Assembly (NCBI RefSeq): GCF_009604405.1
Contig: NZ_WEGK01000002.1
Location: forward strand, 62,001 to 126,000
DNA: 64,000 nt
Direction of reading: 5' to 3'
Origin: Nocardia macrotermitis
GTDB taxonomy: Bacteria > Actinomycetota > Actinomycetes > Mycobacteriales > Mycobacteriaceae
Numbering within the stretch: position 1 is the first letter of the stretch; each line of letters opens with the position of its first letter. Positions 1 through 64,000 of the stretch are shown one piece after another. The translations under genes were made by a program, and so were the position numbers. The notes under the pieces were generated by a model. That model had not been told where the DNA came from, made no database searches, and was given only the letters and a program-made list of their open reading frames with translations.

Positions 1-179
1 CCGGGGGGACACCGCCCCGCTCGGGAATACCGGGCGGGTGCGGGTCCGGAGTGAGACCTGTGCCGGCGGGGCTCATGGATTCCCCGTCGAATGAATTCGT
101 CCTGATGGGCGGATGCATTCGCATGTGGGGCGGTGCAGCGCCCCGGTCCTGTCGGTTTTGATGATGAGGGAATACAAAA

Positions 180-890
180 GTGAAGATGCGTAAGTTCGCG
201 GTGGTCGCGGCTCTCGTAACAACCGCACTCGGCGTCACCGCCGGGGGTGCCAACGCCGCGCCGCAGCAGAGCGCGCCGGAGGCCGTCAACTTCAAGGCGT
301 GGTCGACTCCGACCGCTTCCGTCGTTCAGACCGACGCCGGTTCCATGGCCGTCGAGAACGGCGTGTTCAAGATCAAGGCCGCCGACGGAAAGACCGTTGC
401 CGGAACGGAACTGAAGTTCCGGGTCGACGACTTCGAATTCCCGATCGCGGCGAACATCGCCAACCACACCGCCACCCTGACCCCGCAGTTCGACATGGGG
501 CACGCGGTCTACAAGCCGGTGGATCTGCCGTACCAGAACACCGCGCCGTGGAAGACCCCGTACGACCGTGAGCAGGCGGCCTGGAACCGGATGAAGGACA
601 CCATCTCCACCGGTGCCACCGTCGGTACCCTGGTCGGCGGCCTGACCGGTGGCGCCATCGGATGTGTGCTCGGCGGTATCGCCGGTGCGACCGTGTCGGC
701 GGCGGCGATCGTGGGCCTGTTCGGCGCGTTCCTGCCCGCCGCGGTGATCGGCTGCTTCGGCGGCATCATCGCCGTCGGTGCGCTGGGTACCCTCGCGGGT
801 CAGCTGCTGGTGACCGCTCCGGTCGCCATCGCGGCCGCGGTGCAGTACTTCCAGACGATCAACGCGCCGTTCGTTCCCGCTGGTAAGTAA
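180..890 (+). CDS. Secreted glycine-rich protein of unknown function
   Basis: A predicted exported protein of 236 residues. Residues 1-26 form a signal peptide (basic MKMRK start, hydrophobic core, likely cleavage after ANA). Residues 27 to about 135 are a polar domain. Residues about 140-225 are hydrophobic and rich in Gly/Ala with repeated GxxxG spacing, the pattern of glycine-zipper membrane segments. The start chosen is GTG 180, with a GAGGGA-like ribosome site just upstream; ATG 186 is an alternative. The protein at 9585-10211 on the other strand has the same three-part layout and is a likely paralogue. A hairpin follows the stop. The secreted layout is clear from the sequence; no activity can be assigned. 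A surface or membrane-inserting role is a guess. Confidence 0.75.
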   Translation: MKMRKFAVVAALVTTALGVTAGGANAAPQQSAPEAVNFKAWSTPTASVVQTDAGSMAVENGVFKIKAADGKTVAGTELKFRVDDFEFPIAANIANHTATLTPQFDMGHAVYKPVDLPYQNTAPWKTPYDREQAAWNRMKDTISTGATVGTLVGGLTGGAIGCVLGGIAGATVSAAAIVGLFGAFLPAAVIGCFGGIIAVGALGTLAGQLLVTAPVAIAAAVQYFQTINAPFVPAGK

Positions 891-902
891 TTCTCGGTTC
901 GC

Positions 903-933
903 AGCGCCCCGTCCGGATTCCGGGCGGGGCGCT
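903..933 (+). terminator. Hairpin terminator after the first secreted-protein gene
   Basis: A 9-bp GC-rich stem (AGCGCCCCG / CGGGGCGCT) begins 13 bases after the stop codon at 890 and is followed by a short T-containing tail. It has the shape of an intrinsic terminator and separates this gene from the organosulfur genes that follow. Confidence 0.55.
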
Positions 934-1035
934 GTTGGCTTCCGGATGAGGTCCGGCGGCGTTCGCGGCGAAGGTATTTCGATCCCGCTGCGCGTAAACC
1001 GTGAGCGAGCGACGAGTTCGGGCGATCGTTCCGAT

Positions 1036-2250
1036 ATGACCTCCACCGCCTCGCGCACCACCACCGATTCCGAGCTCACCGAGATCTTCGCGCCCGTCTT
1101 CGAGCGGATCGCCGCGGGCGCGTTGCAGCGCGAGATCGACCGCCGCCTGCCGCACGAGGAGGTGGGCTGGTTGCGTGCCGCGAAGTTCGGCGCGTTGCGG
1201 GTGCCCGTCGAGTTCGGTGGTTACGGGGCCAGCGCGCGGCAGTTGTTCGGGTTGCTGATCGAGCTGGCCGCGGCGGAATCCAATCTGCCGCAGGCACTTC
1301 GGGTGCACTTCTCGTTCGTCGAGGATCAGCTGCTGGCCCAGCCGTCCCCGGCGAGTGAGCAGTGGTTGCGGGCGGTGGCGAACGGGACGCTGGTGGGTAA
1401 CGCGATCACCGAACCCGGTGTGGGCGCGGTGGATCGGTACCGAACCACGTTGACCCCGGACGGGGCGGACTGGCGGTTGAACGGCGTCAAGTACTACAGC
1501 ACCGGATCGCTGTACGCCGATCACATCCTGGTCGCGGCGGATCAGGACGGTGAGCGGGTGTCGGTCCTGGTCGACGCCGAGGCCTCCGGGGTGCGGCAGC
1601 ACGACGACTGGGACGGTTTCGGGCAGCGGCTGACCGCAAGTGGCACAACCGAATTCGAGAACGTCGCGGTGGCCGCGGACCGGGTTCTCGGACCGGGATA
1701 CGGCGGGCCCGGCGCGACCTACGCCACCGCCTATCTCCAGCTGGTGCAGTTGGCCGTGCTCGCGGGCATCGCCCAGCGCGCCGAACTCGACGTGCGGACC
1801 TGGGTGGCCGAGCGTACCCGCACCTACACGCACGCCGCCGCGGATCTGCCGCGCGAGGATCCGCTGGTACAGCAGGTGATCGGTCAGCTCTCGGCGGCGG
1901 CGTTCACCGCGCGGGCGACCGTGCTGGCCGTCGCCGACCGCCTGGACGAGGTGCTGGATTCCGGCGCGAGCGACGAGAACGCATTGGTGGCACTGGAATT
2001 GGCGTCCGCGCAGGCGCAGCTGGGGGTGATCGACATCGTGTTGGCGGCGACCACGCGGCTGTTCGAGGTCGGTGGCGCGTCGATCGTGTCCGAGCGGCTG
2101 CGGCTGGATCGGCACTGGCGCAACGCCCGGACCATCTCGGTGCACAATCCGGCGATTCAGAAGGCCCGCGCCATCGGTGATCACCTGCTCAACGGCACCG
2201 CGCTGCCGTTCGCGTGGAGTGCGGGGGCGCGCGGGGGAGCCGCGAAATGA
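1036..2250 (+). CDS. Acyl-CoA-dehydrogenase-fold flavoprotein, DszC/SfnB type
   Basis: A 404-residue flavoprotein with the acyl-CoA dehydrogenase fold: an N-terminal helical part, a middle beta domain (NAITEPGVGAVDRY to the GFGQRLTASGTTEFENV stretch) and a C-terminal four-helix part ending in the HWRNARTISVHNP motif. That ending is typical of the DszC/SfnB group, FMN-dependent oxygenases of organosulfur compounds that use FMNH2 from a separate reductase. ATG 1036 was chosen because family similarity begins there; an upstream in-frame start at 946 would add a non-family extension. The stop overlaps the ATG of the next gene (ATGA), so the two are translationally coupled. The flavin reductase at 8048 is a plausible FMNH2 source. 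The substrate is unknown; a role in sulfur scavenging is inferred from the neighbours. Confidence 0.85.
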   Translation: MTSTASRTTTDSELTEIFAPVFERIAAGALQREIDRRLPHEEVGWLRAAKFGALRVPVEFGGYGASARQLFGLLIELAAAESNLPQALRVHFSFVEDQLLAQPSPASEQWLRAVANGTLVGNAITEPGVGAVDRYRTTLTPDGADWRLNGVKYYSTGSLYADHILVAADQDGERVSVLVDAEASGVRQHDDWDGFGQRLTASGTTEFENVAVAADRVLGPGYGGPGATYATAYLQLVQLAVLAGIAQRAELDVRTWVAERTRTYTHAAADLPREDPLVQQVIGQLSAAAFTARATVLAVADRLDEVLDSGASDENALVALELASAQAQLGVIDIVLAATTRLFEVGGASIVSERLRLDRHWRNARTISVHNPAIQKARAIGDHLLNGTALPFAWSAGARGGAAK

Positions 2251-3680
2251 CCCGGCGGATCCGGTTCAACGCGTTCGACATGAATTGCGTCGCGCACCAA
2301 TCGCCGGGACTGTGGCGTCACCCGCAGGACCAGTCGCATCGGTACACCGAGCTGAGTTACTGGACCGAACTGGCGAAACTGTTGGAGCGCGGGCGATTCG
2401 ACGGCATCTTCATCGCCGACGTGCTGGGCACCTACGACGTGTACGGCGGTGACGACACCGCCGCGCTGCGCCAGGGCGCGCAGATCCCGCTGTCCGATCC
2501 GCTGCTGCTGGTGTCCGCGATGGCCGCTGTCACAACGCATCTCGGCTTCGGCATCACCACCGGGACCGGGTTCGAACATCCGTATCCGTTCGCCCGGCGG
2601 CTGTCCACGTTGGATCATCTCACCGGCGGACGGGTCGGCTGGAATGTGGTGACGGGCTATCTGCCTTCGGCCGCAAGGAATTTCGGCGAGGCCGATCAGC
2701 TCGACCACGACGATCGGTACGACCGGGCCGATGAGTATCTCGAGGTGCTCTACAAGTTGTGGGAGGGCTCCTGGGCAGAGGACGCGGTGGTGCGTGACGC
2801 CGAGGCCGGGGTGTACGTGGATCCCGAGAAGGTGCACCACATCGGGCATTACGGCACGCACTACACGGTTCCGGGTATCCACCTGTCCGAGCCGTCGCCG
2901 CAGCGCACGCCCGTGATCTATCAGGCCGGAGCCTCGCCACGCGGCACCCGGTTCGCTGCCGAGAACGCGGAGGCGATATTCGTCGCGGCACCCTCGAAAC
3001 GCGTTCTCGGGCAGACCGTCTCGCGAATCCGGGAGGCGTTGCGCGAGGCCGGGCGCGATCCGTACTCGGCACGGATCTACGCGCTGGCGACGATCGTCAC
3101 CGATGCCACCGACGAGGCCGCCGAGCGCAAGCATCGGGAGTATCTCGAGTACGCGAGCGTCGAGGGCGGGCTGGTGTTCATGTCGGGGTGGATGGGGATC
3201 GACCTGTCCGAATACGATCTGGACGATCCGATCGGCCAGGTCCGCAGCAATGCGATCCAGTCGGCGGTGTCGGCGTTCCAGGAGTTCGACGACGACGGCC
3301 GCGAGTGGACGGTGCGCGATATCGCGCGCTGGGCGGGGATCGGCGGGATGGGGCCGGTGTTCGTCGGTTCGGGGGAATCGGTGGCGGATCGGTTGCAGGA
3401 GTGGGTGGAGCAGACCGATGTGGACGGGTTCAACCTCGCCTACGCGATCACCCCGGGCAGTTTCGAAGATGTTGTGCGACATGTGATTCCGGTGTTGACC
3501 GAGCGGGGCGCGTATCCGACCGAGTATGTGCCGGGCACGTTGCGCAACGCGCTGTTCGGTGCGGGTGATCGGCTGCCCGAGGAACATCGTGGTGCGCGAT
3601 ATCGCTTGGGCGGCAAGGCATCCACGGCGTACCCGGCCTCGGTGCGACGTCCGGATCTGACGGTCGCCGCGCAGTCCTGA
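2247..3680 (+). CDS. NtaA/SnaA/DszA-family FMN monooxygenase
   Basis: A 477-residue luciferase-like, FMNH2-dependent monooxygenase of the NtaA/SnaA/DszA/DmoA family. Family marks include the start RIRFNAFDMNC, the stretch HLGFGITTGTGFEHPYPFARR, TGGRVGWNVVTGY, a C-terminal VGSGESVADRLQEWV and DGFNLAYAI. The length fits the family (about 440-480). ATG 2247 overlaps the stop of the preceding DszC/SfnB-type gene by 4 bp. The pairing of an acyl-CoA-dehydrogenase-like oxygenase with a DszA-like oxygenase recalls stepwise C-S bond cleavage in dibenzothiophene and alkylsulfone use, but this organism need not use those substrates. A perfect hairpin terminator follows the stop closely, so genes at 1036 and 2247 probably form a two-gene operon. 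Confidence 0.87.
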   Translation: MTRRIRFNAFDMNCVAHQSPGLWRHPQDQSHRYTELSYWTELAKLLERGRFDGIFIADVLGTYDVYGGDDTAALRQGAQIPLSDPLLLVSAMAAVTTHLGFGITTGTGFEHPYPFARRLSTLDHLTGGRVGWNVVTGYLPSAARNFGEADQLDHDDRYDRADEYLEVLYKLWEGSWAEDAVVRDAEAGVYVDPEKVHHIGHYGTHYTVPGIHLSEPSPQRTPVIYQAGASPRGTRFAAENAEAIFVAAPSKRVLGQTVSRIREALREAGRDPYSARIYALATIVTDATDEAAERKHREYLEYASVEGGLVFMSGWMGIDLSEYDLDDPIGQVRSNAIQSAVSAFQEFDDDGREWTVRDIARWAGIGGMGPVFVGSGESVADRLQEWVEQTDVDGFNLAYAITPGSFEDVVRHVIPVLTERGAYPTEYVPGTLRNALFGAGDRLPEEHRGARYRLGGKASTAYPASVRRPDLTVAAQS

Positions 3681-3684
3681 ATCC

Positions 3685-3723
3685 GGCCCGAATTGTGAAA
3701 CTGCGGATTTCACAATTCGGGCC
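3685..3723 (+). terminator. Strong intrinsic terminator
   Basis: A perfect 16-bp stem (GGCCCGAATTGTGAAA, 3685-3700, pairing with 3708-3723), a 7-base loop and a T-rich tail (TTCTTT). It lies 5 bases after the NtaA-type gene stop and should end the first organosulfur operon. It is unusually AT-rich for this genome and symmetric, so it may also act as an operator. Confidence 0.85.
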
Positions 3724-3821
3724 TTCTTTCGTGCTCGTACCTGCCGGAAACCGCTGCCACAGATTGGTTCTCGGTGATTGCAACACTCTGCGGCCGACCT
3801 GCTCGATTGCAGAATTTCCTT

Positions 3822-5195
3822 ATGACTGAACAGAATTCGTCTCGAACCGCAGCAATCATCGGGGCCGGGCAGACCGGCGTCACCGCCGCACTCGGCCTCC
3901 TGGACGCGGGGTTCCAGGTCACCGTCTACAGCGATCGCGATCAGCAGAGCCTGCGCAACGATGTCCCCGCCACCGGCACCGCGCTGGGTTTCGGTGAGGC
4001 GCAGGCCGCCGAGGCCGCGCTCGGGCAGGACACCTTCGTCGATCGCGCGCCCAATCACTCGGGGTTGAGCGTGCGTTTCGCGGGACCGGAGAATGCCGAA
4101 TTGATCGGATTCGACGGCAATTTCGACGGATTCGTCGGTCTCGCGGTGGACACCCGGCTCAAGGCCGACGAGCGGCTGACCGCGTTCCAGGAGCGCGGCG
4201 GGCGTTTCGTGGTGGACCAGGTGACGCCGGAGAAGCTGGACAAGATCGCCGCCGAGAACGATCTGACCCTCGTCGCCACCGGACGTGGCGGCCTGTCGGA
4301 CCTGTTCGCGATCGACACCGACCGCACGGTGTACTCCGAGCCGCAGCGCAAGCTGCTGACCGTCACGTTGACCGGATTGGGTAACGGCCCAGAGGTTTTC
4401 GCGCATCGCAGCCCGAAAGGTGGTGCGCACAGCCTGTTCTCGATCTTCGCCGAGCAGGGTGAGGCGTGGTGGGGTTCGTATCTGCACAAGGACGCGGGCG
4501 CGTCGTGGGTGTTCCTGGGCTGGGCGCGGCCCGGCAGCGATTGGGACAAGCGTTTCGCCGCAGCGGATTCCGCGTCCTCGGCACACGAGATCGTCAAGCA
4601 GATCTACCGCGACTACATCGACTGGGATCTGCCCGAGGTGCTGTCCACGCAGGTGATCGAGGAGGATCCGCACTCCTGGCTCAAGGGCGCGGTGCGTCCG
4701 GTGGTGCGCAAGGCCGTCGGCACGACCGCGAACGGACATCTGGTGCTCGCGATCGGCGATACCGCCGTGGCGTACGACCCGGTCGCCGGACAGGGTGCGC
4801 AGAGCGGGCTGATCCAGGCGCAGCGCCTGGTCACCGCCGCCGCGGCCCATGAGGGCGAGTTCGATCGGGCCTGGCTCGAGGCGCGGTACGCGGACTTCCT
4901 GAGCTTCCGCTCCGACGCGGCGGCCAAGGCGACCCGGCTGTTCCTGAGCGACCCGGAACTGGCCGACATCAGCAACCGCTTCTTCCCGGCCGCCCAGGTG
5001 GACGAGAAGTTCGCCTCCGCGTTGGTCTCCCTGCTGCACCGGCCGCAGCCGTTCCTGCCCATCGACTCGGTGGCCGCCGCCGACGCGTACATCGAGGAGG
5101 TCACGGGCGTGAAGGCCGAGGACATCCTGGCCACCTTCGCCCCGGCGGGCCGCTTCGAGCGGTCGCAGTACAGCGCGGCAGCTGTTGAAGTCTGA
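3822..5195 (+). CDS. StyA-like FAD monooxygenase (styrene/indole monooxygenase family)
   Basis: A 457-residue FAD-dependent monooxygenase. It opens with an N-terminal dinucleotide fold (GAGQTG at residues 14-19) and VTVYSDRD. The middle has GGRFVVDQV, LTLVATGRGGLSDLF and SEPQRKLLTV, and the FAD pyrophosphate contact AYDPVAGQGAQSG is near residue 320. These match the order of motifs in styrene monooxygenase StyA, which takes FADH2 from a separate reductase and adds oxygen to alkenes or heteroatoms. ATG 3822 was chosen because the GxGxxG fold begins 13 residues later; an upstream start at 3774 adds an unrelated stretch. It lies between two organosulfur blocks, so S-oxygenation of a thioether is a reasonable but untested guess. 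The repeat element at 5251-5404 follows it. Confidence 0.82.
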   Translation: MTEQNSSRTAAIIGAGQTGVTAALGLLDAGFQVTVYSDRDQQSLRNDVPATGTALGFGEAQAAEAALGQDTFVDRAPNHSGLSVRFAGPENAELIGFDGNFDGFVGLAVDTRLKADERLTAFQERGGRFVVDQVTPEKLDKIAAENDLTLVATGRGGLSDLFAIDTDRTVYSEPQRKLLTVTLTGLGNGPEVFAHRSPKGGAHSLFSIFAEQGEAWWGSYLHKDAGASWVFLGWARPGSDWDKRFAAADSASSAHEIVKQIYRDYIDWDLPEVLSTQVIEEDPHSWLKGAVRPVVRKAVGTTANGHLVLAIGDTAVAYDPVAGQGAQSGLIQAQRLVTAAAAHEGEFDRAWLEARYADFLSFRSDAAAKATRLFLSDPELADISNRFFPAAQVDEKFASALVSLLHRPQPFLPIDSVAAADAYIEEVTGVKAEDILATFAPAGRFERSQYSAAAVEV

Positions 5196-5520
5196 GGACA
5201 GCCACCGCCACCCGATTCCGCCGGCCACCGACAACGCCAACAGCGAGGTCGCCCAGTTCCGCCAGCTCCAAATAACGCCAACAGTAAGGGGCGGGGCCCG
5301 GCTCGATTCTGGACTGACGGAGCGGGGGAGCGAAGCGGAGGAGCGGAGGAGGGAAGAATCGAGCCTTCGCCGGGCCCCGGCCCCGCCGGAGCGGAGCGGA
5401 GGCAATTGAACACAGCGCGATTCAAAACCTCGTGCCGGGTGTCTCGTGATGCTGAAGTGAAAGGCATACGGGGTGCCCGGTCAAGGGCGCAGGATCCGGC
5501 CGACACCACTGGGAGCAGGA
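5196..5520. other. Intergenic stretch before sfnG
   Basis: The 325 bases between the StyA-like gene and sfnG hold the palindromic repeat at 5251-5404 and about 115 bases of leader. The last part carries the sfnG ribosome site (GGAGCAGGA before GTG 5521). I see no coding sequence here. Confidence 0.6.
5251..5404. repeat. Dispersed palindromic element, copy 1
   Basis: This copy starts with GCCCAGTTCCGCCAGCTCCA followed by AATAACGCCAACA, contains long inverted arms (5288-5310 and 5355-5387, the right arm broken by TTCG after GAGCC), and ends with CCGCCGGAGCGGAG. The element at 63825-63972 has the same order of parts: near-identical outer ends, different but self-complementary arms, and the same GAGCCTTCG break in the right arm. 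Conserved ends with co-varying arms imply a structured, dispersed non-coding repeat, perhaps a small non-autonomous mobile element or a transcription-linked hairpin. Confidence 0.7.
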
Positions 5521-6636
5521 GTGAGTACCGAAAAGATTGCCGAGCAGACGCGATTCGCCTACTGGGTGCCCAATGTCAGTGGCGGGCTGGTCACCAGTGA
5601 TATCGAACAGCGCACGTCGTGGGACTTCGAGTACAACAAGAAGCTGGCCCGCACCGCGGAGAACAACGGTTTCGAGTACGCGCTGTCCCAGGTGCGCTAC
5701 ACCGCCTCCTACGGCGCGGAATTCCAGCACGAGTCGACCTCGTTCAGCCTCGCGCTGTTGGGCGCGACCGAACGGCTGAAGGTCATCGCCGCGATTCACC
5801 CGGGGCTGTGGCATCCGGCCGTGCTGGCGAAGTTCGGGGCGACGGCGGATCACCTGTCCAACGGGCGATTCGCGATCAACGTGGTCTCGGGCTGGTTCGC
5901 CGGTGAGTTCAAGGCGCTCGGTGAGCCGTGGCTCGAACACGACGAAAGATACCGGCGCAGTGCGGAATTCCTCGAGGTGATCCGCAAGATCTGGACCGAG
6001 GACGGCGTCGACTACGGCGGCGACTTCTACCGGATCCGCGATTTCACGCTCAAGCCGAAGCCGCTGAACACCCCGGAACGGCCGAATCCCGAACTGTTCC
6101 AAGGCGGTAACTCCACCGCCGCCCGCCGCAACGGCGGCCGGTTCGCCGACTGGTACTTCTCCAACGGCAAGGACTTCGACGGCGTCACAGAGCAATTGGA
6201 CGATCTGCGCAATGTGGCACGCGCGCACGATCGCGAGGTGAAGTTCGGGCTCAACGGGTTCATCATCGCCCGGGACACCGAGAAGGAAGCCCACGACACC
6301 CTGCGCGAGATCATCGCGAAGGCGAACAAGCCCGCGGTGGAAGGGTTCCGGGACGCGGTGCAGCAGGCGGGCGCCTCGACCGGGGATCGCAAGGGGATGT
6401 GGGCCGATTCCACCTTCGAGGATCTGGTGCAGTACAACGACGGTTTCCGGACCGGGTTGATCGGCACGCCGGAGCAGATCGCCGAACGGATCGTGGCCTA
6501 CCGCGATCGCGGCGTCGATCTGATCCTGGGCGGGTTCCTGCACTTCCAGGAGGAGATCGAGTACTTCGGGCAGCGGGTGCTGCCGCTGGTGCGCGAACTC
6601 GAGGCGCAGCGTCGTCCGGCGGTCGTGGCGGGCTGA
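5521..6636 (+). CDS. sfnG: FMNH2-dependent dimethylsulfone monooxygenase
   Basis: A 371-residue luciferase-like monooxygenase closely matching SfnG of Pseudomonas putida along its length. Shared stretches include RFAYWVPNVSGGLV, IEQRTSWDFEYN, FEYALSQVRYTA, NVVSGWFAGEFKALGEPWL, HDERYRRSAEF, STFEDLVQYNDGFRT, LIGTPEQIAERIV and FLHFQEEIEYFGQ. SfnG converts dimethylsulfone to methanesulfinate and formaldehyde with FMNH2 and O2, a step in using dimethyl sulfide or DMSO as sulfur source. The start is GTG 5521, preceded by GGAGCAGGA and matching the family N-terminus. Its stop overlaps the start of the SfnB-like gene by one base (TGATG). In Pseudomonas, sfnG is controlled by sigma-54 and SfnR; no SfnR-like regulator is seen here, so control must differ. 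Confidence 0.93.
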   Translation: MSTEKIAEQTRFAYWVPNVSGGLVTSDIEQRTSWDFEYNKKLARTAENNGFEYALSQVRYTASYGAEFQHESTSFSLALLGATERLKVIAAIHPGLWHPAVLAKFGATADHLSNGRFAINVVSGWFAGEFKALGEPWLEHDERYRRSAEFLEVIRKIWTEDGVDYGGDFYRIRDFTLKPKPLNTPERPNPELFQGGNSTAARRNGGRFADWYFSNGKDFDGVTEQLDDLRNVARAHDREVKFGLNGFIIARDTEKEAHDTLREIIAKANKPAVEGFRDAVQQAGASTGDRKGMWADSTFEDLVQYNDGFRTGLIGTPEQIAERIVAYRDRGVDLILGGFLHFQEEIEYFGQRVLPLVRELEAQRRPAVVAG

Positions 6637-7856
6637 TGACAGCCACTGCCGCACAACGGATCACCTCCGCCGGGCACGCCCGGCGGGTGGCGCTGGAGCT
6701 GGCGGACGAGTTCGCCGTCACGGCCGCCGAGCGGGATCGCTTGCGGCAGTTGCCCCATGGCGAAGTGGAGCGGTTGGCGGCCAGCGGATTGCTGGCCGTC
6801 ACCGTGCCCGCCGCGCACGGCGGCGCGGAGCTGCCGCCGAGCGAATTGGCCGAGGTGGTAAGGACTCTCGCGGTCGCGGACCCCAATATCGCGCAGATTC
6901 CGCACAGTCATTTCGTCTATCTGAATCTGCTGCGGCTGGCCGGATCGGCCGAGCAGCAGCAGCGGTATTTCGCGCAGGTGCTCGACGGGGCGCAGATCGC
7001 CAACGCACAGTCCGAACGGGGTGGTGCGACGGTTGCCGAAGTGGCGACCACGTTGCGCCCGGACGGGCCGGGGTTGCGTGTCGACGGTACCAAATACTAT
7101 TGCACCGGTTCGCCTTTCGCGGGAATCCTCGCGGTGCTGACCCGGTTGGACGATCCCGAGGGACGCACCGGGTTGAGTCCCGGCGAGTACGTGGCCTTCC
7201 TACCCGCGAGCAGTCCGGGCGTGGAGATCCTCGACGACTGGAATGCGTTGGGGCAGCGCACAACCGGTAGTGGCACCGTGCGGTTCGACGGTGTTCGGGT
7301 CGAGCGTGATCAGCTCGTCGCCCGGGATGCGGCGGTGCGTGCGCCGACCGGGTACGGGGCGTTCGCGCAGCTGCTGCACGTGGCGATCGACACCGGCATC
7401 GCGCGCGGGGCACTCAGTGCGGCAACGGAATTCGTGCGTACTCGGAGTCGGCCGTGGTTCGAGGCCAAGGTCGAGCGGGCGATCGACGATCCGCTGGTGA
7501 TCCAGCGCATCGGTGAGCTGGCCGTGTCGGTGACCGCCGCCGAGGCCACGTTGACGGCCGCCGGGCTGGCGGTCGACGCCGCCACCGCGAGTGCCGATCC
7601 GGGGCAGGACGTTATCGCGCGGGCCTCGCTGGCGGTCGCGGCGGCCAAGATCCTCGCCGACCGGGCCGCGACCGAGGTGTCGTCCGCGTTGTTCGAAGTC
7701 AGTGGAACTCGCAGTGCCGCAACCGAATACGGCCTGGATCACTTCTGGCGCAACGCCCGCACCCACACGTTGCACGACCCGGTCCGCTGGAAATACCAGC
7801 ATCTGGGCCGCGCACTGCTGCATGACACCCCACCGCCCTTACATGGAGTGCTCTAG
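6636..7856 (+). CDS. SfnB-family sulfur acquisition oxidoreductase
   Basis: A 406-residue acyl-CoA-dehydrogenase-fold flavoprotein. Motifs of the SfnB/DszC group include RLRQLPHGEVERLAASGLL, PQIPHSHF-like IAQIPHSHFVYLN, DGTKYYCTGSPFAG, WNALGQRTTGSGTVRFDGV and the C-terminal HFWRNARTHTLHDPVRWKY. It begins at ATG 6636, overlapping the sfnG stop by one base, so the pair should be co-translated. SfnB-type proteins travel with SfnG in many bacteria and are needed for growth on dimethylsulfone or related sulfur sources; the exact reaction is unsettled. It is about 35-40% like the protein at 1036-2250 by eye, so the window holds two distinct members of the group. Confidence 0.88.
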   Translation: MTATAAQRITSAGHARRVALELADEFAVTAAERDRLRQLPHGEVERLAASGLLAVTVPAAHGGAELPPSELAEVVRTLAVADPNIAQIPHSHFVYLNLLRLAGSAEQQQRYFAQVLDGAQIANAQSERGGATVAEVATTLRPDGPGLRVDGTKYYCTGSPFAGILAVLTRLDDPEGRTGLSPGEYVAFLPASSPGVEILDDWNALGQRTTGSGTVRFDGVRVERDQLVARDAAVRAPTGYGAFAQLLHVAIDTGIARGALSAATEFVRTRSRPWFEAKVERAIDDPLVIQRIGELAVSVTAAEATLTAAGLAVDAATASADPGQDVIARASLAVAAAKILADRAATEVSSALFEVSGTRSAATEYGLDHFWRNARTHTLHDPVRWKYQHLGRALLHDTPPPLHGVL

Positions 7857-8047
7857 AAGGAGGCTGCACTTTCGGCCCGCCGCACCGTGCGGCTCCGCCC
7901 TGGATATGTGCTGGTCAGGAGTGGGAGCATGCCCGGAGGACCGGCGTTGGCCGGCTCGGAATCGACTTCGTCGCGGCCGTGCGATCGGCTGCGGCACCGC
8001 CGGGACGCGCAGAGCCACCGGCAGCGCATCGCTGGAAAGAGGTACCC

Positions 8048-8563
8048 ATGTCCGAATTGCAGGAGATCCCCGCCGACGCCACCGGATTGCGTAGCGCCTT
8101 CGCCGCGTTCCCGAGCGGCGTGGTCACTGTGTGTGCCGAAATCGACGGTGTGCGTTACGGATTGGCGGTGAGTACGTTCGTTCCGGTGTCGCTGGATCCG
8201 CCGCTGGTGTCGTTCTGTGTGCAGAACAGTTCCTCGACGTGGCCGCGGTTGGCGCAGGCCAGTCATCTCGGGTTGAGTCTGCTGGGGACCGATCAGCAGG
8301 ATGCGGCGCGGTCGTTCGGGTCGCGGACGGGGGATCGGTTCGCGGGGGTGGGGTTGCGGCGTGGCGCCGGGCACGCGGTGTTCGTGGAGGGGGCGTCGGC
8401 GTGGATCGAGGGGTCGGTGCACGCGCAGGTGCCCGCCGGAGATCACCAGGTCGTGCTGGTGCACATCCATCGGCTGGCGACCCGCGCCGATATCGATCCG
8501 CTGGTGTTCCACGGCAGTCGGTACCGGCGGCTGCACAGTGAGGAATTGCGTCCCGCCGGATGA
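8048..8563 (+). CDS. Flavin reductase (NAD(P)H:FMN type)
   Basis: A 171-residue flavin reductase-like protein with the split-barrel FMN-binding fold. Marks are LRSAFAAFPSGVVTVCA, the VSTFVPVSLDPPLVSFCV flavin loop, SFGSRTGDRFAGV and the terminal VHIHRL and LVFHGSRYRRL. Members reduce FMN with NAD(P)H and pass FMNH2 to two-component monooxygenases. This is the only obvious reductase in the left third, so it may supply SfnG, the NtaA/DszA-type and the luciferase-like enzymes. ATG 8048 was chosen for the GAAAGAGG ribosome site upstream. A 191-base gap separates it from the SfnB-like gene; no other gene is evident there, so it may still belong to that operon. Confidence 0.88.
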   Translation: MSELQEIPADATGLRSAFAAFPSGVVTVCAEIDGVRYGLAVSTFVPVSLDPPLVSFCVQNSSSTWPRLAQASHLGLSLLGTDQQDAARSFGSRTGDRFAGVGLRRGAGHAVFVEGASAWIEGSVHAQVPAGDHQVVLVHIHRLATRADIDPLVFHGSRYRRLHSEELRPAG

Positions 8564-8697
8564 GTCGCTCCGGCGTGTCCGACTTCGTGTCTCCAGTGAT
8601 ATCGATCACGTGTGCGGGCGTATGCCCGCAGGTGGGAATTATTGCTTCTGGATCGTAAACCGGTGCGCGGTAGTGAATTCCGTCTCAATCGCTCGGC

Positions 8698-9402
8698 TCA
8701 GAGCGCATGCGCGGGACGGAAGCAGAGGCGTCCGCGCGGACCAGTGCCCGCTTCGGTATGGGCCATCACGCCGGCCGCCAGACCGCGGGCCTCGAGGTCG
8801 TGCCGCTGCATGTCCTGACTGAATCCGTCGAGGTGAACGAGGGTGTGCACGATCAACTCCGCGGCGATGCCGACCGGTTCGGTGCAGGCCACCCGGTATG
8901 ACGCGACCGCCCGCGGATCCTCGGTCAACGCGGCCAGCGCCCCCAGACGCACTCGATGGGTGCGGTTTTCCCAGCGTCTTGCCTGGTCAGCGCTGGTGAT
9001 GACGCGCCGGCCGCCGCGGTAGTCGAGATCACGAATGATGTTGTCTGCGGATTTGCCGAGCCGGGTTTCGCAGACCACCGCCCACAGTGCGCACAGCCAG
9101 CTGAGCCCGCGCAGGATGTCGATCCGATCGGCCGCCCCGCGCAACGCCAGATAGGCGTCGGCCGCGGCCTGGGTGGTGGTGTCCTCCCACTGGAAGACCA
9201 GCGTCTCCAGTTCCACCAGGAAATCGCCGGACAACTCGTCCTCGTCGGGGCGCACGATCCGAACTGCCCGCTGCGCCAACGGATCCCGCAGTTCGACCAT
9301 CGCCGGATCCGCGGTGCGGAGCCAGTCGTGCCCGTGCCCGGTCATCAGCGCAAACCTCAGGTCGATGCGGACGGACGGCAGGTAGGTGCCGTCCCCTCGC
9401 AT
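8698..9402 (-). CDS. Hypothetical actinobacterial protein
   Basis: A 234-residue protein I do not recognise. It is soluble and helix-rich, with a mid-section around SWLCALWAVVCETRLGKSAD, a basic segment (RDLDYRGGRRVITS) and a C-terminal part with VHTLVHLDGFSQDMQRHDL. There is no signal peptide or membrane segment. Codon use is normal for the genome and no longer competing frame exists on the other strand, which supports a real gene. The start is uncertain: ATG 9402 was preferred to a TTG at 9429. It sits alone between the organosulfur genes and a secreted-protein gene on the same strand, so context gives no function. Confidence 0.55.
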   Translation of the reverse strand: MRGDGTYLPSVRIDLRFALMTGHGHDWLRTADPAMVELRDPLAQRAVRIVRPDEDELSGDFLVELETLVFQWEDTTTQAAADAYLALRGAADRIDILRGLSWLCALWAVVCETRLGKSADNIIRDLDYRGGRRVITSADQARRWENRTHRVRLGALAALTEDPRAVASYRVACTEPVGIAAELIVHTLVHLDGFSQDMQRHDLEARGLAAGVMAHTEAGTGPRGRLCFRPAHAL

Positions 9403-9584
9403 TGAGCCACGAATTTCGCGGGCGCGCAACGTCCCAGCGCAACGCCTGCGCGGCAGGCGCGTCGGGGCCTGTGCGGCAACGACATCGGGTCCGCGAAGTC
9501 TCGGCGCGGAGCCGATGCCGTCGAACTCCGGGCCCGCGATCCCGAGGTGGGAGCGCGGGCCCGGATGCGCCGATCAGTCCTCGA

Positions 9585-10211
9585 TCAGGGCTTGCCGGAC
9601 AACACGGCGGTGACCGCGTCCATGAATGGCTGCCCGCCCATGGCGTACCCGCCGCCGATCGCGCCGACCAGCAGGCCGATCGGGCCGGTGAGCCAGCTCA
9701 GGAAGAAGAAGCCGAGCACCGCGCCGATCAGGCCGCCCAGCACGCCGCCGATGACCACGCCGACGATGTTCTTGTTGATCTCGGCCATCAGCCGGTTCAT
9801 CGAGCCGACCGAATGCATCTCGCCGATCTCCTTGGCGGTCGGCGCCTTCGGCGTCAACACCAGCTGTCGACCGTCCGCGCTGATCTGCTGCGCGAGATGC
9901 ACTGTGCCACCGTTGATGTGGAACGCCAGCGGCACCTTGGCGAGGGCGGTGCCGTCGGTGTTCTTCAGGTCGACCTCGGTGCCGTTGGCGGCGACCACGA
10001 ACCGGCCCTTGTCCACCACGGTGGTCATCTTGTGGGACAGGTCCGACAGGGTCGCGTGATATGCGACGCCGTGATCGACACCGGAGGCCGTGGTTTGTTT
10101 CGCCACTGCGGGGGAATGGGGGATCGATGGGCTCGCGTCCGCCGTCCCCGCGGCGATCCCCACCGTCGCCACCGCGAGAAGTGCGGTTGCGGCGAATTTG
10201 CCGAACTTCAT
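9585..10211 (-). CDS. Secreted glycine-rich protein, paralogue of the protein at 180-890
   Basis: A 208-residue exported protein. Residues 1-26 are a signal peptide ending in TADA. A polar domain includes a stretch like VDKGRFVVAANGTEVDLKN, comparable to VENGVFKIKAADGKTV in the first paralogue. The C-terminal region is a Gly-rich hydrophobic segment (VIGGVLGGLIGAVLG and IGLLVGAIGGGYAMGG). The start at 10211 has an AGGAAA ribosome site. The two paralogues thus share domain order and a recognisable core but flank the organosulfur genes in opposite orientation. Function is unknown; the zipper-like C-terminus suggests membrane association after export. Confidence 0.78.
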   Translation of the reverse strand: MKFGKFAATALLAVATVGIAAGTADASPSIPHSPAVAKQTTASGVDHGVAYHATLSDLSHKMTTVVDKGRFVVAANGTEVDLKNTDGTALAKVPLAFHINGGTVHLAQQISADGRQLVLTPKAPTAKEIGEMHSVGSMNRLMAEINKNIVGVVIGGVLGGLIGAVLGFFFLSWLTGPIGLLVGAIGGGYAMGGQPFMDAVTAVLSGKP

Positions 10212-10503
10212 ACAGATTTCCTATCGGAGCCTACCGCCGGCATGTGCAGCCGGACGGCGAATGACTGTACCGGGTCCGAAGCCTGTTGGCAGACATGGAG
10301 ATACGCGAGAGCCGGCCCAGCATCGTTATTGAATCGTTATATGTAGAGGTTGTGGGCCGGTTCCGAGTAAAAATATGGGACTTCACAATTCGCGTATATC
10401 AGCGCAGGTGGTGTATGCACTGTGTGGTCGCCAATCACATTCGTTCAAACTTTTGAATCTCGCGTTACGGGTTCGAAGTGTTACAGCTCTGGAGGACGGT
10501 TTC

Positions 10504-11247
10504 GTGCCGCGTCGTCGTGTCCACGCCGGAATCATCCTGGTGGGTTTCGTGGTCGCCTCCGGACTGGCGATGGCATGCCTGATCTTCGCTGCGCTGTCGG
10601 TCGGCGGGCATCACGTCACCGCGGCCGACGCCAGCTCGTCCCGGACCTCCGCGCCGCCGACGACCAGTGCGACACCCACCACCACGACGACCGCGACCTC
10701 GAAGCCGACCTTCGCCAAGACCCCCGGCACGGCCAAGTCGCCCGGCGCGACTACCATCGCGCCGCTGCCGCCGCTGGCCGCCGCCTCCTCGGCCACCGTG
10801 ACGCCGACCTCCGTGGTGCCGACCAACAACGGCGCGAATCAGCGCGACGTCCCGGATCCGGTCGCCGCGGGTGACTGTGTGGCCGGCGTGGGATCGGGCG
10901 GTTCGGTCGCCAAAACCTCCTGTGGCAGTTCGGATTCCATCTATCGGGTGAACAGCACCGCGAGTGCGAGCGGCCGGTGCCCGAGCGATTCGGATCGTTC
11001 GGTGTCGGTGACGCTGCCCGGCGGCGCGAAGGACACGCTGTGCCTGGACACCGACTGGGAGGTCGGGCGTTGCATGGCGGTCAAGGGCAATTCGGCGACT
11101 CCGGCCGACTGCTCGGCTCCGGTGCCGGGGACCATGCGGGTGCAGGCGATCAACCGCAATACCGCGGATGTGAACACGTGCAGCGATTCGGGCCACGGCG
11201 TGGTCTACAAGCAGCGCAAGTTCGTCGTGTGCCTGGCTCAGATGTGA
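10504..11247 (+). CDS. LppU/SCO3897-like membrane-anchored protein
   Basis: A 247-residue protein with one N-terminal membrane segment (about residues 9-35, GIILVGFVVASGLAMACLIF), a Thr/Pro/Ala-rich linker (about 45-115) and a C-terminal extracellular domain with paired cysteines. The domain pattern GDCVAGV...CGS...RCPSD...LCLDTDWEVGRCM...DCS is that of the LppU/SCO3897 family, found as lipoproteins or anchored proteins in mycobacteria and streptomycetes; its function is not known. GTG 10504 was chosen because GGAGG lies just upstream and the membrane segment follows; a longer frame from 10375 exists but adds a non-family stretch. It stands alone between divergent and convergent neighbours. 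Confidence 0.75.
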   Translation: MPRRRVHAGIILVGFVVASGLAMACLIFAALSVGGHHVTAADASSSRTSAPPTTSATPTTTTTATSKPTFAKTPGTAKSPGATTIAPLPPLAAASSATVTPTSVVPTNNGANQRDVPDPVAAGDCVAGVGSGGSVAKTSCGSSDSIYRVNSTASASGRCPSDSDRSVSVTLPGGAKDTLCLDTDWEVGRCMAVKGNSATPADCSAPVPGTMRVQAINRNTADVNTCSDSGHGVVYKQRKFVVCLAQM

Positions 11248-11256
11248 GTGGATTGC

Positions 11257-12135
11257 TCAGTGTGACAACGGGGTTCGTTCCTCGGAGCGCTGCCGCTGGG
11301 CGTCGAGCAGGCGGCTGAACTGCCGGTTGGCCAGCCGCATCACGACCTCGTACGGCAGTGCGAACTTGCGGGCGAACCAGTAGCCGATCCGGATGTCCGC
11401 CGAGGTGTGCACGAGATAGCGGTTGCGTTCGACCCCGGTCAGGATCTGCTCGGCCACCTGCTCGGGCGTCGAGGCATGCCCCTCGAACAGGCCGATCAGC
11501 CGTTTGACCCGGGGATCGTCGCGATCCACGCCGACCACCCGCACCGTGCCCACCAGCGGGGTGCGCACCGCGCCCGGGACGACCAGGCTGACCCCGATGT
11601 GATGCCGTTCCAGATCGAATCGCAGCACCTCGGAGATGCCGCGTAGACCGAATTTGCTGGCGCTGTAGGCCGCGTGCCAGGGCAGGGCGAGCAGGCCGGC
11701 CGCCGAGGATACGTTGACCAGATGGCCGCCACGTCCGGCGCGCACCATCGGCGGCAGGAAGCTCTCGATGACGTGGATCGGGCCCATGAGATTGACCTCG
11801 ACCACCGATTTCCAGTCCTCGTGTTCGAGGTTCTCCACGGTGCCCCAGATCGCGATGCCCGCGATGTTCATCACCACGTCCAGGCTCGGATAGTGCTGGT
11901 GGATCCGCTCGGACCAGGCGCGCACGGCCTCGTAGTCGGAGATGTCCAGGACCTGCGCGTCCAGGACCTCGCCGCCGGTGGCGCGGATCCGGGTGACCGT
12001 CTCGTCCAGTCCGTCCGCGGAGATGTCGGTGAGGAACAGACGCATGCCCCGGCGGGCCGCGGCGATGGCGGTCGCGCGTCCGATGCCGCTCGCCGCGCCT
12101 GTGATCAGGCACAGGCGGCCGTTCAGGTCCTTCAT
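11257..12135 (-). CDS. Short-chain dehydrogenase/reductase
   Basis: A 292-residue classical SDR oxidoreductase. It has the NAD(P)-binding TGAASGIG (residues 12-19), NIAG in place of the usual NNAG (90-93), a catalytic Ser near 143, and YSASK with Tyr157 and Lys161. The C-terminal extension (SADIRIGYWFARKFALPYE) is typical of longer actinobacterial SDRs acting on lipid or steroid-like substrates. ATG 12135 is preceded by GGAGGA. Its stop lies only 10 bases from the convergent LppU-like gene. The substrate cannot be told from sequence, and nothing links it firmly to the sulfur genes. Confidence 0.87.
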   Translation of the reverse strand: MKDLNGRLCLITGAASGIGRATAIAAARRGMRLFLTDISADGLDETVTRIRATGGEVLDAQVLDISDYEAVRAWSERIHQHYPSLDVVMNIAGIAIWGTVENLEHEDWKSVVEVNLMGPIHVIESFLPPMVRAGRGGHLVNVSSAAGLLALPWHAAYSASKFGLRGISEVLRFDLERHHIGVSLVVPGAVRTPLVGTVRVVGVDRDDPRVKRLIGLFEGHASTPEQVAEQILTGVERNRYLVHTSADIRIGYWFARKFALPYEVVMRLANRQFSRLLDAQRQRSEERTPLSH

Positions 12136-12340
12136 GACTCCTCCGAGATGCTGGAAAATCCTATTGCGAACAATAGTGTACATAGAAATTTCCGGGGTCC
12201 GGGCACGGCCCGACAACGGTTCGATCCAACAGTTCGATTCACGGTGAGCAGGAGTACCGACAGGCGGTCGTGGCTGTTCTAGCGTCGAGGAATGCGGCAT
12301 CGCCGGGTGCGAGCGCGACCGCCGGACCGCGGGAGGATCC

Positions 12341-13285
12341 ATGAGCACAGTGACCGCCGTCGAGCGTCCGGCGGCACCGGAGGCCGAAGATGAGGGGGCC
12401 CTGCCGGTCGCCCGCACCCGGCACCCGTGGCGCTGGCTCGTCGCGGTGCTGGCGTTGGTCGTGGTCGCGCAGTTCGCGCACGGGCTGATCACCAATCCGG
12501 GTTGGGACTGGCCGACATTCGGGCGGTATTTCACCGCGTCGTCGGTGCTCTCGGCGATGCGGGTCACCCTCGAACTGACCTTCTGGGGCACGCTGTTCGG
12601 GTTCCTGCTGGGCGTCTGGATCGCGGTCGCGCGACTGTCGAAAATCCCCGTGCTGCAAGTGATCGCGTGGGCCTACGTGTGGGCGTTCCGGTCGATTCCG
12701 CTGATCGTGCAGCTGCTGTTCTGGTTCAACATCGCCTATCTCTACAAGCGTATTTCCGTCGGAATCCCTTTCGGTCCAGCATTTTTCAGCTTCGATGTGA
12801 ACGGTGTGATCAGTGGGTTCAGTGCGGCGGTGATCGGGCTGGCGCTGCATCAGGGCGCGTATTCGGCCGAGATCATCCGCGCCGGAATCATTTCGGTGGA
12901 TCCGGGACAGGTCGAGGCGGCCAAATCGCTCGGATTGCCGTGGCGGCGGCAGTTCTTCACCATCGTTGCGCCGCAAGCGATGCGGGGCATTCTGCCCAAC
13001 GCCGCCAACGAGGTGATCAGCCTGTTCAAGGGCACCTCGATCGTCTCGGTGATGGCCATCGCGGAGCTGTTCTACCAGGTCCAGGTGATCTACGGGCGCA
13101 ACGGGCGGGTGGTGCCGCTGCTCATGGTGGCCACCGTCTGGTACATCGTGCTGACCAGCGTGTTGAGCGTGGTGCAGTACTACATCGAACGGCATTTCGC
13201 GAAGGGGAGTCAGCGGGAACTGCCGCCGACGCCGTGGCAGCGGGTGCGGGCGAAGGTTTCCGAGATCACGGGGGAGCGGCGGTGA
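12341..13285 (+). CDS. Amino-acid-type ABC transporter permease
   Basis: A 314-residue inner-membrane permease of the polar amino-acid (HisM/GlnP/TcyB) family, with about five to six membrane segments. The transporter coupling loop is visible as HQGAYSAEIIRAGIISVDPGQVEAAKSLGLP, split here as EIIRAG and QVEAAKSLGL. The N-terminal 30 residues are a polar extension. ATG 12341 follows GGGAGGATCC. The stop overlaps the ATPase start (GTGA). Only one permease is present, so it probably forms a homodimer. There is no solute-binding protein nearby. In Bacillus subtilis the ytmI operon couples similar transporters to luciferase-like monooxygenases for S-alkyl-cysteine use, which makes a sulfur amino-acid cargo plausible. 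Confidence 0.88.
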   Translation: MSTVTAVERPAAPEAEDEGALPVARTRHPWRWLVAVLALVVVAQFAHGLITNPGWDWPTFGRYFTASSVLSAMRVTLELTFWGTLFGFLLGVWIAVARLSKIPVLQVIAWAYVWAFRSIPLIVQLLFWFNIAYLYKRISVGIPFGPAFFSFDVNGVISGFSAAVIGLALHQGAYSAEIIRAGIISVDPGQVEAAKSLGLPWRRQFFTIVAPQAMRGILPNAANEVISLFKGTSIVSVMAIAELFYQVQVIYGRNGRVVPLLMVATVWYIVLTSVLSVVQYYIERHFAKGSQRELPPTPWQRVRAKVSEITGERR

Positions 13286-14079
13286 GTGAGACCGGGTCGG
13301 AAGCGACCGCGTCGGAGCACGAGTACGCGGTGGAATTGCGTGGTGTGCGTAAGCATTTCGGTGCGCACGAGGTGTTGCGCGGGGTCGATCTGGCGGTGCG
13401 GCCCGGGGAGGTGACGGTGATACTCGGGCCCTCCGGGTCGGGGAAGTCGACGCTGCTGCGGACCATCAATCATCTGGAGCAGGTCGATGCCGGGACCGTG
13501 CGGGTGAGCGGGGAACTGGTCGGGTACCGGCGTCGGGGTGCGGTGCTGCGCGAGCTGAGTGAGCGCGAGATCCTGCGGCAGCGGGCGCGGATCGGGTTCG
13601 TATTCCAGAACTTCAATCTCTTTCCGCATCTGACCGTGTTGGAAAACGTTGCGCTGGCACCGATTTCAGCGCAGCGCAGGCCGCGGGCGCAGGCGCGGGC
13701 CGAGGCGGCCGAACTGCTCGAGCGGGTCGGGCTGGCGGACAAGGCGCGGGAGTATCCGCGTCGGTTGTCCGGTGGGCAGCAGCAGCGGGTCGCGATCGCG
13801 CGGGCGTTGGCGTTGCGGCCGCGGGTGGTGCTGTTCGACGAGCCGACCTCGGCGCTGGATCCGGAATTGGTCGGTGAGGTGCTCGATGTGATCCGCGGAT
13901 TGGCCGGGGACGGTTCGACTCTGGTGATCGTCACGCACGAGATCGGGTTCGCCCGGGAGGTGGCCGACACCGTGGTGCTGATGGACGACGGGCGGATCGT
14001 CGAACAGGGTCCGCCCGCGCAGGTGCTGGACCAGCCGACGCATCCGCGCACGAAAGCCTTTCTCGCCCATGTGCTCTGA
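13282..14079 (+). CDS. Amino-acid-type ABC transporter ATPase
   Basis: A 265-residue ABC ATPase of the HisP/GlnQ/TcyC class. Walker A GPSGSGKST is at residues 49-57, the Q-loop at FVFQNFNLFPHLTV, the signature at [16 protein letters not shown], Walker B at [13 protein letters not shown], and the switch His at VTHEIGFA. It starts at GTG 13282, overlapping the permease stop by 4 bp, and ends 42 bases before a luciferase-like monooxygenase, so the three probably share a transcript. An insertion of about 15 residues (GYRRRGAVLRELSER) after the strand following Walker A is longer than in the shortest family members. Confidence 0.92.
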   Translation: MSETGSEATASEHEYAVELRGVRKHFGAHEVLRGVDLAVRPGEVTVILGPSGSGKSTLLRTINHLEQVDAGTVRVSGELVGYRRRGAVLRELSEREILRQRARIGFVFQNFNLFPHLTVLENVALAPISAQRRPRAQARAEAAELLERVGLADKAREYPRRLSGGQQQRVAIARALALRPRVVLFDEPTSALDPELVGEVLDVIRGLAGDGSTLVIVTHEIGFAREVADTVVLMDDGRIVEQGPPAQVLDQPTHPRTKAFLAHVL

Positions 14080-14121
14080 TTCGTTCGCTTCGACAGGCCG
14101 ATTCGCGGAGGTTTCGCATCC

Positions 14122-15195
14122 ATGAAATTCCTGCTGCTGACCCTGATCACCCATCAACCCGATCCGGTGACCGGTGCGACCGAGACACCGGCCGAACGTC
14201 TGCGCCGCGTCGTCGAAAATGCCCGGCTCGCAGAGGAACTCGGCTACGACGGCTTCGCCGTCGGTGAGCGGCACGAGGATCCGTTCATCTCGTCCGCGCC
14301 GCCGGTGGTGCTGAGCCATATCGCGGCGGTGACCTCGCGGATCGCGCTGTTCACCGGGGTCACCACCCTGAGCCTGCTGGATCCGGTGCGGGCCTTCGAG
14401 GACTATTCGACGCTGGACAATCTGTCGGGCGGGCGGCTCGAGCTCATCATCGGCAAGGGGAACGGCGCCGCGCAGGCGAAACTGTTCCACGTCACGGCGC
14501 AGGACCAGTGGGCGCGCAACCGCGAAGGTTACGAGCTGTTCCGGCGGCTGTGGGAGGGGGAGAGCGTCACCTGGGCGGGCCGCTTCCGGCCCGCCCTGAT
14601 CGAGGCCGAGGCGCTGCCCCGGCCGCTGCAATCGCGGCTGCGGATCTGGCACGGCAGCGCCACCAGTCGCGAATCGGTGGAACTGGCTGCGTTGCACGGT
14701 GATCCGCTGTTCTCGGCCAACGTCACCAACCCGATCGAGCCGTATGCCGAGTTGATCGCGTACTACCGCGAACGGTGGGCCGCACACGGCAACGACCCCG
14801 CGCAGGCGCTGGTCGGCGCGGGCACCGCCGGCTTCTATGTGACCCGTGATTCACAGGATGCCCTCCAGGCGTACCGCCCGATCTTCGCCGCCCGTCAAGC
14901 CGCGGCCCGCGCCCACGGCCTCCCGATCGTCTTCGAAACCCTCGAGGATTTCGTCGACCGCAGCTCCGCCCTGATCGGCAGCCCCCAGCAGATCCTCGAC
15001 AAGATCCTGCGCTATCACAACCGATTCGGCCACGAGGCAATACATCTCAGCGCCGACAGCGACGGGCTTACACCCGCTCGACACCGCGCCAGCCTCGAAC
15101 TCTTCCAAGCCGAGGTCGCGCCGGTCCTGCGTGCACAGATCCCCAGCCGCCCGCTCGGTGCGCAGCGATATATCGCGCAGGAGGTTGTCGGATGA
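14122..15195 (+). CDS. Luciferase-like flavin-dependent monooxygenase
   Basis: A 357-residue protein of the bacterial luciferase-like (LLM) superfamily. Family marks are EELGYDGFAVGERHEDPF, PVVLSHIAAVTSRIALFTGVT, DNLSGGRLELIIGKG and the C-terminal IGSPQQILDKI. It probably uses FMNH2 and O2. A GGAGGT site precedes ATG 14122. It follows an amino-acid-type ABC permease and ATPase closely. This parallels the B. subtilis ytmI locus, where transporter and monooxygenase act on S-alkylated cysteine derivatives; substrate identity here is inference. Flavin cofactor F420 is an alternative for LLM proteins in mycolic-acid bacteria. Confidence 0.85.
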   Translation: MKFLLLTLITHQPDPVTGATETPAERLRRVVENARLAEELGYDGFAVGERHEDPFISSAPPVVLSHIAAVTSRIALFTGVTTLSLLDPVRAFEDYSTLDNLSGGRLELIIGKGNGAAQAKLFHVTAQDQWARNREGYELFRRLWEGESVTWAGRFRPALIEAEALPRPLQSRLRIWHGSATSRESVELAALHGDPLFSANVTNPIEPYAELIAYYRERWAAHGNDPAQALVGAGTAGFYVTRDSQDALQAYRPIFAARQAAARAHGLPIVFETLEDFVDRSSALIGSPQQILDKILRYHNRFGHEAIHLSADSDGLTPARHRASLELFQAEVAPVLRAQIPSRPLGAQRYIAQEVVG

Positions 15196-15298
15196 GTTCG
15201 GGATATGGGGCGGTCCCTACGCGGCGTGTAACCCGCGTTCGCGGAACGGGATTCGATCGCCCGGTGGTTGTCGAACGTGGCGTCCGAGGGGCTTCGAG

Positions 15299-15439
15299 AT
15301 GAGCGTCGAACTTGTTCCAAGACCGGGGTCGTCCGCGCCTGCGTGTGCGGATTCCGAGTGCGTAACGGTATTCGGCGCAAGAGGTGGTCGGATGACATCG
15401 GGAGACTCGGATTACCTGTGCGGCAGGGGGATTCGATGA
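15299..15439 (+). CDS. Candidate small protein overlapping the permease start
   Basis: A 46-residue ORF beginning at ATG 15299, preceded by GAGGGG, and ending in a TGA that overlaps the next permease's ATG (ATGA). It has three cysteines (residues 16, 21 and 41) and the stretch ACADSECVTVF. The small ORF at 32519-32668, also just upstream of an ABC permease, has SLVELSCRRAESVTVD. The shared VEL...C...A(D/E)S...VTV pattern in two unrelated transporter operons suggests a coupled leader or small transporter-associated protein. The neighbouring bases contain partial repeats, so a chance ORF is possible. Function unknown. Confidence 0.4.
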   Translation: MSVELVPRPGSSAPACADSECVTVFGARGGRMTSGDSDYLCGRGIR

Positions 15440-16503
15440 TTCGGTATGCCGGGGTGCGGGTTTTGCAGGCGGTGGGGGTGTTGTGGGCGGCGTTCACGGT
15501 GACGTTCGGGGTGTTGTATTTGTTGCCTGCGGATCCGGTGCAGTTGGCGGTGGGGGCGAATCCGGGGGTGCCGGTGGATCCGGCGGCCGTTGCGGAGTTG
15601 CGGGCTCGGTATGGGCTGGATAAGCCTGTGTGGGAACAGTATTGGACTGCGTTGGAGCATGCGGTGCGGGGGGATCTGGGGCATTCGTTGAGTACCGGGC
15701 AGAGTGTGACCGGGGCGTTGGGGCAGGCGTTGCCCTCGACGCTCGGGTTGGCCGCGTTGGCGTTGGGGTTGGCGTTGGTGTTCGGGACCGGGCTCGCGTT
15801 GGCCGCGGCCTATACCCAGCGGCGGTGGTTGCGTGGGTTGTTGACCGCGTTGCCGCCGATCGGGGCGTCCGCGCCGACGTTCTGGGTGGGATTGATTCTG
15901 CTGCAACTGTTCTCGTTCCGGCTGCGACTGGTTCCGGCGTTCGGCGGGACCGGGTTCGTGGGCACGGTGCTGCCCGCTGTGACGTTGGCGATTCCGGTGG
16001 GGGCGGTCATCGCGCAGGTGCTGTACACCGGTCTGGCCGGGGTGTGGCGGCAGAGTTTCGTCGAGGTGGCGTTCGCCAAGGGGGCGTCGCGGTGGTGGGT
16101 GCAGATCCATCACGTCCTGCGGCCCGCGGTGGGGCCGGCGTTGGCGGTGGCCGGGGTGTGGGTCGGTACGGTGCTGGCCGGATCGGTGGTCGTGGAGACG
16201 GTGTTCTCCCGCGCCGGGATCGGCCGTCTGACGCAGACTGCTGTACTCGCCGAGGACATTCCGGTCGTCCAGGGCGTCGTCATGCTGACCGCGCTGGCCT
16301 TCGCGCTGGTGAACCTCGCGGTCGATCTGATCCAGCCGATTCTGGATCCCCGTGTGCGACAGGATGTTCGGCGCACTCGCCGGAGTGCCGAATCATCTTC
16401 CGGCGCTTCGGATGTCGAGCGTGGAGGCAAGGTTGCGGCACCGGCCGATCCCAAGGTCACCGGTCCCGATCTGGAGAGCGAGTGGCAGGGCGTGGTCGGA
16501 TGA
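15436..16503 (+). CDS. Dipeptide-type ABC transporter permease (DppB-like)
   Basis: A 355-residue permease of the DppB/OppB family with about six membrane segments. Typical marks are the N-terminal VLQAVGVLWAAFTVTF, LPADPVQLAVG, ARYGLDKPVWEQYW and GDLGHS, then the coupling loop around FVEVAFAKGASRWWVQIHHVLRP, and a C-terminal VETVFSRAGIGRL. The last 40 residues form a charged cytoplasmic tail longer than usual. The codon use in its first half is very TG-rich. ATG 15436 overlaps a small upstream ORF, and the stop overlaps the DppC-like gene (ATGA). The cargo may be a peptide, a nickel-type chelate or a small organosulfur compound (as for glutathione or thioether importers). Confidence 0.88.
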   Translation: MIRYAGVRVLQAVGVLWAAFTVTFGVLYLLPADPVQLAVGANPGVPVDPAAVAELRARYGLDKPVWEQYWTALEHAVRGDLGHSLSTGQSVTGALGQALPSTLGLAALALGLALVFGTGLALAAAYTQRRWLRGLLTALPPIGASAPTFWVGLILLQLFSFRLRLVPAFGGTGFVGTVLPAVTLAIPVGAVIAQVLYTGLAGVWRQSFVEVAFAKGASRWWVQIHHVLRPAVGPALAVAGVWVGTVLAGSVVVETVFSRAGIGRLTQTAVLAEDIPVVQGVVMLTALAFALVNLAVDLIQPILDPRVRQDVRRTRRSAESSSGASDVERGGKVAAPADPKVTGPDLESEWQGVVG

Positions 16504-17318
16504 GTGTGCTCGAGGTGCGGCCGCGATTTCGGTGGTCGATCGTATTGCCGACGGTTGTGCTGTTGATCGTGCTCGGGTGGGCGATCGGTCCCGCGTTGTT
16601 CGCCGGGGGCGATCCGTTGCGCGGGGTTCCGGCGGAGAAGTTGCGGGGGCCGAGTGCGGGGCACTGGTTCGGTACCGACAATTTGGGGCGGGATCTTTAT
16701 ACGCGCGTCGTGCACGCGACGCAGTTGTCCGTTACCGCAACGGTTTTCGCGGTAGCGCTGGGTCTGGTCGTGGGTGCGCTGCTCGGGTTGTTCGCGGGGG
16801 CGATCGGGGGCGCGGTCGACGCGGTGATCATGCGGATTGTCGATGTGCTGCTGTCGATTCCGGAACTGTTGAGTGCATTGGTGCTGGTCACGGCGCTGGG
16901 GTTCGGGACGCGGAATGTCGCGATCGCGGTCGGTGTCGCGCTGGTGCCGACGTTCGCGCGGGTGATGCGGGCCGAGGTGGTGCGGGTGCGGCGCGCGCCG
17001 TATGTGGAGGCGGCGTTCGCGGCGGGGGTGCGCTGGCCCGGCGTGCTGGTGCGGCATGTGCTGCGCAATGCGTATGCGCCGGTCGCGGCGTTGGCGGCGG
17101 TGGAATTCGGGGTCGCGGTGCTGGCGGTGTCCTCGCTGAGTTTCCTCGGTTACGGGGCGCGGCCGCCGACGCCGGAATGGGGTTCGCTGATCGCCGACGG
17201 TCGCAGCTATCTGGCCACCGCGTGGTGGCTGACGACGCTGCCCGGGCTGGTCATCGTCGCGGTTGTGTTGTCCGCCCAGCGAATTGGCCGGGCTGTGGCT
17301 GCGGAGAAAGACGGGTGA
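16500..17318 (+). CDS. Dipeptide-type ABC transporter permease (DppC-like)
   Basis: A 272-residue partner permease of the DppC/OppC family. It has [21 protein letters not shown] split as [10 protein letters not shown] and [10 protein letters not shown], the coupling segment [19 protein letters not shown], and the C-terminal [19 protein letters not shown]. Five to six membrane segments are visible. It overlaps the DppB-like gene by 4 bp and precedes the double ATPase by 4 bases, so the transporter genes are tightly packed. No solute-binding protein is encoded in this operon. Confidence 0.9.
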
Positions 17319-17322
17319 GGTG

Positions 17323-18951
17323 ATGACGGACGAAGCGTTGTTGCGGGTCGAGGATCTGCGGGTGGAATATCCCGGCGGTGGCGGACCGGCCGTGGCCGGT
17401 GCGTCGCTGACGGTCTCGCCGGGGGAGACCGTCGCGCTGGTCGGCGAATCCGGTTCGGGCAAGTCGACTTTCGCGCACGCGGTGCTCGGGCTGCTTGGCG
17501 GCGGCACGGTGACGGGCGGGCGGATCACCTTCGCGGGCGAGCGGATCGACGACGCCTCCCCACGCTACCTGCGTGCGATCCGCGGTGCCCGAATCGGGTT
17601 GGTACCACAGGATCCCGGCGTTTCGCTCAATCCCGTGCTGCGGATCGGCGACCAGGTGGCCGAGGCACTGCGCATCCACGGCCGCGCGAACCGCCGCACC
17701 GCGCGGGCGCGGGCGGTGGATATCCTCGCCACGGCCGGACTCGACCGGCCGGAACTGCGCGCACGCCAGTATCCGCAGGATCTCTCGGGTGGTCAGCGGC
17801 AGCGGGTGCTGATCGGTATCGCCCTGGCCTGCGGCCCGGAGCTGGTGATCGCCGACGAGCCGACCAGCGCGCTGGACGTCACCGTGCAGCGCCGCATCCT
17901 GGACCATCTCGCCGCGCGCACCGCCGAATCCGGTACCGCGGTGCTGCTGATCACCCACGATCTGGGTGTCGCGGCCGATCGCGCGGATCGCATCGTGGTG
18001 ATGCGGCGCGGTGAGATCGTCGAATCTGGAAGTACCGCAGTGGTTCTCGGCAATCCGCAGCACGAATACACACGGCGGCTGCTGGATTCGGTGCCGACCC
18101 TGGACGCGCCGACGCGGCCGATCCGCCCTCGAGCCGTGACGCCGCTGCTGTCCGCGACCGGCCTGAGTCGCACCTTCCGGACCGGTTCGCACGGCCGGAT
18201 CACCGCCGTCGATGACGTCACGCTGCACATCGATCGCGGCGAAACCCTCGCGCTGGTAGGTGAATCCGGCTCCGGCAAGAGCACCACCGCGCGCATCCTC
18301 ACGCTGCTCGAACGACCCGATTCCGGCGCGATCACCTTCGATGGGCAGGATGTCGGCGGCCTGCGCGGTGCGCGGCTGCGCGAGTTCCGGCGACGTGTCC
18401 AGGTCGTCTATCAGAATCCCTACGCGTCGCTGAACCCCAAACTGACCATCGGCCAGAGCATCGTGGAACCCTTGCGCGCCTTCGGAATCGGCGATCGACA
18501 GTCACGTCGCGAGCAAGTCGGCGAACTGCTCGAACAGGTGGCCTTGCCGCCGGAGTATCGGGATCGATTGCCCTCGGAATTGTCCGGTGGACAACGCCAG
18601 CGGGTGGCGATCGCACGCGCCCTGGCACTGCGGCCGGAACTGGTGGTGCTCGACGAACCCGTTTCCGCGCTGGATGTTTCGGTCCAGGCGCAGGTTCTCG
18701 AACTGCTCGAGCGGCTGCAACGCGAGCTGTCGCTGAGCTACCTGTTCATCTCGCACGACCTGGCCGTGGTGCGGCGGGTCAGTGATCGCGTCGCGGTGAT
18801 GCGGGCCGGTCGTATCGTCGAAACATCCGGGACCGCAACACTGTTCGATCAACCGACGCATGAATACACCCGCGAACTGCTCGCGGCGGTCCCGGGCGGA
18901 CACGACGAAGAACTCACCCATTCCCGTAGTGAAGGAGTACCTGTGTCATGA
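17323..18951 (+). CDS. Fused double ABC ATPase (DppD-DppF-like)
   Basis: A 542-residue protein with two complete ABC ATPase domains in tandem, equivalent to DppD and DppF. Domain 1 has Walker [10 protein letters not shown] at residues 41-49, signature [11 protein letters not shown] and Walker [13 protein letters not shown]. Domain 2 has Walker [10 protein letters not shown] near residue 313, Q-loop [11 protein letters not shown], signature [11 protein letters not shown] and Walker [13 protein letters not shown]. Each domain ends with a HEYTR segment, normal for this class. One polypeptide can therefore energise both permeases. ATG 17323 follows GGTG; the stop overlaps the next monooxygenase's ATG (ATGA), which ties the transporter to that enzyme. 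Confidence 0.92.
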
Positions 18952-20117
18952 GCACGGCCGAATCCGACAACCAGTGGCGCACCCGGCATGTTCCGCTGTC
19001 GATCCTGGACCTCTCGCCGATCAGCTCGGGATCCACACCGCGCCAAGCGATTCGGAACACCATCGAGCTCGCACAGCGGGCCGAGAGTTGGGGATATCGC
19101 CGATTCTGGGTCGCGGAACATCATTTCGTGCGGGTGGCGAGTTCGTCCCCGGCCACGTTGATCGGCCTGATCGCGGCGGCCACCGAGACGATCCGGGTGG
19201 GTTCGGCGGCCGTGCAGCTCGGGCATCACACCTCGGCGTCGGTGGTGGAGGCCTTCGGCACGATCGACGCGCTGTATCCGGGGCGTCTGGACCTCGGGCT
19301 CGGCCGCTCCGGGCATCGCGCCGACCAGATCCGTTCGGCCGGTGTGCCACCGGTTCCGGCACCGGAGCGGCCCATCGAGGTGCGGGACGGCGTGGTGATT
19401 CCGCCGCCGTTCAGCCCGGGGCAGCTGTTGGATACGACCCGGTTGTCGGCCGGGCTCGCGGCGTTGAAACTGCCTGGCGCGCAAGCGTTGGACTACACCG
19501 AGCAGGTCGAGCAGATCCGCGACTTCCTGGACGGTGGTTACCGCTCCGCCGAAGGTGTTGCGCTGCACGCGGTTCCGGGCGAGGGTGCGGACATCGAACT
19601 CTGGTTGTTCGGCAGCAGCGGCGGCGACAGCGCGCGCCTGGCCGGACGCCTCGGTCTGCCGTTCGCGGCGAACTACCACGTCTCACCGGGCACCATCCTG
19701 GAAACCGTTGCGGCATACCGCGAATCGTTCCAACCCTCGCCCCGCCACCCGAAGCCGTATCTGGTGGTCTCCGCCGACGTCGTCGTCGCACCGGATCACG
19801 CGACGGCCGAACACCTCGCCTCCACCTACGGCCACTGGGTCTACAGCATCCGCAGCGGCGCGGGCGCGGCCGACTACCAGGACCCCGACACCGCCCAACC
19901 CCTCTCCCAACAGCAACAACGCCTGGTCCGCGACCGCACCACCACCCAATTCGTAGGCACCCCCACCGAAGTCGCGGCCCGCCTCACCGCCCTCCAACAA
20001 CTCACCGGCGCAGACGAACTCGTGATAACCAGCGTCACCCACAACCACGAGGACCGCCTCACCTCCCACCGCCTACTGGCCCAGGAATGGGGCCTGTCCC
20101 ACATCCGCGCAGCCTGA
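18948..20117 (+). CDS. Luciferase-like monooxygenase, MsnO8-type
   Basis: A 389-residue LLM flavin-dependent oxidoreductase. The opening [17 protein letters not shown], followed by [37 protein letters not shown] and [15 protein letters not shown], is characteristic of the MsnO8-like group. It carries an insertion ([19 protein letters not shown]) between the barrel halves. It overlaps the ABC ATPase by 4 bp and is the last gene of the second organosulfur block. The last 250 bases have a marked shift to C-ending codons. Probably an FMNH2-dependent oxygenase acting on the compound brought in by the dipeptide-type transporter; this is inferred from gene order only. Confidence 0.87.
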
Positions 20118-20750
20118 CCACCCGCCGCACCCGCACATCCGGGGACTGTGGCGGTGAGTGTGAGGTGGTGTTGGTCGGCGACATGCGGAGGGCATCCATG
20201 CTGCCATCCCCGCCTGCCTTGCGCCGGGCCAGTAGCGCCCGACGGCTCTGTCCGACTTTCGGCTCTGGGGCACATTCGGTGGTCTCGACACGGCCGCCGA
20301 TTCCGCAGGCTCGGGTGCGGCGTGAATGATCTTGTCGTAATGGGTATTTCGTGCAGCGATCGTGATGTGCCGCCCGCGCGGACCACCGGATCGGCGTGAC
20401 CACCGAATGTGGACCAGAGCCGTTATCTGGACAGACTCCACAGCCGGGACGACCGGCGTTACGTGTGCATGCGTTCGGTGTTCTGCCCCTTCGTCTGTCC
20501 CGGTGGAAGTCAGGTTCACCCTGCGAACATGGCCGTCCGGTTGGCATATCGACTCGTGCTGAGAGTGCTGTGGTTAGCGTGTCGATCGGCTGTGGGGCGA
20601 GACTGTCCGCAGCTGCGTTCCATGCTGTTAGCGGATGTGGATGGATTCGTCGGGCGGGACGTAGAACCCTGGGTGGAAGTGGCTGGCCTGCGGGTGGAAA
20701 TCGGGGCAATTCCGTTGACCGGGTTCGCGGGCGGTCGGATATTGGTCACT
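20118..20750. other. Long non-coding stretch with inverted repeats
   Basis: The 633 bases between the MsnO8-type gene and the GT39-like gene show no convincing gene. The main structure is a pair of imperfect 37-bp inverted repeats at 20248-20284 and 20398-20434. A longer frame runs into the GT39-like gene from 20409, but its first 114 residues lack family character and are probably untranslated leader. Confidence 0.5.
20248..20434. repeat. Pair of imperfect inverted repeats
   Basis: Left arm 20248-20284 and right arm 20398-20434 are reverse complements with conserved blocks: CACATTCGGTGGTC pairs perfectly with GACCACCGAATGTG, CGGCTCTGG with CCAGAGCCG, and CTGTCC with GGACAG, separated by a few mismatches. 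The loop is 113 bases. This could be a large hairpin or the trace of a small element with inverted ends. Confidence 0.6.
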
Positions 20751-22601
20751 GTGACGACAGCCGCGATCGTAGTCTCGCCCTCCGATGCCGGTTTCCGGTG
20801 GCAGTTCTGGCGTTCGCCCGGGGATCAGCCGGGGTGGGCACGGCCGGTGTTGTTGCTGGTCGCGGCATTGGCGGGGGTGAGTTATGCGTGGGGGATGGCG
20901 GGGCAGGAGCCGCAGATCTACTACGCGGCCGCGGCTCGGTCGATGGCGATGAACTGGCACAACTTCCTCTTCGCCGCGTTCGATCCGGATGCGGTCATCA
21001 GTGTCGACAAGCTGCCCGGTGCGCTGTGGGTGCAGGCGGTGTCGGTGCACGTGTTCGGGCCGCACGTGTGGGCGCTGGTGCTGCCGCAGGTGGTCGAGGG
21101 CGTGCTGACGGTGCTGCTGCTGTTTCGGGTGGTGCACCGCACGGCGGGGCCGGTGGCGGGGGTGGTGGCAGTTGTCGTGCTGGCGTGTACGCCGGTCGTG
21201 GTGTCGCTGGATCGGGGCAACATTCCGGATACGCTGCTGATTCTGTTGCTGCTGTTGGCCGTTGACCGAACGTTCACCGCGATCGAGAGCGGTCGGACTC
21301 GAAACCTCTGGCTCGCCGGGCTTTTCGTCGGCCTGGCCTTCCAGGTGAAGATGGTGCAGGCGTGGGTCGCGATTCCGCTGCTGGCACTCGCATATCTGAT
21401 CGTGGCGACGAGTTCGGTGCGTCGCAGGCTGGCCGATGTGGCGGTGTTCGGCGTTGTCGCCCTGGTGGTTTCGCTCAGCTGGATGACAATCGTCAGCCTG
21501 ATTCCGGCGAACCGGCGGCCGTATGTCGACGGCGGCGGCGATTCGCTGTTCGAACAGGTCTTCCGATACAACGCGCTGTCCCGCGCCGACAGCGGATTCG
21601 GTGTCGGCGCAGGCAGTTTCGAAGTCGGTGGCCAGCAGAACTATCGCAGCCAACTGGTGCTCGGCCCGGAGAATCGACTCGATCACGTATTCACCGGCGG
21701 TGGTGGACGTTCGGGTGGCTGGCTCGTGCCGCTGGCCCTGATCGCCCTGATCGCGCTGGTGGTCCTCGCCCGACATCGCACCCGGAACCTGCGGGTAGTC
21801 GCCGCACTGATCATCTGGGGCGGCTGGCTGCTGATCCACCTCGCGGTATTCCTGGTCGTCGGCACGGTCAATCCGTACTACCTGGCCGCGCTCGCCCCGC
21901 CGGTCGCCGCGTTGATCGGCTGGGGCGCAGTGGAATTCGCGAAGGCCGAATCGGTGTGGATACGTCGGTGCGGTGTGCTCGCGGTGGTGGCGACGGTGCT
22001 GTACGGCGGGTGGTTGCTCGCGCCCGCGTCACCGGTGGTGCGCTGGACGACCGTCGCGGTAGCGCTCGTCCTGTGTGTCGTCGCGGTGGTCGTGCGCCGG
22101 TATTCGATTGCGGCACTGCTGATCGCCGCACTGGCGGCACCCGCGGTCGCGGCGGCCTCCCTGATCGTCGACGGCTACGGCGCGCTGGACATGCCGTTCG
22201 AGCCCGACGCATCCCGGCGGGTGACACACGATGCGGTCGCCTCCGCGCTGGACAGCGGGCCGAAGCTGATGACCTTGGCGCACAACATGTTCCCCAGCGC
22301 GCACTACCCGATCGTCACCTACACCGGAATCCTCGCCGCACCGTTCATCTTCACCACGGGCGCACCGGTGCCCGCCTTCGGCGGCTTCACCGGATCGGCC
22401 CAGGCGCTCACCACCGCCGACCTGGCCCGGCTCACCGCGCAGGGGCAGATCGGATTCGCACTGGTCACGCCGTCGGATGATGCCCGGGTCCGCTGGATTC
22501 AGCAGTACTGCAAGGCATTACCGCCGGACAAGAACGATTCGGTGCGAGCGTACCTGTGCGGCCCGGTCCGGCAGACGAAACCGCCCGTCACACACAGGTG
22601 A
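20751..22601 (+). CDS. ArnT/GT39-like membrane glycosyltransferase
   Basis: A 616-residue polytopic membrane protein of the ArnT/PMT (GT39, GT-C fold) group. It has about 11-12 membrane segments. Characteristic actinobacterial stretches are AAAARSMAMNWHNFLFAAFDP, VDKLPGALWVQAVSVHVFG, LDRGNIPDTLLILLLLLAVD and FQVKMVQAWVAIP, with a C-terminal soluble part (from about residue 500). Such enzymes transfer a sugar from a polyprenyl phosphate carrier outside the membrane. GTG 20751 was chosen because membrane-protein character starts just after; the exact start is uncertain. The usual acidic pair after the first membrane helix appears as QEP, so activity is not certain. Its last 282 coding bases are repeated at 26343-26624. 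Confidence 0.8.
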   Translation: MTTAAIVVSPSDAGFRWQFWRSPGDQPGWARPVLLLVAALAGVSYAWGMAGQEPQIYYAAAARSMAMNWHNFLFAAFDPDAVISVDKLPGALWVQAVSVHVFGPHVWALVLPQVVEGVLTVLLLFRVVHRTAGPVAGVVAVVVLACTPVVVSLDRGNIPDTLLILLLLLAVDRTFTAIESGRTRNLWLAGLFVGLAFQVKMVQAWVAIPLLALAYLIVATSSVRRRLADVAVFGVVALVVSLSWMTIVSLIPANRRPYVDGGGDSLFEQVFRYNALSRADSGFGVGAGSFEVGGQQNYRSQLVLGPENRLDHVFTGGGGRSGGWLVPLALIALIALVVLARHRTRNLRVVAALIIWGGWLLIHLAVFLVVGTVNPYYLAALAPPVAALIGWGAVEFAKAESVWIRRCGVLAVVATVLYGGWLLAPASPVVRWTTVAVALVLCVVAVVVRRYSIAALLIAALAAPAVAAASLIVDGYGALDMPFEPDASRRVTHDAVASALDSGPKLMTLAHNMFPSAHYPIVTYTGILAAPFIFTTGAPVPAFGGFTGSAQALTTADLARLTAQGQIGFALVTPSDDARVRWIQQYCKALPPDKNDSVRAYLCGPVRQTKPPVTHR

Positions 22602-22613
22602 CGGGCGGCATCG
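22320..22613. repeat. 294-bp direct repeat, copy 1 (3' end of the GT39-like gene)
   Basis: Bases 22320-22613 recur at 26343-26636 at a constant offset of 4,023 with only three differences seen (two near the left end, one in the hairpin), so identity is about 99%. The repeat covers the last 94 codons and the terminator hairpin of the GT39-like gene. The two copies bracket a monooxygenase, exporter and regulator cassette. Confidence 0.92.
22581..22608 (+). terminator. Terminator hairpin of the GT39-like gene
   Basis: A perfect 11-bp stem (CCGCCCGTCAC / GTGACGGGCGG) with a 6-base loop spans the stop codon at 22601. It lacks a T-tract. The second copy at 26604-26631 has one mismatch in the stem. 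Confidence 0.65.
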
Positions 22614-22887
22614 TCCGCAACGCCGGAACCTCCGCCTGGAAGGGCGCGACCAGCCGCTCGGCCATCGTCCCGAAGGGCGGACGCGCGTATCCGGTGTAGA
22701 CCAGGCGTCCGTCGCCGGTGCGAGCGACCGCGTCGATGCCCGGCACCAGCGGATACGTCATCTGCCCTCGGCCGTCGTGCCGCCCGGTGATCAGGCCGCG
22801 CACGATGTTGTGCAGGCCGGCGCCGACGAGGTGCAGCGGCTCGTGACCGGGTGGGACCGTCGGCTCGGGGAAGTCGCGGTCGAGTAG
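22614..22887 (-). pseudogene. Truncated zinc-type alcohol dehydrogenase/quinone reductase fragment
   Basis: An open frame on the minus strand encodes an internal piece of a medium-chain dehydrogenase-like protein: DFPEPTVPPGHEPLHLVGAG, then LHNIVRGLITGRHDG, YPLVPGIDAVARTGDGRL and YTGYARPPFGTMAERLVAP. Full members are about 330 residues with a nucleotide-binding half. Here the N-terminus is cut by a TGA at 22888-22890, and the C-terminal three quarters are missing because the sequence runs straight into the 294-bp repeat at 22613. The breakpoint at the repeat edge shows that this gene was cut by the event that created the duplication. Confidence 0.65.
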
Positions 22888-22952
22888 TCATCTCGTCCGT
22901 GCGGCAGTCGTCAACGCCCCCGACGGGACATCCGGGCACGATGAGGTGTCGG

Positions 22953-24167
22953 TCATGGGGCGAACTCGGGCAGGGTCAGGGCGGAATGGGCGGGACGCTC
23001 CGCGGGGGTGGGCATTGCGCTGAGGTTGCGTAGCATCTCGTTTCGTTGCCGCAGGGCCTGCGCGGTGGCCGGGAACAGCGCGGCATCACCTTTTCCGACC
23101 TGATTCTGGTTCAGCGTCACGAACTCCCGTGTGTCGTGTTCATAGGCGGCGAAGCCCGCGACATGGTCTCGGTCCGCCAGTGAGCCGGCGAGCATATATG
23201 CGCCGACGAGCGCGAGGCTGGATCCCTGGCCGGTGAGGAATGAGGGTGCGTACGCGGCGTCGCCCACCAGTGCGACTCTGCCGCTGGACCAGCGGGGCAA
23301 GTGGATCTGGCCGACTGTATCGAAGAACAGGTCTTCCGCCTGCCGCATGGCATGCAGCATGCCCGGGACCTGCCATCCGGCGTCGGCGAATACGCCTATG
23401 ACCAGTTCTCGCTGGGCCTGCGGGTTCCGGAACGCGTCGAACGGTGGGGTCGGGTGGACGAAGTTCAGCAGGGCATGCACTGTGTCGTCGTTGTCTCCCA
23501 CGGCGTAGAGTGCCGCGGCCCGGCCCGGCGTGTTCCACAACGCAGTCTCGCGGCTCAGCCCCAGGGGGTTGGCCATGGTGAATCCGGCGAAGCAGTAGCC
23601 GAGGTATCGATGGAACTGCGTTTCGGGACCGAACACGAGTTCGCGGGTGCGGGAATGCAGACCGTCCGCCCCGACCACCAGGTCGAAAGTTTCTGTGCCG
23701 CCCCGGCGGAAGGTGACCTCGACGCCGTGGTCGGACTGGTCGAGAGTGTCGATGGAGTCGCCGAACAGGAACTGCACGTCGTGACGAACCGCCTCGTACA
23801 GCGTGGCGGTCAGTTCCCCGCGCGGCACTTCCAGATCGTTTCCCGTGCCGCCGGTCAGGGAGTGTGGGTCGACCGATGCCACCGTATCGCCGGAGCCGTC
23901 GAGGAAGGAGATCCGGCGCAGGTCGATATGCGCGTCCTGTAGCCGCGGCAGAATACCCATCCGCCGCACGACTTCGAGTGCGGTGCCGCGCACGTCGATG
24001 GGGTAGCCACCGCCGCGGAAGCCGTCCGCCTTCTCGACCACCGTGACCGCGAATCCGTACCGGTTCAGCCAGAATGCAAGGGCGGGCCCCGCAATGCTCG
24101 CCCCGGATATCAGTACAGTCCGGCGGGGCGTGGTGCGGCTACCCCGCGGCAGTTCCGTATCGGTCAT
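22953..24167 (-). CDS. FAD-dependent aromatic-type monooxygenase
   Basis: A 404-residue class A flavoprotein monooxygenase. It has the N-terminal FAD fold GASIAG (residues 22-27) followed by VVEKADGFRGGGYPIDVRG, the DG motif VVGADGLHSRTR, and the GD motif VALVGDAAYAPSFLTGQGSS. Relatives include tetracycline- and rifamycin-inactivating enzymes and polyketide hydroxylases. ATG 24167 overlaps the MFS stop by 4 bp, so it is co-expressed with the exporter. A divergent TetR with a palindromic operator completes a classic drug-modification/efflux unit. The protein at 37361-38470 is a paralogue. The substrate is unknown; NADPH use is assumed from the family. Confidence 0.85.
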   Translation of the reverse strand: MTDTELPRGSRTTPRRTVLISGASIAGPALAFWLNRYGFAVTVVEKADGFRGGGYPIDVRGTALEVVRRMGILPRLQDAHIDLRRISFLDGSGDTVASVDPHSLTGGTGNDLEVPRGELTATLYEAVRHDVQFLFGDSIDTLDQSDHGVEVTFRRGGTETFDLVVGADGLHSRTRELVFGPETQFHRYLGYCFAGFTMANPLGLSRETALWNTPGRAAALYAVGDNDDTVHALLNFVHPTPPFDAFRNPQAQRELVIGVFADAGWQVPGMLHAMRQAEDLFFDTVGQIHLPRWSSGRVALVGDAAYAPSFLTGQGSSLALVGAYMLAGSLADRDHVAGFAAYEHDTREFVTLNQNQVGKGDAALFPATAQALRQRNEMLRNLSAMPTPAERPAHSALTLPEFAP

Positions 24168-25561
24168 CGCGTGACTCCTTTCTTCATGGACCGGACGACC
24201 GGCAAGGACAGCGCCGCCACGGAGCCGGCGATGACGAAGCCGGTGACGAAGGCCGATTCGGCGGGAATATCGGACCCGGAAGGTGTTGCGGCGGTGAGGA
24301 TCACGCCACTGAGTTGCGCACCCACGGCGTAACCGAGTACACGAGTCACCAGGACCAGGCTGGTGGCGATACCGGTGTCGCGCCGATCGACGGCGGTGGC
24401 GATACCGGTCACCAGCGCGGTAACGCACAGACCGTTGGCGAGCGCGATCATCGCCTTACCCCCGACGAGGTGCCAGACCTCGGTGTGCAGGGCCGCCAGG
24501 CCGATCAGCCCGACGGCGAGGATCACGATTCCGGCGGTGACCACGGCACGCGAGCCGGAACGCCGCACCCACATCCCGCTGAGCGGACCGGCCAGGGTCG
24601 CGGCCACGGCGCCGGGTAGCAACAGGAATCCGATTTCGGTGGCGCTCGCTCCGAACCCGTATTCGCCGGCCGGGACCGCGAGTAGTTGCGGGACCAGGTA
24701 GACCGCTACCGAGGTGCCGACACAGATCGCGAACGTCAGTACTAACGGCTGCCATATCGCGGGCCGTGCGAGCATGCGCAGATCGATCATCGGTTCGGTC
24801 GCGCGCCGTTCGACGGCTATCCATCCGGTGGCGAAGGCTGCCAGAACCACGACGAGGGCGCCCAGGGCGAGTGGCCGGGAAGCGAGATCGGGTGCCAGCG
24901 CGAGTCCGAGCATGAGCGTGGCCAGGGACCCGCTCAACAGAGCCAGACCCAGCCAGTCGAGCCCGGTGGCGTCGGTCCGGCCGGGCGCATCATGCGGCAT
25001 CAGTCGGTTCACCAGCGCGGTGGACATGATGACGGCGATCGTCGGCAGCGCGAACATCCAATGCCGGGACAGTCCTTCGGCTACCGGCCCGGCCGCCAGC
25101 GTTCCCGCCATCCCGCCCCCCACGAACAACCCGCTGACCACACCGATGGCCACCTTCGCCGCGTCCGCGGGCAGGTGTTCGCGTACCAGGATGAACGACA
25201 GCGGCAGGGCACCGACCATCGCTCCCTGCAGTATCTGGCCGAGCAGCAGGACGGGCAGGTTCGGTGCCAGGGCGGAGACCAGTCCTCCCGCCGAGACCAC
25301 CGCCATCAGCCGGATCAGGACGCGTTTTCCGCCGTAGCGGTCGCCGAATGTGCCGGCGACCGGGGTGATGAGCGCGCCGGTGACGAGGAGTACGACGCTG
25401 AGTAGTGCGCCTTGCGCCGGAGTCATATCCAGCTCGCGTTGCAGCAGTGGGAGGGTCGGAGCCACCACCGATTCCAGGGCGCCGGTGGCGACCGCCAGCA
25501 TGCCGAGTGCTGCGACAGCGGGCTTCCCGATACGGGCTGCGGGTGCCAGCGTTTCGATCAT
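24164..25561 (-). CDS. MFS drug exporter
   Basis: A 465-residue major facilitator with about 14 membrane segments, like DHA2-type proton/drug antiporters. The motif A loop GDRYGGKRVL follows the second helix; ESVVAPTLPLLQREL in helix 1 and VAGTFGDRYGGKRV are typical. ATG 25561 has an AAGGAAGT ribosome site. The gene is read away from a TetR gene, with a shared operator in the 104-base gap. It overlaps the FAD monooxygenase gene downstream. Export of an aromatic or drug-like compound is likely; specificity cannot be read from sequence. Confidence 0.88.
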   Translation of the reverse strand: MIETLAPAARIGKPAVAALGMLAVATGALESVVAPTLPLLQRELDMTPAQGALLSVVLLVTGALITPVAGTFGDRYGGKRVLIRLMAVVSAGGLVSALAPNLPVLLLGQILQGAMVGALPLSFILVREHLPADAAKVAIGVVSGLFVGGGMAGTLAAGPVAEGLSRHWMFALPTIAVIMSTALVNRLMPHDAPGRTDATGLDWLGLALLSGSLATLMLGLALAPDLASRPLALGALVVVLAAFATGWIAVERRATEPMIDLRMLARPAIWQPLVLTFAICVGTSVAVYLVPQLLAVPAGEYGFGASATEIGFLLLPGAVAATLAGPLSGMWVRRSGSRAVVTAGIVILAVGLIGLAALHTEVWHLVGGKAMIALANGLCVTALVTGIATAVDRRDTGIATSLVLVTRVLGYAVGAQLSGVILTAATPSGSDIPAESAFVTGFVIAGSVAALSLPVVRSMKKGVTR

Positions 25562-25629
25562 GGACTTCCTTCCGTGGTTACGGTCCGGAGGGTGTGCGAG
25601 CCCCGCGAATCGGCGCGGCATACGACAAC

Positions 25630-25649
25630 ACTACACCGTGCAGTGTAGT
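25630..25649. promoter_or_regulatory. Palindromic TetR operator between exporter and regulator genes
   Basis: Inverted 7-bp arms ACTACAC (25630-25636) and GTGTAGT (25643-25649) around CGTGCA. Outer ACGACA/TGTCGT halves extend the dyad. It lies 16 bp before the TetR ATG and 68 bp before the MFS ATG on the other strand, the expected place for a TetR site controlling both. Confidence 0.72.
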
Positions 25650-25665
25650 TCGGTAGTATGTCGTC

Positions 25666-26307
25666 ATGCCGACCACGAAGACACTGCGTGAGGGGTCAAC
25701 CCAGAAGCGGGCCGCCATACTCTCGGCCGCGCGGGAACTGTTTCTCGCCCAGGGGTTCGACCGGTCCAGCGTCGATGCGGTCGCCGCCCGCGCCGAGGTG
25801 TCCAAACGGACGGTCTATGACTATTTCGGTGATAAGCGCACATTGCTGCAAGCAGTCGTCGACACAGTCGGCCGGTCGCTGACCGACACGATCCGCCGCA
25901 CACTCGACGACACCCTCACCGGCCTTCCGGACGGCGCTGATCTCGAAGAGCGCCTGATCACCTTCTCGATGCGTATCGCCACCGATATGCTCGGCTCGGC
26001 GGAGTACGCAACGCTGGTTCGATTGGTGCGCACGGAATCCGGCCACCTACCGTACCCCGGCTACAACCCGATGGCCGATACTCCCGAGGAAGCAATCGCC
26101 GAGCGGTTTGCCGCCTTCGCCGCGGCTGGGCTACTCGACATTCCCGACCCCCGGCTCGCGGTCGACCAATTCCTCGTCCTGGCGTTCGGGGTCGCCCTCA
26201 ACAAGTTCGGCTCGGCGAATGCCGCGGAGGATCCTCGCGTCGAGCCGCTCGTAGTCGAGGGCGTGCGCACCTTTCTCAGGGCGTTCCGGGCTGGTCCGGT
26301 GCGATGA
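25666..26307 (+). CDS. TetR-family regulator of the exporter cassette
   Basis: A 213-residue TetR repressor. The helix-turn-helix is at about residues 15-60 (KRAAILSAARELFLAQGF, VDAVAARAEVSKRTVYDYF, KRTLLQAVV). The C-terminal domain matches the AefR-like/TetR_C group (ATDMLGSAEYATLVRLVRTE). It is divergent from the MFS-monooxygenase pair and close to a dyad operator, so it most likely represses both until a ligand binds. Its stop overlaps an ATG (26304) that starts a chimeric remnant of the GT39-like gene. Confidence 0.88.
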   Translation: MPTTKTLREGSTQKRAAILSAARELFLAQGFDRSSVDAVAARAEVSKRTVYDYFGDKRTLLQAVVDTVGRSLTDTIRRTLDDTLTGLPDGADLEERLITFSMRIATDMLGSAEYATLVRLVRTESGHLPYPGYNPMADTPEEAIAERFAAFAAAGLLDIPDPRLAVDQFLVLAFGVALNKFGSANAAEDPRVEPLVVEGVRTFLRAFRAGPVR

Positions 26308-26624
26308 AACAGTGGGTCTGTGAGGGTTTCCAGCCGGGGTCTTACACCGGAATCCTTGCCTCACCGTTCATCTTCACCACGGGCGCACCGGTGCCCGCCT
26401 TCGGCGGCTTCACCGGATCGGCCCAGGCGCTCACCACCGCCGACCTGGCCCGGCTCACCGCGCAGGGGCAGATCGGATTCGCACTGGTCACGCCGTCGGA
26501 TGATGCCCGGGTCCGCTGGATTCAGCAGTACTGCAAGGCATTACCGCCGGACAAGAACGATTCGGTGCGAGCGTACCTGTGCGGCCCGGTCCGGCAGACG
26601 AAACCGCCCGCCACACACAGGTGA
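26304..26624 (+). pseudogene. Chimeric remnant of the GT39-like gene
   Basis: A 106-residue frame begins at ATG 26304, overlapping the TetR stop. Its first 13 residues (MKQWVCEGFQPGS) are new; the rest, from YTGIL, repeats the last 93 residues of the GT39-like protein. It lacks all membrane helices and the catalytic part, so it cannot work as a glycosyltransferase. It may be translated by coupling to the TetR gene. The duplicate hairpin follows at 26604-26631. Confidence 0.8.
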
Positions 26625-26636
26625 CGGGCGGCATCG
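26343..26636. repeat. 294-bp direct repeat, copy 2
   Basis: Matches 22320-22613 at about 99% identity (see copy 1). Sequence on its right leads to the arylsulfotransferase-like gene, and sequence left of copy 1 is the intact GT39-like gene, so the ancestral order was probably GT39-like gene directly followed by the arylsulfotransferase-like gene. Confidence 0.92.
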
Positions 26637-26654
26637 AACCGACTGCGCGACAAG

Positions 26655-27881
26655 CTATTTCGAGGTGGGAGACCAATCCTCGAGGTAGGCGCGGTACGTC
26701 CCGAACGGCAGCGAGACATCGTAGACCAGCGCCCCGGACGGCGAGAACTCCGAAATATGCGGCGCCATACCCCAACCCACCAGGGTGTTCCCATTGGGCA
26801 GCCCCTGCGCGTCACCCATTGCCATGGCTACCAGTCCGCTGGGGTGAGTCTGGTTGCGCACCAACGTCGCTCGATGCGTGGCGGTATCCAGATGGATCCA
26901 CTGCACACTCGACAGACCCAGATTCTGCGAACCGGTGGAATTGTTGTTGAACAGCCGAATCGTATCGGGCCCAGCGAATTCCGCGTCGTGCTGGAAGCCG
27001 AACTCCACGCCCTGACCCAGTGCGAAGGACGAACGCTTACCGCCGAGCTGCCAGCGGATCTTGCCGGTGTGGATGTCGACGTCGTACACCGTGGACGTAT
27101 CGCGCATCGAAATCAGCAGGTTCCCTTGCGGATCCAGCGAGATCGAGTTCATGTGGTACGGGTCGTACACCTTGGAACCGGGCGTCGAGTTGCTCGACGT
27201 GGTGTCGGTCAGCGGGACGTGTTGCGCGGCACTCCACCGGAACAGCACCTTCTTGCTCGCGACATCCACCACCGAGGCGACGGTGTCGTACATCCTGCCG
27301 TTCTTCGGGCCGCCGACCGCGCTGAGATCAGCGTCGACCTCGTGGTACGCGGTGATCAGCGCGCGCCCGTCGGGCGTCAGCCGGAACTCGTGCACGTCCG
27401 AGCTCAAACCCGGTCCGGCATCGAGTGTTTCGATGATGTGCCCGTGCTCGTCGGCGATGTAGTCCTCACCCGTGCCGTGCCCGCCGACGGTGCTGCCCTG
27501 CCACCAGGTGAGCACGCGCTTGCCCTGATAGGTCTGCGCCCGGAAGTTCGACACGTCCTGCCCCTTGGGCGGGTCGTATCGCCACACCTGGTGCCCGGCC
27601 TTGTCCATCACCACGTTCGCGGGCGCGGCCTGCGGCACACCCGAGAGCGTCTGCCCCAGCCCTGGCACCAGCGCGGCCGCGCTGACCCCGGTCGTGTAGT
27701 AGATGTACCCCGGACTCGCGCCGGATTTGTTCACATCGACCGTATAGTTCAGCGCGCCCACCGGGGCACTGGGCAACGGCCCGGCAGCGGCGAGCGGCGC
27801 AAGTGCGCAGGTCCCGAGCCCAACGGCGGCCACGGCCAGTGCGGCGGCGCCGCGACGGATACGGTGCGAATTCCGGATCAT
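26655..27881 (-). CDS. Secreted arylsulfotransferase-family protein
   Basis: A 408-residue exported protein of the arylsulfotransferase (ASST-like) family. Residues 1-33 form a signal peptide (arginine-rich start, AAVGLGTCALAPLAAAG). The body shows beta-propeller-type repeats and the family stretches VWRYDPPKGQDVSNFRAQTY, LTWWQGSTVGGHGTGEDYI, DPYHMNSISLDPQGNLLISM, KIRWQLGGKRSSF and FGFQHDAEF. The paired motifs N-S-I and HDAEF are conserved in the family. Some relatives move sulfate between phenols without PAPS; many actinobacterial ones are untested. A ribosome site AGGAAT precedes ATG 27881. It sits between the duplicated segment and the AprA-like operon, and may connect to sulfate ester use outside the cell. 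Confidence 0.8.
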   Translation of the reverse strand: MIRNSHRIRRGAAALAVAAVGLGTCALAPLAAAGPLPSAPVGALNYTVDVNKSGASPGYIYYTTGVSAAALVPGLGQTLSGVPQAAPANVVMDKAGHQVWRYDPPKGQDVSNFRAQTYQGKRVLTWWQGSTVGGHGTGEDYIADEHGHIIETLDAGPGLSSDVHEFRLTPDGRALITAYHEVDADLSAVGGPKNGRMYDTVASVVDVASKKVLFRWSAAQHVPLTDTTSSNSTPGSKVYDPYHMNSISLDPQGNLLISMRDTSTVYDVDIHTGKIRWQLGGKRSSFALGQGVEFGFQHDAEFAGPDTIRLFNNNSTGSQNLGLSSVQWIHLDTATHRATLVRNQTHPSGLVAMAMGDAQGLPNGNTLVGWGMAPHISEFSPSGALVYDVSLPFGTYRAYLEDWSPTSK

Positions 27882-28039
27882 AGGATTCCTAGCAAGGCTA
27901 ATGAATGGGTGCGCGCGGGAGCGTACCCCCTATTTCTGTGGGCATTCTGTGGTACGCAGGGTAAGCGGCAGCCGCACCGGGCCCGGTACCCGCGCTCGGG
28001 AGGGCGTGTCGGACGGGTCGCCGAGCGCCGACCCGCCTA

Positions 28040-30733
28040 TCACCCCAAAGCTCGTCGCGCGTAAGCCCGGACGTCCGCGTCGGAATCGTCGATGGCCTGC
28101 TGGAGTGCATGGCGGGCGGCGGGGTTGTCGGGCCAGAGGCCGAGGGTGAGGACGGCGGCCTTGCGGACGTCGGGGTGGGGGTCGGCGAGGGCCGTGTGCA
28201 GCGGGGTGGCGGCGAGGCCGGGACCCAGGGCGGTCCAGCCGCGGACCGCGCCTTCGCGGATCTGCCAGGCCGAATCGGTGAGAGCGGTGGACAGGACGGG
28301 GGCGTCGGCGGGGTCGCCGAGCCGGGACAGCGCGGTGAGAGCGGCGGCGCGGACCAGTGGATCGCGGTCGGCGGTCAGTTCGCGCACGGCGTCCACGCCG
28401 CCCCGGCCGATGGTGGCGAGGCCCTGAGCTGCGGCGATGCGGACCTCGCGGTTCTCGTCGTGGGCGGCGGTGGTCAGGGCGGTCCAGTCGTCGATCGAGA
28501 CCAGGGCGCGCACCCCTTCGATGCGGACGCGGTGGTCGTCGTCCACCACGGCCTTGCCGAACAGTTCCGCCGAACCCGTGCGCAGCGCCCGCAGCAGATC
28601 CACCACACCGGCGCGGACGAGCGGATCGGGTGATCCCGCATGATCCGTGAGACCTGTTGTGGCGGGCAGGATTTCGACAAGCTCACGCAGACCGGCGAGG
28701 GCGGCGGCGCGGACCGGGGCGGCCGGATCGGCGAGGGCGGCGATCAACGCGTCGGCGAAACCGTCCGGTGTGCCCTCGGTCAGGACCGAGACGGCGGTGG
28801 CGCGCACGCGGGGATCGGCGTCGGTGAGGAAAACGTGCAGGTCCGTGAGTGAAGGGGCGTCCAGCGTCAGCAACTGCGCGATGGCCGGGGCAACCTCGGT
28901 GGCGGCGTCGGCGACCGCTGTGGTCCGAGGCCGTACGACGCTGTCGTCCGCCGCGGTCGTGCGCGGCGGGCCGGTGATCAGATCGGGCTGTGCGACCGGT
29001 TCGGCGGTCTCGGCGGCGCTGAATCGTCCGGCGAGTTCGGGGACCGGCACGAAATACGGTGCGACAGGGCGTTTCAGGAATTCCATCGTCCCGCCCGCGC
29101 TCTTGCGCAGGTTCAGGTGATAGTGCCACTGCTCGTCGTCGCGCTCGGGCAGATCGGCGCGTTCGTGGTAGAGGCCCCAACGAGATTCGGTGCGGGTCAG
29201 CGACGAACGCGCGGCCATTTCGGCGCAGTCGCGGATGAAACTCACTTCCGCGCAACGCATCAGCTCGTGCGGTGTGGTCGCACCCATCTCGGCGATCTCG
29301 TGGGTCATCCGCTCGAACGTCTCGATCGCCAGGGACAGTTTGGTCGCCGTCTTCGGCGGCGCCACATAGTCGTTGACGAAGCGGCGGAGTTTGTACTCCA
29401 CCTGCTGCTGCGGCGGCCCTTCCGGATCGCGCAGCGGACGGTAGATCAGCTCGTGCGCGGCGGTGAGCTGGTCGGACGGAAGTTCTTGCGGTGCAGCGAC
29501 ATCGGCACGGATACCTGCGGCATGTTCACCGGCCAGATCGCCGTACACGAACGCGCCGATCATGTAGTTGTGCGGCACACAGGCCAGATCCCCGGCCGCG
29601 TACAGTCCGGGAACGGTCGTGCGGGCATGCTCGTCCACCCACACACCGGACGCGGAATGTCCACTGCACAAACCGATCTCGGAGATGTGCATCTCGATAT
29701 CGTGGGTCCGATAGTCGTGACCCCGGTTGGCGTGGAAGGTGCCGCGGGTGGGCCGCTCGGTGGTGTGCAGAATTCCCTCGAGCGCGGTAAGCGTCTCATC
29801 GGGCAGATGAGAAACCTTCAAATAGATTGGCCCTCTGGCAGATTCGATCTCGTTCTTGACCTCACTCATCATCTGCCCGGACCAGTAGTCCGAATCCACG
29901 AACCGCTCACCACCGGCGTTCACCTGATACCCGCCGAACGGATTGGCCACATACGCGCACGCCGGACCGTTGTAATCCTTGATGAGCGGGTTGATCTGGA
30001 AACATTCGATCCCCGAGAGCTCCGCACCCGCGTGATAGGCCATCGAATACCCGTCACCGGCATTGGTCGGATTCTCGTACGTGCCATACAGATATCCCGA
30101 CGCGGGCAGCCCGAGCCGACCGCACGGCCCGGTCGCCAGGATCACCGCCTTCGCGCCCACGGCGACGAATTCCCCGGTGCGCGTGTTCAATGCGGCCGCG
30201 CCCACCGCACGCCCGCCGTCGGTGAGCACCCGCACCGGCATCAACCGATTCTCGATCCGGATCTTCTCGCGCATCTTCCGTTGTCGCAGTACGCGATACA
30301 GCGCCTTCTTGACGTCCTTGCCCTCGGGCATCGGCAGCACGTACGACCCCGAGCGGTGCACCCGCCGCACCGCGTACTCGCCGTACTCGTCCTTCTCGAA
30401 CTTCACGCCGTACCGCTCGAGCCGCTGCACCATCGCGAAGCCGCGCGTCGCGGTCTGATAGATGGTGCGCTGGTTGACGATTCCGTCGTTGGCGCGGGTG
30501 ATCTCCGCGACGTAGTCCTCCGGTTCGGCCTTCCCCGGAACCACGGCATTGTTGACCCCGTCCATCCCCATCGCCAGCGCGCCCGAATGCCGCACGTGCG
30601 CCTTCTCCAGCAGCAGCACGTTCGCGCCGTGCTCGGCGGCGGTGAGCGCGGCCATGGTTCCGGCGGTGCCGCCACCGATCACCAGCACATCGCAGTCGAG
30701 CCGGACGGTGTCGGCCAGGTCGGGAATCTTCAT
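28040..30733 (-). CDS. AprA-like FAD flavoprotein fused to HEAT repeats
   Basis: An 897-residue protein. Residues about 1-600 are a fumarate-reductase/AprA-type flavoprotein: FAD fold VIGGGTAGTM (19-28), then HSGALAMGMDGVNNA, EDYVAEITRANDGIVN, AVILATGPCGRLG, and the C-terminal FAD contact GLYAAGDLACVPHNYMIGAF. Residues about 625-897 hold around eight HEAT/PBS-lyase-type repeats (ADPRVRATAV, DPAAPVRAAAL, DENREVRIAAA, DPHPDVRKAAV, DSDADVRAYA). In adenylylsulfate reductase, AprA pairs with the ferredoxin AprB; an AprB-like ferredoxin is encoded in the same operon. It ends an operon with a GntR regulator and a sulfonate-type ABC importer. I infer a redox enzyme working on the imported compound. 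True APS reductase activity is not implied: the organism is not a sulfate respirer and the protein is divergent. Confidence 0.82.
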   Translation of the reverse strand: MKIPDLADTVRLDCDVLVIGGGTAGTMAALTAAEHGANVLLLEKAHVRHSGALAMGMDGVNNAVVPGKAEPEDYVAEITRANDGIVNQRTIYQTATRGFAMVQRLERYGVKFEKDEYGEYAVRRVHRSGSYVLPMPEGKDVKKALYRVLRQRKMREKIRIENRLMPVRVLTDGGRAVGAAALNTRTGEFVAVGAKAVILATGPCGRLGLPASGYLYGTYENPTNAGDGYSMAYHAGAELSGIECFQINPLIKDYNGPACAYVANPFGGYQVNAGGERFVDSDYWSGQMMSEVKNEIESARGPIYLKVSHLPDETLTALEGILHTTERPTRGTFHANRGHDYRTHDIEMHISEIGLCSGHSASGVWVDEHARTTVPGLYAAGDLACVPHNYMIGAFVYGDLAGEHAAGIRADVAAPQELPSDQLTAAHELIYRPLRDPEGPPQQQVEYKLRRFVNDYVAPPKTATKLSLAIETFERMTHEIAEMGATTPHELMRCAEVSFIRDCAEMAARSSLTRTESRWGLYHERADLPERDDEQWHYHLNLRKSAGGTMEFLKRPVAPYFVPVPELAGRFSAAETAEPVAQPDLITGPPRTTAADDSVVRPRTTAVADAATEVAPAIAQLLTLDAPSLTDLHVFLTDADPRVRATAVSVLTEGTPDGFADALIAALADPAAPVRAAALAGLRELVEILPATTGLTDHAGSPDPLVRAGVVDLLRALRTGSAELFGKAVVDDDHRVRIEGVRALVSIDDWTALTTAAHDENREVRIAAAQGLATIGRGGVDAVRELTADRDPLVRAAALTALSRLGDPADAPVLSTALTDSAWQIREGAVRGWTALGPGLAATPLHTALADPHPDVRKAAVLTLGLWPDNPAARHALQQAIDDSDADVRAYARRALG

Positions 30734-30760
30734 CAGCGGTGCTCCAAGCGGGAGATCGGT

Positions 30761-31531
30761 TCAGGAGTGGGCCGGGGCCGGATCGTCCGAACGATCCAGG
30801 GCGGCAAGGATTTCGGTGCGCAGCGCGGTGCGGTCGACGTCCGGGTCGCGGGGCCGGGGGATGTCCAGCAGCGCGAGCAGCGGGCGCGCGGCGCGGTCCA
30901 GGACGGCGATGCGGTCGCCCAGCAGCAGCGCCTCGTCCACATCGTGCGTGACGAATACGACCGTGGTGGGATGCGCCCGCCAGGTGTCCACGAGCAGGCG
31001 CTGCATGGTGGCGCGGGTGGGTGCGTCCAGGGCGCCGAACGGCTCGTCCATCAGCACCGCGCGGGGCGCACCGGCCAGGCCGCGGGCGAGTTGGACGCGC
31101 TGGCGCATCCCGCCGGACAGATCCTTGGGCAGGTAGCCGCCGAATCCGGTCAGACCGACCTCGTCGATCCAGCGTTCGGCGCGTTCGCGGCGTCCGGCGC
31201 GGGGTTCGCCGCGCAGCCGCAGGGCCAGCTCGACATTCGAGCGGACCGTGCGCCAGGGGAGTAACGCGTTGTCCTGGAACACCATTGCGCGATCACGCGA
31301 CGGTCCGGTAACCGGTTCGCCATCGGCGAGGACGCGCCCGGAGCGCGCGGGCAGCAGACCGGCCAGCGCGCGCAGCACCGTCGATTTGCCGCACCCGGAC
31401 GGCCCGGTCAGCACGAGGATCTCGCCGGGCCGGATATCGAGGTTCAGTCCGCTGATCACCGGCGTTCCGGAGTAACGCAGCTCCACCCGATCCAGCTGGA
31501 GATCCATTGCGGTACTTGCTATTTCGCTCAT
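30761..31531 (-). CDS. SsuB/TauB-type ABC transporter ATPase
   Basis: A 256-residue ATPase of the nitrate/sulfonate/taurine importer class. Walker A GPSGCGKST is near residue 43, Q-loop VFQDNALLPWRTV, signature DLSGGMRQRVQLARGL, Walker B VLMDEPFGALDAPTR, and switch His FVTHDVDEAL. All are canonical for SsuB/TauB. ATG 31531 overlaps the permease stop by 4 bp; 27 bases separate its stop from the AprA-like gene. It should energise uptake of a small anionic organosulfur compound. Confidence 0.93.
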   Translation of the reverse strand: MSEIASTAMDLQLDRVELRYSGTPVISGLNLDIRPGEILVLTGPSGCGKSTVLRALAGLLPARSGRVLADGEPVTGPSRDRAMVFQDNALLPWRTVRSNVELALRLRGEPRAGRRERAERWIDEVGLTGFGGYLPKDLSGGMRQRVQLARGLAGAPRAVLMDEPFGALDAPTRATMQRLLVDTWRAHPTTVVFVTHDVDEALLLGDRIAVLDRAARPLLALLDIPRPRDPDVDRTALRTEILAALDRSDDPAPAHS

Positions 31532-32427
31532 CTCGTCTCCGCTCCCGCGCGAGGCAACCAGGCGGTGGCTCGGCGGCCCAGCAGTTCCACCGCCGCTGAG
31601 GTCGCGAAGCCCAGCACCCCGATGGTGATGATGCCGACGAACACCCCCGGATAGTCCACGATCGTGTACGCCTGCCAGGTGCGATAGCCGACACCCAGTC
31701 GGCCCGAGATCATTTCGGCCGACACCACGCAGATCCAGGCCACGCCGATCCCCACCGACAGCCCGCCGAACACCCCGGGCAGACTGCCGGGCAGCACGAC
31801 GCGCCACAGCACGTCCCATCGGCTGCCGCCGAGCGTGCGCACCGAATCCTCCCAGATCACCGGTAGCGCCCGCACCGCGTGCCGGGTACTGACCATGATC
31901 GGGAAATACGCGGCCAGAAAGGTGATGAACACGATTCCGGCCTCATCGGTCGGGAACAGCAGAATCGCCACCGGCACGATCGCGATCGCCGGAATCGGCC
32001 GGGCCAGCTCGGTCAGCGGCCCGAAGACATCCGCGAACAGCCGCGAACGTCCCAGTGCCACACCGGAAGCCACGCCCGCGAGCGCGGCCAGCACGAACCC
32101 GCTCAGGATCCGGATCATCGATTGCCCCAGATCCAGCCAGTACGTCCCGGTCCCGAGCTGGTGCCCGAACGCTCGCACGATCTGCGTCACCGTCGGCAAG
32201 GTATCGAACCGCACCCAGACCCGAATATGATTGGCGGTCAACAGCTGCCAGGCGACAACCACCGCGATGACCGAAACCAGCCGAATGACCCGCGACCGCC
32301 AAACCCGGCCGCCCTCACCACGATCCGATGCCCCTTCGGATTTGCCCGTGGTCGCCGCATCCGATCCCGCGACGACCTCGGAACCGGCAGCACTCGGGTC
32401 GAGCCGAGCGGATATCGTCGCGCTCAT
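31528..32427 (-). CDS. SsuC/TauC-type ABC transporter permease
   Basis: A 299-residue permease with six membrane segments and a 40-residue polar N-terminal tail. Marks include WVRFDTLPTVTQIVRAFG, the first-helix region TYWLDLGQSMIRILSGFVLA, and the coupling loop EDSVRTLGGSRWDVLWRVVLPG (shown here split as EDSVRTLGG and WRVVLPGSLPG). The end FVGIITIGVLGFATSAAVE is typical of SsuC. It overlaps a tiny ORF upstream and the ATPase downstream by 4 bp each. Confidence 0.92.
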   Translation of the reverse strand: MSATISARLDPSAAGSEVVAGSDAATTGKSEGASDRGEGGRVWRSRVIRLVSVIAVVVAWQLLTANHIRVWVRFDTLPTVTQIVRAFGHQLGTGTYWLDLGQSMIRILSGFVLAALAGVASGVALGRSRLFADVFGPLTELARPIPAIAIVPVAILLFPTDEAGIVFITFLAAYFPIMVSTRHAVRALPVIWEDSVRTLGGSRWDVLWRVVLPGSLPGVFGGLSVGIGVAWICVVSAEMISGRLGVGYRTWQAYTIVDYPGVFVGIITIGVLGFATSAAVELLGRRATAWLPRAGAETR

Positions 32428-32522
32428 CGTTCACCCCCGCGGCCTGTTTTGCCGTGACGTGCAGAGCTGACGGCGACAGGCTGTGCCGCGCCGGGCGCCA
32501 CGCTCGGAATCGACTGGTTCAT
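32424..32522 (-). CDS. Candidate 32-residue small protein (second of two)
   Basis: ATG 32522, preceded by GAGGGCGGA, opens a 32-codon frame (MNQSIPSVAPGAAQPVAVSS, then ARHGKTGRGGER) ending in a TGA that overlaps the permease ATG (ATGA). Its own ATG overlaps the stop of the small ORF upstream in the same way. The peptide is basic at the end and has no cysteine. The unbroken chain of overlaps argues for translation; the product's role is unknown, and it may serve only to couple translation. Confidence 0.45.
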   Translation of the reverse strand: MNQSIPSVAPGAAQPVAVSSARHGKTGRGGER

Positions 32523-32668
32523 GGCTGTCCGCCCTCGATCGGCTTCGTTGTATCAACCGTCACGGATTCGGCTCTCCTGCAACTGAGTTCGACCAGGCTC
32601 GAGCGGAGTATGCCGCGGCCGGCGCGTCGGACCCGGTCGGTCGCCGCGTTCCTGATTCGTTCGCTCAC
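32519..32668 (-). CDS. Candidate 49-residue small protein (first of two)
   Basis: GTG 32668 overlaps the solute-binding-protein stop (GTGA), and the frame ends at a TGA overlapping the next ORF's ATG. The peptide begins VSERIRNAATDRVRRAGRGI and continues LRSSLVELSCRRAESVTVD, then TTKPIEGGQP. It is basic with a single cysteine (residue 30). The stretch resembles part of the small ORF at 15299-15439 (VEL...C...ADSECVTV), which also precedes an ABC permease. A leader or small transporter partner is possible; chance is not excluded. Confidence 0.5.
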   Translation of the reverse strand: MSERIRNAATDRVRRAGRGILRSSLVELSCRRAESVTVDTTKPIEGGQP

Positions 32669-34092
32669 GGCTGCACCTCGGCGATCGCCTGGTCGTAGGA
32701 CAGCTGAGTGCTGCCGGGATGCGCGGTCAGATACCGTTGTGCCGCAGCCGATGTGGTGAACGGGAGGTAGGTCTGTCCGTCGTGGATCCACAGGGCCTTG
32801 TCGGCGAACCAGCGGGTGCCCAGTTCGGCGTCGGGGACGTAGGCCGCGCGCACCTTGCGGCCTTGTGCGCGAGCGGCTTTCAGCGCGTGCAGCAGGCTGG
32901 TCGGGTCGGCGGCAGGCTGGGTGGTCTCCTGGCCGTCGAACCAGATCTCCCCGGCGAGAGCGGGATCGGTGACCGGGCGGTTCCCGGTCGGATCGGTACC
33001 CGTGATCGGCGCGGGGTTGCCGAAGTTCGCGACGGCCTTGGCATAGTCGACGCCCCGCTCGCTGAACGCCTTTCGCAGCGGCGCGTCGTCGACGAACTTG
33101 TCCACATCCAGATCGGCGAAGTCACCGATCGACTTCAGATACGGGATATCGCCCTTGAAAGCCTGGATGAGCTGCGATTTGAGCGGTGTGTCGAAGGTGG
33201 TTCCGCCGGGCCCGTTGTAGAGGTACACCACCTCGGCGGGCAGTCCGGTGTCGTGGGCGACCGATTCGGCGGCCTCCAGCGGTTTCGCGTGCAGGAAATC
33301 GGTCGCGTCCAACTGCGCTTGCAGGAATGCGTCCAGCACCTCGGGATGCTGTTTCGCGTAGTCCCGCCGCGCGACGACGCCGTGGAAGGTCGGGACATTC
33401 AATTCCGCACCGTCGTAAAGCAATTGCGCCTTGTTCTGGAAAACCAGCAACCCCGGCCACGCGACGAACTGCGAAAGCGCCTGCACCTGACCGGAATCCA
33501 GCGCCGACGCCCCGATCTGCGGCTGCTGATTGAGAATCCGCACACCGGATTTCGGATCGATCCCGGCCCGGCTCAGTCCTTGACGCAACGTCCCGTCACC
33601 GGCCGAACCGACACTCGCCGACACCTTCTTCCCGGCCAGCTCCTGCAACTCGTGAATCGGCGAACCAGGCGGCACCACAACCATGTTCAGCGATCCCTTG
33701 GGCTGATACCCGGTGACCGACACCAGTTCGGTGCGCGACCGCTCACTGGCCTGCGTCCGCGAACCGTTGATCAGCAGCGGGTAATCACCCATCGACCCGA
33801 TATCGATCTTCTCCGCGACCATCTGCGCGGTGATCGGCGCACCGGTGTCGTAATCCTGCCATTCGACCTGATACTTCGGCCCGCCCGCGGCGGTCAGTCT
33901 CGCCAGTCGCTGTTCGAGAAAACCCTTGGCACGCAACAGGGTTCCGGCGGTGACGGTATTGATGGTCTTGGACTGATAGCCCACCACGACCTTGACGGTA
34001 TTCCCCGAATCCGCCGCATCGAGCGAGCATCCGGCGGCGATCAGAGCCATGGCGGACAAACCCGCGATAATGCGGGCAGGACGATATTTCAT
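32665..34092 (-). CDS. ABC transporter solute-binding lipoprotein with NosL-like C-terminus
   Basis: A 475-residue exported lipoprotein: basic start, hydrophobic core and lipobox ALIAAGC with Cys22. Residues about 35-350 match the SsuA/TauA/NrtA-like binding fold (VVGYQSKTINTVTAGTLL, MVAEKIDIGSMGDYPLLING, LAGKKVSASVGSAGDGTL, HGVVARRDYAKQHPEVLDAF). Residues about 385-475 resemble NosL: RKVRAAYVPDAELGTRW, FADKALWI, TYLPFTTSAAAQRYLTAHPG and QLSYDQAIAEV correspond to the end of NosL proteins, which bind copper(I) in nitrous oxide reductase maturation. The fusion is unusual; the extra domain has no obvious metal-binding Cys pair. ATG 34092 follows GAGGAATTCG-like sequence. It is 49 bases from the ferredoxin gene. 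Confidence 0.85.
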   Translation of the reverse strand: MKYRPARIIAGLSAMALIAAGCSLDAADSGNTVKVVVGYQSKTINTVTAGTLLRAKGFLEQRLARLTAAGGPKYQVEWQDYDTGAPITAQMVAEKIDIGSMGDYPLLINGSRTQASERSRTELVSVTGYQPKGSLNMVVVPPGSPIHELQELAGKKVSASVGSAGDGTLRQGLSRAGIDPKSGVRILNQQPQIGASALDSGQVQALSQFVAWPGLLVFQNKAQLLYDGAELNVPTFHGVVARRDYAKQHPEVLDAFLQAQLDATDFLHAKPLEAAESVAHDTGLPAEVVYLYNGPGGTTFDTPLKSQLIQAFKGDIPYLKSIGDFADLDVDKFVDDAPLRKAFSERGVDYAKAVANFGNPAPITGTDPTGNRPVTDPALAGEIWFDGQETTQPAADPTSLLHALKAARAQGRKVRAAYVPDAELGTRWFADKALWIHDGQTYLPFTTSAAAQRYLTAHPGSTQLSYDQAIAEVQP

Positions 34093-34141
34093 TCGAATTC
34101 CTCGGAATTCGCCTCGCGCGGAGGCGATCTGGGTGCGCGGA

Positions 34142-34369
34142 TCAGCGCAACAGGAAGGGCATATTGACGGTGACGGCGCCGGTGGGACAGCGGGCGGCGC
34201 ACGGGCCGCAGTACCAACACTCGTCCACGTGCATGTACGCCTTGCCGTTGTCCGGGTTGATCGCCAGGGAGTCGAGCGGACAGATCTCGACACACAGGGT
34301 GCACCCCTGAATGCACAGGGATTCGTCGATGGTCACCGGAACGTCGGTGCGCTGGTTCACCAGGGCCAT
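34142..34369 (-). CDS. AprB-like 2x[4Fe-4S] ferredoxin
   Basis: A 75-residue ferredoxin with eight cysteines in two clusters. The first motif is CIQGCTLCVEICP (Cys19, 23, 26, 30) with three rather than two residues after the first Cys. The second is CWYCGPCAARCP (Cys51, 54, 57, 61). The spacing and the CW-C-C--CP second motif recall AprB, the electron-transfer subunit of adenylylsulfate reductase (CWEC..C...CP). AprB is about twice as long because of a C-terminal tail; that tail is absent here. ATG 34369 directly abuts the GntR stop. It likely passes electrons to or from the AprA-like flavoprotein encoded at the other end of the operon. Confidence 0.88.
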   Translation of the reverse strand: MALVNQRTDVPVTIDESLCIQGCTLCVEICPLDSLAINPDNGKAYMHVDECWYCGPCAARCPTGAVTVNMPFLLR

Positions 34370-35137
34370 TCAGATCAGCCTCCAATCGCTGCTTTCCGCG
34401 GGCCGAACGAGGCTGCCGCGCATGGTGATTCGATCTCCGCGGAACCGGATGTACTCCAGATCCACCGGGCGGCCGTCGTCGAGCCGGGTCAGTCGTTCCA
34501 GCAGCAGTAGCGCACCGTCCTCGGGCATCTGCAGGGCCGCCGCGGAATGCGGGTCGGCGGTGATCGCCTCCAGCACCAGATCCGCGGAACCCAGCGGGCC
34601 ACCGCCGATTTCCTCGATCAGGGCGAACACGTCGTTGCGCTCGAGATCCCGGGTGATGACCTGGGCCCCGATATCCGGCGCGAGATAGGTCAGGTCCAGG
34701 CTCAGCGGCAGTTCGCCGAGGAAACGCAGCCGCTCGATGTAGACGGCCTGCTCACCCGGATTCAGGTCCAGGCGACGGGCCACGGCGGGCGGCGGGGTCA
34801 CCGTGGTGGCCACCCGCACCTCGTTGCGGACCTCGCCGTGCTCGCGCAGGGTTTCCTTCAACCCGCGCAACGTATCGATACCGTGCTCGTACTTGCGTTG
34901 CGCGACATGGGTGCCCACCTTCGGCGCGCGCTCGATCAGCCCCTCGTCCTTGAGCAGCGCGAGGGCGTCGCGCACGGTGTTGCGGGAGACCGCGAATTCG
35001 GCGGCGAGCTCGCCCTCACTGGGCAGGGTGTGCGCGAAGGTCTCCGCGTGGATCTGCTGACGCAGCACATCGGCCACCTGACGGGCCCGATCGGCACGGC
35101 GGACAGGGGCGCGCAATGGTGTCGGTTGCGATGACAA
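34370..35137 (-). CDS. GntR/HutC-family (UTRA) regulator
   Basis: A 255-residue regulator. The winged helix-turn-helix lies at about residues 15-85 (TLPSEGELAAEFAVSRNTVRDAL, LKDEGLIERAPKVGTHVAQ), and the effector-binding UTRA domain at about 100-250 (EQAVYIERLRFLGELPLSLDLTY; LLLLERLTRLDDGRPVDLEYI). Such proteins sense small effectors. TTG 35137 was chosen because GGAAGGAG precedes it by seven bases; longer frames exist upstream. It is the first gene of the operon, so it probably autoregulates and controls the whole AprAB-like transport operon. No Cys-rich sensor is seen. Confidence 0.88.
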   Translation of the reverse strand: MSSQPTPLRAPVRRADRARQVADVLRQQIHAETFAHTLPSEGELAAEFAVSRNTVRDALALLKDEGLIERAPKVGTHVAQRKYEHGIDTLRGLKETLREHGEVRNEVRVATTVTPPPAVARRLDLNPGEQAVYIERLRFLGELPLSLDLTYLAPDIGAQVITRDLERNDVFALIEEIGGGPLGSADLVLEAITADPHSAAALQMPEDGALLLLERLTRLDDGRPVDLEYIRFRGDRITMRGSLVRPAESSDWRLI

Positions 35138-35348
35138 TGGATACTCCTTCCGCCTGTGACCTGCGGTTTCCGAGAATAGGGGGCGATCGCGAGGCTTCCG
35201 GCCCGATGTCCGGGACGGGTGCGTGCCCCGGTGGGTAATGCGCCGCACATCGATCGCCGCGGCCTGCCGAAACGGGCGTGATTCCGGTCATTGCGCCACC
35301 CCGCCGACCGGGCCGGGAGATTGGAATCTGCTCGAGTGGAATGCATGC

Positions 35349-35362
35349 AGACCGACTGGTCT
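35349..35362. promoter_or_regulatory. Possible operator in the GntR/ROK divergent region
   Basis: Inverted repeat AGACC-GACT-GGTCT. HutC-type regulators often bind GGTCT/AGACC-like dyads, though the usual order (GGTCTAGACC) is the reverse of that seen here. It lies 35 bases upstream of a GATAAC hexamer on the plus strand. Confidence 0.3.
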
Positions 35363-35399
35363 GGCGTCCACCACATTCCGGATGATAACGTTCTCAACC

Positions 35400-35507
35400 A
35401 TGTGCTCCAGCCGATCGAACGCCGCTCAGGTCACCTACGTGACCGTCGCGCTCGGTGTGCGGCTGCCGCGTCAGCGCGAACTGTGTTGCCCTCGGCCGCG
35501 CAGCTGA
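35400..35507 (+). CDS. Candidate leader peptide with Cys-Cys codons
   Basis: A 35-residue frame from ATG 35400 (MCSSRSNAAQVTYVTVALGV, then RLPRQRELCCPRPRS) containing adjacent TGT-TGC codons near the end. A GATAAC hexamer 10 bases before the ATG would give an almost leaderless transcript. It lies 114 bases before the ROK gene. In mycobacteria, Cys-codon-rich leader ORFs attenuate sulfur genes; here the leader is isolated from the gene start, so this is a weak candidate. Confidence 0.3.
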   Translation: MCSSRSNAAQVTYVTVALGVRLPRQRELCCPRPRS

Positions 35508-35621
35508 GAACCGCTCCCGCCTGATTCGTGACGGCCGGTCGCGTTCCTACCGAGCCCTTCTCACTGCCTTGTTGTCGTTGCCGAACACTGCCCTCACGGG
35601 CTTTTTCAACAAGGATTCGAA

Positions 35622-36878
35622 ATGACGATCCCCATCATCGAGCGACCGTCGACCACCACCGCGCCCGTCCGGGTCGCGGCCGCACGTCCGGCGGCGCCGC
35701 CGGAACTGCGCATCTCCGACAACCCCGCCGCCGCCGTGCTGCGGGCCGCGACGCGCGGCCCGATCTTCCGTGACGCCGCCGCGCAGACCACGGGCTCGAG
35801 TATCGCGACCGTGAATCGTCAAGTGTCCGCGCTACTTTCGGCCGGACTGCTGCGCGAGCGGGCCGATCTGACCGCGTCGGGGGCGGTCGGGCGACCGCGC
35901 ATCCCCTTCGAGGTCGACACCGACACCTACGCCACCCTCGGCGTGCACATCGGCGCCACGGTCACCCGGATCATCGCCGCGGACCTGTCGGGTCGCATCC
36001 TGGGCGGGCTGGAGATCGCCACGCCGCAGGTCGGTCAGGATGCCGCGCTGACCATCATCGCCCGCAGCGCGAAGGCGTTCCTGGACCGGCTGCCGCGGCG
36101 TCGCCCGCTGTGGACCGGTGTCGCGCTGGCCGGGCGGGTCGATCCGGCCGCCGGACTGGTCGATCATCCGCGGCTGGGCTGGCAGGCCGCACCCGTCGCC
36201 GCGGTCTTCGCCACCGTGCTGGACCTGCCGGTTTCGGTATCCGCGCACGTGGAGGCCATGGCGGCGGCGGAACTGCTGCTCACCCCCGGTGACCAGCAGC
36301 GTCCCGGCAGCAGCCTGTACATCTACGCGCGGGAGACCGCCGGTGTCGCGGTCACCCTGCACGATCGGGTGCACACGCCCGCCAGCGGTCCGGGTTCCAT
36401 CGCGCACCTGCCGACCGGCTCGGATATCGAATGCGCCTGCGGCCGTCGCGGCTGCCTGGAGGCCACCATCGGCGAGGCCGCGATCCTCGGCCGCGCCGTG
36501 CGCGCCGGAATCGTGCCCCGTCGCGAGGCCCCGCGCCGCCCGGTGATCGCCGACCTGTACCGCGCGGCGGACTCCGGCTCCGACGCGGCCCGCGAGCTGC
36601 TCGACGATCGCGCCGAAATCCTCGGCCGCACAGCCGCTCTCATCCGCGACATGTTCAACCCGGACCGAGTCGTCCTGGGCGGCCAGGCATTCACCGGCTA
36701 CCGCCCCGGAATCGACCGCGTGGCACAGGCTTTCGCCACCAATACCAATCTGCCACCCGCGGACCTGCGCATCAGCCGCTTCGGCGGCCGAGTCCAGGAA
36801 CACGCCGCCGCCGTAACCTCCCTCAGCGTCTTCTACGCCGACCCCCTCTCCGCCATGCGCCGCGCCACCCGCGCCTGA
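35622..36878 (+). CDS. ROK-family transcriptional regulator
   Basis: A 418-residue ROK protein of the NagC/XylR regulator type. Residues about 30-85 form a helix-turn-helix (AAVLRAATRGPIFRDAAAQ; SSIATVNRQVSALLSAGLL; GAVGRPRIPFEV). The ROK domain has the zinc/fold motif CACGRRGCLE near residues 270-279. The sugar-kinase phosphate motif DxGxT is replaced by HIGAT, so it should be a regulator without kinase activity. ATG 35622 follows AAGGATTCG. It resembles the M. tuberculosis ROK regulator Rv0485 in size, by recollection. The effector may be a sugar. Its divergent placement from the AprA-like operon does not prove a link. Confidence 0.85.
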   Translation: MTIPIIERPSTTTAPVRVAAARPAAPPELRISDNPAAAVLRAATRGPIFRDAAAQTTGSSIATVNRQVSALLSAGLLRERADLTASGAVGRPRIPFEVDTDTYATLGVHIGATVTRIIAADLSGRILGGLEIATPQVGQDAALTIIARSAKAFLDRLPRRRPLWTGVALAGRVDPAAGLVDHPRLGWQAAPVAAVFATVLDLPVSVSAHVEAMAAAELLLTPGDQQRPGSSLYIYARETAGVAVTLHDRVHTPASGPGSIAHLPTGSDIECACGRRGCLEATIGEAAILGRAVRAGIVPRREAPRRPVIADLYRAADSGSDAARELLDDRAEILGRTAALIRDMFNPDRVVLGGQAFTGYRPGIDRVAQAFATNTNLPPADLRISRFGGRVQEHAAAVTSLSVFYADPLSAMRRATRA

Positions 36879-37360
36879 CCCGCCGCCCGTCGGGGCGATG
36901 CTCTACCTCGAGCATCGCTTCGTCGTCGGTATCCGATCGTCGAATCAGGTGCGGCACTGAGTATTTCGGTACGTATGGGGTGCTGGGAGAGTGTGCTGTG
37001 GCACCCGCTACCGCGGCTGCGACTCCGACCTGCTCTCCGCCATTCGTGTCAGGGAACATGCTGCTCGGTTTCGGCCGGGCGTGTCCGTGTACCGACCGCG
37101 CCCTTCTGTCTGCGATGGATATAGGATCGATTGCAGCCCTGGGTATTTCGTCAGTGGATCGCCGCACGGGAAGGTGTCCCGCGACCTCTCGACGCGCCGA
37201 CCGCTATCGGTCGAACCGTCGCACTGCGACGGCATGGTGCCGTGCGGGAATCGGGTCGTCGGATCGCATGGGCCGGATTGCGTCCCGGAAGGGCGGTGTA
37301 TTCGGTGGCCCAGGTGGCTACCGTGCGGTGGCGGGTGCCAACCGAAACATGCGGACAACG
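36879..37360. other. Non-coding stretch after the ROK gene
   Basis: These 482 bases carry the hairpin at 36896-36917 and otherwise no recognisable gene. A Cys-rich frame (about 36991-37446) runs into the antisense of the neighbouring monooxygenase gene; it has no family character. Confidence 0.45.
36896..36917 (+). terminator. Hairpin terminator after the ROK gene
   Basis: An 8-bp stem CGATGCTC / GAGCATCG with a 6-base loop, 17 bases after the ROK stop and followed by CTTCGTCGT. A probable terminator, without a clear T-tract. Confidence 0.55.
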
Positions 37361-38470
37361 TCAGTGCGCGAAGGTGCGTACTGCGGTGTTGCGCAACGTT
37401 ATTGCCGTGTGGGATGCGGGGATCAAGAGTTGGCTGGCGAAGGTGAAGCCGCGTTGTTTGGGCTTGACCAGGGTGCGGTGGCGGCGTTCGTAGCGGTGTA
37501 GGGCCGCGGCGAGGTCGGTGGTGGCGGCGAGTTCTTCGGCGAGGGTGTGGGCGGCGGAGATGGCGAGGGTGGAGCCGTCGCCGAAGAGGGACAGGCTGGA
37601 GGCGGCGTCACCGATGAGGGTGATGCGGCCGGTGGTCCAGGACGGTAGGCGGACCTGGCTGACGGCGTCGAAGTAGATGTCCTCGGCGGCGGCCAGCTGG
37701 TCGAGGAATTCCTCGAAGACGCCGAGCCGGCCGGTGTAGGTGTCGATGATCAGGCGCTTGTGCGCGGCGAGATCGCGGCGGTCGATCCCGGGTACCGCCG
37801 CGTGCCGGAAGAAGAAGCCGCCCAACGGAATTCCGCGTGCCGGATGGACGGAGAAGGACAGGCCCGGCGCGTTGTACATCGCCACCGCGTCCGCACCGGC
37901 GAGGGTGCGGTCCACGGCCAGGGTGGCGACGAGCATGCCCTTGTAGTGCACGAACTCCCGCTCCGGCCCGAAGGCCAGCCGCCGCACGGTCGAATGCAGT
38001 CCGTCCGCGCCGACGACCAGGTCGAACCGGCCCGGCGCACCGTGTTCGAAGGTGACCTCGACCCCGTCGGCGCGCTGGGTGAGCCCGGTGATCGAATCGC
38101 CCCAGCGGATCTCGGCATTGTCCCGCGCGGCATCGAGCAGGATCGCGGCCAGGTCCGCGCGGGCGATCTCGATATCGCGTTTGCCCGAGGACCCTTGCGG
38201 CGCATTGATATTCATCGATGCCTGCTCGCGCCCGGCAGCGTCGAGGAAGACGAGCCGGTGCACGGCCGTGGCGGCGTCGCGGAGCCGATCCGTGATGCCC
38301 ATCCGCTCGACCACCGCGAGCGCCGGCCCTCTGACATCCACCGGATTCCCGCTGGAGCGCTGCCCGTCCGCCCGCTCCACCACGGTCACTGTGAAGCCTT
38401 GTCGCGCAAGCCAATACGCCAAGGTCGACCCGGCGACCCCGGCCCCGGAGATCAGCACGTTCCTACTCAT
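37361..38470 (-). CDS. FAD-dependent monooxygenase (class A)
   Basis: A 369-residue flavoprotein monooxygenase paralogous to that at 22953-24167. It has the FAD fold ISGAGVAGSTLAYWL near the start, the NPVDVRGPALAVVERMGI stretch, DG motif VVGADGLHSTVRRL, and GD motif ITLIGDAASSLSLFGDGSTLA. The ATG at 38470 lies opposite a TetR gene 143 bases away, suggesting the TetR controls it. Oxidation of an aromatic or drug-like molecule is expected from the family. Unlike the first paralogue, it has no exporter partner. Confidence 0.85.
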   Translation of the reverse strand: MSRNVLISGAGVAGSTLAYWLARQGFTVTVVERADGQRSSGNPVDVRGPALAVVERMGITDRLRDAATAVHRLVFLDAAGREQASMNINAPQGSSGKRDIEIARADLAAILLDAARDNAEIRWGDSITGLTQRADGVEVTFEHGAPGRFDLVVGADGLHSTVRRLAFGPEREFVHYKGMLVATLAVDRTLAGADAVAMYNAPGLSFSVHPARGIPLGGFFFRHAAVPGIDRRDLAAHKRLIIDTYTGRLGVFEEFLDQLAAAEDIYFDAVSQVRLPSWTTGRITLIGDAASSLSLFGDGSTLAISAAHTLAEELAATTDLAAALHRYERRHRTLVKPKQRGFTFASQLLIPASHTAITLRNTAVRTFAH

Positions 38471-38539
38471 GTCCACACCCCGTAAACGTCGTCGATGATT
38501 CGTATGCGAGCGAGTTCATCGCGAACCCTCCGCCACAAC

Positions 38540-38556
38540 CGGACGTATTTCGTCCG
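38540..38556. promoter_or_regulatory. Possible TetR operator
   Basis: Inverted repeat CGGACG-TATTT-CGTCCG in the gap between the divergent monooxygenase and TetR genes. A second partial dyad (ACGGT...ACCGT) lies nearer the TetR start. Position fits an operator; no experimental support. Confidence 0.4.
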
Positions 38557-38613
38557 CTTATTCGACGGTACACTAACCGGAAGGAAACCGTCCACTTGTT
38601 TCGGAGGTGCGGC

Positions 38614-39165
38614 TTGCGGGCCGACGCACGCAGTAATCGCGACCAGATCCTGGCCGCCGCCCAGGTCGTCTTCCAGGAACAGGGCGTCGAGGTGTCGATG
38701 AAGGAGATCGCCGACCGCGCGGGCGTCGGCGTCGGCACGCTCTACCGCCGCTTTCCCGATCGCGGCGCACTCATCACCGCGGCCGCACACGCGTACCTGT
38801 CCGGCCTGGCGGACCTGGCGGCCACCGCCATCCGCGACGAGGAGGACCCCTGGTCCACGCTGTGCCGATTCCTGCGCGAATGCGCCGAAATGCGTTTGGG
38901 CGCACTGGCCGCCGCGATCGAGCCGACCCTGCACGCCGATATCCGCAGCGACCCCGCCCTGACCGAGGTGCGCGGCCGCATCGCCGAACAGGTCGAGGAC
39001 ATGACCGCCCGGGCCCGGGAATCCGGCACGTTGCGCGCGGAGGTCACCGCCCGGGACATCGCCACCCTGATGACCCTCCAGGTGTTCGTCTTCCCCGGCG
39101 AGTCCTACGTCGAAACAGCCCGTCGCACAATGGATATCGTGCTCGACGGCCTACGCGCCCGCTGA
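38614..39165 (+). CDS. TetR-family regulator
   Basis: A 183-residue TetR regulator. The helix-turn-helix (SNRDQILAAAQVVFQEQGV, MKEIADRAGVGVGTLYRRF) occupies residues 5-52. The C-terminal half fits the common TetR ligand domain. TTG 38614 was chosen because GGAGGT is five bases upstream; a TTG at 38596 would add six residues. It is divergent from the FAD monooxygenase and probably represses it and itself. Confidence 0.86.
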   Translation: MRADARSNRDQILAAAQVVFQEQGVEVSMKEIADRAGVGVGTLYRRFPDRGALITAAAHAYLSGLADLAATAIRDEEDPWSTLCRFLRECAEMRLGALAAAIEPTLHADIRSDPALTEVRGRIAEQVEDMTARARESGTLRAEVTARDIATLMTLQVFVFPGESYVETARRTMDIVLDGLRAR

Positions 39166-39171
39166 CCGGGC

Positions 39172-40779
39172 CTACTTCGGGAACACGCCTTCCAGCGCGG
39201 TGATGAAGTACGGGAAATGCCCGGCGAACCGGCTCAGATCCCGATCCTGTTCGAACCCGCCGAACCAGTACAGCCCGGGCTCGCGATCCGCCGCCAGATC
39301 GATCTCGCGGAACGTCCGGATCCAGTTGTCCGAGCGCGAGCCGATGATCGTGTACGGCAGCCCCCGGGAGAACGCCGCCTCCCGCTCGGCGGGCGGCACC
39401 ATCTCCACCTGGATCGTCTCGAGTCCGCGTTGCAGCCCGCGCACCCGTCCGGCCAGCGCGCGCCCGGCGGCCGTGCGGGCCGGGAGATAGGCGGGCAGCA
39501 GCAGCGCGGCCACACCACCGAGCGCGATCGCCACGCCGACCAGCGCGTATCCACCCGAGATCGCCAATCCGACGGTGGCCGCGACGCCGACGACGACCAG
39601 GATCGCGCCCAGCCAGAACGCCAGGCCGCGACGTTTGCGATCGATCAGCACGCCGTGCGCCAGGGCATCGGCCCGCAGCGCGGCGCGCGCGGGTTCGGCG
39701 GCGGCGCGACCCCGCAACTCGGACAACAGAATCGACTCCGCGCCCTCGGGCAGCACGGCCCGATAGACCTCCCGCTCGAATTCGCGCAACTGCTCGTCGG
39801 CCGGATTCAACCGGGTGATCCGCCAGTCCGACTCGCTGACCGGCGTGACCCAGATGTACCGGCGCACAGCGAGATCCACGACGGTGGACGCGAGATCGAC
39901 CGCGTCCACGGAATTGTCGAGCAGCAGCCCGGCCTCGCCCGGCAGCACCCCGTCCGGCGAGACGAACTGGGCCCGACTTCCCTTGCGCTGCACCGGATCC
40001 ACGACCTCGTCACCGCGCAAGGCCGCCGCGTCCTGCCGCCGCGACCACAGCACATATCCGCCCAGCGCCAGCAACGCCACGATCAGCACACCGAAGGCGA
40101 TCAACACCGGCGCGGTGATCGAGAACGGCCCGTTCGAGCTGCCGTCGCTGATATCGGCGTTGGCGGGCACGGTCCCGGGCGGCAGCTGCAGGGTGACGTC
40201 GAGAATATCGCCCCTGTGCAGGTTGACCTCGTGCAATACCAGCTTGCCGTCGGGTTCGACGGTGGCGTCGCACTGGTGGGTGCCGGTCTGCGGGCCGACC
40301 TTGCAGTCGATGATGCCCATCCGATAACTCGGGCTGATCAGCGTGGCATCGAAGGAGGCCACATCGGCTTGCAGGATCCCGGTCCACTGGAAGACCTGGG
40401 TGCCCGGCGCATCGCTGACCGTGTTGTGCACGGTGTACTCGAACGACGACGTCCCCGCGGGCGCGTCGACGGTGAACACCTCCCCGCTCACCTTGGCCGA
40501 CCCGGGCCCGGTGCTCGAGATATCGGTGACCTTGAACCGGCGCTCACCGCCCTTGTCGCCCAACGCGACTCGCAGCGGCAGCGACATCTGGAACTTCCCG
40601 CCCTGCGGAACGGTCACCTTCTCGGCGACCTCGAGGTTCCCGTCCCGGCTGAGTTTCACGCTGGCCTGGATCGCCACCCCGTCGGCGGGCGCCTGGGCCC
40701 GCGCGGCGGGTGTGCTCAGCAATATCCCGGCCAGCGCCAGCATCAAGGCGCTGATGGCGCCCCCCCGAAAGATCAGCAT
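39172..40779 (-). CDS. DUF2207-family membrane protein
   Basis: A 535-residue membrane protein. It has a signal peptide (residues 1-28, ending in AARA), an extracellular beta-rich DUF2207 domain (about 30-210, with SASVKLSRDGNLEVAE-like and FEYTVHNTVSD stretches), a membrane helix (about 220-245), a cytoplasmic domain (about 250-385), two more helices (about 385-440) and a C-terminal domain ending with FAGHFPYFITALEGVFPK. This is the standard layout of DUF2207 proteins, whose function is unknown. It ends six bases from the convergent TetR stop. Its start is 75 bases from a zinc metallopeptidase gene read the other way. Confidence 0.83.
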   Translation of the reverse strand: MLIFRGGAISALMLALAGILLSTPAARAQAPADGVAIQASVKLSRDGNLEVAEKVTVPQGGKFQMSLPLRVALGDKGGERRFKVTDISSTGPGSAKVSGEVFTVDAPAGTSSFEYTVHNTVSDAPGTQVFQWTGILQADVASFDATLISPSYRMGIIDCKVGPQTGTHQCDATVEPDGKLVLHEVNLHRGDILDVTLQLPPGTVPANADISDGSSNGPFSITAPVLIAFGVLIVALLALGGYVLWSRRQDAAALRGDEVVDPVQRKGSRAQFVSPDGVLPGEAGLLLDNSVDAVDLASTVVDLAVRRYIWVTPVSESDWRITRLNPADEQLREFEREVYRAVLPEGAESILLSELRGRAAAEPARAALRADALAHGVLIDRKRRGLAFWLGAILVVVGVAATVGLAISGGYALVGVAIALGGVAALLLPAYLPARTAAGRALAGRVRGLQRGLETIQVEMVPPAEREAAFSRGLPYTIIGSRSDNWIRTFREIDLAADREPGLYWFGGFEQDRDLSRFAGHFPYFITALEGVFPK

Positions 40780-40854
40780 GGGGCAACAGCATAGACAGCT
40801 TGGTATTCTTCGGCATCAGCTAATCAGTTGTCTGGAGAGACGGGGCGTGGGGGA

Positions 40855-42084
40855 GTGAGCCGACCACCCTATGGGAACGGTCCTGGTAATCCGGGTGGAC
40901 CGCAGCCGGGTAACCCGCCGGGATACGGGCGCAATCCGGGTTATCCACAGCAACCCGGCTTTCCTCAACAGCCCGGTTATCCCCAGCGGCCCGGTTATCC
41001 ACAGCCGTCGGGTTATCCACAACAGCCGGGTCCGCCGCGGTACGGGCCCGGACCGGGTTATCCCCAGCAGGCCGCGTATGCCGCGCCACAGCAACCTCCG
41101 GGATACGGCGGGCAGATGCCGCGTCCGTACGGCCCGGCCGGGGTGCGTCCGGGCCCCTACGGTCCGCCGATGGGCCGCACCCCGTACGGTCCGCCGCCCG
41201 GACGTCCGTCGGGTGGCGGACGCGGCGGCGCGATCGGCGTCATCGTCGTGGTGATCGTGATCGTCGTGGTGGGTGCGCTGGTCCGGATCGGATTGCGCGC
41301 CGCGGTGGACCACACCACCTCCACGGCCGGCCCCTACACCACCTATCCCACCTCGACCAAGACCCCGGGGATCGCCGCGACCGGCGCCAACCCCATCCTC
41401 GCCGATCCCGGAACCGCGCTGAGCAAGGCGAACTGCCCGTACGCCGACTGGAGCACCCAGGTCGACCAGGCCCGCAAATTCTTCGAGAGCGCCGCGACCT
41501 GTCTGGCCGCGGCCTGGAAACCGGTGCTGGCCAAGGCGAATCTGCCGTTCGACCCGCCGGTGCTGAAGGTGACCGCCAGCACCACCGGACTCACCACGCC
41601 CTGCACCGGCGGCACCAGTAACTTCGCCGCGTTCTACTGCAACGCGAACAAGACCATCTACATCCCGATCGACCACATCCAGACCGATATCATCGGAAAC
41701 AGTTGGGAGCGTTACCTTTCGGTCTTCGCGCACGAGTACGGGCACCACATCCAGGAGGAGTCCGGCATCCTGAGCAAGGCGCACGAGGACGAGTACGACG
41801 CGGGTCTGGAGACCACGAAGGGCCTGGAGATCTCCCGTCGGATCGAGTTGCAGGCACAGTGTTTCGACGGCATGTTCCTGGCCGCGTCGGCCGGTGGCGG
41901 CTCGCTGACCTCGGCGCAGATCAGCAAGGCGCGCAAGGACGCGTACCTGCGCGGTGACGACGAATCCGATATGCGTGATCACGGTTCGAACCAGCATTCG
42001 GGCGACTGGTTCAGCCTCGGATACGACCGGAACAACACCGCTCGGTGCAATACCTACACCGCTTCGTCGAGTCAGGTGAGCTGA
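40855..42084 (+). CDS. Membrane-anchored neutral zinc metallopeptidase
   Basis: A 409-residue protein of the YpfJ-like zinc metallopeptidase family. The first 120 residues are a Pro/Gly/Tyr-rich tail with repeats such as GYPQQPG. One membrane helix follows (about 123-147), then an extracytoplasmic domain with the zinc motif HEYGHH (293-298) and RRIELQAQC carrying the third ligand. Conserved cysteines suggest disulfides. GTG 40855 was chosen because the paralogue at 42158 begins with the matching (M/V)-x-RPPY. Family members are thought to be peptidases, but substrates are unknown. The two adjacent paralogues probably arose by tandem duplication. Confidence 0.88.
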   Translation: MSRPPYGNGPGNPGGPQPGNPPGYGRNPGYPQQPGFPQQPGYPQRPGYPQPSGYPQQPGPPRYGPGPGYPQQAAYAAPQQPPGYGGQMPRPYGPAGVRPGPYGPPMGRTPYGPPPGRPSGGGRGGAIGVIVVVIVIVVVGALVRIGLRAAVDHTTSTAGPYTTYPTSTKTPGIAATGANPILADPGTALSKANCPYADWSTQVDQARKFFESAATCLAAAWKPVLAKANLPFDPPVLKVTASTTGLTTPCTGGTSNFAAFYCNANKTIYIPIDHIQTDIIGNSWERYLSVFAHEYGHHIQEESGILSKAHEDEYDAGLETTKGLEISRRIELQAQCFDGMFLAASAGGGSLTSAQISKARKDAYLRGDDESDMRDHGSNQHSGDWFSLGYDRNNTARCNTYTASSSQVS

Positions 42085-42157
42085 TGCGCTCGGCCGATGA
42101 TCCGTTGTCCACCAACAATTTTCGCCGGACCGTCGGTCCGGTGAGGATCATCGCGCC

Positions 42158-43417
42158 GTGAATCGGCCGCCGTATCCGCCGGGGCCGGGACGTCCTCCCG
42201 GCGGCGGTCCGTATCCGGGCCCCGGCGGTCCGGTGCCGCCCGGTAGACCCGGATTCGGTGCTCCGCCACCGGGATACGGCGTTCCACCCGGATACGGCGC
42301 GGGCGCGGGGCCCGGCCCGCGCCCGCCGTACGGTGCGCCGCTGCCGCCCGCCGGATATCCGGTCGGCCCGCGTCGGCCGCTACCTCCGCTGCCACCCGCC
42401 GGATACTACGGCCGCCCTCCGAGTTCGGGCGGTGGCGGCGCGGCGATCGCGGTGGTCGTGGCGCTGTTCGTCTTCGGAATGGTCTCCGCGCTGGTGGTTT
42501 TCGCCACCATGGCCGATCGCGACAGCGACTCGACCACCGCGTACGGCACCACCCCGAGCTACACGTACCCATCGACGACCAGCGAAACAACCACGGCCGC
42601 AACGACATCCGCGAACCCCACCACCTCGGAGAGCCTGTCCGCGAGCCGGACCGCGCTGGCCGGACCCACCACCACGGTCGCATCCGGCCCCACCCCGGTC
42701 GCGGCCACGGCGAACAACCCGCTGTTCGCGAACCAGAACAACGGCCTGATCAACGTCCGCTGCGACCTGCCCGGCTGGGCGGCGAGTTCGACCGTCGCGA
42801 CCGCCTTCTTCAACGCCGCGTCCACCTGCCTGGGCAAGATGTGGCAGCCGATGCTGCGGTTGCAGAACCTGCCCTTCCACGCCCCGAAGGTGGTCGCCCC
42901 GACCCATGCCAGCGACCTGTCCTCGCCGTGCAGCAGTTCGGGTAACTACGCCGCGTTCTTCTGCGGTGCGAACGACACCATCTACATGCCGCTGGACCAC
43001 ATCCAGACCGATGTCTACGGCGACCGCTGGTACGTCTACCTGGAGGTTTTCGCGCACGAGTACGGCCACCACGTCCAATCGCTGACCGGGATCATGGATC
43101 AGCAGGCCCAGCAACGCGAGGATCTCGGCGACGACTCGGACAAGGGGCTGGAACTGTCCCGCCGCCTCGAACTCGAGGCTCAGTGCTTCGCGGGCATGTT
43201 CGTCGGCTCCTCGATCTACGTGGGCCTGTTCACCAACGACCAGGCCGTGTTCATGCAGAAGGACCAGTACACGCGCGGCGACGAGAGTCAGGCGACCGAT
43301 ATGCACGACCACGGGATCGGCCAGCACTACGGCGACTGGTTCGTGAACGTCGGCGAGAAGTACAACCGGGTGTGGCGGTGCAACACCTGGAACGCGCCGT
43401 CCGGCGACGTGAGCTGA
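42158..43417 (+). CDS. Membrane-anchored neutral zinc metallopeptidase, second copy
   Basis: A 419-residue paralogue of the preceding protein with the same layout: Pro/Gly/Tyr-rich cytoplasmic tail (1-90), a membrane helix (about 91-116), a Thr/Ser-rich linker, and a peptidase domain with HEYGHH at 300-305 and RRLELEAQC. It begins at GTG 42158. The 73-base gap to the first copy suggests co-transcription. Sequence between the two peptidase domains is well conserved around the active site but the linkers differ, so the duplication is old. Its stop abuts the convergent TetR gene stop exactly. Confidence 0.88.
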   Translation: MNRPPYPPGPGRPPGGGPYPGPGGPVPPGRPGFGAPPPGYGVPPGYGAGAGPGPRPPYGAPLPPAGYPVGPRRPLPPLPPAGYYGRPPSSGGGGAAIAVVVALFVFGMVSALVVFATMADRDSDSTTAYGTTPSYTYPSTTSETTTAATTSANPTTSESLSASRTALAGPTTTVASGPTPVAATANNPLFANQNNGLINVRCDLPGWAASSTVATAFFNAASTCLGKMWQPMLRLQNLPFHAPKVVAPTHASDLSSPCSSSGNYAAFFCGANDTIYMPLDHIQTDVYGDRWYVYLEVFAHEYGHHVQSLTGIMDQQAQQREDLGDDSDKGLELSRRLELEAQCFAGMFVGSSIYVGLFTNDQAVFMQKDQYTRGDESQATDMHDHGIGQHYGDWFVNVGEKYNRVWRCNTWNAPSGDVS

Positions 43418-44122
43418 TCAGAGGCTCGAATCCCCTTGTGCGCGACGCAGTTCGGCCAACCAGCGCGCACCCTCGTCGGGGTCGGGCACCGAATCGCCGC
43501 CGATGATGTCCAGCACCGCGTGTCCCAGGCACGCCGCGCCGAGCACCCGATCGACGAGCTTGTCCACATCACCCCACGGCAGTGCGGGTTTGGCGATCAG
43601 CAGCGACGCGACACCGTGCGCCGCGGCCCACAGTTCCAGCACCACCGGCAGCGTGTCGCCCTCGGCGATCACACCGGAATCCATTGCCTCCCGGACTGTT
43701 TCGGCGAATCTGACGACCGCGCCGCTGCCCAGCACCTTGTCCACCGCGCTGGGCCCGTGCTCGCCGGTGGGCACGAAGGCCAGCCGATACTGTTCGGGAT
43801 TGTCCAGCGCGAATCGCACATACGCCATGCCCTGATCGCGCAGCCGGGTGATCGGCGAGTGCGCCGGATCGGTCGCCGAACCCATTGCGGCGTCCAGGTT
43901 CTCGAAGACCTGCGCCACCGCCGCGTCGATGAGCTCGTCTTTGTCGGAGAAGTGCCGGTAGATCGAGGGCGCGCTCACCCCGACCAGCCGGCTCACCTCT
44001 CGGATGGAGACCGTGTCGGCATTTCCGCTGCGCGCGAGCAGTTCTCGGGTGGCGTCGAGAATCTCCTCGCGTAGTCGCGCACCGGATCCGCGGGCCGAAC
44101 GCGGCCGCCGGGAAGATGTCAC
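43418..44122 (-). CDS. TetR-family regulator of the MMPL exporter
   Basis: A 234-residue TetR regulator with helix-turn-helix LREEILDATRELLARSG and SIREVSRLVGVSAPSIYRHF near the N-terminus and a TetR_C_33-like C-terminal domain. GTG 44122 overlaps the MMPL stop (GTGA), so both are made from one transcript starting upstream of the MMPL gene, where a large palindrome lies. Autorepression of the exporter-regulator operon is the simplest reading. Confidence 0.87.
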   Translation of the reverse strand: MTSSRRPRSARGSGARLREEILDATRELLARSGNADTVSIREVSRLVGVSAPSIYRHFSDKDELIDAAVAQVFENLDAAMGSATDPAHSPITRLRDQGMAYVRFALDNPEQYRLAFVPTGEHGPSAVDKVLGSGAVVRFAETVREAMDSGVIAEGDTLPVVLELWAAAHGVASLLIAKPALPWGDVDKLVDRVLGAACLGHAVLDIIGGDSVPDPDEGARWLAELRRAQGDSSL

Positions 44123-46359
44123 CGATGTCCCGCCAGCTCGGGTTCGGGGGCGGGAGCGTCGGATTCCTCATGGAATCCGAACCTTTCGTGCAGGCGGCGC
44201 AGCGGCGCGGGGGCCCACCAGTTGGCGGTGCCGAGCAGTCGCATCAGCGCGGGCACCAGCAGTCCACGGATGAGGGTGGCGTCGGCGAGCACGGTCAGGG
44301 TCAGACCCAGACCGAACATCTGTATGAACGACACCTTCGCGGAAACCATGGCCCCCAACACGATAGCCATCAGCAGCGCCGCCGCGGTGACGATTCGCCC
44401 GGTATGTGCCACACCCAGGGCCACCGAACGGGTGTTGTCCGCCGCGGTGCGGTCCGAGGCGAGCCAGGCCTCCCGGATCCGCGACAGCAGGAACACCTCG
44501 TAGTCCATCGACATGCCGAAGGCCAGGCAGAACATCAGCAGCGGCATGGTCGGGACCAGATAGCCGGTTGTGGTGAAGCCCAACAGATTCGACAGATGCC
44601 CGTCCTGGAAGATCCACACCATCATGCCGAACATCGCGGTCAGCGAGAGGGTGTTGATGAGCACCGCCTTCAGCGGTATCACCAGGCTGCCGGTGAACAG
44701 GAACAGCACCACGAAGGTGGACAGCGCGATCAACGCGATCGCCAGCGGCAGGCGCGCGCCGAGCGAATGCAGGCCGTCGGCGTCGATCTCGGCCATCCCG
44801 CCGAACAGCGCGGGCGCGGGTGCGGACACCGCGCGCAGGTCGCGCAATTGTTGTTGTCCGGCAGCGGAATACGGGTCGATTCGGGATGCGACGGTGAGGT
44901 ACTGACCCGTGGCGTTGGCCATACCCGGTGGGGCCGAGGCCATGCGGCCGCCGGCGATGTAGACGCCCGCGTCGGACAGTACCGCAGAGACGCCGTCCAC
45001 CTTCGACAACGCCGTGGCGTAGGACCCCGCGTTACCCGAATAGTGTTGCAGCACAATGGTTGTGCCGTTACCGGCATTGACGCTCGGGAAGTCGCCGCGC
45101 AATGCGTTGCCGACCGTCCGGCTGTCCGAACCCGTCGGCAGCACCCGATCGTCCGGATAACCGAATTTCACGCCCAGGAACGGGGATCCGAGCGCGAGCA
45201 GCACCGCGATGATCACCAGCGCCACCGGAATCGCGTGTCGCATAACCCAATCGACCGTGCGATACCACCGCGACCGTTCCGGGGCCACCGGCACGGGTGC
45301 GGGACGCCGCAGCAGCCGCCGGATCCCGGCGCGGGCGTCCAGGGCGTTGACCCGGTCGCCGAGCAGTACCAGCGCGGCGGGCAGCAGCACGATCGAGGCC
45401 GCCGCGGCGGCGATCACCACCGCGACGCCCGCGTAGGCGAAGGATTTCAGGAAGTACAGGTTGAACACGCTGAGTACGGCCATCGCCAGCGCCACGGTCA
45501 GCGCCGAGAACAGCACGGTACGTCCGGCGGTCTGCATCGCGCGCACGGCCGCGTCGTGATGGTTGCGCCCGCCGCGCAGTTCCTCGCGGAACCGGCTGAC
45601 GATGAACAGGCTGTAGTCGATCGCCAGCGCCAGCCCCAGGGCGGTGGTCATGTTCAGCGCGTAGATCGAGACGTCGGTGAACAGCGTGAAACCGCGCAGG
45701 ATGGCGAGCGCGGCGGCGATCGCGAACAGGCCGACCGCCAGCGGCAGCGCCGCCGCGATCACGCTGCCGAACACGAGCGTCAGCACGATCGCGGTGAGCG
45801 GCACGGCCACGCCCTCGGCGACGGTGAGGTCCTTGGTGATCTGCTCGTTCACATCGTGATAGGCCGCCGTCTCGCCGCCCGCCCGGACGGTGATGCCGGG
45901 CGGCATATCGGTGAATTGCGCGGCGATCGTTCCGGCGGTCTTCTGCGCGCGGTCGTCGCCACCCTTGATGTAGGCCAGGACCAGGGCCTTGTGCCCGTCG
46001 GTGGCGCGCAGCGCCGAGCCGATCGGTCCCGAATCGGTCCAGTACGACCGCACCCCGACCACGTCGTCGCGAGCCTGCAGGGTGTGCACGATCTGCGTCC
46101 CGGCTGTCCGTGCGGCCGGGGTGTCGACGCCCTGATCGGAGTCGACCAGCAGCACGAAATTCGGCTGTGCGCCGTTGAAGTCCTGCGCCAGCAGTTGGGC
46201 GACGCGGGAGGATTCGGCGTCGTCGGAGGTGAAGCCGCCCGCCTCCAGGTGGGCGGCGGCCGAGGCGCCGAACAGGCCGCAGAACACGGCCAGCGCGAGG
46301 GCGGTGAGCAGGACCGCTCGCGGGTATCGGGTCGAGAATTGTGCGATTCGGGTCAACAT
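44119..46359 (-). CDS. MMPL-family RND transporter
   Basis: A 746-residue transporter of the MMPL/ActII-3 branch of RND proteins. It has an N-terminal helix, a periplasmic domain (about 35-175), five helices with the proton-relay region ALGLALAIDYSLFIVSRFREE, a second periplasmic domain (about 400-520), and five helices with FCLAFGMSMDYEVFLLSRIREAW. The two IDYSL/MDYEV blocks carry the conserved Asp-Tyr pairs. Size is in the short MMPL class (about 700-770). It lies 17 bp downstream of a 41-bp palindrome and overlaps its TetR gene. It may export a lipid or drug; no lipid synthesis genes are adjacent. Confidence 0.92.
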   Translation of the reverse strand: MLTRIAQFSTRYPRAVLLTALALAVFCGLFGASAAAHLEAGGFTSDDAESSRVAQLLAQDFNGAQPNFVLLVDSDQGVDTPAARTAGTQIVHTLQARDDVVGVRSYWTDSGPIGSALRATDGHKALVLAYIKGGDDRAQKTAGTIAAQFTDMPPGITVRAGGETAAYHDVNEQITKDLTVAEGVAVPLTAIVLTLVFGSVIAAALPLAVGLFAIAAALAILRGFTLFTDVSIYALNMTTALGLALAIDYSLFIVSRFREELRGGRNHHDAAVRAMQTAGRTVLFSALTVALAMAVLSVFNLYFLKSFAYAGVAVVIAAAAASIVLLPAALVLLGDRVNALDARAGIRRLLRRPAPVPVAPERSRWYRTVDWVMRHAIPVALVIIAVLLALGSPFLGVKFGYPDDRVLPTGSDSRTVGNALRGDFPSVNAGNGTTIVLQHYSGNAGSYATALSKVDGVSAVLSDAGVYIAGGRMASAPPGMANATGQYLTVASRIDPYSAAGQQQLRDLRAVSAPAPALFGGMAEIDADGLHSLGARLPLAIALIALSTFVVLFLFTGSLVIPLKAVLINTLSLTAMFGMMVWIFQDGHLSNLLGFTTTGYLVPTMPLLMFCLAFGMSMDYEVFLLSRIREAWLASDRTAADNTRSVALGVAHTGRIVTAAALLMAIVLGAMVSAKVSFIQMFGLGLTLTVLADATLIRGLLVPALMRLLGTANWWAPAPLRRLHERFGFHEESDAPAPEPELAGHR

Positions 46360-46375
46360 GGGAGCCCCCAGTCCA

Positions 46376-46416
46376 CGGTGAGGTAACAGCGTTAGCTTAA
46401 CGCTGTTACCTCACCG
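46376..46416. promoter_or_regulatory. 41-bp double palindrome upstream of the MMPL operon
   Basis: Two perfect 19-bp arms (CGGTGAGGTAACAGCGTTA and its complement) with a GCT centre. Each arm itself holds a smaller dyad: TAACAGCGTTA (46384-46394) and TAACGCTGTTA (46398-46408). It lies 17 bp before the MMPL start and 13 bp after the amt stop, on the minus strand in both cases. It suits two adjacent TetR operator sites and could also end amt transcription as a hairpin. Confidence 0.8.
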
Positions 46417-46428
46417 CGCCGCAAGGGG

Positions 46429-47745
46429 TCAGTGATCTCGATCACCGAAAAGGCCGTGCTGACCCGTCTGCCCCGCTTGACCGTGACCGAACAGCCCGCG
46501 CGGCGCGTGGCCGTGCACGCCCTCGGCGTAGGCGGTCTCCGCGTGCAGCGCGAAGTCGATGCCGCCGACCTCGTCCTCCTTGCTGATCCGGAAACCCATC
46601 ACGCGATCGATGATCTTGCCCAGCACGTACGAGACGACGAACGCCCACGCCGCGACCACGACCACCCCGACCGCCTGCTTACCGAGCTGGGACAGCCCGC
46701 CGCCGTAGAACAGCCCGCGCGGACCACCGGTCATCACCCGGCTGGCCAGCAGGCCGATCAGCAGGGTGCCGATGATGCCGCCCGCGAAGTGCACGCCCAC
46801 CACGTCGAGCGAATCGTCGTATCCGGCACGGAATTTCCACCCCACCGCGAACGAACACACCACGCCCGCAACCAATCCCACGATCACACCGCCCAGGGTG
46901 GTCACCGAACCGCAGGACGGGGTGATCGCGACCAGGCCGGCCACCGCACCCGAGGCCGCGCCGAACGTCGTCGGCCGGCCGTCCCGAATCCGTTCCACCA
47001 CAAGCCATCCCAGCATGCCCAGGCAGCCCGCGACGAGCGTGTTGAGGAAGGCCGCCGCGGCGATGCCGTCCACCCGCAACGCCGATCCGGCATTGAACCC
47101 GAACCAGCCGAACCACAGCAGACCCGCGCCCAGCACCACGAACGGCAGATTGTGCGGGCGCATCGCGTCGACCTTGAAGCCGATCCGCGGCCCCAACACC
47201 AGCGCGAGCGCCAATGCCGAAGCGCCGGAAGCGATCTCGACCACCAGGCCGCCTGCGAAATCGAGCGCGCCGAACGAGGAGAGCCAGCCGTGCGGACCCC
47301 ACACCCAGTGCGCGACCGGGGCGAACACCAGCAGCGTCCACAGCGGGACGAACACCATCCACGCGGAGAATTTCGCGCGGTCCGCGATGGCGCCGCTGAC
47401 CAGTGCGGCGGTCAGGATGGCGAAGGTCAGCTCGAAGGTGGCGTACAGCAGTTCCGGGACGCCGCCGCGCACCGTGGTCGGGCCGATGCCGGACATCGCG
47501 GTGTGTGCGAGCGTGCCGATCACGCCGCCGCCCGCGTCCGGGCCGAACGCGAGGGTATAGCCGAACAGTAGCCATGTCACCGTCACGAGCGGGATCGAGA
47601 TGAAGCTCATCATCAGCATGTTCAGCACGCCGGACGAGCGCACCATGCCGCCGTAGAAGATGGCCAGACCGGGGGTCATGAGCAGGACGAGCGCTGTGCT
47701 GGCCAGTAGCCAGGCGGTGGTAGCGGGGTCGAGGGTCGAGGACAC
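46429..47745 (-). CDS. amt: Ammonium transporter
   Basis: A 438-residue Amt/Mep/Rh channel. It has 11 membrane segments and the family marks LMTPGLAIFYGGMVR, HWVWGPHGWLSSFGALDFAGG, FGWFGFNAGSA and VDVVGVHFAGGIIGTL-like DVVGVHFAGG. The conserved pore histidines lie in DFAGG/HFAGG regions. GTG 47745 was chosen because AAGGAG lies five bases upstream; ATG 47760 lies before that site and would add five residues. The C-terminal tail is His/Gly-rich (GVHGHAPRGLFGHGQAG). No glnK or glnD gene is adjacent, unlike many actinobacterial amtB loci. It moves ammonia/ammonium across the membrane under nitrogen limitation. Confidence 0.93.
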   Translation of the reverse strand: MSSTLDPATTAWLLASTALVLLMTPGLAIFYGGMVRSSGVLNMLMMSFISIPLVTVTWLLFGYTLAFGPDAGGGVIGTLAHTAMSGIGPTTVRGGVPELLYATFELTFAILTAALVSGAIADRAKFSAWMVFVPLWTLLVFAPVAHWVWGPHGWLSSFGALDFAGGLVVEIASGASALALALVLGPRIGFKVDAMRPHNLPFVVLGAGLLWFGWFGFNAGSALRVDGIAAAAFLNTLVAGCLGMLGWLVVERIRDGRPTTFGAASGAVAGLVAITPSCGSVTTLGGVIVGLVAGVVCSFAVGWKFRAGYDDSLDVVGVHFAGGIIGTLLIGLLASRVMTGGPRGLFYGGGLSQLGKQAVGVVVVAAWAFVVSYVLGKIIDRVMGFRISKEDEVGGIDFALHAETAYAEGVHGHAPRGLFGHGQAGQTGQHGLFGDRDH

Positions 47746-47838
47746 GGGGACTCCTTCCATGCGCGTGAAGCGCTACACGGAAGTTACCGAATGCGCACAA
47801 CCCGGCGTGTCGGGTGGCCGGGCGCGTCCAGATGGAAG

Positions 47839-48666
47839 TTATCCGCGACGGGCGCGGCGGGCCAGGGCGCGGCGGCCGCGCGGGCCCGGGACCGGGAGAT
47901 CCTCGTCCAGAGCCAGCCATCCGGCGGTGTGCAGCCACTGCTGCTGGACGCGCGCGTCGGCGGTGTCGTTGAAGACGCGGCGGCCGCGATCGTCGCGCAG
48001 CTCGTGCGCGAGCACCGACCAGCGTGGCGGGCGGCCCTGTTCGGCGCGGTAGTCCTCGAGGTAGGCGGCCACGATGGTGCCGATGGCATTCACCGGCCGC
48101 AGCGAGACGCGGTTGCCGAATTTCGCCGAATGGAAACGGCGTGCGGCGCACAGTGATCGGGGCGTCGCGTCGAATGCGATCCACCCTGCGCGCTGCACCC
48201 GTTCGATCAGCCAGAGGTGTTTCACGGCCGTCGGCGCGATATCGCCGACGTGTTCGCCGATGAGTTTCATGACCGGTTCGGTGAGCAGGATGTCGCGGCG
48301 GGTCGGGCCGTGCCCGTGGTCGTCCCAATATTGCTGGGTCAGGGTTGCCAGCACCCGGCCGAATTCTTCGACATTGCGTTGGGCGCGGCGGCCCAGGCGT
48401 TCGATGCGTTCGGCCTCGGCGCGCATCCGGTTCTGCACGATGACGGTGCGGACCGCGGCGGGCGTGGGCACCTGGCCGCGCTCGAGCAGTTCCAGGATCG
48501 CGGCGGCGGTATGCGGATCGGCGGCCGCGGAGACCGGTAGCGAATCACGGTTCAGCGCGAACTCGGCGGGCTGGATCGCCCTGCTCAGCAGACCGGTGGC
48601 CGCGCTGTTCCCAGCGAATTCGGTATGTGAGAGCCACGCGGCGGCGGTGGATTCACACGACTGCAC
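47839..48666 (-). CDS. Hypothetical helical protein
   Basis: A 275-residue protein I cannot assign. It is mostly helical, without signal or membrane segments. Visible stretches are AAAILELLERGQVPTPAAVRT, RRAQRNVEEFGRVLATLTQQYW, GPTRRDILLTEPVMKLIGEHV, HLWLIERVQRAGWIAFDATP and an arginine-rich end (GPRGRRALARRARRG). The last suggests nucleic-acid contact. GTG 48666 follows CGGAGGA. A stem-loop (48745-48791) lies in its leader. It stands between amt and dnaX, both different in role. Confidence 0.6.
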   Translation of the reverse strand: MQSCESTAAAWLSHTEFAGNSAATGLLSRAIQPAEFALNRDSLPVSAAADPHTAAAILELLERGQVPTPAAVRTVIVQNRMRAEAERIERLGRRAQRNVEEFGRVLATLTQQYWDDHGHGPTRRDILLTEPVMKLIGEHVGDIAPTAVKHLWLIERVQRAGWIAFDATPRSLCAARRFHSAKFGNRVSLRPVNAIGTIVAAYLEDYRAEQGRPPRWSVLAHELRDDRGRRVFNDTADARVQQQWLHTAGWLALDEDLPVPGPRGRRALARRARRG

Positions 48667-48744
48667 GGTGGATATTTCCTCCGGGACGTTGGCGGGAGCG
48701 CGACGCGGAGATGGGAGGACTCCCGATGCGTGCTGTGGATTTCC

Positions 48745-48791
48745 AGGTTGTGCCCCGGCCGGGATGAGGGACCGGCCGGGACCACCAACCT
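48745..48791. other. Long stem-loop in the leader of the unknown gene
   Basis: Outer arms AGGTTG (48745-48750) and CAACCT (48786-48791) enclose a CCCGGCCGG / CCGGCCGGG stem around GATGAGGGA. It could be a structured RNA leader for the minus-strand gene 79 bases away. It matches no riboswitch that I recognise. Confidence 0.4.
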
Positions 48792-48923
48792 GATGAAGGT
48801 TTGGCTACCGAAGTTGCCGTCGTTCACGTTAGCCAGCCAATTGCGTCGAAAGCCAATCGGTATGCGTGATCGTTACGTACGTGTTGTCCGAATTAAACAG
48901 GTGAACAGTTTGGTATCGAGCAC

Positions 48924-48943
48924 CTGAACCGTTTCCGGTTCAG
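48924..48943. terminator. Small hairpin upstream of dnaX
   Basis: An 8-bp stem CTGAACCG / CGGTTCAG with loop TTTC. No gene stop is adjacent, so it may be a regulatory hairpin rather than a terminator. Confidence 0.3.
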
Positions 48944-49154
48944 CTATACAACACCGTTTGATCGCATTTCGAATTTCTCGGCGACCCCATTCTCCACGCA
49001 CTTCCACTCCCCGGCCCGCGAACAAGCCGCAGGAATGCTGTCATTTCGGGTCTGCGGCGCGCGGTGTTACCGAGGGGCCCCGGAGACGGTGCCCGGGGAC
49101 TTGAAGCGACGACTTGAAGTACAACTTGTCGGTGGTCGCCGGTACCCTCGGGCC

Positions 49155-52100
49155 GTGGCTCTGTACCGGAAGTATCGACCGGCATCATTCGCAGAGGTGG
49201 TTGGGCAGGAGCATGTCACCGAGCCGCTGAGTACTGCGCTGGACACCGGGCGGATCAGTCATGCCTATCTGTTCTCCGGACCGCGCGGCTGCGGTAAGAC
49301 CTCCTCCGCGCGCATCCTCGCGCGCTCGCTGAACTGCGTCGAGGGTCCGACCTCACGCCCGTGCGGGGTGTGTGGTTCGTGTGTCGCGCTGGGGCCGGGC
49401 GGGCCGGGCAACCTGGACGTGATCGAGCTCGACGCCGCCAGTCACGGCGGTGTGGACGACACTCGTGAGCTGCGCGACCGGGCCTTCTACGCGCCCGCCG
49501 AATCGCGCTATCGGGTGTTCATCGTCGATGAGGCGCACATGGTCACCACGGCGGGGTTCAACGCCCTGCTCAAGATCGTGGAGGAGCCGCCCGCCCACCT
49601 GATCTTCGTGTTCGCGACCACCGAGCCGGACAAGGTGCTGCCGACGATCCGCTCGCGCACGCACCACTATCCGTTCCGGCTGCTGCCGCCCGCGACCATG
49701 CGCGGACTGCTCGGCACGATCTGCGAGCAGGAGGGCGTGCCGGTCGAGGAGGCGGTGTATCCGCTGGTCATCCGGGCCGGTGGGGGTTCGCCGCGCGACA
49801 GTTTGAGCGTGTTGGACCAGTTGCTCGCGGGCGCGGGTCCCGAGGGCGTCACCTATCCGCGTGCCCTGTCGTTGCTGGGCGTCACCGATATCGCGCTGAT
49901 CGACGAGGCGATCGAGGCGCTGGCGAACGACGACGGCGCGGCGTTGTTCGGCACCGTGGACAGCGTGGTCGAGGCCGGACACGATCCGCGCCGGTTCGCC
50001 GGAGATCTGCTGGAGCGCCTGCGCGACCTGATCCTGCTGCGCGCGGTCCCCGACGCCGCCGACCGCAATCTGGTCACCGGCCCGGGCGACGTCCTGGAGC
50101 GGATGCGCGACCAGGCCCAGCGCCTCGGCCCCGCCGCCCTGACCCGCTACGCCGAACTCCTGCACGAGGGCCTCGGCGAAATGCGCGGCGCGACCGCCCC
50201 CCGCCTCCTGCTCGAGGTTATCTGCGCCCGCATGCTCCTGCCGGTAGCCTCGGACTCCGAATCCGCCACCCTGCAACGCCTCGAGCGCCTGGAACGCCAA
50301 ATGGCAAGCGGCGCAATCCCCACCGCCCCGACCGCAGCCGCACCCACCCGCACTCCCGCCGAGGCCGACGAGCGTCCCGCACCCCCCGCTGAACGCCCGC
50401 AATCCGGCCCACCCCGCCGCCGCGGAGCCGAAGCCCTCGCCGCGATCCGCGAGAACCGCACCGGCAGCCCACAGCCCGCGTCCAATGAGCTGGACTCGCC
50501 CGCGCAGCGCCCGCACCCGGCTCAGCGCGCACAGTCATCCGGTGCGGAATCGGCTCGCGTGCAGCCGAATTCGGATGCTGCGGCGGTGAGCTCGGCGCGG
50601 GAGTCGATGCCGGATGATGTGTCGGCGATGCGGGATCCGAGGTCGCGTTCGGACTCGGCTCGGCCCGACCGATCGTCCGGTGCGGAATCGGCTCGCGTGC
50701 AGCAGGGGTCGGATGCTGCGGCGGTGAGCTCGGCGCGGGAGTCGATGCCGGATGATGTGTCGGCGATGCGGGATCCGAGGTCGCGTTCGGACTCGGCTCG
50801 GCCCGACCGATCGTCCGATGCGGAATCGGCTCGCGTGCATCGGAGTTCGGATAGTGCGGCGCGGGAGTCGATGTCCGACGCTGTGCGGGATCCCGGGCAG
50901 CGCCCGCAGCCGGATCGGCCCGTCTCGTCGTCCGGCGTCGAATCTCCTCGCGCGCAGCAGGGTTCGGAAGATGTTTCGGTGACTTCGCTGCGGGGGGCGA
51001 TGTCGGATGATGCGTCTGGGGCGGTGTCGAGGATGGCCGCTGATTCACAGGCTTCGGCTATGAGTGGTCCGTCCGGGCAGCGCATCTCCGATGATGCGCG
51101 GGAGCCCGCCGCCGGTGCCTCTCGGTTGCCTGCCGAAGGCGATTCGGCCGCGTTCGCGGGCGAGGGTCGGATGATCTCCGGCGAGACGCGGCGCACCGAG
51201 CGGTCTCCGGGTGGTGATACCGCCGCCGACGCACAGCGGCGCGCGGCGGAGCCAACTCGGGGCGTCGGATCGGATTCGGAACCTGCTGTGCCGCAGGATG
51301 ATTCGAGCTATTCGGCTTCGCCGCAGCCGTCCGAGTTCGCCTTCTCGTCGGGTGTATCGGACACTGAATACTCTGCGCCGCAGGGTGATTCGGGTTCGAG
51401 CGCGTCCTTCGAGCCGGATCGGTCGTCCTCTGGTTCGGTCGCGCGTGAGCGTGCCGGGCATTCGTCCGACGATGCCGCCCAACGAGATCGAGCGGCGGAC
51501 GAGCCGGTGGCGCCGCCGTCGGACGCGGGTTCACGGATGGCCGATGCTTCGGCAGCCGATTCTCGAATGGCCGACGCGCCTCAGGCGTCGCGTGCCGAGG
51601 AGAGCGTGCAGCCCCCTTCGGATGAATTCGATTCGGGGGCTGTGGATTCCGGCTATCCGGAAGAACCCGAAGTGCCGGATGTCGCCGAAGTCGATGTGCC
51701 GCAGGAACAGCCCGCGGTCGGCGGGGGCAATACGTTGCAAGAGGTCGAGGCGGCCTGGGGGGATATTCGGGCCAAGGTGCGCGAGTTCGGGGCGGCGGTG
51801 CATGCGCTGCTGTCCGGAGCCTCGGTGGGGCGGATGGAGGGCGACACGGTCGTGCTGGCGCATCAGCATGCGCCGTTGGCGCAGCGGTTGGCCAATCCGA
51901 AGTATGTCGAGGCGGTGGAGTCCGCGATCGAGGCGGTGCTCGGGCGGCGGTACGGGGTGCGGTGGGAGGTGGCGGGGGCGTCCTCCGCTCCCGCGAAGGC
52001 CGAACCGGCCGCGCGGCCGCAGCCTGCGCAGGGGCGCAGTGGTCCGGCGCGATCGGCCGAGCCGCCGAAGTTCACCCGGCCGAGTCAGGCGCGGGGTGCG

Positions 52101-52451
52101 GCGGCCGACACCGGTGCGGCCCCGCGCGCGCAGCGGCCCACGAGCGAGGGCTCGGGGGAGCGTTCCGGCGGTGGTTCGGTGACTCGCGCCACGCCCTCGA
52201 ACGACACCCCGCCGCCGCCCGACGACGATATTCCGCTGCCGGACGGGCCCGATCTCCCCGACGACCCGGGGCCGCAGGACTACTCGCCGGTAGGTTATGA
52301 CGGTGTCCCACCTGCGTCGACGCCGGAGGAGGAGCGGGAGATGCTCGCCGAGTCGGCGCATCCGGTCCCGCAGCAGGATCGCCGCGACCCCGATGAGGTG
52401 GCCTTGGAGCTGTTGCGCGCCGAGTTGGGTGCGACTCGGCTGGAGGCTTGA
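49155..52451 (+). CDS. dnaX: DNA polymerase III subunit gamma/tau, with an expanded linker
   Basis: A 1098-residue clamp-loader subunit, longer than usual (about 600-800 in relatives). The AAA+ part is complete: LYRKYRPASFAEVVGQEHV, Walker A GPRGCGKTSS (42-51), zinc-binding cysteines around CVEGPTSRPCGVCGSC, Walker B FIVDEAHM, sensor ATTEPDKVLPTIRSR. Domain III follows to about residue 400. A disordered linker (about 400-845), rich in Ser/Ala/Asp/Arg/Pro, contains two near-identical 46-residue repeats (461-506, 507-552) and decaying copies. A tau-type C-terminal domain follows (EVEAAWGDIRAKVREFGAAVHALL, then LAHQHAPLAQRL). GTG 49155 begins the invariant LYRKYRP region. It may also produce a short gamma form, but no slippery site was identified. 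Essential for replication. Confidence 0.95.
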   Translation: MALYRKYRPASFAEVVGQEHVTEPLSTALDTGRISHAYLFSGPRGCGKTSSARILARSLNCVEGPTSRPCGVCGSCVALGPGGPGNLDVIELDAASHGGVDDTRELRDRAFYAPAESRYRVFIVDEAHMVTTAGFNALLKIVEEPPAHLIFVFATTEPDKVLPTIRSRTHHYPFRLLPPATMRGLLGTICEQEGVPVEEAVYPLVIRAGGGSPRDSLSVLDQLLAGAGPEGVTYPRALSLLGVTDIALIDEAIEALANDDGAALFGTVDSVVEAGHDPRRFAGDLLERLRDLILLRAVPDAADRNLVTGPGDVLERMRDQAQRLGPAALTRYAELLHEGLGEMRGATAPRLLLEVICARMLLPVASDSESATLQRLERLERQMASGAIPTAPTAAAPTRTPAEADERPAPPAERPQSGPPRRRGAEALAAIRENRTGSPQPASNELDSPAQRPHPAQRAQSSGAESARVQPNSDAAAVSSARESMPDDVSAMRDPRSRSDSARPDRSSGAESARVQQGSDAAAVSSARESMPDDVSAMRDPRSRSDSARPDRSSDAESARVHRSSDSAARESMSDAVRDPGQRPQPDRPVSSSGVESPRAQQGSEDVSVTSLRGAMSDDASGAVSRMAADSQASAMSGPSGQRISDDAREPAAGASRLPAEGDSAAFAGEGRMISGETRRTERSPGGDTAADAQRRAAEPTRGVGSDSEPAVPQDDSSYSASPQPSEFAFSSGVSDTEYSAPQGDSGSSASFEPDRSSSGSVARERAGHSSDDAAQRDRAADEPVAPPSDAGSRMADASAADSRMADAPQASRAEESVQPPSDEFDSGAVDSGYPEEPEVPDVAEVDVPQEQPAVGGGNTLQEVEAAWGDIRAKVREFGAAVHALLSGASVGRMEGDTVVLAHQHAPLAQRLANPKYVEAVESAIEAVLGRRYGVRWEVAGASSAPAKAEPAARPQPAQGRSGPARSAEPPKFTRPSQARGAAADTGAAPRAQRPTSEGSGERSGGGSVTRATPSNDTPPPPDDDIPLPDGPDLPDDPGPQDYSPVGYDGVPPASTPEEEREMLAESAHPVPQQDRRDPDEVALELLRAELGATRLEA
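50535..50810 (+). repeat. Tandem 138-bp repeats inside dnaX
   Basis: Unit 1 (50535-50672) and unit 2 (50673-50810) are nearly identical; differences cluster in about 12 bases after GCTCGCGTGCAG. A diverged third unit starts at 50811 with TCGTCCGATGCGG, and a further partial one near 50931. The 138-bp period is 46 codons, so frame is kept. Recent slippage or unequal exchange is the likely cause. Confidence 0.93.
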
Positions 52452-52773
52452 CAGACACCCTCCCGACGACCTTAAGTTAACCGGAGTTCGCATACGGCTG
52501 TACTATGAACGGGTGGTCGTCAGCATCGGCGTTCCGAGGTTCTATGGTATGCCCAGGTGTACGGGTGCCCGGGATTCGGTGGGCCGATGCGTGCCGACGT
52601 TTGTACAGCGTTATACGACGGAACCGGGGCCACTTCGACCTGCGTGCGAGCGCGGGACCCGGGAGCGTCGCCGGAGACTAGAGCGGTCGGTCACAGGGCC
52701 GGTCGGCGAGGTTACCTGCAGCGATGCCGCACTGTGCGGTATCGGGGCACCGTAAGGAAGGAAAAACTCCGTT
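52452..52773. other. Leader region of fadA-fadB
   Basis: A 322-base stretch with no gene. A possible promoter has TTAACC (52477-52482) and TACTAT (52501-52506) separated by 18 bases. It ends with an AAGGAAGG ribosome site before ATG 52774. Confidence 0.4.
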
Positions 52774-53985
52774 ATGACCACAGAGGCCTACATTTTCGAG
52801 GCCATCCGCACTCCGCGTGGCCGCAACAAGAAGGGCTCGCTGCACTCGGTCAAGCCGATCGATCTGACGACCGGTCTGGTCAAGGAGCTGCGGAACCGTT
52901 TCCCCGACCTCGACGAGGATCGCATCTCGGACCTGATCTTCGGTGTCGTCTCGCCGCTCGGTGACCAGGGCGCCGACATCGCCCGCACCACGGTGCTGAC
53001 CGCGGGCCTGCCCGACACCGTCGGCGGCATCCAGATCAACCGCTTCTGCGCCTCGGGCCTCGAGGCCGTCAACCTGGCCGCGCAGAAGGTGCGCTCGGGC
53101 TTCGACGACCTGGTCATCGCCGGTGGCGTCGAGTCGATGTCCCGCGTGCCGATGGGTTCGGACGGCGGCGCGCTGTTCGCCGACCCGGTCACCTCGTACG
53201 ACAACTACATCGCCCCGCAGGGCATCGGCGCGGACCTGATCGCGACCATCGAGGGCTTCTCCCGCGAGGACGTCGACCGCTTCGCCGTACGCTCGCAGGA
53301 GCTCGCGGCCGCGGCCTGGACCGGCGGTTACTTCGCCAAGTCGGTCGTCCCGGTCAAGGACCTCAACGGCCTGACCATCCTGGACCACGACGAGCACATG
53401 CGTCCCGGCACCACCGTCGAGGATCTGGCCAAGCTCAAGCCCTCCTTCGCGACCATCGGTGAGATGGGCGGCTTCGACGCGGTGGCGCTGCAGAAGTACC
53501 ACTATGTGGAGTCCATCAACCACGTCCACCACGGCGGCAACAGCTCGGGCATCGTCGACGGCGCCGCGGTGGTGCTGGTCGGTTCCGAGGAGGCCGGCGC
53601 GGCTTCCGGTCTGACCCCGCGCGCCCGCATCGTGGCGACCGCCACCTCCGGCGCCGACGCCACCATCATGCTGACCGGCCCCACCCCGGCCACCCACAAG
53701 GTGCTGGCCAAGGCGGGTCTGAGCGCCGAGGACATCGACCTCTACGAGATCAACGAGGCGTTCGCGTCGGTCGCGCTGAAGTTCCAGAAGGACCTGAACA
53801 TCCCGGACGAGAAGCTGAACGTCAACGGCGGCGCCATCGCGATGGGCCACCCGCTGGGCGCCACCGGCGCGATGATCACCGGCACCATGGTCGACGAGTT
53901 GGAGCGCCGCAACGCCCGCTACGCCCTGCTGACCCTGTGCATCGGCGGCGGCATGGGCGTGGCCACCATCATCGAGCGCGTCTAA
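52774..53985 (+). CDS. fadA: Acetyl-CoA acyltransferase (beta-ketothiolase)
   Basis: A 403-residue thiolase that cleaves 3-ketoacyl-CoA to acetyl-CoA and a shortened acyl-CoA, the last step of beta-oxidation. The nucleophile is Cys92 in [12 protein letters not shown], the conserved His359 lies in [10 protein letters not shown], and Cys389 in [21 protein letters not shown] is also typical. The ATG has a strong AAGGAAGG ribosome site. It is 34 bases before fadB, an arrangement of the trifunctional complex genes. Codon use is strongly biased to preferred codons, suggesting high expression. Confidence 0.95.
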
Positions 53986-54019
53986 TCCACCAGACTTCCT
54001 TCAGGAGATACCAAATACA

Positions 54020-56164
54020 ATGAGCGACAACATGATTGCCTGGGAGAAGGACGCCGACGGCATCGTCGTGCTGACCATGGACGACCCGAACCAGGGCGCC
54101 AACACGATGAACGAGCTCTACAAGACCTCGATGTCGGCCACGGTGGACCGGCTCGAGGCCGAGAAGGACGACATCACGGGTGTCGTCATCACCTCGGCGA
54201 AGAAGACCTTCTTCGCCGGTGGCGACCTCAAGAACATGATGCAGACGGGCCCGGACGACGCGCCCGCCATCATGGAGGAGCTCACCGTCATCAAGGGTGC
54301 GCTGCGTCGGCTCGAGCAGCTGGGCAAGCCGGTCGTGTCCGCGATCAACGGCGCCGCCCTGGGTGGCGGCCTGGAGATCACCCTGGCCACGCACCACCGC
54401 ATCGCCGCGGACGTCAAGGGCCTCAAGCTGGGTCTGCCCGAGGTGAAGCTGGGCCTGCTGCCCGCCGGCGGCGGTGTCACCCGCACCGTGCGCAAGTTCG
54501 GCCTGCAGACCGCGCTGCTGCAGATCCTGTTGCAGGGCAACGAGTTCGACGCCAACAAGGCCAAGGGCATCGGCCTGGTCGACGAGGTCGTCGGCACCGT
54601 CGAGGAGCTGGTCCCGGCCGCGAAGGCGTGGATCAAGGCCAACCCGGACAAGGGTGTGCAGCCCTGGGACGTCAAGGGCTACAAGATCCCCGGCGGCACC
54701 CCGTCCAGCCCCGCGCTGGCCGCGAACCTGCCGGCCTTCCCGGCGAATCTGCGCAAGCAGCTCAAGGGCGCGAACATGCCGGCGCCGAAGAACATCATGG
54801 CCGCCGCGATCGAGGGCGCCCAGGTCGACTTCGACAACGCCTCGCTGATCGAGTCGCGCTACTTCGTCAACCTGCTGACCGGCCCGGTCGCGAAGAACAT
54901 GATCCAGGCGTTCTTCTTCGACCTGCAGTCGATCAACAACGGTGGTTCGCGTCCCAAGGACGTGCCCAAGCGTGAGATCAAGAAGGTCGGCGTGCTGGGC
55001 GCGGGCATGATGGGCGCGGGCATCGCGTACGTCTCCGCCAAGGCCGGTTACCAGGTCGTGCTGAAGGACGTCTCGATCGAGGCGGCCGAGCGCGGCAAGA
55101 ACTACTCGGAGAAGATCGAGGCCAAGGCCCTCTCGCGTGGCAAGACCACCGAGGAGAAGTCCAAGGAGCTGCTGGACCGCATCGTCCCGACCGCGGACGC
55201 CAAGGATCTGGCCGGCGTCGACTTCGTGATCGAGGCCGTCTTCGAGAACACCGAGCTCAAGCACAAGGTGTTCCAGGAGATCGAGGACATCGTCGAGCCC
55301 GACGCGCTGCTGGGTTCGAACACCTCGACCCTGCCGATCACCGGCCTGGCCGCGGGCGTCAAGCGTGAGCAGGACTTCATCGGCATCCACTTCTTCTCGC
55401 CCGTCGACAAGATGCCGCTGGTGGAGATCATCCGCGGTGAGAAGACCTCGGACGAGGCGCTGGCCCGGGTGTTCGACTACACCCTCGCGATCCGCAAGAC
55501 CCCGATCGTGGTCAACGACAGCCGTGGTTTCTTCACCTCGCGCGTCATCGGCACGTTCGTGAACGAGGCGATCGCGATGCTGCTCGAGGGCATCGAGCCG
55601 CAGACGATCGAGCAGGCGGGTCTGCAGGCGGGCTACCCGGCCGCGCCGTTGCAGCTGTCGGACGAGCTGAACCTCAAGCTCATGCAGAAGATCGCGAAGG
55701 AGACCGAGGAGGCCGCCAAGTCCGGTGACCTCACCATGGGCACCACGCGGCATCCGGCGCTGGACGTCATCGACTACATGGTGGCCGAGGGTCGTCCGGG
55801 TCGTCTCGAGAAGGCCGGTTTCTACGAGTACGACGAGGACGGCAAGCGCATCGGCCTGTGGAACGGGCTGCGTGAGCACTTCAAGACCAGCACCGAGGAG
55901 CGGGCTCCGTTCCAGGATCTGATCGACCGGATGCTGTTCGCCGAGGCGATCGAGACGCAGAAGTGCTTCGACGAGGGTGTGCTGACCACCACCGCGGACG
56001 CGAACATCGGTTCGATCTTCGGTATCGGTTTCCCGGCGTGGACCGGTGGCGTGCACCAGTTCATCGTGGGTTACCCGGGTGGACAGGCGGCCTTCGTGGC
56101 TCGCGCCGATGATCTGGCCGCCAAGTACGGCGACCGTTTCCAGGTGCCCGCCTCGCTGCGCTGA
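54020..56164 (+). CDS. fadB: Fatty acid oxidation complex alpha subunit
   Basis: A 714-residue two-domain enzyme. The N-terminal enoyl-CoA hydratase/isomerase part (1 to about 300) has SAKKTFFAGGDLKNM and the oxyanion-hole/catalytic region NGAALGGGLEITLATHHRIAA, LGLPEVKLGLLPAGGG. The 3-hydroxyacyl-CoA dehydrogenase part has the NAD fold GVLGAGMMGAGIA (about 323-335), SNTSTLPIT, and GIHFFSPVDKMPLVEII with the catalytic His. A C-terminal helical domain ends with FGIGFPAWTGGVHQFI. Together with FadA it carries out steps two to four of beta-oxidation. ATG 54020 is preceded by CAGGAGATA. Confidence 0.95.
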   Translation: MSDNMIAWEKDADGIVVLTMDDPNQGANTMNELYKTSMSATVDRLEAEKDDITGVVITSAKKTFFAGGDLKNMMQTGPDDAPAIMEELTVIKGALRRLEQLGKPVVSAINGAALGGGLEITLATHHRIAADVKGLKLGLPEVKLGLLPAGGGVTRTVRKFGLQTALLQILLQGNEFDANKAKGIGLVDEVVGTVEELVPAAKAWIKANPDKGVQPWDVKGYKIPGGTPSSPALAANLPAFPANLRKQLKGANMPAPKNIMAAAIEGAQVDFDNASLIESRYFVNLLTGPVAKNMIQAFFFDLQSINNGGSRPKDVPKREIKKVGVLGAGMMGAGIAYVSAKAGYQVVLKDVSIEAAERGKNYSEKIEAKALSRGKTTEEKSKELLDRIVPTADAKDLAGVDFVIEAVFENTELKHKVFQEIEDIVEPDALLGSNTSTLPITGLAAGVKREQDFIGIHFFSPVDKMPLVEIIRGEKTSDEALARVFDYTLAIRKTPIVVNDSRGFFTSRVIGTFVNEAIAMLLEGIEPQTIEQAGLQAGYPAAPLQLSDELNLKLMQKIAKETEEAAKSGDLTMGTTRHPALDVIDYMVAEGRPGRLEKAGFYEYDEDGKRIGLWNGLREHFKTSTEERAPFQDLIDRMLFAEAIETQKCFDEGVLTTTADANIGSIFGIGFPAWTGGVHQFIVGYPGGQAAFVARADDLAAKYGDRFQVPASLR

Positions 56165-56348
56165 ATCGAGTTCCGGCGGTTGCCACGGTAACCGCCGGTA
56201 GCGGTCACGACGGCCCGGACCTCCGCTGATGCGGTGGTTCGGGCCGTTCGCGTTCGGGGTGGTCGGGGCGCGCGCGGGCGGGAATTGCGGACGCGCGGTG
56301 CTCGCGCGAGCTACGTTGGACTCAGCGGAGACATCGAGGACGGTTCCC

Positions 56349-59300
56349 ATGAATGCACGCAGGGACGAGGTCCGCGGTACGCCCGAGGAGTCGAACACGC
56401 AGCAGTATCAACCGGTCACCATCGCCGAGGAGCTCGGGGCGCTGGGGTTGTTCGATGCCGAGGAGATCGGCCGCGGTGGATTCGGGGTCGTGTATCGCTG
56501 TGTCCAGAAGTCGTTGAGCCGCACGGTCGCGGTGAAGGTGTTGTCCGCTGTATTCGATGACGGCGCTTCCGAGGACCCTGCGCGGTTACGCAAGCTGCCT
56601 TCTCCGGGTCCGCCGGGCGCGCCGATGATCGACGCGGAGAGCCGGGAGCGGTTCCTGCGTGAGGAACATGCGATGGGCCGGTTGTCCGGTCATCCCAATA
56701 TCGTCGACGTGTTGCAGGTGGATGTGACCGCGAGCGGGATGCCGTGCCTGGTGATGCCCTATGCGGTGCACGGTTCGCTGGAGCAGCTGGTGCGCGACAA
56801 CGGGCCGTTGAGCTGGTCGGATACCTTGCGGGTCGGGGTGAAGCTGGCGGGGGCGATCGAGAGTGCGCATCGGGTGCAGGTGCTGCATCGCGATGTGAAG
56901 CCGGCGAATGTGCTGCTGAGCCGGTACGGCGAACCGCAGTTGACCGATTTCGGGATCGCGCGGATTCCGGGCGGGTTCCGGACCTCCACGGCGATGATCA
57001 CCGGGTCGCCCGCGTTCACCGCGCCCGAGGTGCTCAAGGGGCAGGACGCCACCGTGCGCTCGGACGTCTACGGGCTGGGTGCGACGTTGTTCGCGCTGCT
57101 CACCGGGCATGCGGCGTACGAGCGGCAGTCGGGAGAGAAGATCGTCGCACAGTTCCTGCGGATCACCACCCAGCCGGTGCCGGATCTGCGCGCGCAGGAC
57201 ATTCCCGCCGATGTGGCCGCCGCGATCGAGCAGGCCATGTCGGTGGATCCGGACGATCGGCCCGCCTCGGCGCTGGAGTTCGGCGAGCTGCTGCGCGCGG
57301 TGCAGCACGATCACGGGCAGCAGCCCGACGAGATGGCGTTGCTGAATCCGGGGCCGGATCCGAATCTCCCCGGGGTGCAGGGGAATACGCCCTCTCGTAC
57401 GGGGATGCTGTCCAGCGGTCCGCGCACGGTGCTGACGCTGCGTTCGGACGTTGCGCCGAACAGCGCCGTACCACCCACTGCCGCAACGAAATTCCGGCCG
57501 CCGACACCGACGCGCGAACCGTTGTCGCGGCCGCGTCTGCTGGAAATGCTGCGGGCGGGTGATCGGCGGCGGCTGGCGTTCATCCACGGCCCGGCCGGTT
57601 TCGGCAAGAGCACGTTGGCCGCGCAGTGGCAGGCCGAACTGGCCGCGGGCGGAAACGCGGTGGCGTGGATAGGGATCGACCGCGACGACGACAACGAGGT
57701 GTGGCTGCTCGCGCATCTGGTGCACGCGATCCGGCGGGTGTGCCCGGATATCGGGGCCGGGCTCGAACAGGTGCTCGAGGAACGCTCGGATGAGGCTGTG
57801 CCGTATGCGATCTCGACGTTGATCGACGAGATCCACGCCGCCGGGCGGACCGTGGTGGTGATCATCGAGGACTGGCACCGGATCACCGACGCCGGGGCGC
57901 AGCGGGCGATGGATACGTTGCTGGACAACGGATGTCACCATCTGCGATTCGTGATCACCGCGCGGGAGCGGGCCGGGTTGCCGCTGAGCCGCCTGCGGGT
58001 GCGGGACGAACTGGTCGAGATCGGCGCGGTGGATCTGCGTCTCACGCCCTCGGAGATGCGACGGATTCTGGTGGAGCGCAACGGGTTCGAGCTGACCGAG
58101 ACGCAGCTGGAGCGGATCGGGCGGGCCACCGGCGGCTGGCCCGCGGCGATCGCGCTGGTGGGTCTGGCGTTGCGGGCGCGGGCGAACGGGCGGGAGGACA
58201 GCGGCGCCGCGGTGTCGGAGGTGGACACCGATCGACTGATCGGCCATCTGTCCGAGCGCAACGAGCCGATCGGCGAATATCTCGCCGAGAACGTCCTGGA
58301 CGCGCTCGAACCCCGGATGCTGAAATTCCTGATGTCCCTGTCCGCGACCGAGAAGGTGTGCGGCTCCCTGGCCGCCGCGGTGAGCGGGGAGGCCGACGCC
58401 GAGGATCTGCTCGAACAGGCGTGCAGCCGTGAGCTTTTCGTGCGACGCCTGGATCATGACCCCGGTTGGTTCCGGTTGCAGCCGCTGTTCGCCGAGCAAC
58501 TGCGCACCCGTCTCGAACGCGAATCGCCGGGCGCGTCGAAGAGCCTGCACCGCAAGGCTTCCCGCTGGTACGCCGAACATCAGCTGCTGCGCAAATCGGT
58601 GGACCACGCGCTGGCCGCGACCGATCTGAAACTGGCGCTGGATCTGCTCGAGGGCGGTGGGATGGATCTGATCGACACCTCGAAACTGGCCACGCTGCTC
58701 GGTTCGGTGTCCAAACTGCCGGTGCAGCAGGTCGCGACGCGGTCCAAACTGATGCTGGCGTTGGCGCGGGCGAATATCAATCTGCAACAGTCCAGTGCCG
58801 CGCGCACCGCGCTGGGACGGGTGAGCAGTATGTTGGCCCGCACCGCACCCGACGACGCCGACACCGTCCGGCAGCGCTGCGAGGCGGATGTGCTGGCGGC
58901 CGCCGATCTGGTCGCCCGGGACCGCACCGACGGTGTGGCGGAACGGGTTTCGGACACCTTGGCCGCCGCCACCGAACTGCCCGCCTGGACCGTGTCCACC
59001 GCCGCGAATCTGATGTCGTACCTGCGGCTGTGCGATTTCGATTTCGACGGTGTGCGCGATATGCAGGAGTGGGCGAGGCCGTATCACGCGCGTTCCAAGG
59101 AGCCGCTGGGCGAGGTGCTCGGGCTGCTGAACCGAGGGGCGGCCGCCTACGAGCAGCTCGACATCGACACGGCCACAACGTGTTACGAGCGGGCATGGCA
59201 GGTCGCGCGGGATCGCTCGGGCCCGCGTTCGCATGCTGCGCGCGCGGCCGCCGCGCTGCTGGGCGAGGTGCGGTACCGGCGCGGGGACCTGGACGCGGCC

Positions 59301-60029
59301 GAGGAGCTGCTGGACGAGAGCCATCAGCTGGTCGCGCGGGTGGGGCCCGCGGACTTCATGATCACCACGTTCGTGATCGGCTCGCGGGTGAAATCCGCAC
59401 GCGGGGACACCGAAACCGCCGCCGCCCGCCTGATCGAGGGCGCTCGGCTCGCAGCCGATCGCAGGCTGCCCCGGCTGGCCGCGCACATCCGCGCCGAACA
59501 GTTGCGCCTCGGGCTCGCGCTCGATGCGCCGACTCCCTTGGGCGACAAGGGATTGCGTCCGATCCGGCATCTCACCGGAACTGCCGCGCTGACCGCCGAG
59601 GCCGAGGAACTCGCCGCGGTCCGCGCACTGCTGGCGCGCGGCGCCGCGCACGGCGGCCTCGACACGTCGCGGGGTTACGACCCGTACTTCGGCAGCGCCG
59701 ATTTCGCCCCGCTCGGCATCGACGACTCGGCCGTCAAACGAGCCCGCGCACTCTACAGCCGCATCGTCGAACAGCACCGCCCCCGTGCGCAATTGGACAC
59801 CGCGCTGCTGCTCGCCGAATGCCTCTGCGCCGCGGGCTGGACCGGCGAATCCATCGCCACCCTCACCCCGGTCGTGGTCCGCTGCGCCGAACTGGGCTGG
59901 CGCAGACCGCTTCTGGACGCCGGACCCCGGGTGCTGTCCATCCTGCACTCGATGCGCAACGAAATGCTCCTGGGCACAGAGCATTCCGAGATCACCGAGG
60001 AAACCCACCGCTTCCTGAACTCACTCTGA
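56349..60029 (+). CDS. pknK: PknK-type serine/threonine kinase with a regulatory ATPase
   Basis: A 1226-residue soluble signalling protein. The kinase domain spans about 30-300: glycine loop IGRGGFGVVYR, HRDVKPANVL near residue 180 with catalytic Asp, DFGIARIPGG, and SPAFTAPEVL. A Thr/Pro-rich linker leads to a MalT/STAND-like ATPase with Walker A GPAGFGKST (about 414-422), VVVIIEDWHRIT and a winged-helix/TPR-like C-terminal half. This is the layout of mycobacterial PknK, which links kinase signalling to growth and translation control. No C-terminal LuxR helix-turn-helix is evident. ATG 56349 was chosen over longer upstream options. It stands 184 bases after fadB. Confidence 0.92.
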   Translation: MNARRDEVRGTPEESNTQQYQPVTIAEELGALGLFDAEEIGRGGFGVVYRCVQKSLSRTVAVKVLSAVFDDGASEDPARLRKLPSPGPPGAPMIDAESRERFLREEHAMGRLSGHPNIVDVLQVDVTASGMPCLVMPYAVHGSLEQLVRDNGPLSWSDTLRVGVKLAGAIESAHRVQVLHRDVKPANVLLSRYGEPQLTDFGIARIPGGFRTSTAMITGSPAFTAPEVLKGQDATVRSDVYGLGATLFALLTGHAAYERQSGEKIVAQFLRITTQPVPDLRAQDIPADVAAAIEQAMSVDPDDRPASALEFGELLRAVQHDHGQQPDEMALLNPGPDPNLPGVQGNTPSRTGMLSSGPRTVLTLRSDVAPNSAVPPTAATKFRPPTPTREPLSRPRLLEMLRAGDRRRLAFIHGPAGFGKSTLAAQWQAELAAGGNAVAWIGIDRDDDNEVWLLAHLVHAIRRVCPDIGAGLEQVLEERSDEAVPYAISTLIDEIHAAGRTVVVIIEDWHRITDAGAQRAMDTLLDNGCHHLRFVITARERAGLPLSRLRVRDELVEIGAVDLRLTPSEMRRILVERNGFELTETQLERIGRATGGWPAAIALVGLALRARANGREDSGAAVSEVDTDRLIGHLSERNEPIGEYLAENVLDALEPRMLKFLMSLSATEKVCGSLAAAVSGEADAEDLLEQACSRELFVRRLDHDPGWFRLQPLFAEQLRTRLERESPGASKSLHRKASRWYAEHQLLRKSVDHALAATDLKLALDLLEGGGMDLIDTSKLATLLGSVSKLPVQQVATRSKLMLALARANINLQQSSAARTALGRVSSMLARTAPDDADTVRQRCEADVLAAADLVARDRTDGVAERVSDTLAAATELPAWTVSTAANLMSYLRLCDFDFDGVRDMQEWARPYHARSKEPLGEVLGLLNRGAAAYEQLDIDTATTCYERAWQVARDRSGPRSHAARAAAALLGEVRYRRGDLDAAEELLDESHQLVARVGPADFMITTFVIGSRVKSARGDTETAAARLIEGARLAADRRLPRLAAHIRAEQLRLGLALDAPTPLGDKGLRPIRHLTGTAALTAEAEELAAVRALLARGAAHGGLDTSRGYDPYFGSADFAPLGIDDSAVKRARALYSRIVEQHRPRAQLDTALLLAECLCAAGWTGESIATLTPVVVRCAELGWRRPLLDAGPRVLSILHSMRNEMLLGTEHSEITEETHRFLNSL

Positions 60030-60053
60030 GGCCGGGAGAACGCGGAAGCGCGC

Positions 60054-61370
60054 TCAGGCGTTCCACCACGGACGCAGCGGCACGTCCCAGGTCTGGTTCG
60101 GGCCCAGCTTCACGCCCAGAACCTGGTGCAGCTGAACGACATTGCGTTCGAAGCCCAGCCGGCTACCGGCCATGTACAGGCCCCACACCTTGGCGGTGCC
60201 CTCGCCGACCTCCGCGACGCAGGCGTCCCAGTTGGCGACCAGGTTCTTGCACCATTCGGCGAGGGTCAGCGCGTAGTGCGGGCGCAGGTTCTCCTCGTGC
60301 AGGACCTCGAGGCCGGTGTTCTGGATGTCGGAGATGATCCGGCCCGAACCGATCAGCTCACCGTCGGGGAACACGTAGCGGTCGATGAAATCCCCGGCGC
60401 GCGTGGTGCGGGTGTTGTCGTGGCGGGTGATGGTGTGGTTCAGGAACAGCCCGCCCTCGCGCAGCTTGCTCTTGATGAAACCGAAGTACGACGGGTAGTT
60501 CTGCACCCCGATGTGTTCGGTCAGGCCGATCGAGGACAGCGCGTCGAAATCGGATTCCCGCACGTCGCGGTAGTCGGAGTGGCGCACCTCGGCCAGTTCC
60601 GAGAGGCCCTCCTCGGCGATCTTGCGCTGCGCCCACTCGGCCTGTTCGGCCGAGAGCGTCGCGCCGATCACCCGCACACCGCGCTTGGCCGCGTACCGCA
60701 CCATTCCGCCCCAGCCGCAACCGATGTCGAGCAGCCGGTCGCCCGCCTTCAGCTTCAGCTTGTCGAAGACCAAGCGGTACTTGTTCTCCTGCGCCTCCTC
60801 GAGCGTCATGCCCTCGTCCTCGTAGCAGGCGCAGGTGTACGTCATGGACGGGCCCAGCACGTACTCGTAGAAGGTGTTGGAGACGTCGTAGTGGTGGTGA
60901 ATCGACTCGGCGTCACGGGTTTTCGAGTGCCGCAGCCCTTCCAGGGCGATGCGCCGCCAGCGCGGCACGGTCTCCTGCGGCGGCGGCGCGATGGGCTTGA
61001 GCGCGTCCCAGCCGAGCGAGCGGGCGATGGTCACCAGCTCCAGCGCCGAGGGCCGCTGGAACTTCAATTCGCCCATGGCACGCAGGATTTCGTACGGGTC
61101 ACCCGGGTGGATGCCCTCCGCGGCCATGTCACCGGAGATGTACGCGCGGGCCATGCCCAGGTCGCCGGGCGCGGTGGCGATGTAGTTGATACCGCGCGGG
61201 TTCAGGATCTCGAGTGCGAATTCTGAATCCTTCGGCCCGGTGCTGCTGCCGTCGTGCGCGGAGAAGCGGATCGGTACCTCGCCGTCCACGAGGGTTTCGA
61301 AGATCTCGGCAATGCTGAGTTTCGTCCCGAGCTCCGCGAAAACATCGGAGCGATCCTTGAATGTGGTCAT
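60054..61370 (-). CDS. CFA-synthase-like SAM methyltransferase
   Basis: A 438-residue SAM-dependent enzyme of the cyclopropane/methyl fatty acid synthase family. The SAM motif LLDIGCGWGG is at 213-222; HHYDVSNTFYEYVLGPSMTY (159-178) is the family's HYDxSN-FY region, and the C-terminal EEGL..HTI and YVFPDGEL blocks are present. It acts on unsaturated acyl chains in phospholipids, making cyclopropane or methyl-branched (tuberculostearic-type) chains. It overlaps the FAD oxidoreductase gene by 4 bp. The pair resembles M. tuberculosis Rv3720/Rv3719, and also the TmsB/TmsA (BfaB/BfaA) pair that makes 10-methyl fatty acids: methyltransferase first adds a methylene, flavoprotein reduces it. Which pair this is cannot be decided by eye. 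Confidence 0.9.
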   Translation of the reverse strand: MTTFKDRSDVFAELGTKLSIAEIFETLVDGEVPIRFSAHDGSSTGPKDSEFALEILNPRGINYIATAPGDLGMARAYISGDMAAEGIHPGDPYEILRAMGELKFQRPSALELVTIARSLGWDALKPIAPPPQETVPRWRRIALEGLRHSKTRDAESIHHHYDVSNTFYEYVLGPSMTYTCACYEDEGMTLEEAQENKYRLVFDKLKLKAGDRLLDIGCGWGGMVRYAAKRGVRVIGATLSAEQAEWAQRKIAEEGLSELAEVRHSDYRDVRESDFDALSSIGLTEHIGVQNYPSYFGFIKSKLREGGLFLNHTITRHDNTRTTRAGDFIDRYVFPDGELIGSGRIISDIQNTGLEVLHEENLRPHYALTLAEWCKNLVANWDACVAEVGEGTAKVWGLYMAGSRLGFERNVVQLHQVLGVKLGPNQTWDVPLRPWWNA

Positions 61371-62803
61371 TTGCGTTGCACCGCCTTCGAATACAAGTCC
61401 AGCAAACGCTGATCTGGGTCATATCGTTTTTTGAGTTCGGTATAGGTGTCGCCGCCGTAGAGTTCGGCGAACTCGTCCTCACCGTAGTAGGAATCCGAGT
61501 AGAGGGACTTGTGGCCGTCCAATTCGGAGACCCGGTGTTCGATGGCGCGATTGGCCGCGCCCTCGGGCTGTCCGGGCACGGTCGGCACCGCCGACCAGAA
61601 CCCCACGTTGACATAGGTGCGACCGGGGTCGAGCGGATACAGCGGCCACGGTCGGGAGGTGGCGTCGCGGTCGCGCAGCCGCAACGGGCACAACCAGAGC
61701 GGCTCGATGGGAATCTCGTCCAGGAACCATTGCACGAATTCCGCGGTGCGTTCGATCGGCACCTCGATATCCTGCACCACGCGCTCCTGCGGCGGATTGC
61801 CTTTGCGCGCTTCGAGTTTGTCGCCGATGTGATATTTGTGATCCAGCGCGATGAGCTTCCAGTAGAAACTGGAGCGGCGGTACTGCTTCGGCCACATCCG
61901 GCGGATGCGCGGATTCTGGGTGCCGAATGCGCGGGAGCACCAGAACCAGTCGGTGTCCCAGCGCCAGATGTAGTCGTGAATGGTCAGCCGATCGCGTTTG
62001 GGTGTATCCGAATCGTGCTGGATGGACCGGTAGTAGACGTCCATATCGGTGTAGTCGCTGACCGGGCCGGGCTCGTCGGTCTGGCGGCCGAGCACCAGGT
62101 AGCTCTCCTGCGCGGTGAACACGACGCCGTCGAGATAGTCGACCCGCTCGCCGTCGTAGGTGCCCTCGTCGATGATCCGCGCCATGGTGGATTCGAGTTC
62201 GGCCAGCTCGTGGAATCGCACGTGCCGCAGCGCGACGTAGGGCGGCACGGCTTCCAGCTCGATCTTCAGGCGCGTCGAATAACCCAGCGTCCCATAGGAA
62301 TTGGGGAAACCATGGAACAGGTCGGCGTGCTCGCCGTCGGGCGTCGCGGTGATGATCTCGCCCGCGCCGGTGAGGATGTCGATCTCCAGCACCGATTCGT
62401 GCGGCAGCCCGCTGCGGAAGGAGGTGGACTCGATGCCCAGGCCCGTCACCGCGCCGCCGAGGGTGATCGTCTTGAGCTGCGGCACCACCAACGGGACCAG
62501 CCCGTACGGCAGTGTCGCCGCGACCAGATCCTCGTAGGTCGTCATCCCCGCGACGTCGGCGGTCTTCGCCACCGGGTCGACGGAGATCACCTGCGTCAGA
62601 CCGGAGACGTCCAATCCGGGCGCGTCGGATTTGGCTCGCGCACGGAACAGATTCGAGGTCTTCTTGGCCAGCCGGACGTTCGCGTCCCGGGGGATCGCGC
62701 GGTAGCTGGCGAGCAGACGATCGACTCCTGCCCGGTGCGCGGCAAAACCTGACTCGCGTGCGGCCGGCGCGCGGCCGGTCTTCCCCAACAGACTCACTGC
62801 CAC
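61367..62803 (-). CDS. FAD-binding oxidoreductase (partner of the methyltransferase)
   Basis: A 478-residue flavoprotein of the vanillyl-alcohol-oxidase/DHCR24-like fold. The FAD-binding part shows VSGLTQVISVDPVAKTADV, MTTYEDLVAATLPYG, PQLKTITLGGAVTGLGIES and LPHESVLEIDILTGAGE. The C-terminal part has WRWDTDWFWCSRAFG and PLWLCPLRLRD. Coupling by ATGA to the methyltransferase gene suggests joint action on acyl chains, with reduction of a 10-methylene group as the best-known precedent. The N-terminus begins at ATG 62803; the first 40 residues are basic. Orthology to Rv3719 is supported by the nearby dnaX and SRPBCC genes. Confidence 0.88.
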   Translation of the reverse strand: MAVSLLGKTGRAPAARESGFAAHRAGVDRLLASYRAIPRDANVRLAKKTSNLFRARAKSDAPGLDVSGLTQVISVDPVAKTADVAGMTTYEDLVAATLPYGLVPLVVPQLKTITLGGAVTGLGIESTSFRSGLPHESVLEIDILTGAGEIITATPDGEHADLFHGFPNSYGTLGYSTRLKIELEAVPPYVALRHVRFHELAELESTMARIIDEGTYDGERVDYLDGVVFTAQESYLVLGRQTDEPGPVSDYTDMDVYYRSIQHDSDTPKRDRLTIHDYIWRWDTDWFWCSRAFGTQNPRIRRMWPKQYRRSSFYWKLIALDHKYHIGDKLEARKGNPPQERVVQDIEVPIERTAEFVQWFLDEIPIEPLWLCPLRLRDRDATSRPWPLYPLDPGRTYVNVGFWSAVPTVPGQPEGAANRAIEHRVSELDGHKSLYSDSYYGEDEFAELYGGDTYTELKKRYDPDQRLLDLYSKAVQRK

Positions 62804-63385
62804 ACCCAGACGCTATCGCGCAGGGGTTCGGTAGGCCACCGGGAGGGGGCCTCGAAACCGGAATTTTTCATCGCTCGCGGCATTGCGTCGATGTTGCTCG
62901 GGCGATCCGTCCGCCTCGGCGTATGCACTGGTAGTCGGGATGTTTCCGGCCGGAAGCAACTGGCGGCCGCGCGGATCGCGATGGGCGCGCCTCGGGTGCC
63001 GCGCCGGGCGGCGCAATTGCGACAGTGCTCACACCGAAGTCGGAAATACCGAGCTACGAGGCGTATGTGGAGGCTGCGTTCCGAATTATTCGAGCGATGT
63101 CGGACAGCGGGTATGCCACGCGGATGCTCGCGGCGTGTGCTCGGCTCGCGTGAACGGTCGTTCCGGCCTTGATGCGCTCGCGCCGACGACGTTCCGGTTT
63201 GCTGGGAATGAGACGGGGGTACGCGGATCCGGAAACCGATACCGCCGCACGCGGTGTCGACCGGTGAAATACGGTCGCCCGGCCGGGCGTGATTCGGGCA
63301 ACTCCGATACTCCGGCGCGGGCCGATCGCGGCGTAGCATGTCTCGGCGGCAGTCGCCTCCGCGGACTCGAATGAAGGAGCTCATT
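62804..63385. other. Non-coding stretch before the SRPBCC gene
   Basis: A 582-base gap with no recognisable gene. A plus-strand frame (about 62883-63374) is Cys- and Arg-rich and has no family character. The SRPBCC promoter and the FAD-gene leader must lie here. Confidence 0.45.
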
Positions 63386-63817
63386 GTGGGACAGGTCAAC
63401 GCATCCAGTTCGATCGTCGTTCCGGCCGATCCCCAGCGCACGCTCGAGGCGATCGCGGACTACGAGACGGTGCGCCCGCGCATCCTGGTCGAGAACTACC
63501 GCGATTACAAGGTGATCGAGGGCGGTAAGGGCGCGGGGACCGTGGTCGACTGGACGCTGCAGGCCACCCAGAAGCGTTCGCGCAACGTCCATGCCACCAT
63601 CTCGGTCTCCGATTCCATGGTGACCGAACGGGATTCGAACTCCACCATGGTGACGACCTGGACCGTGACCCCCTCGGGCACCGGTTCGCTGGTGACCGTC
63701 CGTACCAGCTGGAAGGGCGCGGGCGGCGTCCCCGGATTCTTCGAGGGCATCTTCGCGCCGTTGGGGCTCAAGAAGATTCAGGCCCAGGTGCTGGAGAACC
63801 TCAAGGGTCAACTCTGA
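63386..63817 (+). CDS. SRPBCC-family protein
   Basis: A 143-residue START/Bet v1-like (SRPBCC) protein with a hydrophobic ligand pocket. Marks are SSIVVPADPQRTLEAIADYE, VVDWTLQATQKRSRN, and the terminal FFEGIFAPLGLKKIQAQVLE amphipathic helix. GTG 63386 follows AAGGAG by six bases. It corresponds in position and type to M. tuberculosis Rv3718c near dnaX. Such proteins bind lipids or aromatic ligands; its job is unknown. The second palindromic repeat follows its stop by eight bases. Confidence 0.85.
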   Translation: MGQVNASSSIVVPADPQRTLEAIADYETVRPRILVENYRDYKVIEGGKGAGTVVDWTLQATQKRSRNVHATISVSDSMVTERDSNSTMVTTWTVTPSGTGSLVTVRTSWKGAGGVPGFFEGIFAPLGLKKIQAQVLENLKGQL

Positions 63818-63824
63818 TTACGTT

Positions 63825-63972
63825 GCCCAGTTCCACCAACTCCGGATAACGCCGACAACAAAGTTTGCGGCGCGGCTTGCCGCCCGGACGCGTGGCGGGT
63901 GCGAGGAACGAGTGCCCGACACGGGGCCGGGCGGTGAGCCTTCGGGCGCCGCAAACCCGCCGGAGCGGAGGC
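63825..63972. repeat. Dispersed palindromic element, copy 2
   Basis: This copy starts with GCCCAGTTCCACCAACTCCG followed by GATAACGCCGACA, has long arms at 63863-63887 and 63927-63956 (the right arm again carrying GAGCCTTCGG), and ends with CCGCCGGAGCGGAGG. The outer ends match copy 1 at 5251-5404 while the arm bases differ but still pair. Confidence 0.7.
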
Positions 63973-64000
63973 CGAGATTACGGATAGGTGAGTACGAAGG

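Follow-up and report, generated by a model that had tools for sequence, protein, structure and literature searches.

What reaction is served by a flavoprotein and a ferredoxin resembling the two subunits of adenylylsulfate (APS) reductase when both are encoded in one operon with a sulfonate-type ABC importer? This question is raised by a six-gene locus in a 64,000-nucleotide stretch of Nocardia macrotermitis DNA (contig NZ_WEGK01000002.1, positions 62,001 to 126,000; hereafter the window), which a sequence-only reading had described as an AprAB-like module and put forward as an undescribed system. The answer that we favor, with close to an even chance of being right, is that the operon encodes a sulfonate importer together with a ferredoxin-fed, reductive sulfonate-cleaving unit that probably releases sulfite.

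Organization of the operon

The six genes, among them the GntR/UTRA and SsuC- and SsuB-like genes expected from the sequence-only reading, are co-directional on the minus strand and occupy positions 28040-35137 of the window. The first (34370-35137) encodes a GntR/UTRA (HutC-type) transcriptional regulator of 255 residues (PF07702, 1.7e-29; PF00392, 3.3e-17), and the sequence reads as a TTG start downstream of a GGAAGGAG ribosome site, with position 35137 as given in the sequence-only reading. Immediately behind its stop codon lies the ATG of a 75-residue AprB-like 2[4Fe-4S] ferredoxin (34142-34369) that contains eight cysteines and matches Fer4_7 and other Fer4 families. It is followed by a SsuA/TauA-type solute-binding lipoprotein (SBP; 32665-34092; 475 residues; NMT1 PF09084; lipobox LIAAGC) and, after a 237-bp gap that is the largest within the operon, by an ABC permease of the Ssu/Tau/Nrt type (31528-32427; 299 residues; BPD_transp_1 PF00528, 7.6e-21). 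The gene for the Ssu/Tau-type ABC ATPase (30761-31531; 256 residues; ABC_tran PF00005, 4.1e-30) overlaps the permease gene by 4 bp, and the operon ends with an 897-residue AprA-like FAD protein fused to HEAT repeats (28040-30733; FAD_binding_2, Succ_DH_flav_C and HEAT_2).

The importer

Assignment of the importer to the sulfonate type, as had been proposed, is supported by structure prediction of the SBP, in which SsuA/TauA rank first, and by the families that the importer proteins match. All three parts of SsuABC/TauABC are present; however, those systems lack both the additional C-terminal alpha/beta domain of the window SBP (about residues 381-472) and the link to a flavoprotein and ferredoxin, and the window proteins fall under the curated cut-offs. 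The SBP scores 122 bits against the sulfonate/taurine models (cut-off 163.5), the ATPase 218 bits against its best NCBIfam model, the taurine ATPase (cut-off 357), and the permease, whose best models are those of nitrate, Sao, taurine and sulfonate permeases, reaches the cut-off of none of them (113 bits versus 342). In Nostoc, the SBPs upstream are annotated as sulfonate-binding. Salvage of a thiamine precursor or another heterocycle, with an SBP of the NMT1/THI5 superfamily, would fit the NMT1/THI5-like Pfam name of the SBP and the thiC-thiO-thiS-thiazole synthase genes directly upstream of the cluster in Rhizobium N324, and is in our judgment very improbable.

A flavoprotein and ferredoxin related to APS reductase

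The FAD part of the flavoprotein spans residues 1 to about 566 and the HEAT repeats (HEAT_2, 2.2e-31) about residues 600-897, so that the latter make up the last ~300 residues; these repeats were absent from the sequence-only reading. Its family is already catalogued, without an assigned function: the protein is a full-length member of NF010374 (PRK13800; 1679 bits over residues 1-896, cut-off 1196) and also exceeds the cut-off of NF006131 (PRK08275; 868 bits, cut-off 587). The descriptions of these models carry an automatic fumarate reductase/succinate dehydrogenase (SDH) name, and the cluster and its partners lie outside the models.

Among solved structures the flavoprotein is closest to the alpha subunit of an archaeal APS-reductase-like PAPS reductase (8a8o_A, E 3e-55), and Archaeoglobus fulgidus AprA (1jnr_A) also matches (E 1e-28). 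The likeness to AprA claimed for this protein stands; membership in AprAB is not supported, since the score against the AprA model TIGR02061 is 130 bits (cut-off 641.75) and two AprA active-site residues, Arg-265 and Trp-234, are replaced. No match to the APS-reductase_C domain (PF12139) was found among the Pfam matches up to E 0.1.

The ferredoxin was correctly recognized as bearing the second motif of AprB: the window protein reads CWYCGPCAARCP (pattern CWxCxxCxxxCP), and a Cupriavidus homologue (CWYCMPCERDCP) aligns with CWECYSCIKICP of the solved APS reductase beta subunit 3gyx_B. Both hallmarks of AprB are present, the eight cluster cysteines and the Trp of the CWxC motif, which corresponds to the electron-transfer residue Trp-B48 (PMC2211403). 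Beta subunits of APS and PAPS reductases match among solved structures, with polyferredoxins such as FwdF scoring higher. At 75 residues, compared to 150-166 for AprB, the ferredoxin lacks the long C-terminal tail, and it reaches 31 bits against the AprB model TIGR02060 (cut-off 135.65). The window pair shares with AprAB the subunit plan, the Trp motif and an active-site Asn (Asn-74), and differs from it in model scores, two active-site residues, the AprB tail and the APS-reductase_C domain.

The PAPS reductase of Methanothermococcus thermolithotrophicus (MtPAPSR; PDB 8a8o) has a comparable subunit plan (PMC10322725): its alpha subunit carries FAD and belongs to the fumarate-reductase superfamily, and its beta subunit, a 2[4Fe-4S] protein, is eleventh among the matches of the window ferredoxin (E 8e-8). 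The alpha subunit is 28% identical to the flavoprotein and has the same active-site Asn and His, whereas the Arg and Trp of its site are replaced in the flavoprotein. MtPAPSR is tied to ATP sulfurylase and APS kinase (PMC10322725), and the window pair to an importer.

The active site

Across 145 sequences of the flavoprotein family, 215 alignment columns are at least 98% identical, a degree of conservation that would favor one specific reaction. Of the AprA residues with described roles (PMC2211403), Asn-74 is retained as Asn61 in 145/145 sequences, while Arg-265, a phosphate contact, is Leu250 and Trp-234 is Tyr219, again in all 145. Because Arg-265 is replaced by Leu throughout, the substrate is probably not a nucleotide. 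His359 is invariant and aligns with the GGH histidine of MtPAPSR; the AprA region around His-398 falls outside the alignment. At the specificity loop of MtPAPSR the window family has a nearly invariant insertion (GSYVLPMPEG in the window).

The QFHP His and RYAP Arg of SDH/fumarate reductase, which we take to be the substrate His and the catalytic Arg, are also missing: the former position is Asn248 in 145/145 sequences, and the latter has no counterpart (window GERFVDSDYWSG). With Asn-74 kept and Arg-265, Trp-234 and the SDH residues absent, the flavoprotein is, by its active site, neither an APS reductase nor a fumarate reductase. An ordinary fumarate reductase/SDH-type enzyme, suggested by the automatic product name and by the superfamily matches PF00890 and PF02910, is scarcely credible given the active site, a score of 150 bits against TIGR01812 (cut-off 567), and the lack of a quinone subunit among the annotated cluster neighbors. 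Judged by its active site, the automatic family name is wrong.

Conservation of the gene cluster

The flavoprotein family occurs in 84/301 genomes of the window's family and in 61/198 and 89/249 genomes of two proteobacterial families. In a set of 114 loci, mostly from Proteobacteria, the ferredoxin gene belongs to the cluster in all 114 (within 2.6 kb in 112, and further along the same cluster in L003 and L196). HEAT is present in 111 of these loci, the SBP in 103, GntR in 103, the permease in 101, the ATPase in 101, DUF971 in 87 and Mrp/ApbC in nine. HEAT is a separate gene in the proteobacterial and cyanobacterial loci read; in the best-scoring 30 of 84 actinobacterial loci it is always present (26 fused, four as the next gene), and each of these has at least one importer gene within the 4.7 kb examined. 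Recurrence of the clustered set in 114 loci excludes chance as its origin. This stable linkage, for which a co-occurrence search had been suggested, together with the scores and residues above, also sets the flavoprotein apart from ordinary fumarate reductases and L-aspartate oxidases, and the refutation that the sequence-only reading had named for its proposal, a place among those enzymes and no steady tie to the transporter, fails.

Further genes suggest where electrons come from and where sulfur may go. FdxA is found in 21/114 loci and the ferredoxin-NADP reductase Fpr in 20/114, with both together in 18/18 low-scoring loci as well as in L002 and L004; these loci branch in two or more distinct regions of the tree and are a minority of the proteobacterial loci. 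As 20 loci carry FdxA and Fpr, electrons are suggested to run into the flavoprotein. The Acidithiobacillus caldus locus has FdxA and a 1153-residue GltD/FNR-like oxidoreductase. A YeiH-type "sulfate exporter" gene is found in 15/114 loci, 14 of them among the 18 low-scoring ones and one in Leptolyngbya, where it is joined by a TauE/SafE gene, and in Aquabacterium and Rhizobium TauE-family genes are found close to the cluster. Electron-chain and exporter genes are missing from most loci, which we count against reductive sulfonate cleavage.

In 11 loci a sulfate-binding protein gene is found no more than 1 kb from the GntR gene (one of the 11 was checked against family models), which, like the exporter genes, would fit the release of sulfite; four of these loci (L007, L009, L016 and L018) lack an SsuA-type importer within reach. 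The same reducing chain might instead act on a sulfur-containing substrate other than a sulfonate, such as an S-sulfonate, a thiosulfate-like compound or another oxyanion, and, judging from the APS reductase mechanism (PMC2211403), attack by reduced FAD on a sulfonyl sulfur would be easiest with a good leaving group. The SBP is nonetheless nearest SsuA/TauA in fold and sequence, not sulfate/thiosulfate proteins, and we regard such a substrate as rather improbable.

Relationship to the asf genes

The claim that the system is undescribed is not supported as worded, given the catalogued family and the asfRABC genes of Pseudomonas putida S-313 and Cupriavidus metallidurans, which by description comprise the same parts: a reductase and ferredoxin, a binding protein and an ABC transporter, with a LysR regulator (PMC4267179). 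Transposon mutants in asfA lose the use of aromatic sulfonates and keep that of aliphatic ones (PMC4267179), C. metallidurans AsfA/AsfB (Rmet_4334/5) are named a reductase-ferredoxin (PMC2864759), and several genera listed for asfA carry the flavoprotein family. The order A-B-C corresponds to flavoprotein-ferredoxin-SBP, found in 71/80 proteobacterial and 20/24 other loci; in the window, by contrast, the ferredoxin comes first and the flavoprotein last.

It is therefore conceivable, though on balance unlikely, that the flavoprotein and ferredoxin serve, in the way published for AsfA/AsfB, as a reductase/ferredoxin arm feeding an SsuD-like, O2-dependent monooxygenase for aromatic sulfonates. 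Besides the asf descriptions, FMN-dependent monooxygenase genes adjoin the cluster in L001 and L051, a LysR-type gene is divergent beside the GntR gene in L033 and L046, and a Rhodococcus family member (P0104) is annotated 'Putative reductase (alkanesulfonate metabolism)'. Against this arrangement, none of the oxygenase types queried in 105 loci (luciferase-type, acyl-CoA-dehydrogenase-type and Rieske) is constant in the cluster. In known members of the superfamily catalysis takes place on the flavin subunit itself, and Fpr could reduce the ferredoxin directly without the flavoprotein. The asf-like gene order is found in 0/18 low-scoring loci, and control is by GntR, upstream of the flavoprotein gene in 77/80 proteobacterial loci, rather than by LysR; a search with a single query, which overlooked the LysR gene annotated in L203, placed LysR-type genes within 2.5 kb in 6/80, and Crp/Fnr or LysR regulators occur in some other phyla or classes. 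The likeness to AsfA is also one drawn from descriptions. A link to the oxygenases encoded on the window's left side, made in the sequence-only reading, is weakened by composition: Met and Cys are nearly absent from most of those proteins, but not from the flavin domain. That the flavoprotein is not sulfur-poor also counts against reductive sulfonate cleavage.

A possible reaction

If the operon does cleave sulfonates reductively, the SBP would hand a sulfonate-type anion to the permease and ATPase, and electrons would pass from NADPH through Fpr and FdxA (where present, with another donor elsewhere) to the AprB-like ferredoxin and on to FAD. The reduced FAD, in a site that retains Asn61 and His359 of the APS-reductase type, would attack or reduce the imported compound's sulfonyl group, and the best fit would be a substrate whose leaving group is a good one: an activated or aryl sulfonate, or an S- or N-sulfonate. 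Sulfite would leave and be assimilated or, in some lineages, exported by the products of YeiH/TauE-type genes. The HEAT domain, DUF971 and Mrp/ApbC may help to load iron-sulfur clusters, and the GntR/UTRA protein may sense the imported compound. More tentatively still, and with considerable doubt, we propose that this importer, NADPH-ferredoxin-FAD chain, sulfite release and HEAT/DUF971/Mrp cluster building amount to oxygen-independent reductive desulfonation, carried out in thousands of bacteria, most of them aerobic, by a further catalytic branch of the superfamily of AprA and fumarate reductase.

Significance

Sulfonates make up a large share of soil sulfur, and this gene set is kept together in many unrelated bacteria, across phyla. 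The gene asfA, a marker for counting users of aromatic sulfonates, is described only as a reductase in the literature consulted; if the present system is AsfAB, asf would gain a mechanism open to testing, together with an electron chain and a HEAT partner. If sulfonates are cleaved reductively, aerobes would have an additional, oxygen-free way of using them, and the APS-reductase fold would be credited with a reaction new to it.

Organization of the operon

The operon lies on the minus strand at window positions 28040..35137, and a check of genes and sequence showed that both its existence and its coordinates, as claimed in the sequence-only reading, are real and exact. In order of transcription, it encodes a GntR/UTRA regulator that begins with a TTG start (34370-35137), a 75-aa ferredoxin (34142-34369), a 475-aa SsuA/TauA-type solute-binding lipoprotein (SBP; 32665-34092), a permease (31528-32427), an ATPase (30761-31531), and finally an 897-aa flavoprotein (28040-30733), all from the minus strand. 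The flavoprotein is built from two parts, an AprA/fumarate-reductase-type FAD domain (approximately residues 1-566) and a HEAT-repeat domain, and is 92% identical to a Nocardia jiangxiensis protein. The predicted fold of the whole flavoprotein has a mean pLDDT of 63.5, with a good HEAT part and an unreliable flavin domain. The host genome is 8.5 Mb in size.

Several other features of this region were observed. The SBP carries an extra C-terminal alpha/beta domain (window 32665-33000) that is kept from Nocardia to Pseudomonas; a Pfam search of this domain returned no match, and it may be NosL-like. Immediately past the 3' end of the operon, in the same orientation, lies a gene for an arylsulfotransferase-like protein (26655-27881; PF14269, 5e-51) with a signal-like N-terminus. 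A 106-aa plus-strand ORF at 26304-26624 is almost identical to the C-terminal end of a 730-aa membrane-protein ORF 4 kb away at 20409-22601, apparently through a partial gene duplication.

The flavoprotein belongs to a catalogued family

The flavoprotein scores 1679 bits against NCBIfam model NF010374 (PRK13800; cut-off 1196) and 868 bits against NF006131 (PRK08275; cut-off 587), and falls far under the cut-offs of the NCBIfam AprA, SDH/FRD, and L-aspartate oxidase models. The family thus already has a catalogue entry, whose automatic name is "fumarate reductase/succinate dehydrogenase flavoprotein subunit". The closest solved structure is the alpha subunit of an archaeal PAPS reductase (MtPAPSR, 8a8o; E 3e-55), with AprA (1jnr, 1e-28) and SDH (2e-23) as weaker structural relatives. 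The ferredoxin matches the beta subunits of both 8a8o and AprAB, and polyferredoxins outscore both.

At least 6522 relatives of the flavoprotein were found at E <= 1e-20. The NF006131 cut-off is exceeded by 84 of 301 genomes in the family that contains the window's genome; among the genomes listed from the window's own genus, 26 of 29 exceed it, the window's own included. For the families to which a Pseudomonas and a Cupriavidus genome belong, the counts are 61 of 198 and 89 of 249, respectively, with 14 of 60 in the genus Cupriavidus. Each of the 10 genomes or records reached via named loci, as well as the window's own genome, has exactly one flavoprotein over the cut-off.

The active site appears to retain part of an APS site

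We aligned 145 flavoproteins, mostly from Beta- and Gammaproteobacteria, together with Actinobacteria and two Cyanobacteria. Identity is at least 98% at 215 columns, and so many near-invariant positions suggest that the family carries out one well-defined reaction. In AprA, the sulfate group of APS is held by Asn-74, Trp-234, Arg-265, and His-398, with Arg-265 also lying near the phosphate and ribose, according to the accessible part of PMC2211403. All 145 flavoproteins keep the Asn (N61), replace the Trp with Tyr219, and replace the Arg with Leu250, while the active-site His (H359) is kept relative to MtPAPSR. SDH active-site residues are absent from the flavoprotein alignment. True APS reductase, fumarate reductase/SDH, and L-aspartate oxidase were ruled out by the family models, the alignment, and the active-site columns.

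We read these substitutions as a partial retention of the sulfonyl-holding half of the APS site, with apparent loss of the nucleotide half. In the PAPS enzyme, N5 of FAD has been proposed to attack sulfur (PMC10322725, seen in part). By analogy, the same attack in this family would release sulfite from a sulfonate that has a good leaving group. Cleavage of an unactivated C-S bond is hard chemistry, and this is a point against a sulfonate-cleaving enzyme.

The gene cluster is conserved across phyla

Gene neighborhoods were read in a set of 80 proteobacterial loci (the best 80 of 581 confirmed loci, all close to a Cupriavidus query), in an actinobacterial set (the best 30 of 84 loci from the window's family), and in a 114-locus set that extends the 80 with plasmid and lower-scoring loci. 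The plasmid loci represent 14 of 51 plasmid matches, one of them without annotation, and 20 extra loci were picked from the Pseudomonas- and Cupriavidus-family searches, comprising 18 low-scoring loci (L156-L169 and L171-L174) plus L170 and L175.

In the 80-locus set, a ferredoxin gene lies 3' of the flavoprotein gene in every case. A HEAT gene accompanies them in 77 loci, and the three exceptions are contigs that end short. Across the 114 loci, the ferredoxin gene is within 2.6 kb in 112 and elsewhere in the cluster in the other two; HEAT is found in 111, SBP in 103, permease in 101, ATPase in 101, and GntR in 103. DUF971 (PF06155) occurs in 87 of these loci, and 9 have Mrp/ApbC, which belongs to a family of iron-sulfur carriers; together with HEAT, these proteins may help to load iron-sulfur clusters. 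A chance neighborhood was rejected on the recurrence of the gene set across the actinobacterial, 80-locus, and 114-locus sets, and the system is real, widespread, and conserved as a cluster.

Seven of the 80 loci, none of them contig-truncated (L007, L009, L016, L018, L060, L073, and L076), have flavoprotein, ferredoxin, and HEAT with no SsuA-type importer in reach. These three genes therefore form the core, from which the importer can be lost or encoded at a distance. Regulators vary as well, being mostly GntR, with Crp/Fnr in four alphaproteobacterial plasmids and LysR beside the flavoprotein in Leptolyngbya. The HEAT part is fused in frame in 26 of the best 30 actinobacterial loci (of 84). 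In the other four (L102-L105), GntR, flavoprotein, HEAT, ferredoxin, and SBP are unfused. Among the taxa shown in the tree, these loci form the sister group of the fused clade, a position that fits a single fusion of two adjacent genes. The actinobacterial variant is thus marked by HEAT fusion and by a gene order running from ferredoxin at the start to flavoprotein at the end.

Individual loci contain additional genes. In a Nostoc locus (L196, 8719-12161), two HAD hydrolases, a methyltransferase, a GNAT protein, and a VOC protein stand between the flavoprotein gene and the ferredoxin and HEAT genes, and this longer, pathway-like row may hint at the compound handled. In Caballeronia-group loci L007, L009-L016, and L018, a divergent sulfate-binding protein gene lies about 0.9 kb from the cluster GntR (about 5200-6300); four of these loci have no SsuA-type importer in reach. 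TauE/SafE genes were matched in four loci, which had themselves supplied the queries. A thiamine connection is raised by Rhizobium sp. N324 (L204, 3580-7352), where thiC, thiO, thiS, and thiazole synthase genes sit directly upstream of the cluster, but this link is confined to that single locus.

Electrons probably flow into the flavoprotein

An FdxA-type ferredoxin and a ferredoxin-NADP reductase (Fpr) are encoded in or beside the cluster in all 18 low-scoring loci, on a Variovorax plasmid (L002), and on a Methylobacterium plasmid (L004); L170 and L175 have neither. The FdxA/Fpr loci are spread over two or more regions of the tree. A. caldus has FdxA with a 1153-aa oxidoreductase containing glutamate-synthase-beta and FNR-like parts. 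Because two unrelated donors are attached, the flavoprotein would be the electron-accepting, catalytic end, and electron flow is probably into it. No FdxA is in reach in the remaining 93 of the 114 loci or in the window's operon, so the electron donor would lie elsewhere there.

Sulfur content and the neighboring oxygenases

Proteins that carry out desulfonation when sulfur is limiting can have a low Met and Cys content, as noted for Gordonia (PMC7661421, available portion). Using simple gene calls from 20 stretches of the window's own genome (132 genes) and 445 flanking genes, we compared Met/Cys content in the operon and in the block of organosulfur oxygenase and transport genes at the left end of the window (946-20117). 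The left block is an extreme case of Met/Cys depletion: two luciferase-like ORFs (14122-15195 and 18948-20117) have zero Met/Cys after the start codon, five other proteins have 0.2-0.6% Met+Cys, and two have 1.3-1.6%, relative to a genome sample mean of 2.6%. Within the operon, values are low for GntR (0.7%), SBP (1.05%), the permease (1.3%), and the HEAT part (0), and are not low for the FAD domain. The Pseudomonadota FAD domain likewise has 5.2% Met/Cys (93rd percentile), only SBP and HEAT being very low there. Because its FAD domain is not Met/Cys-poor, the enzyme perhaps does not act as a starvation protein. The sequence-only reading had paired the operon with the left-block oxygenases; with 4.4% Met/Cys in the FAD domain versus a nearly Met/Cys-free block, that tie is weak.

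Relationship to the asf cluster

The asfRABC cluster of P. putida S-313 comprises a binding protein, an ABC transporter, a reductase/ferredoxin, and a LysR regulator, and is required for aromatic but not aliphatic sulfonates (PMC4267179, in the part seen). The accessible text of PMC9694294 lists asfA for Variovorax, Cupriavidus, Burkholderia, Pseudomonas, Rhodococcus, Williamsia, and others, and its primer names suggest an amplicon running from asfA into asfB, while part of PMC2864759 terms C. metallidurans AsfA/AsfB a reductase-ferredoxin. Asf work is merely cited or restated in what was available of PMC3506598, PMC4070957, and PMC10441942. The A-B-C order is matched by flavoprotein-ferredoxin-SBP in 71 of the 80 proteobacterial loci. 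Of 24 further loci, 20 share this arrangement, but the 18 low-scoring loci all lack it. Several genera carrying the flavoprotein family also overlap those listed for asfA in the excerpted source. Unlike asfRABC with its LysR regulator, 77 of the 80 loci have GntR 5' of the flavoprotein; an insensitive search placed LysR-type genes no more than 2.5 kb from the cluster in 6 of the 80, adjoining GntR in L033 and L046, and an Aquabacterium locus has an annotated LysR gene near the cluster. On balance, AsfA probably belongs to this flavoprotein family, as judged by gene order, parts, and genera. We found no mention of the gene set in the accessible portions of omics studies of Rhodococcus IGTS8 (PMC8557817) and Gordonia NB4-1Y (PMC7661421), and no function for the flavoprotein-HEAT family in the partly accessible open-licence literature, whose limited coverage leaves room for one in print.

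Sulfonate reduction is our best explanation, held tentatively and at slightly less than even confidence. A rival role for the flavoprotein and ferredoxin, as the reductase arm of an oxygenase system, seems to us less probable. The system is neither an APS reductase nor a fumarate reductase; it is probably a sulfonate-linked, ferredoxin-fed reductase, and may be the enzyme responsible for the asf phenotype.
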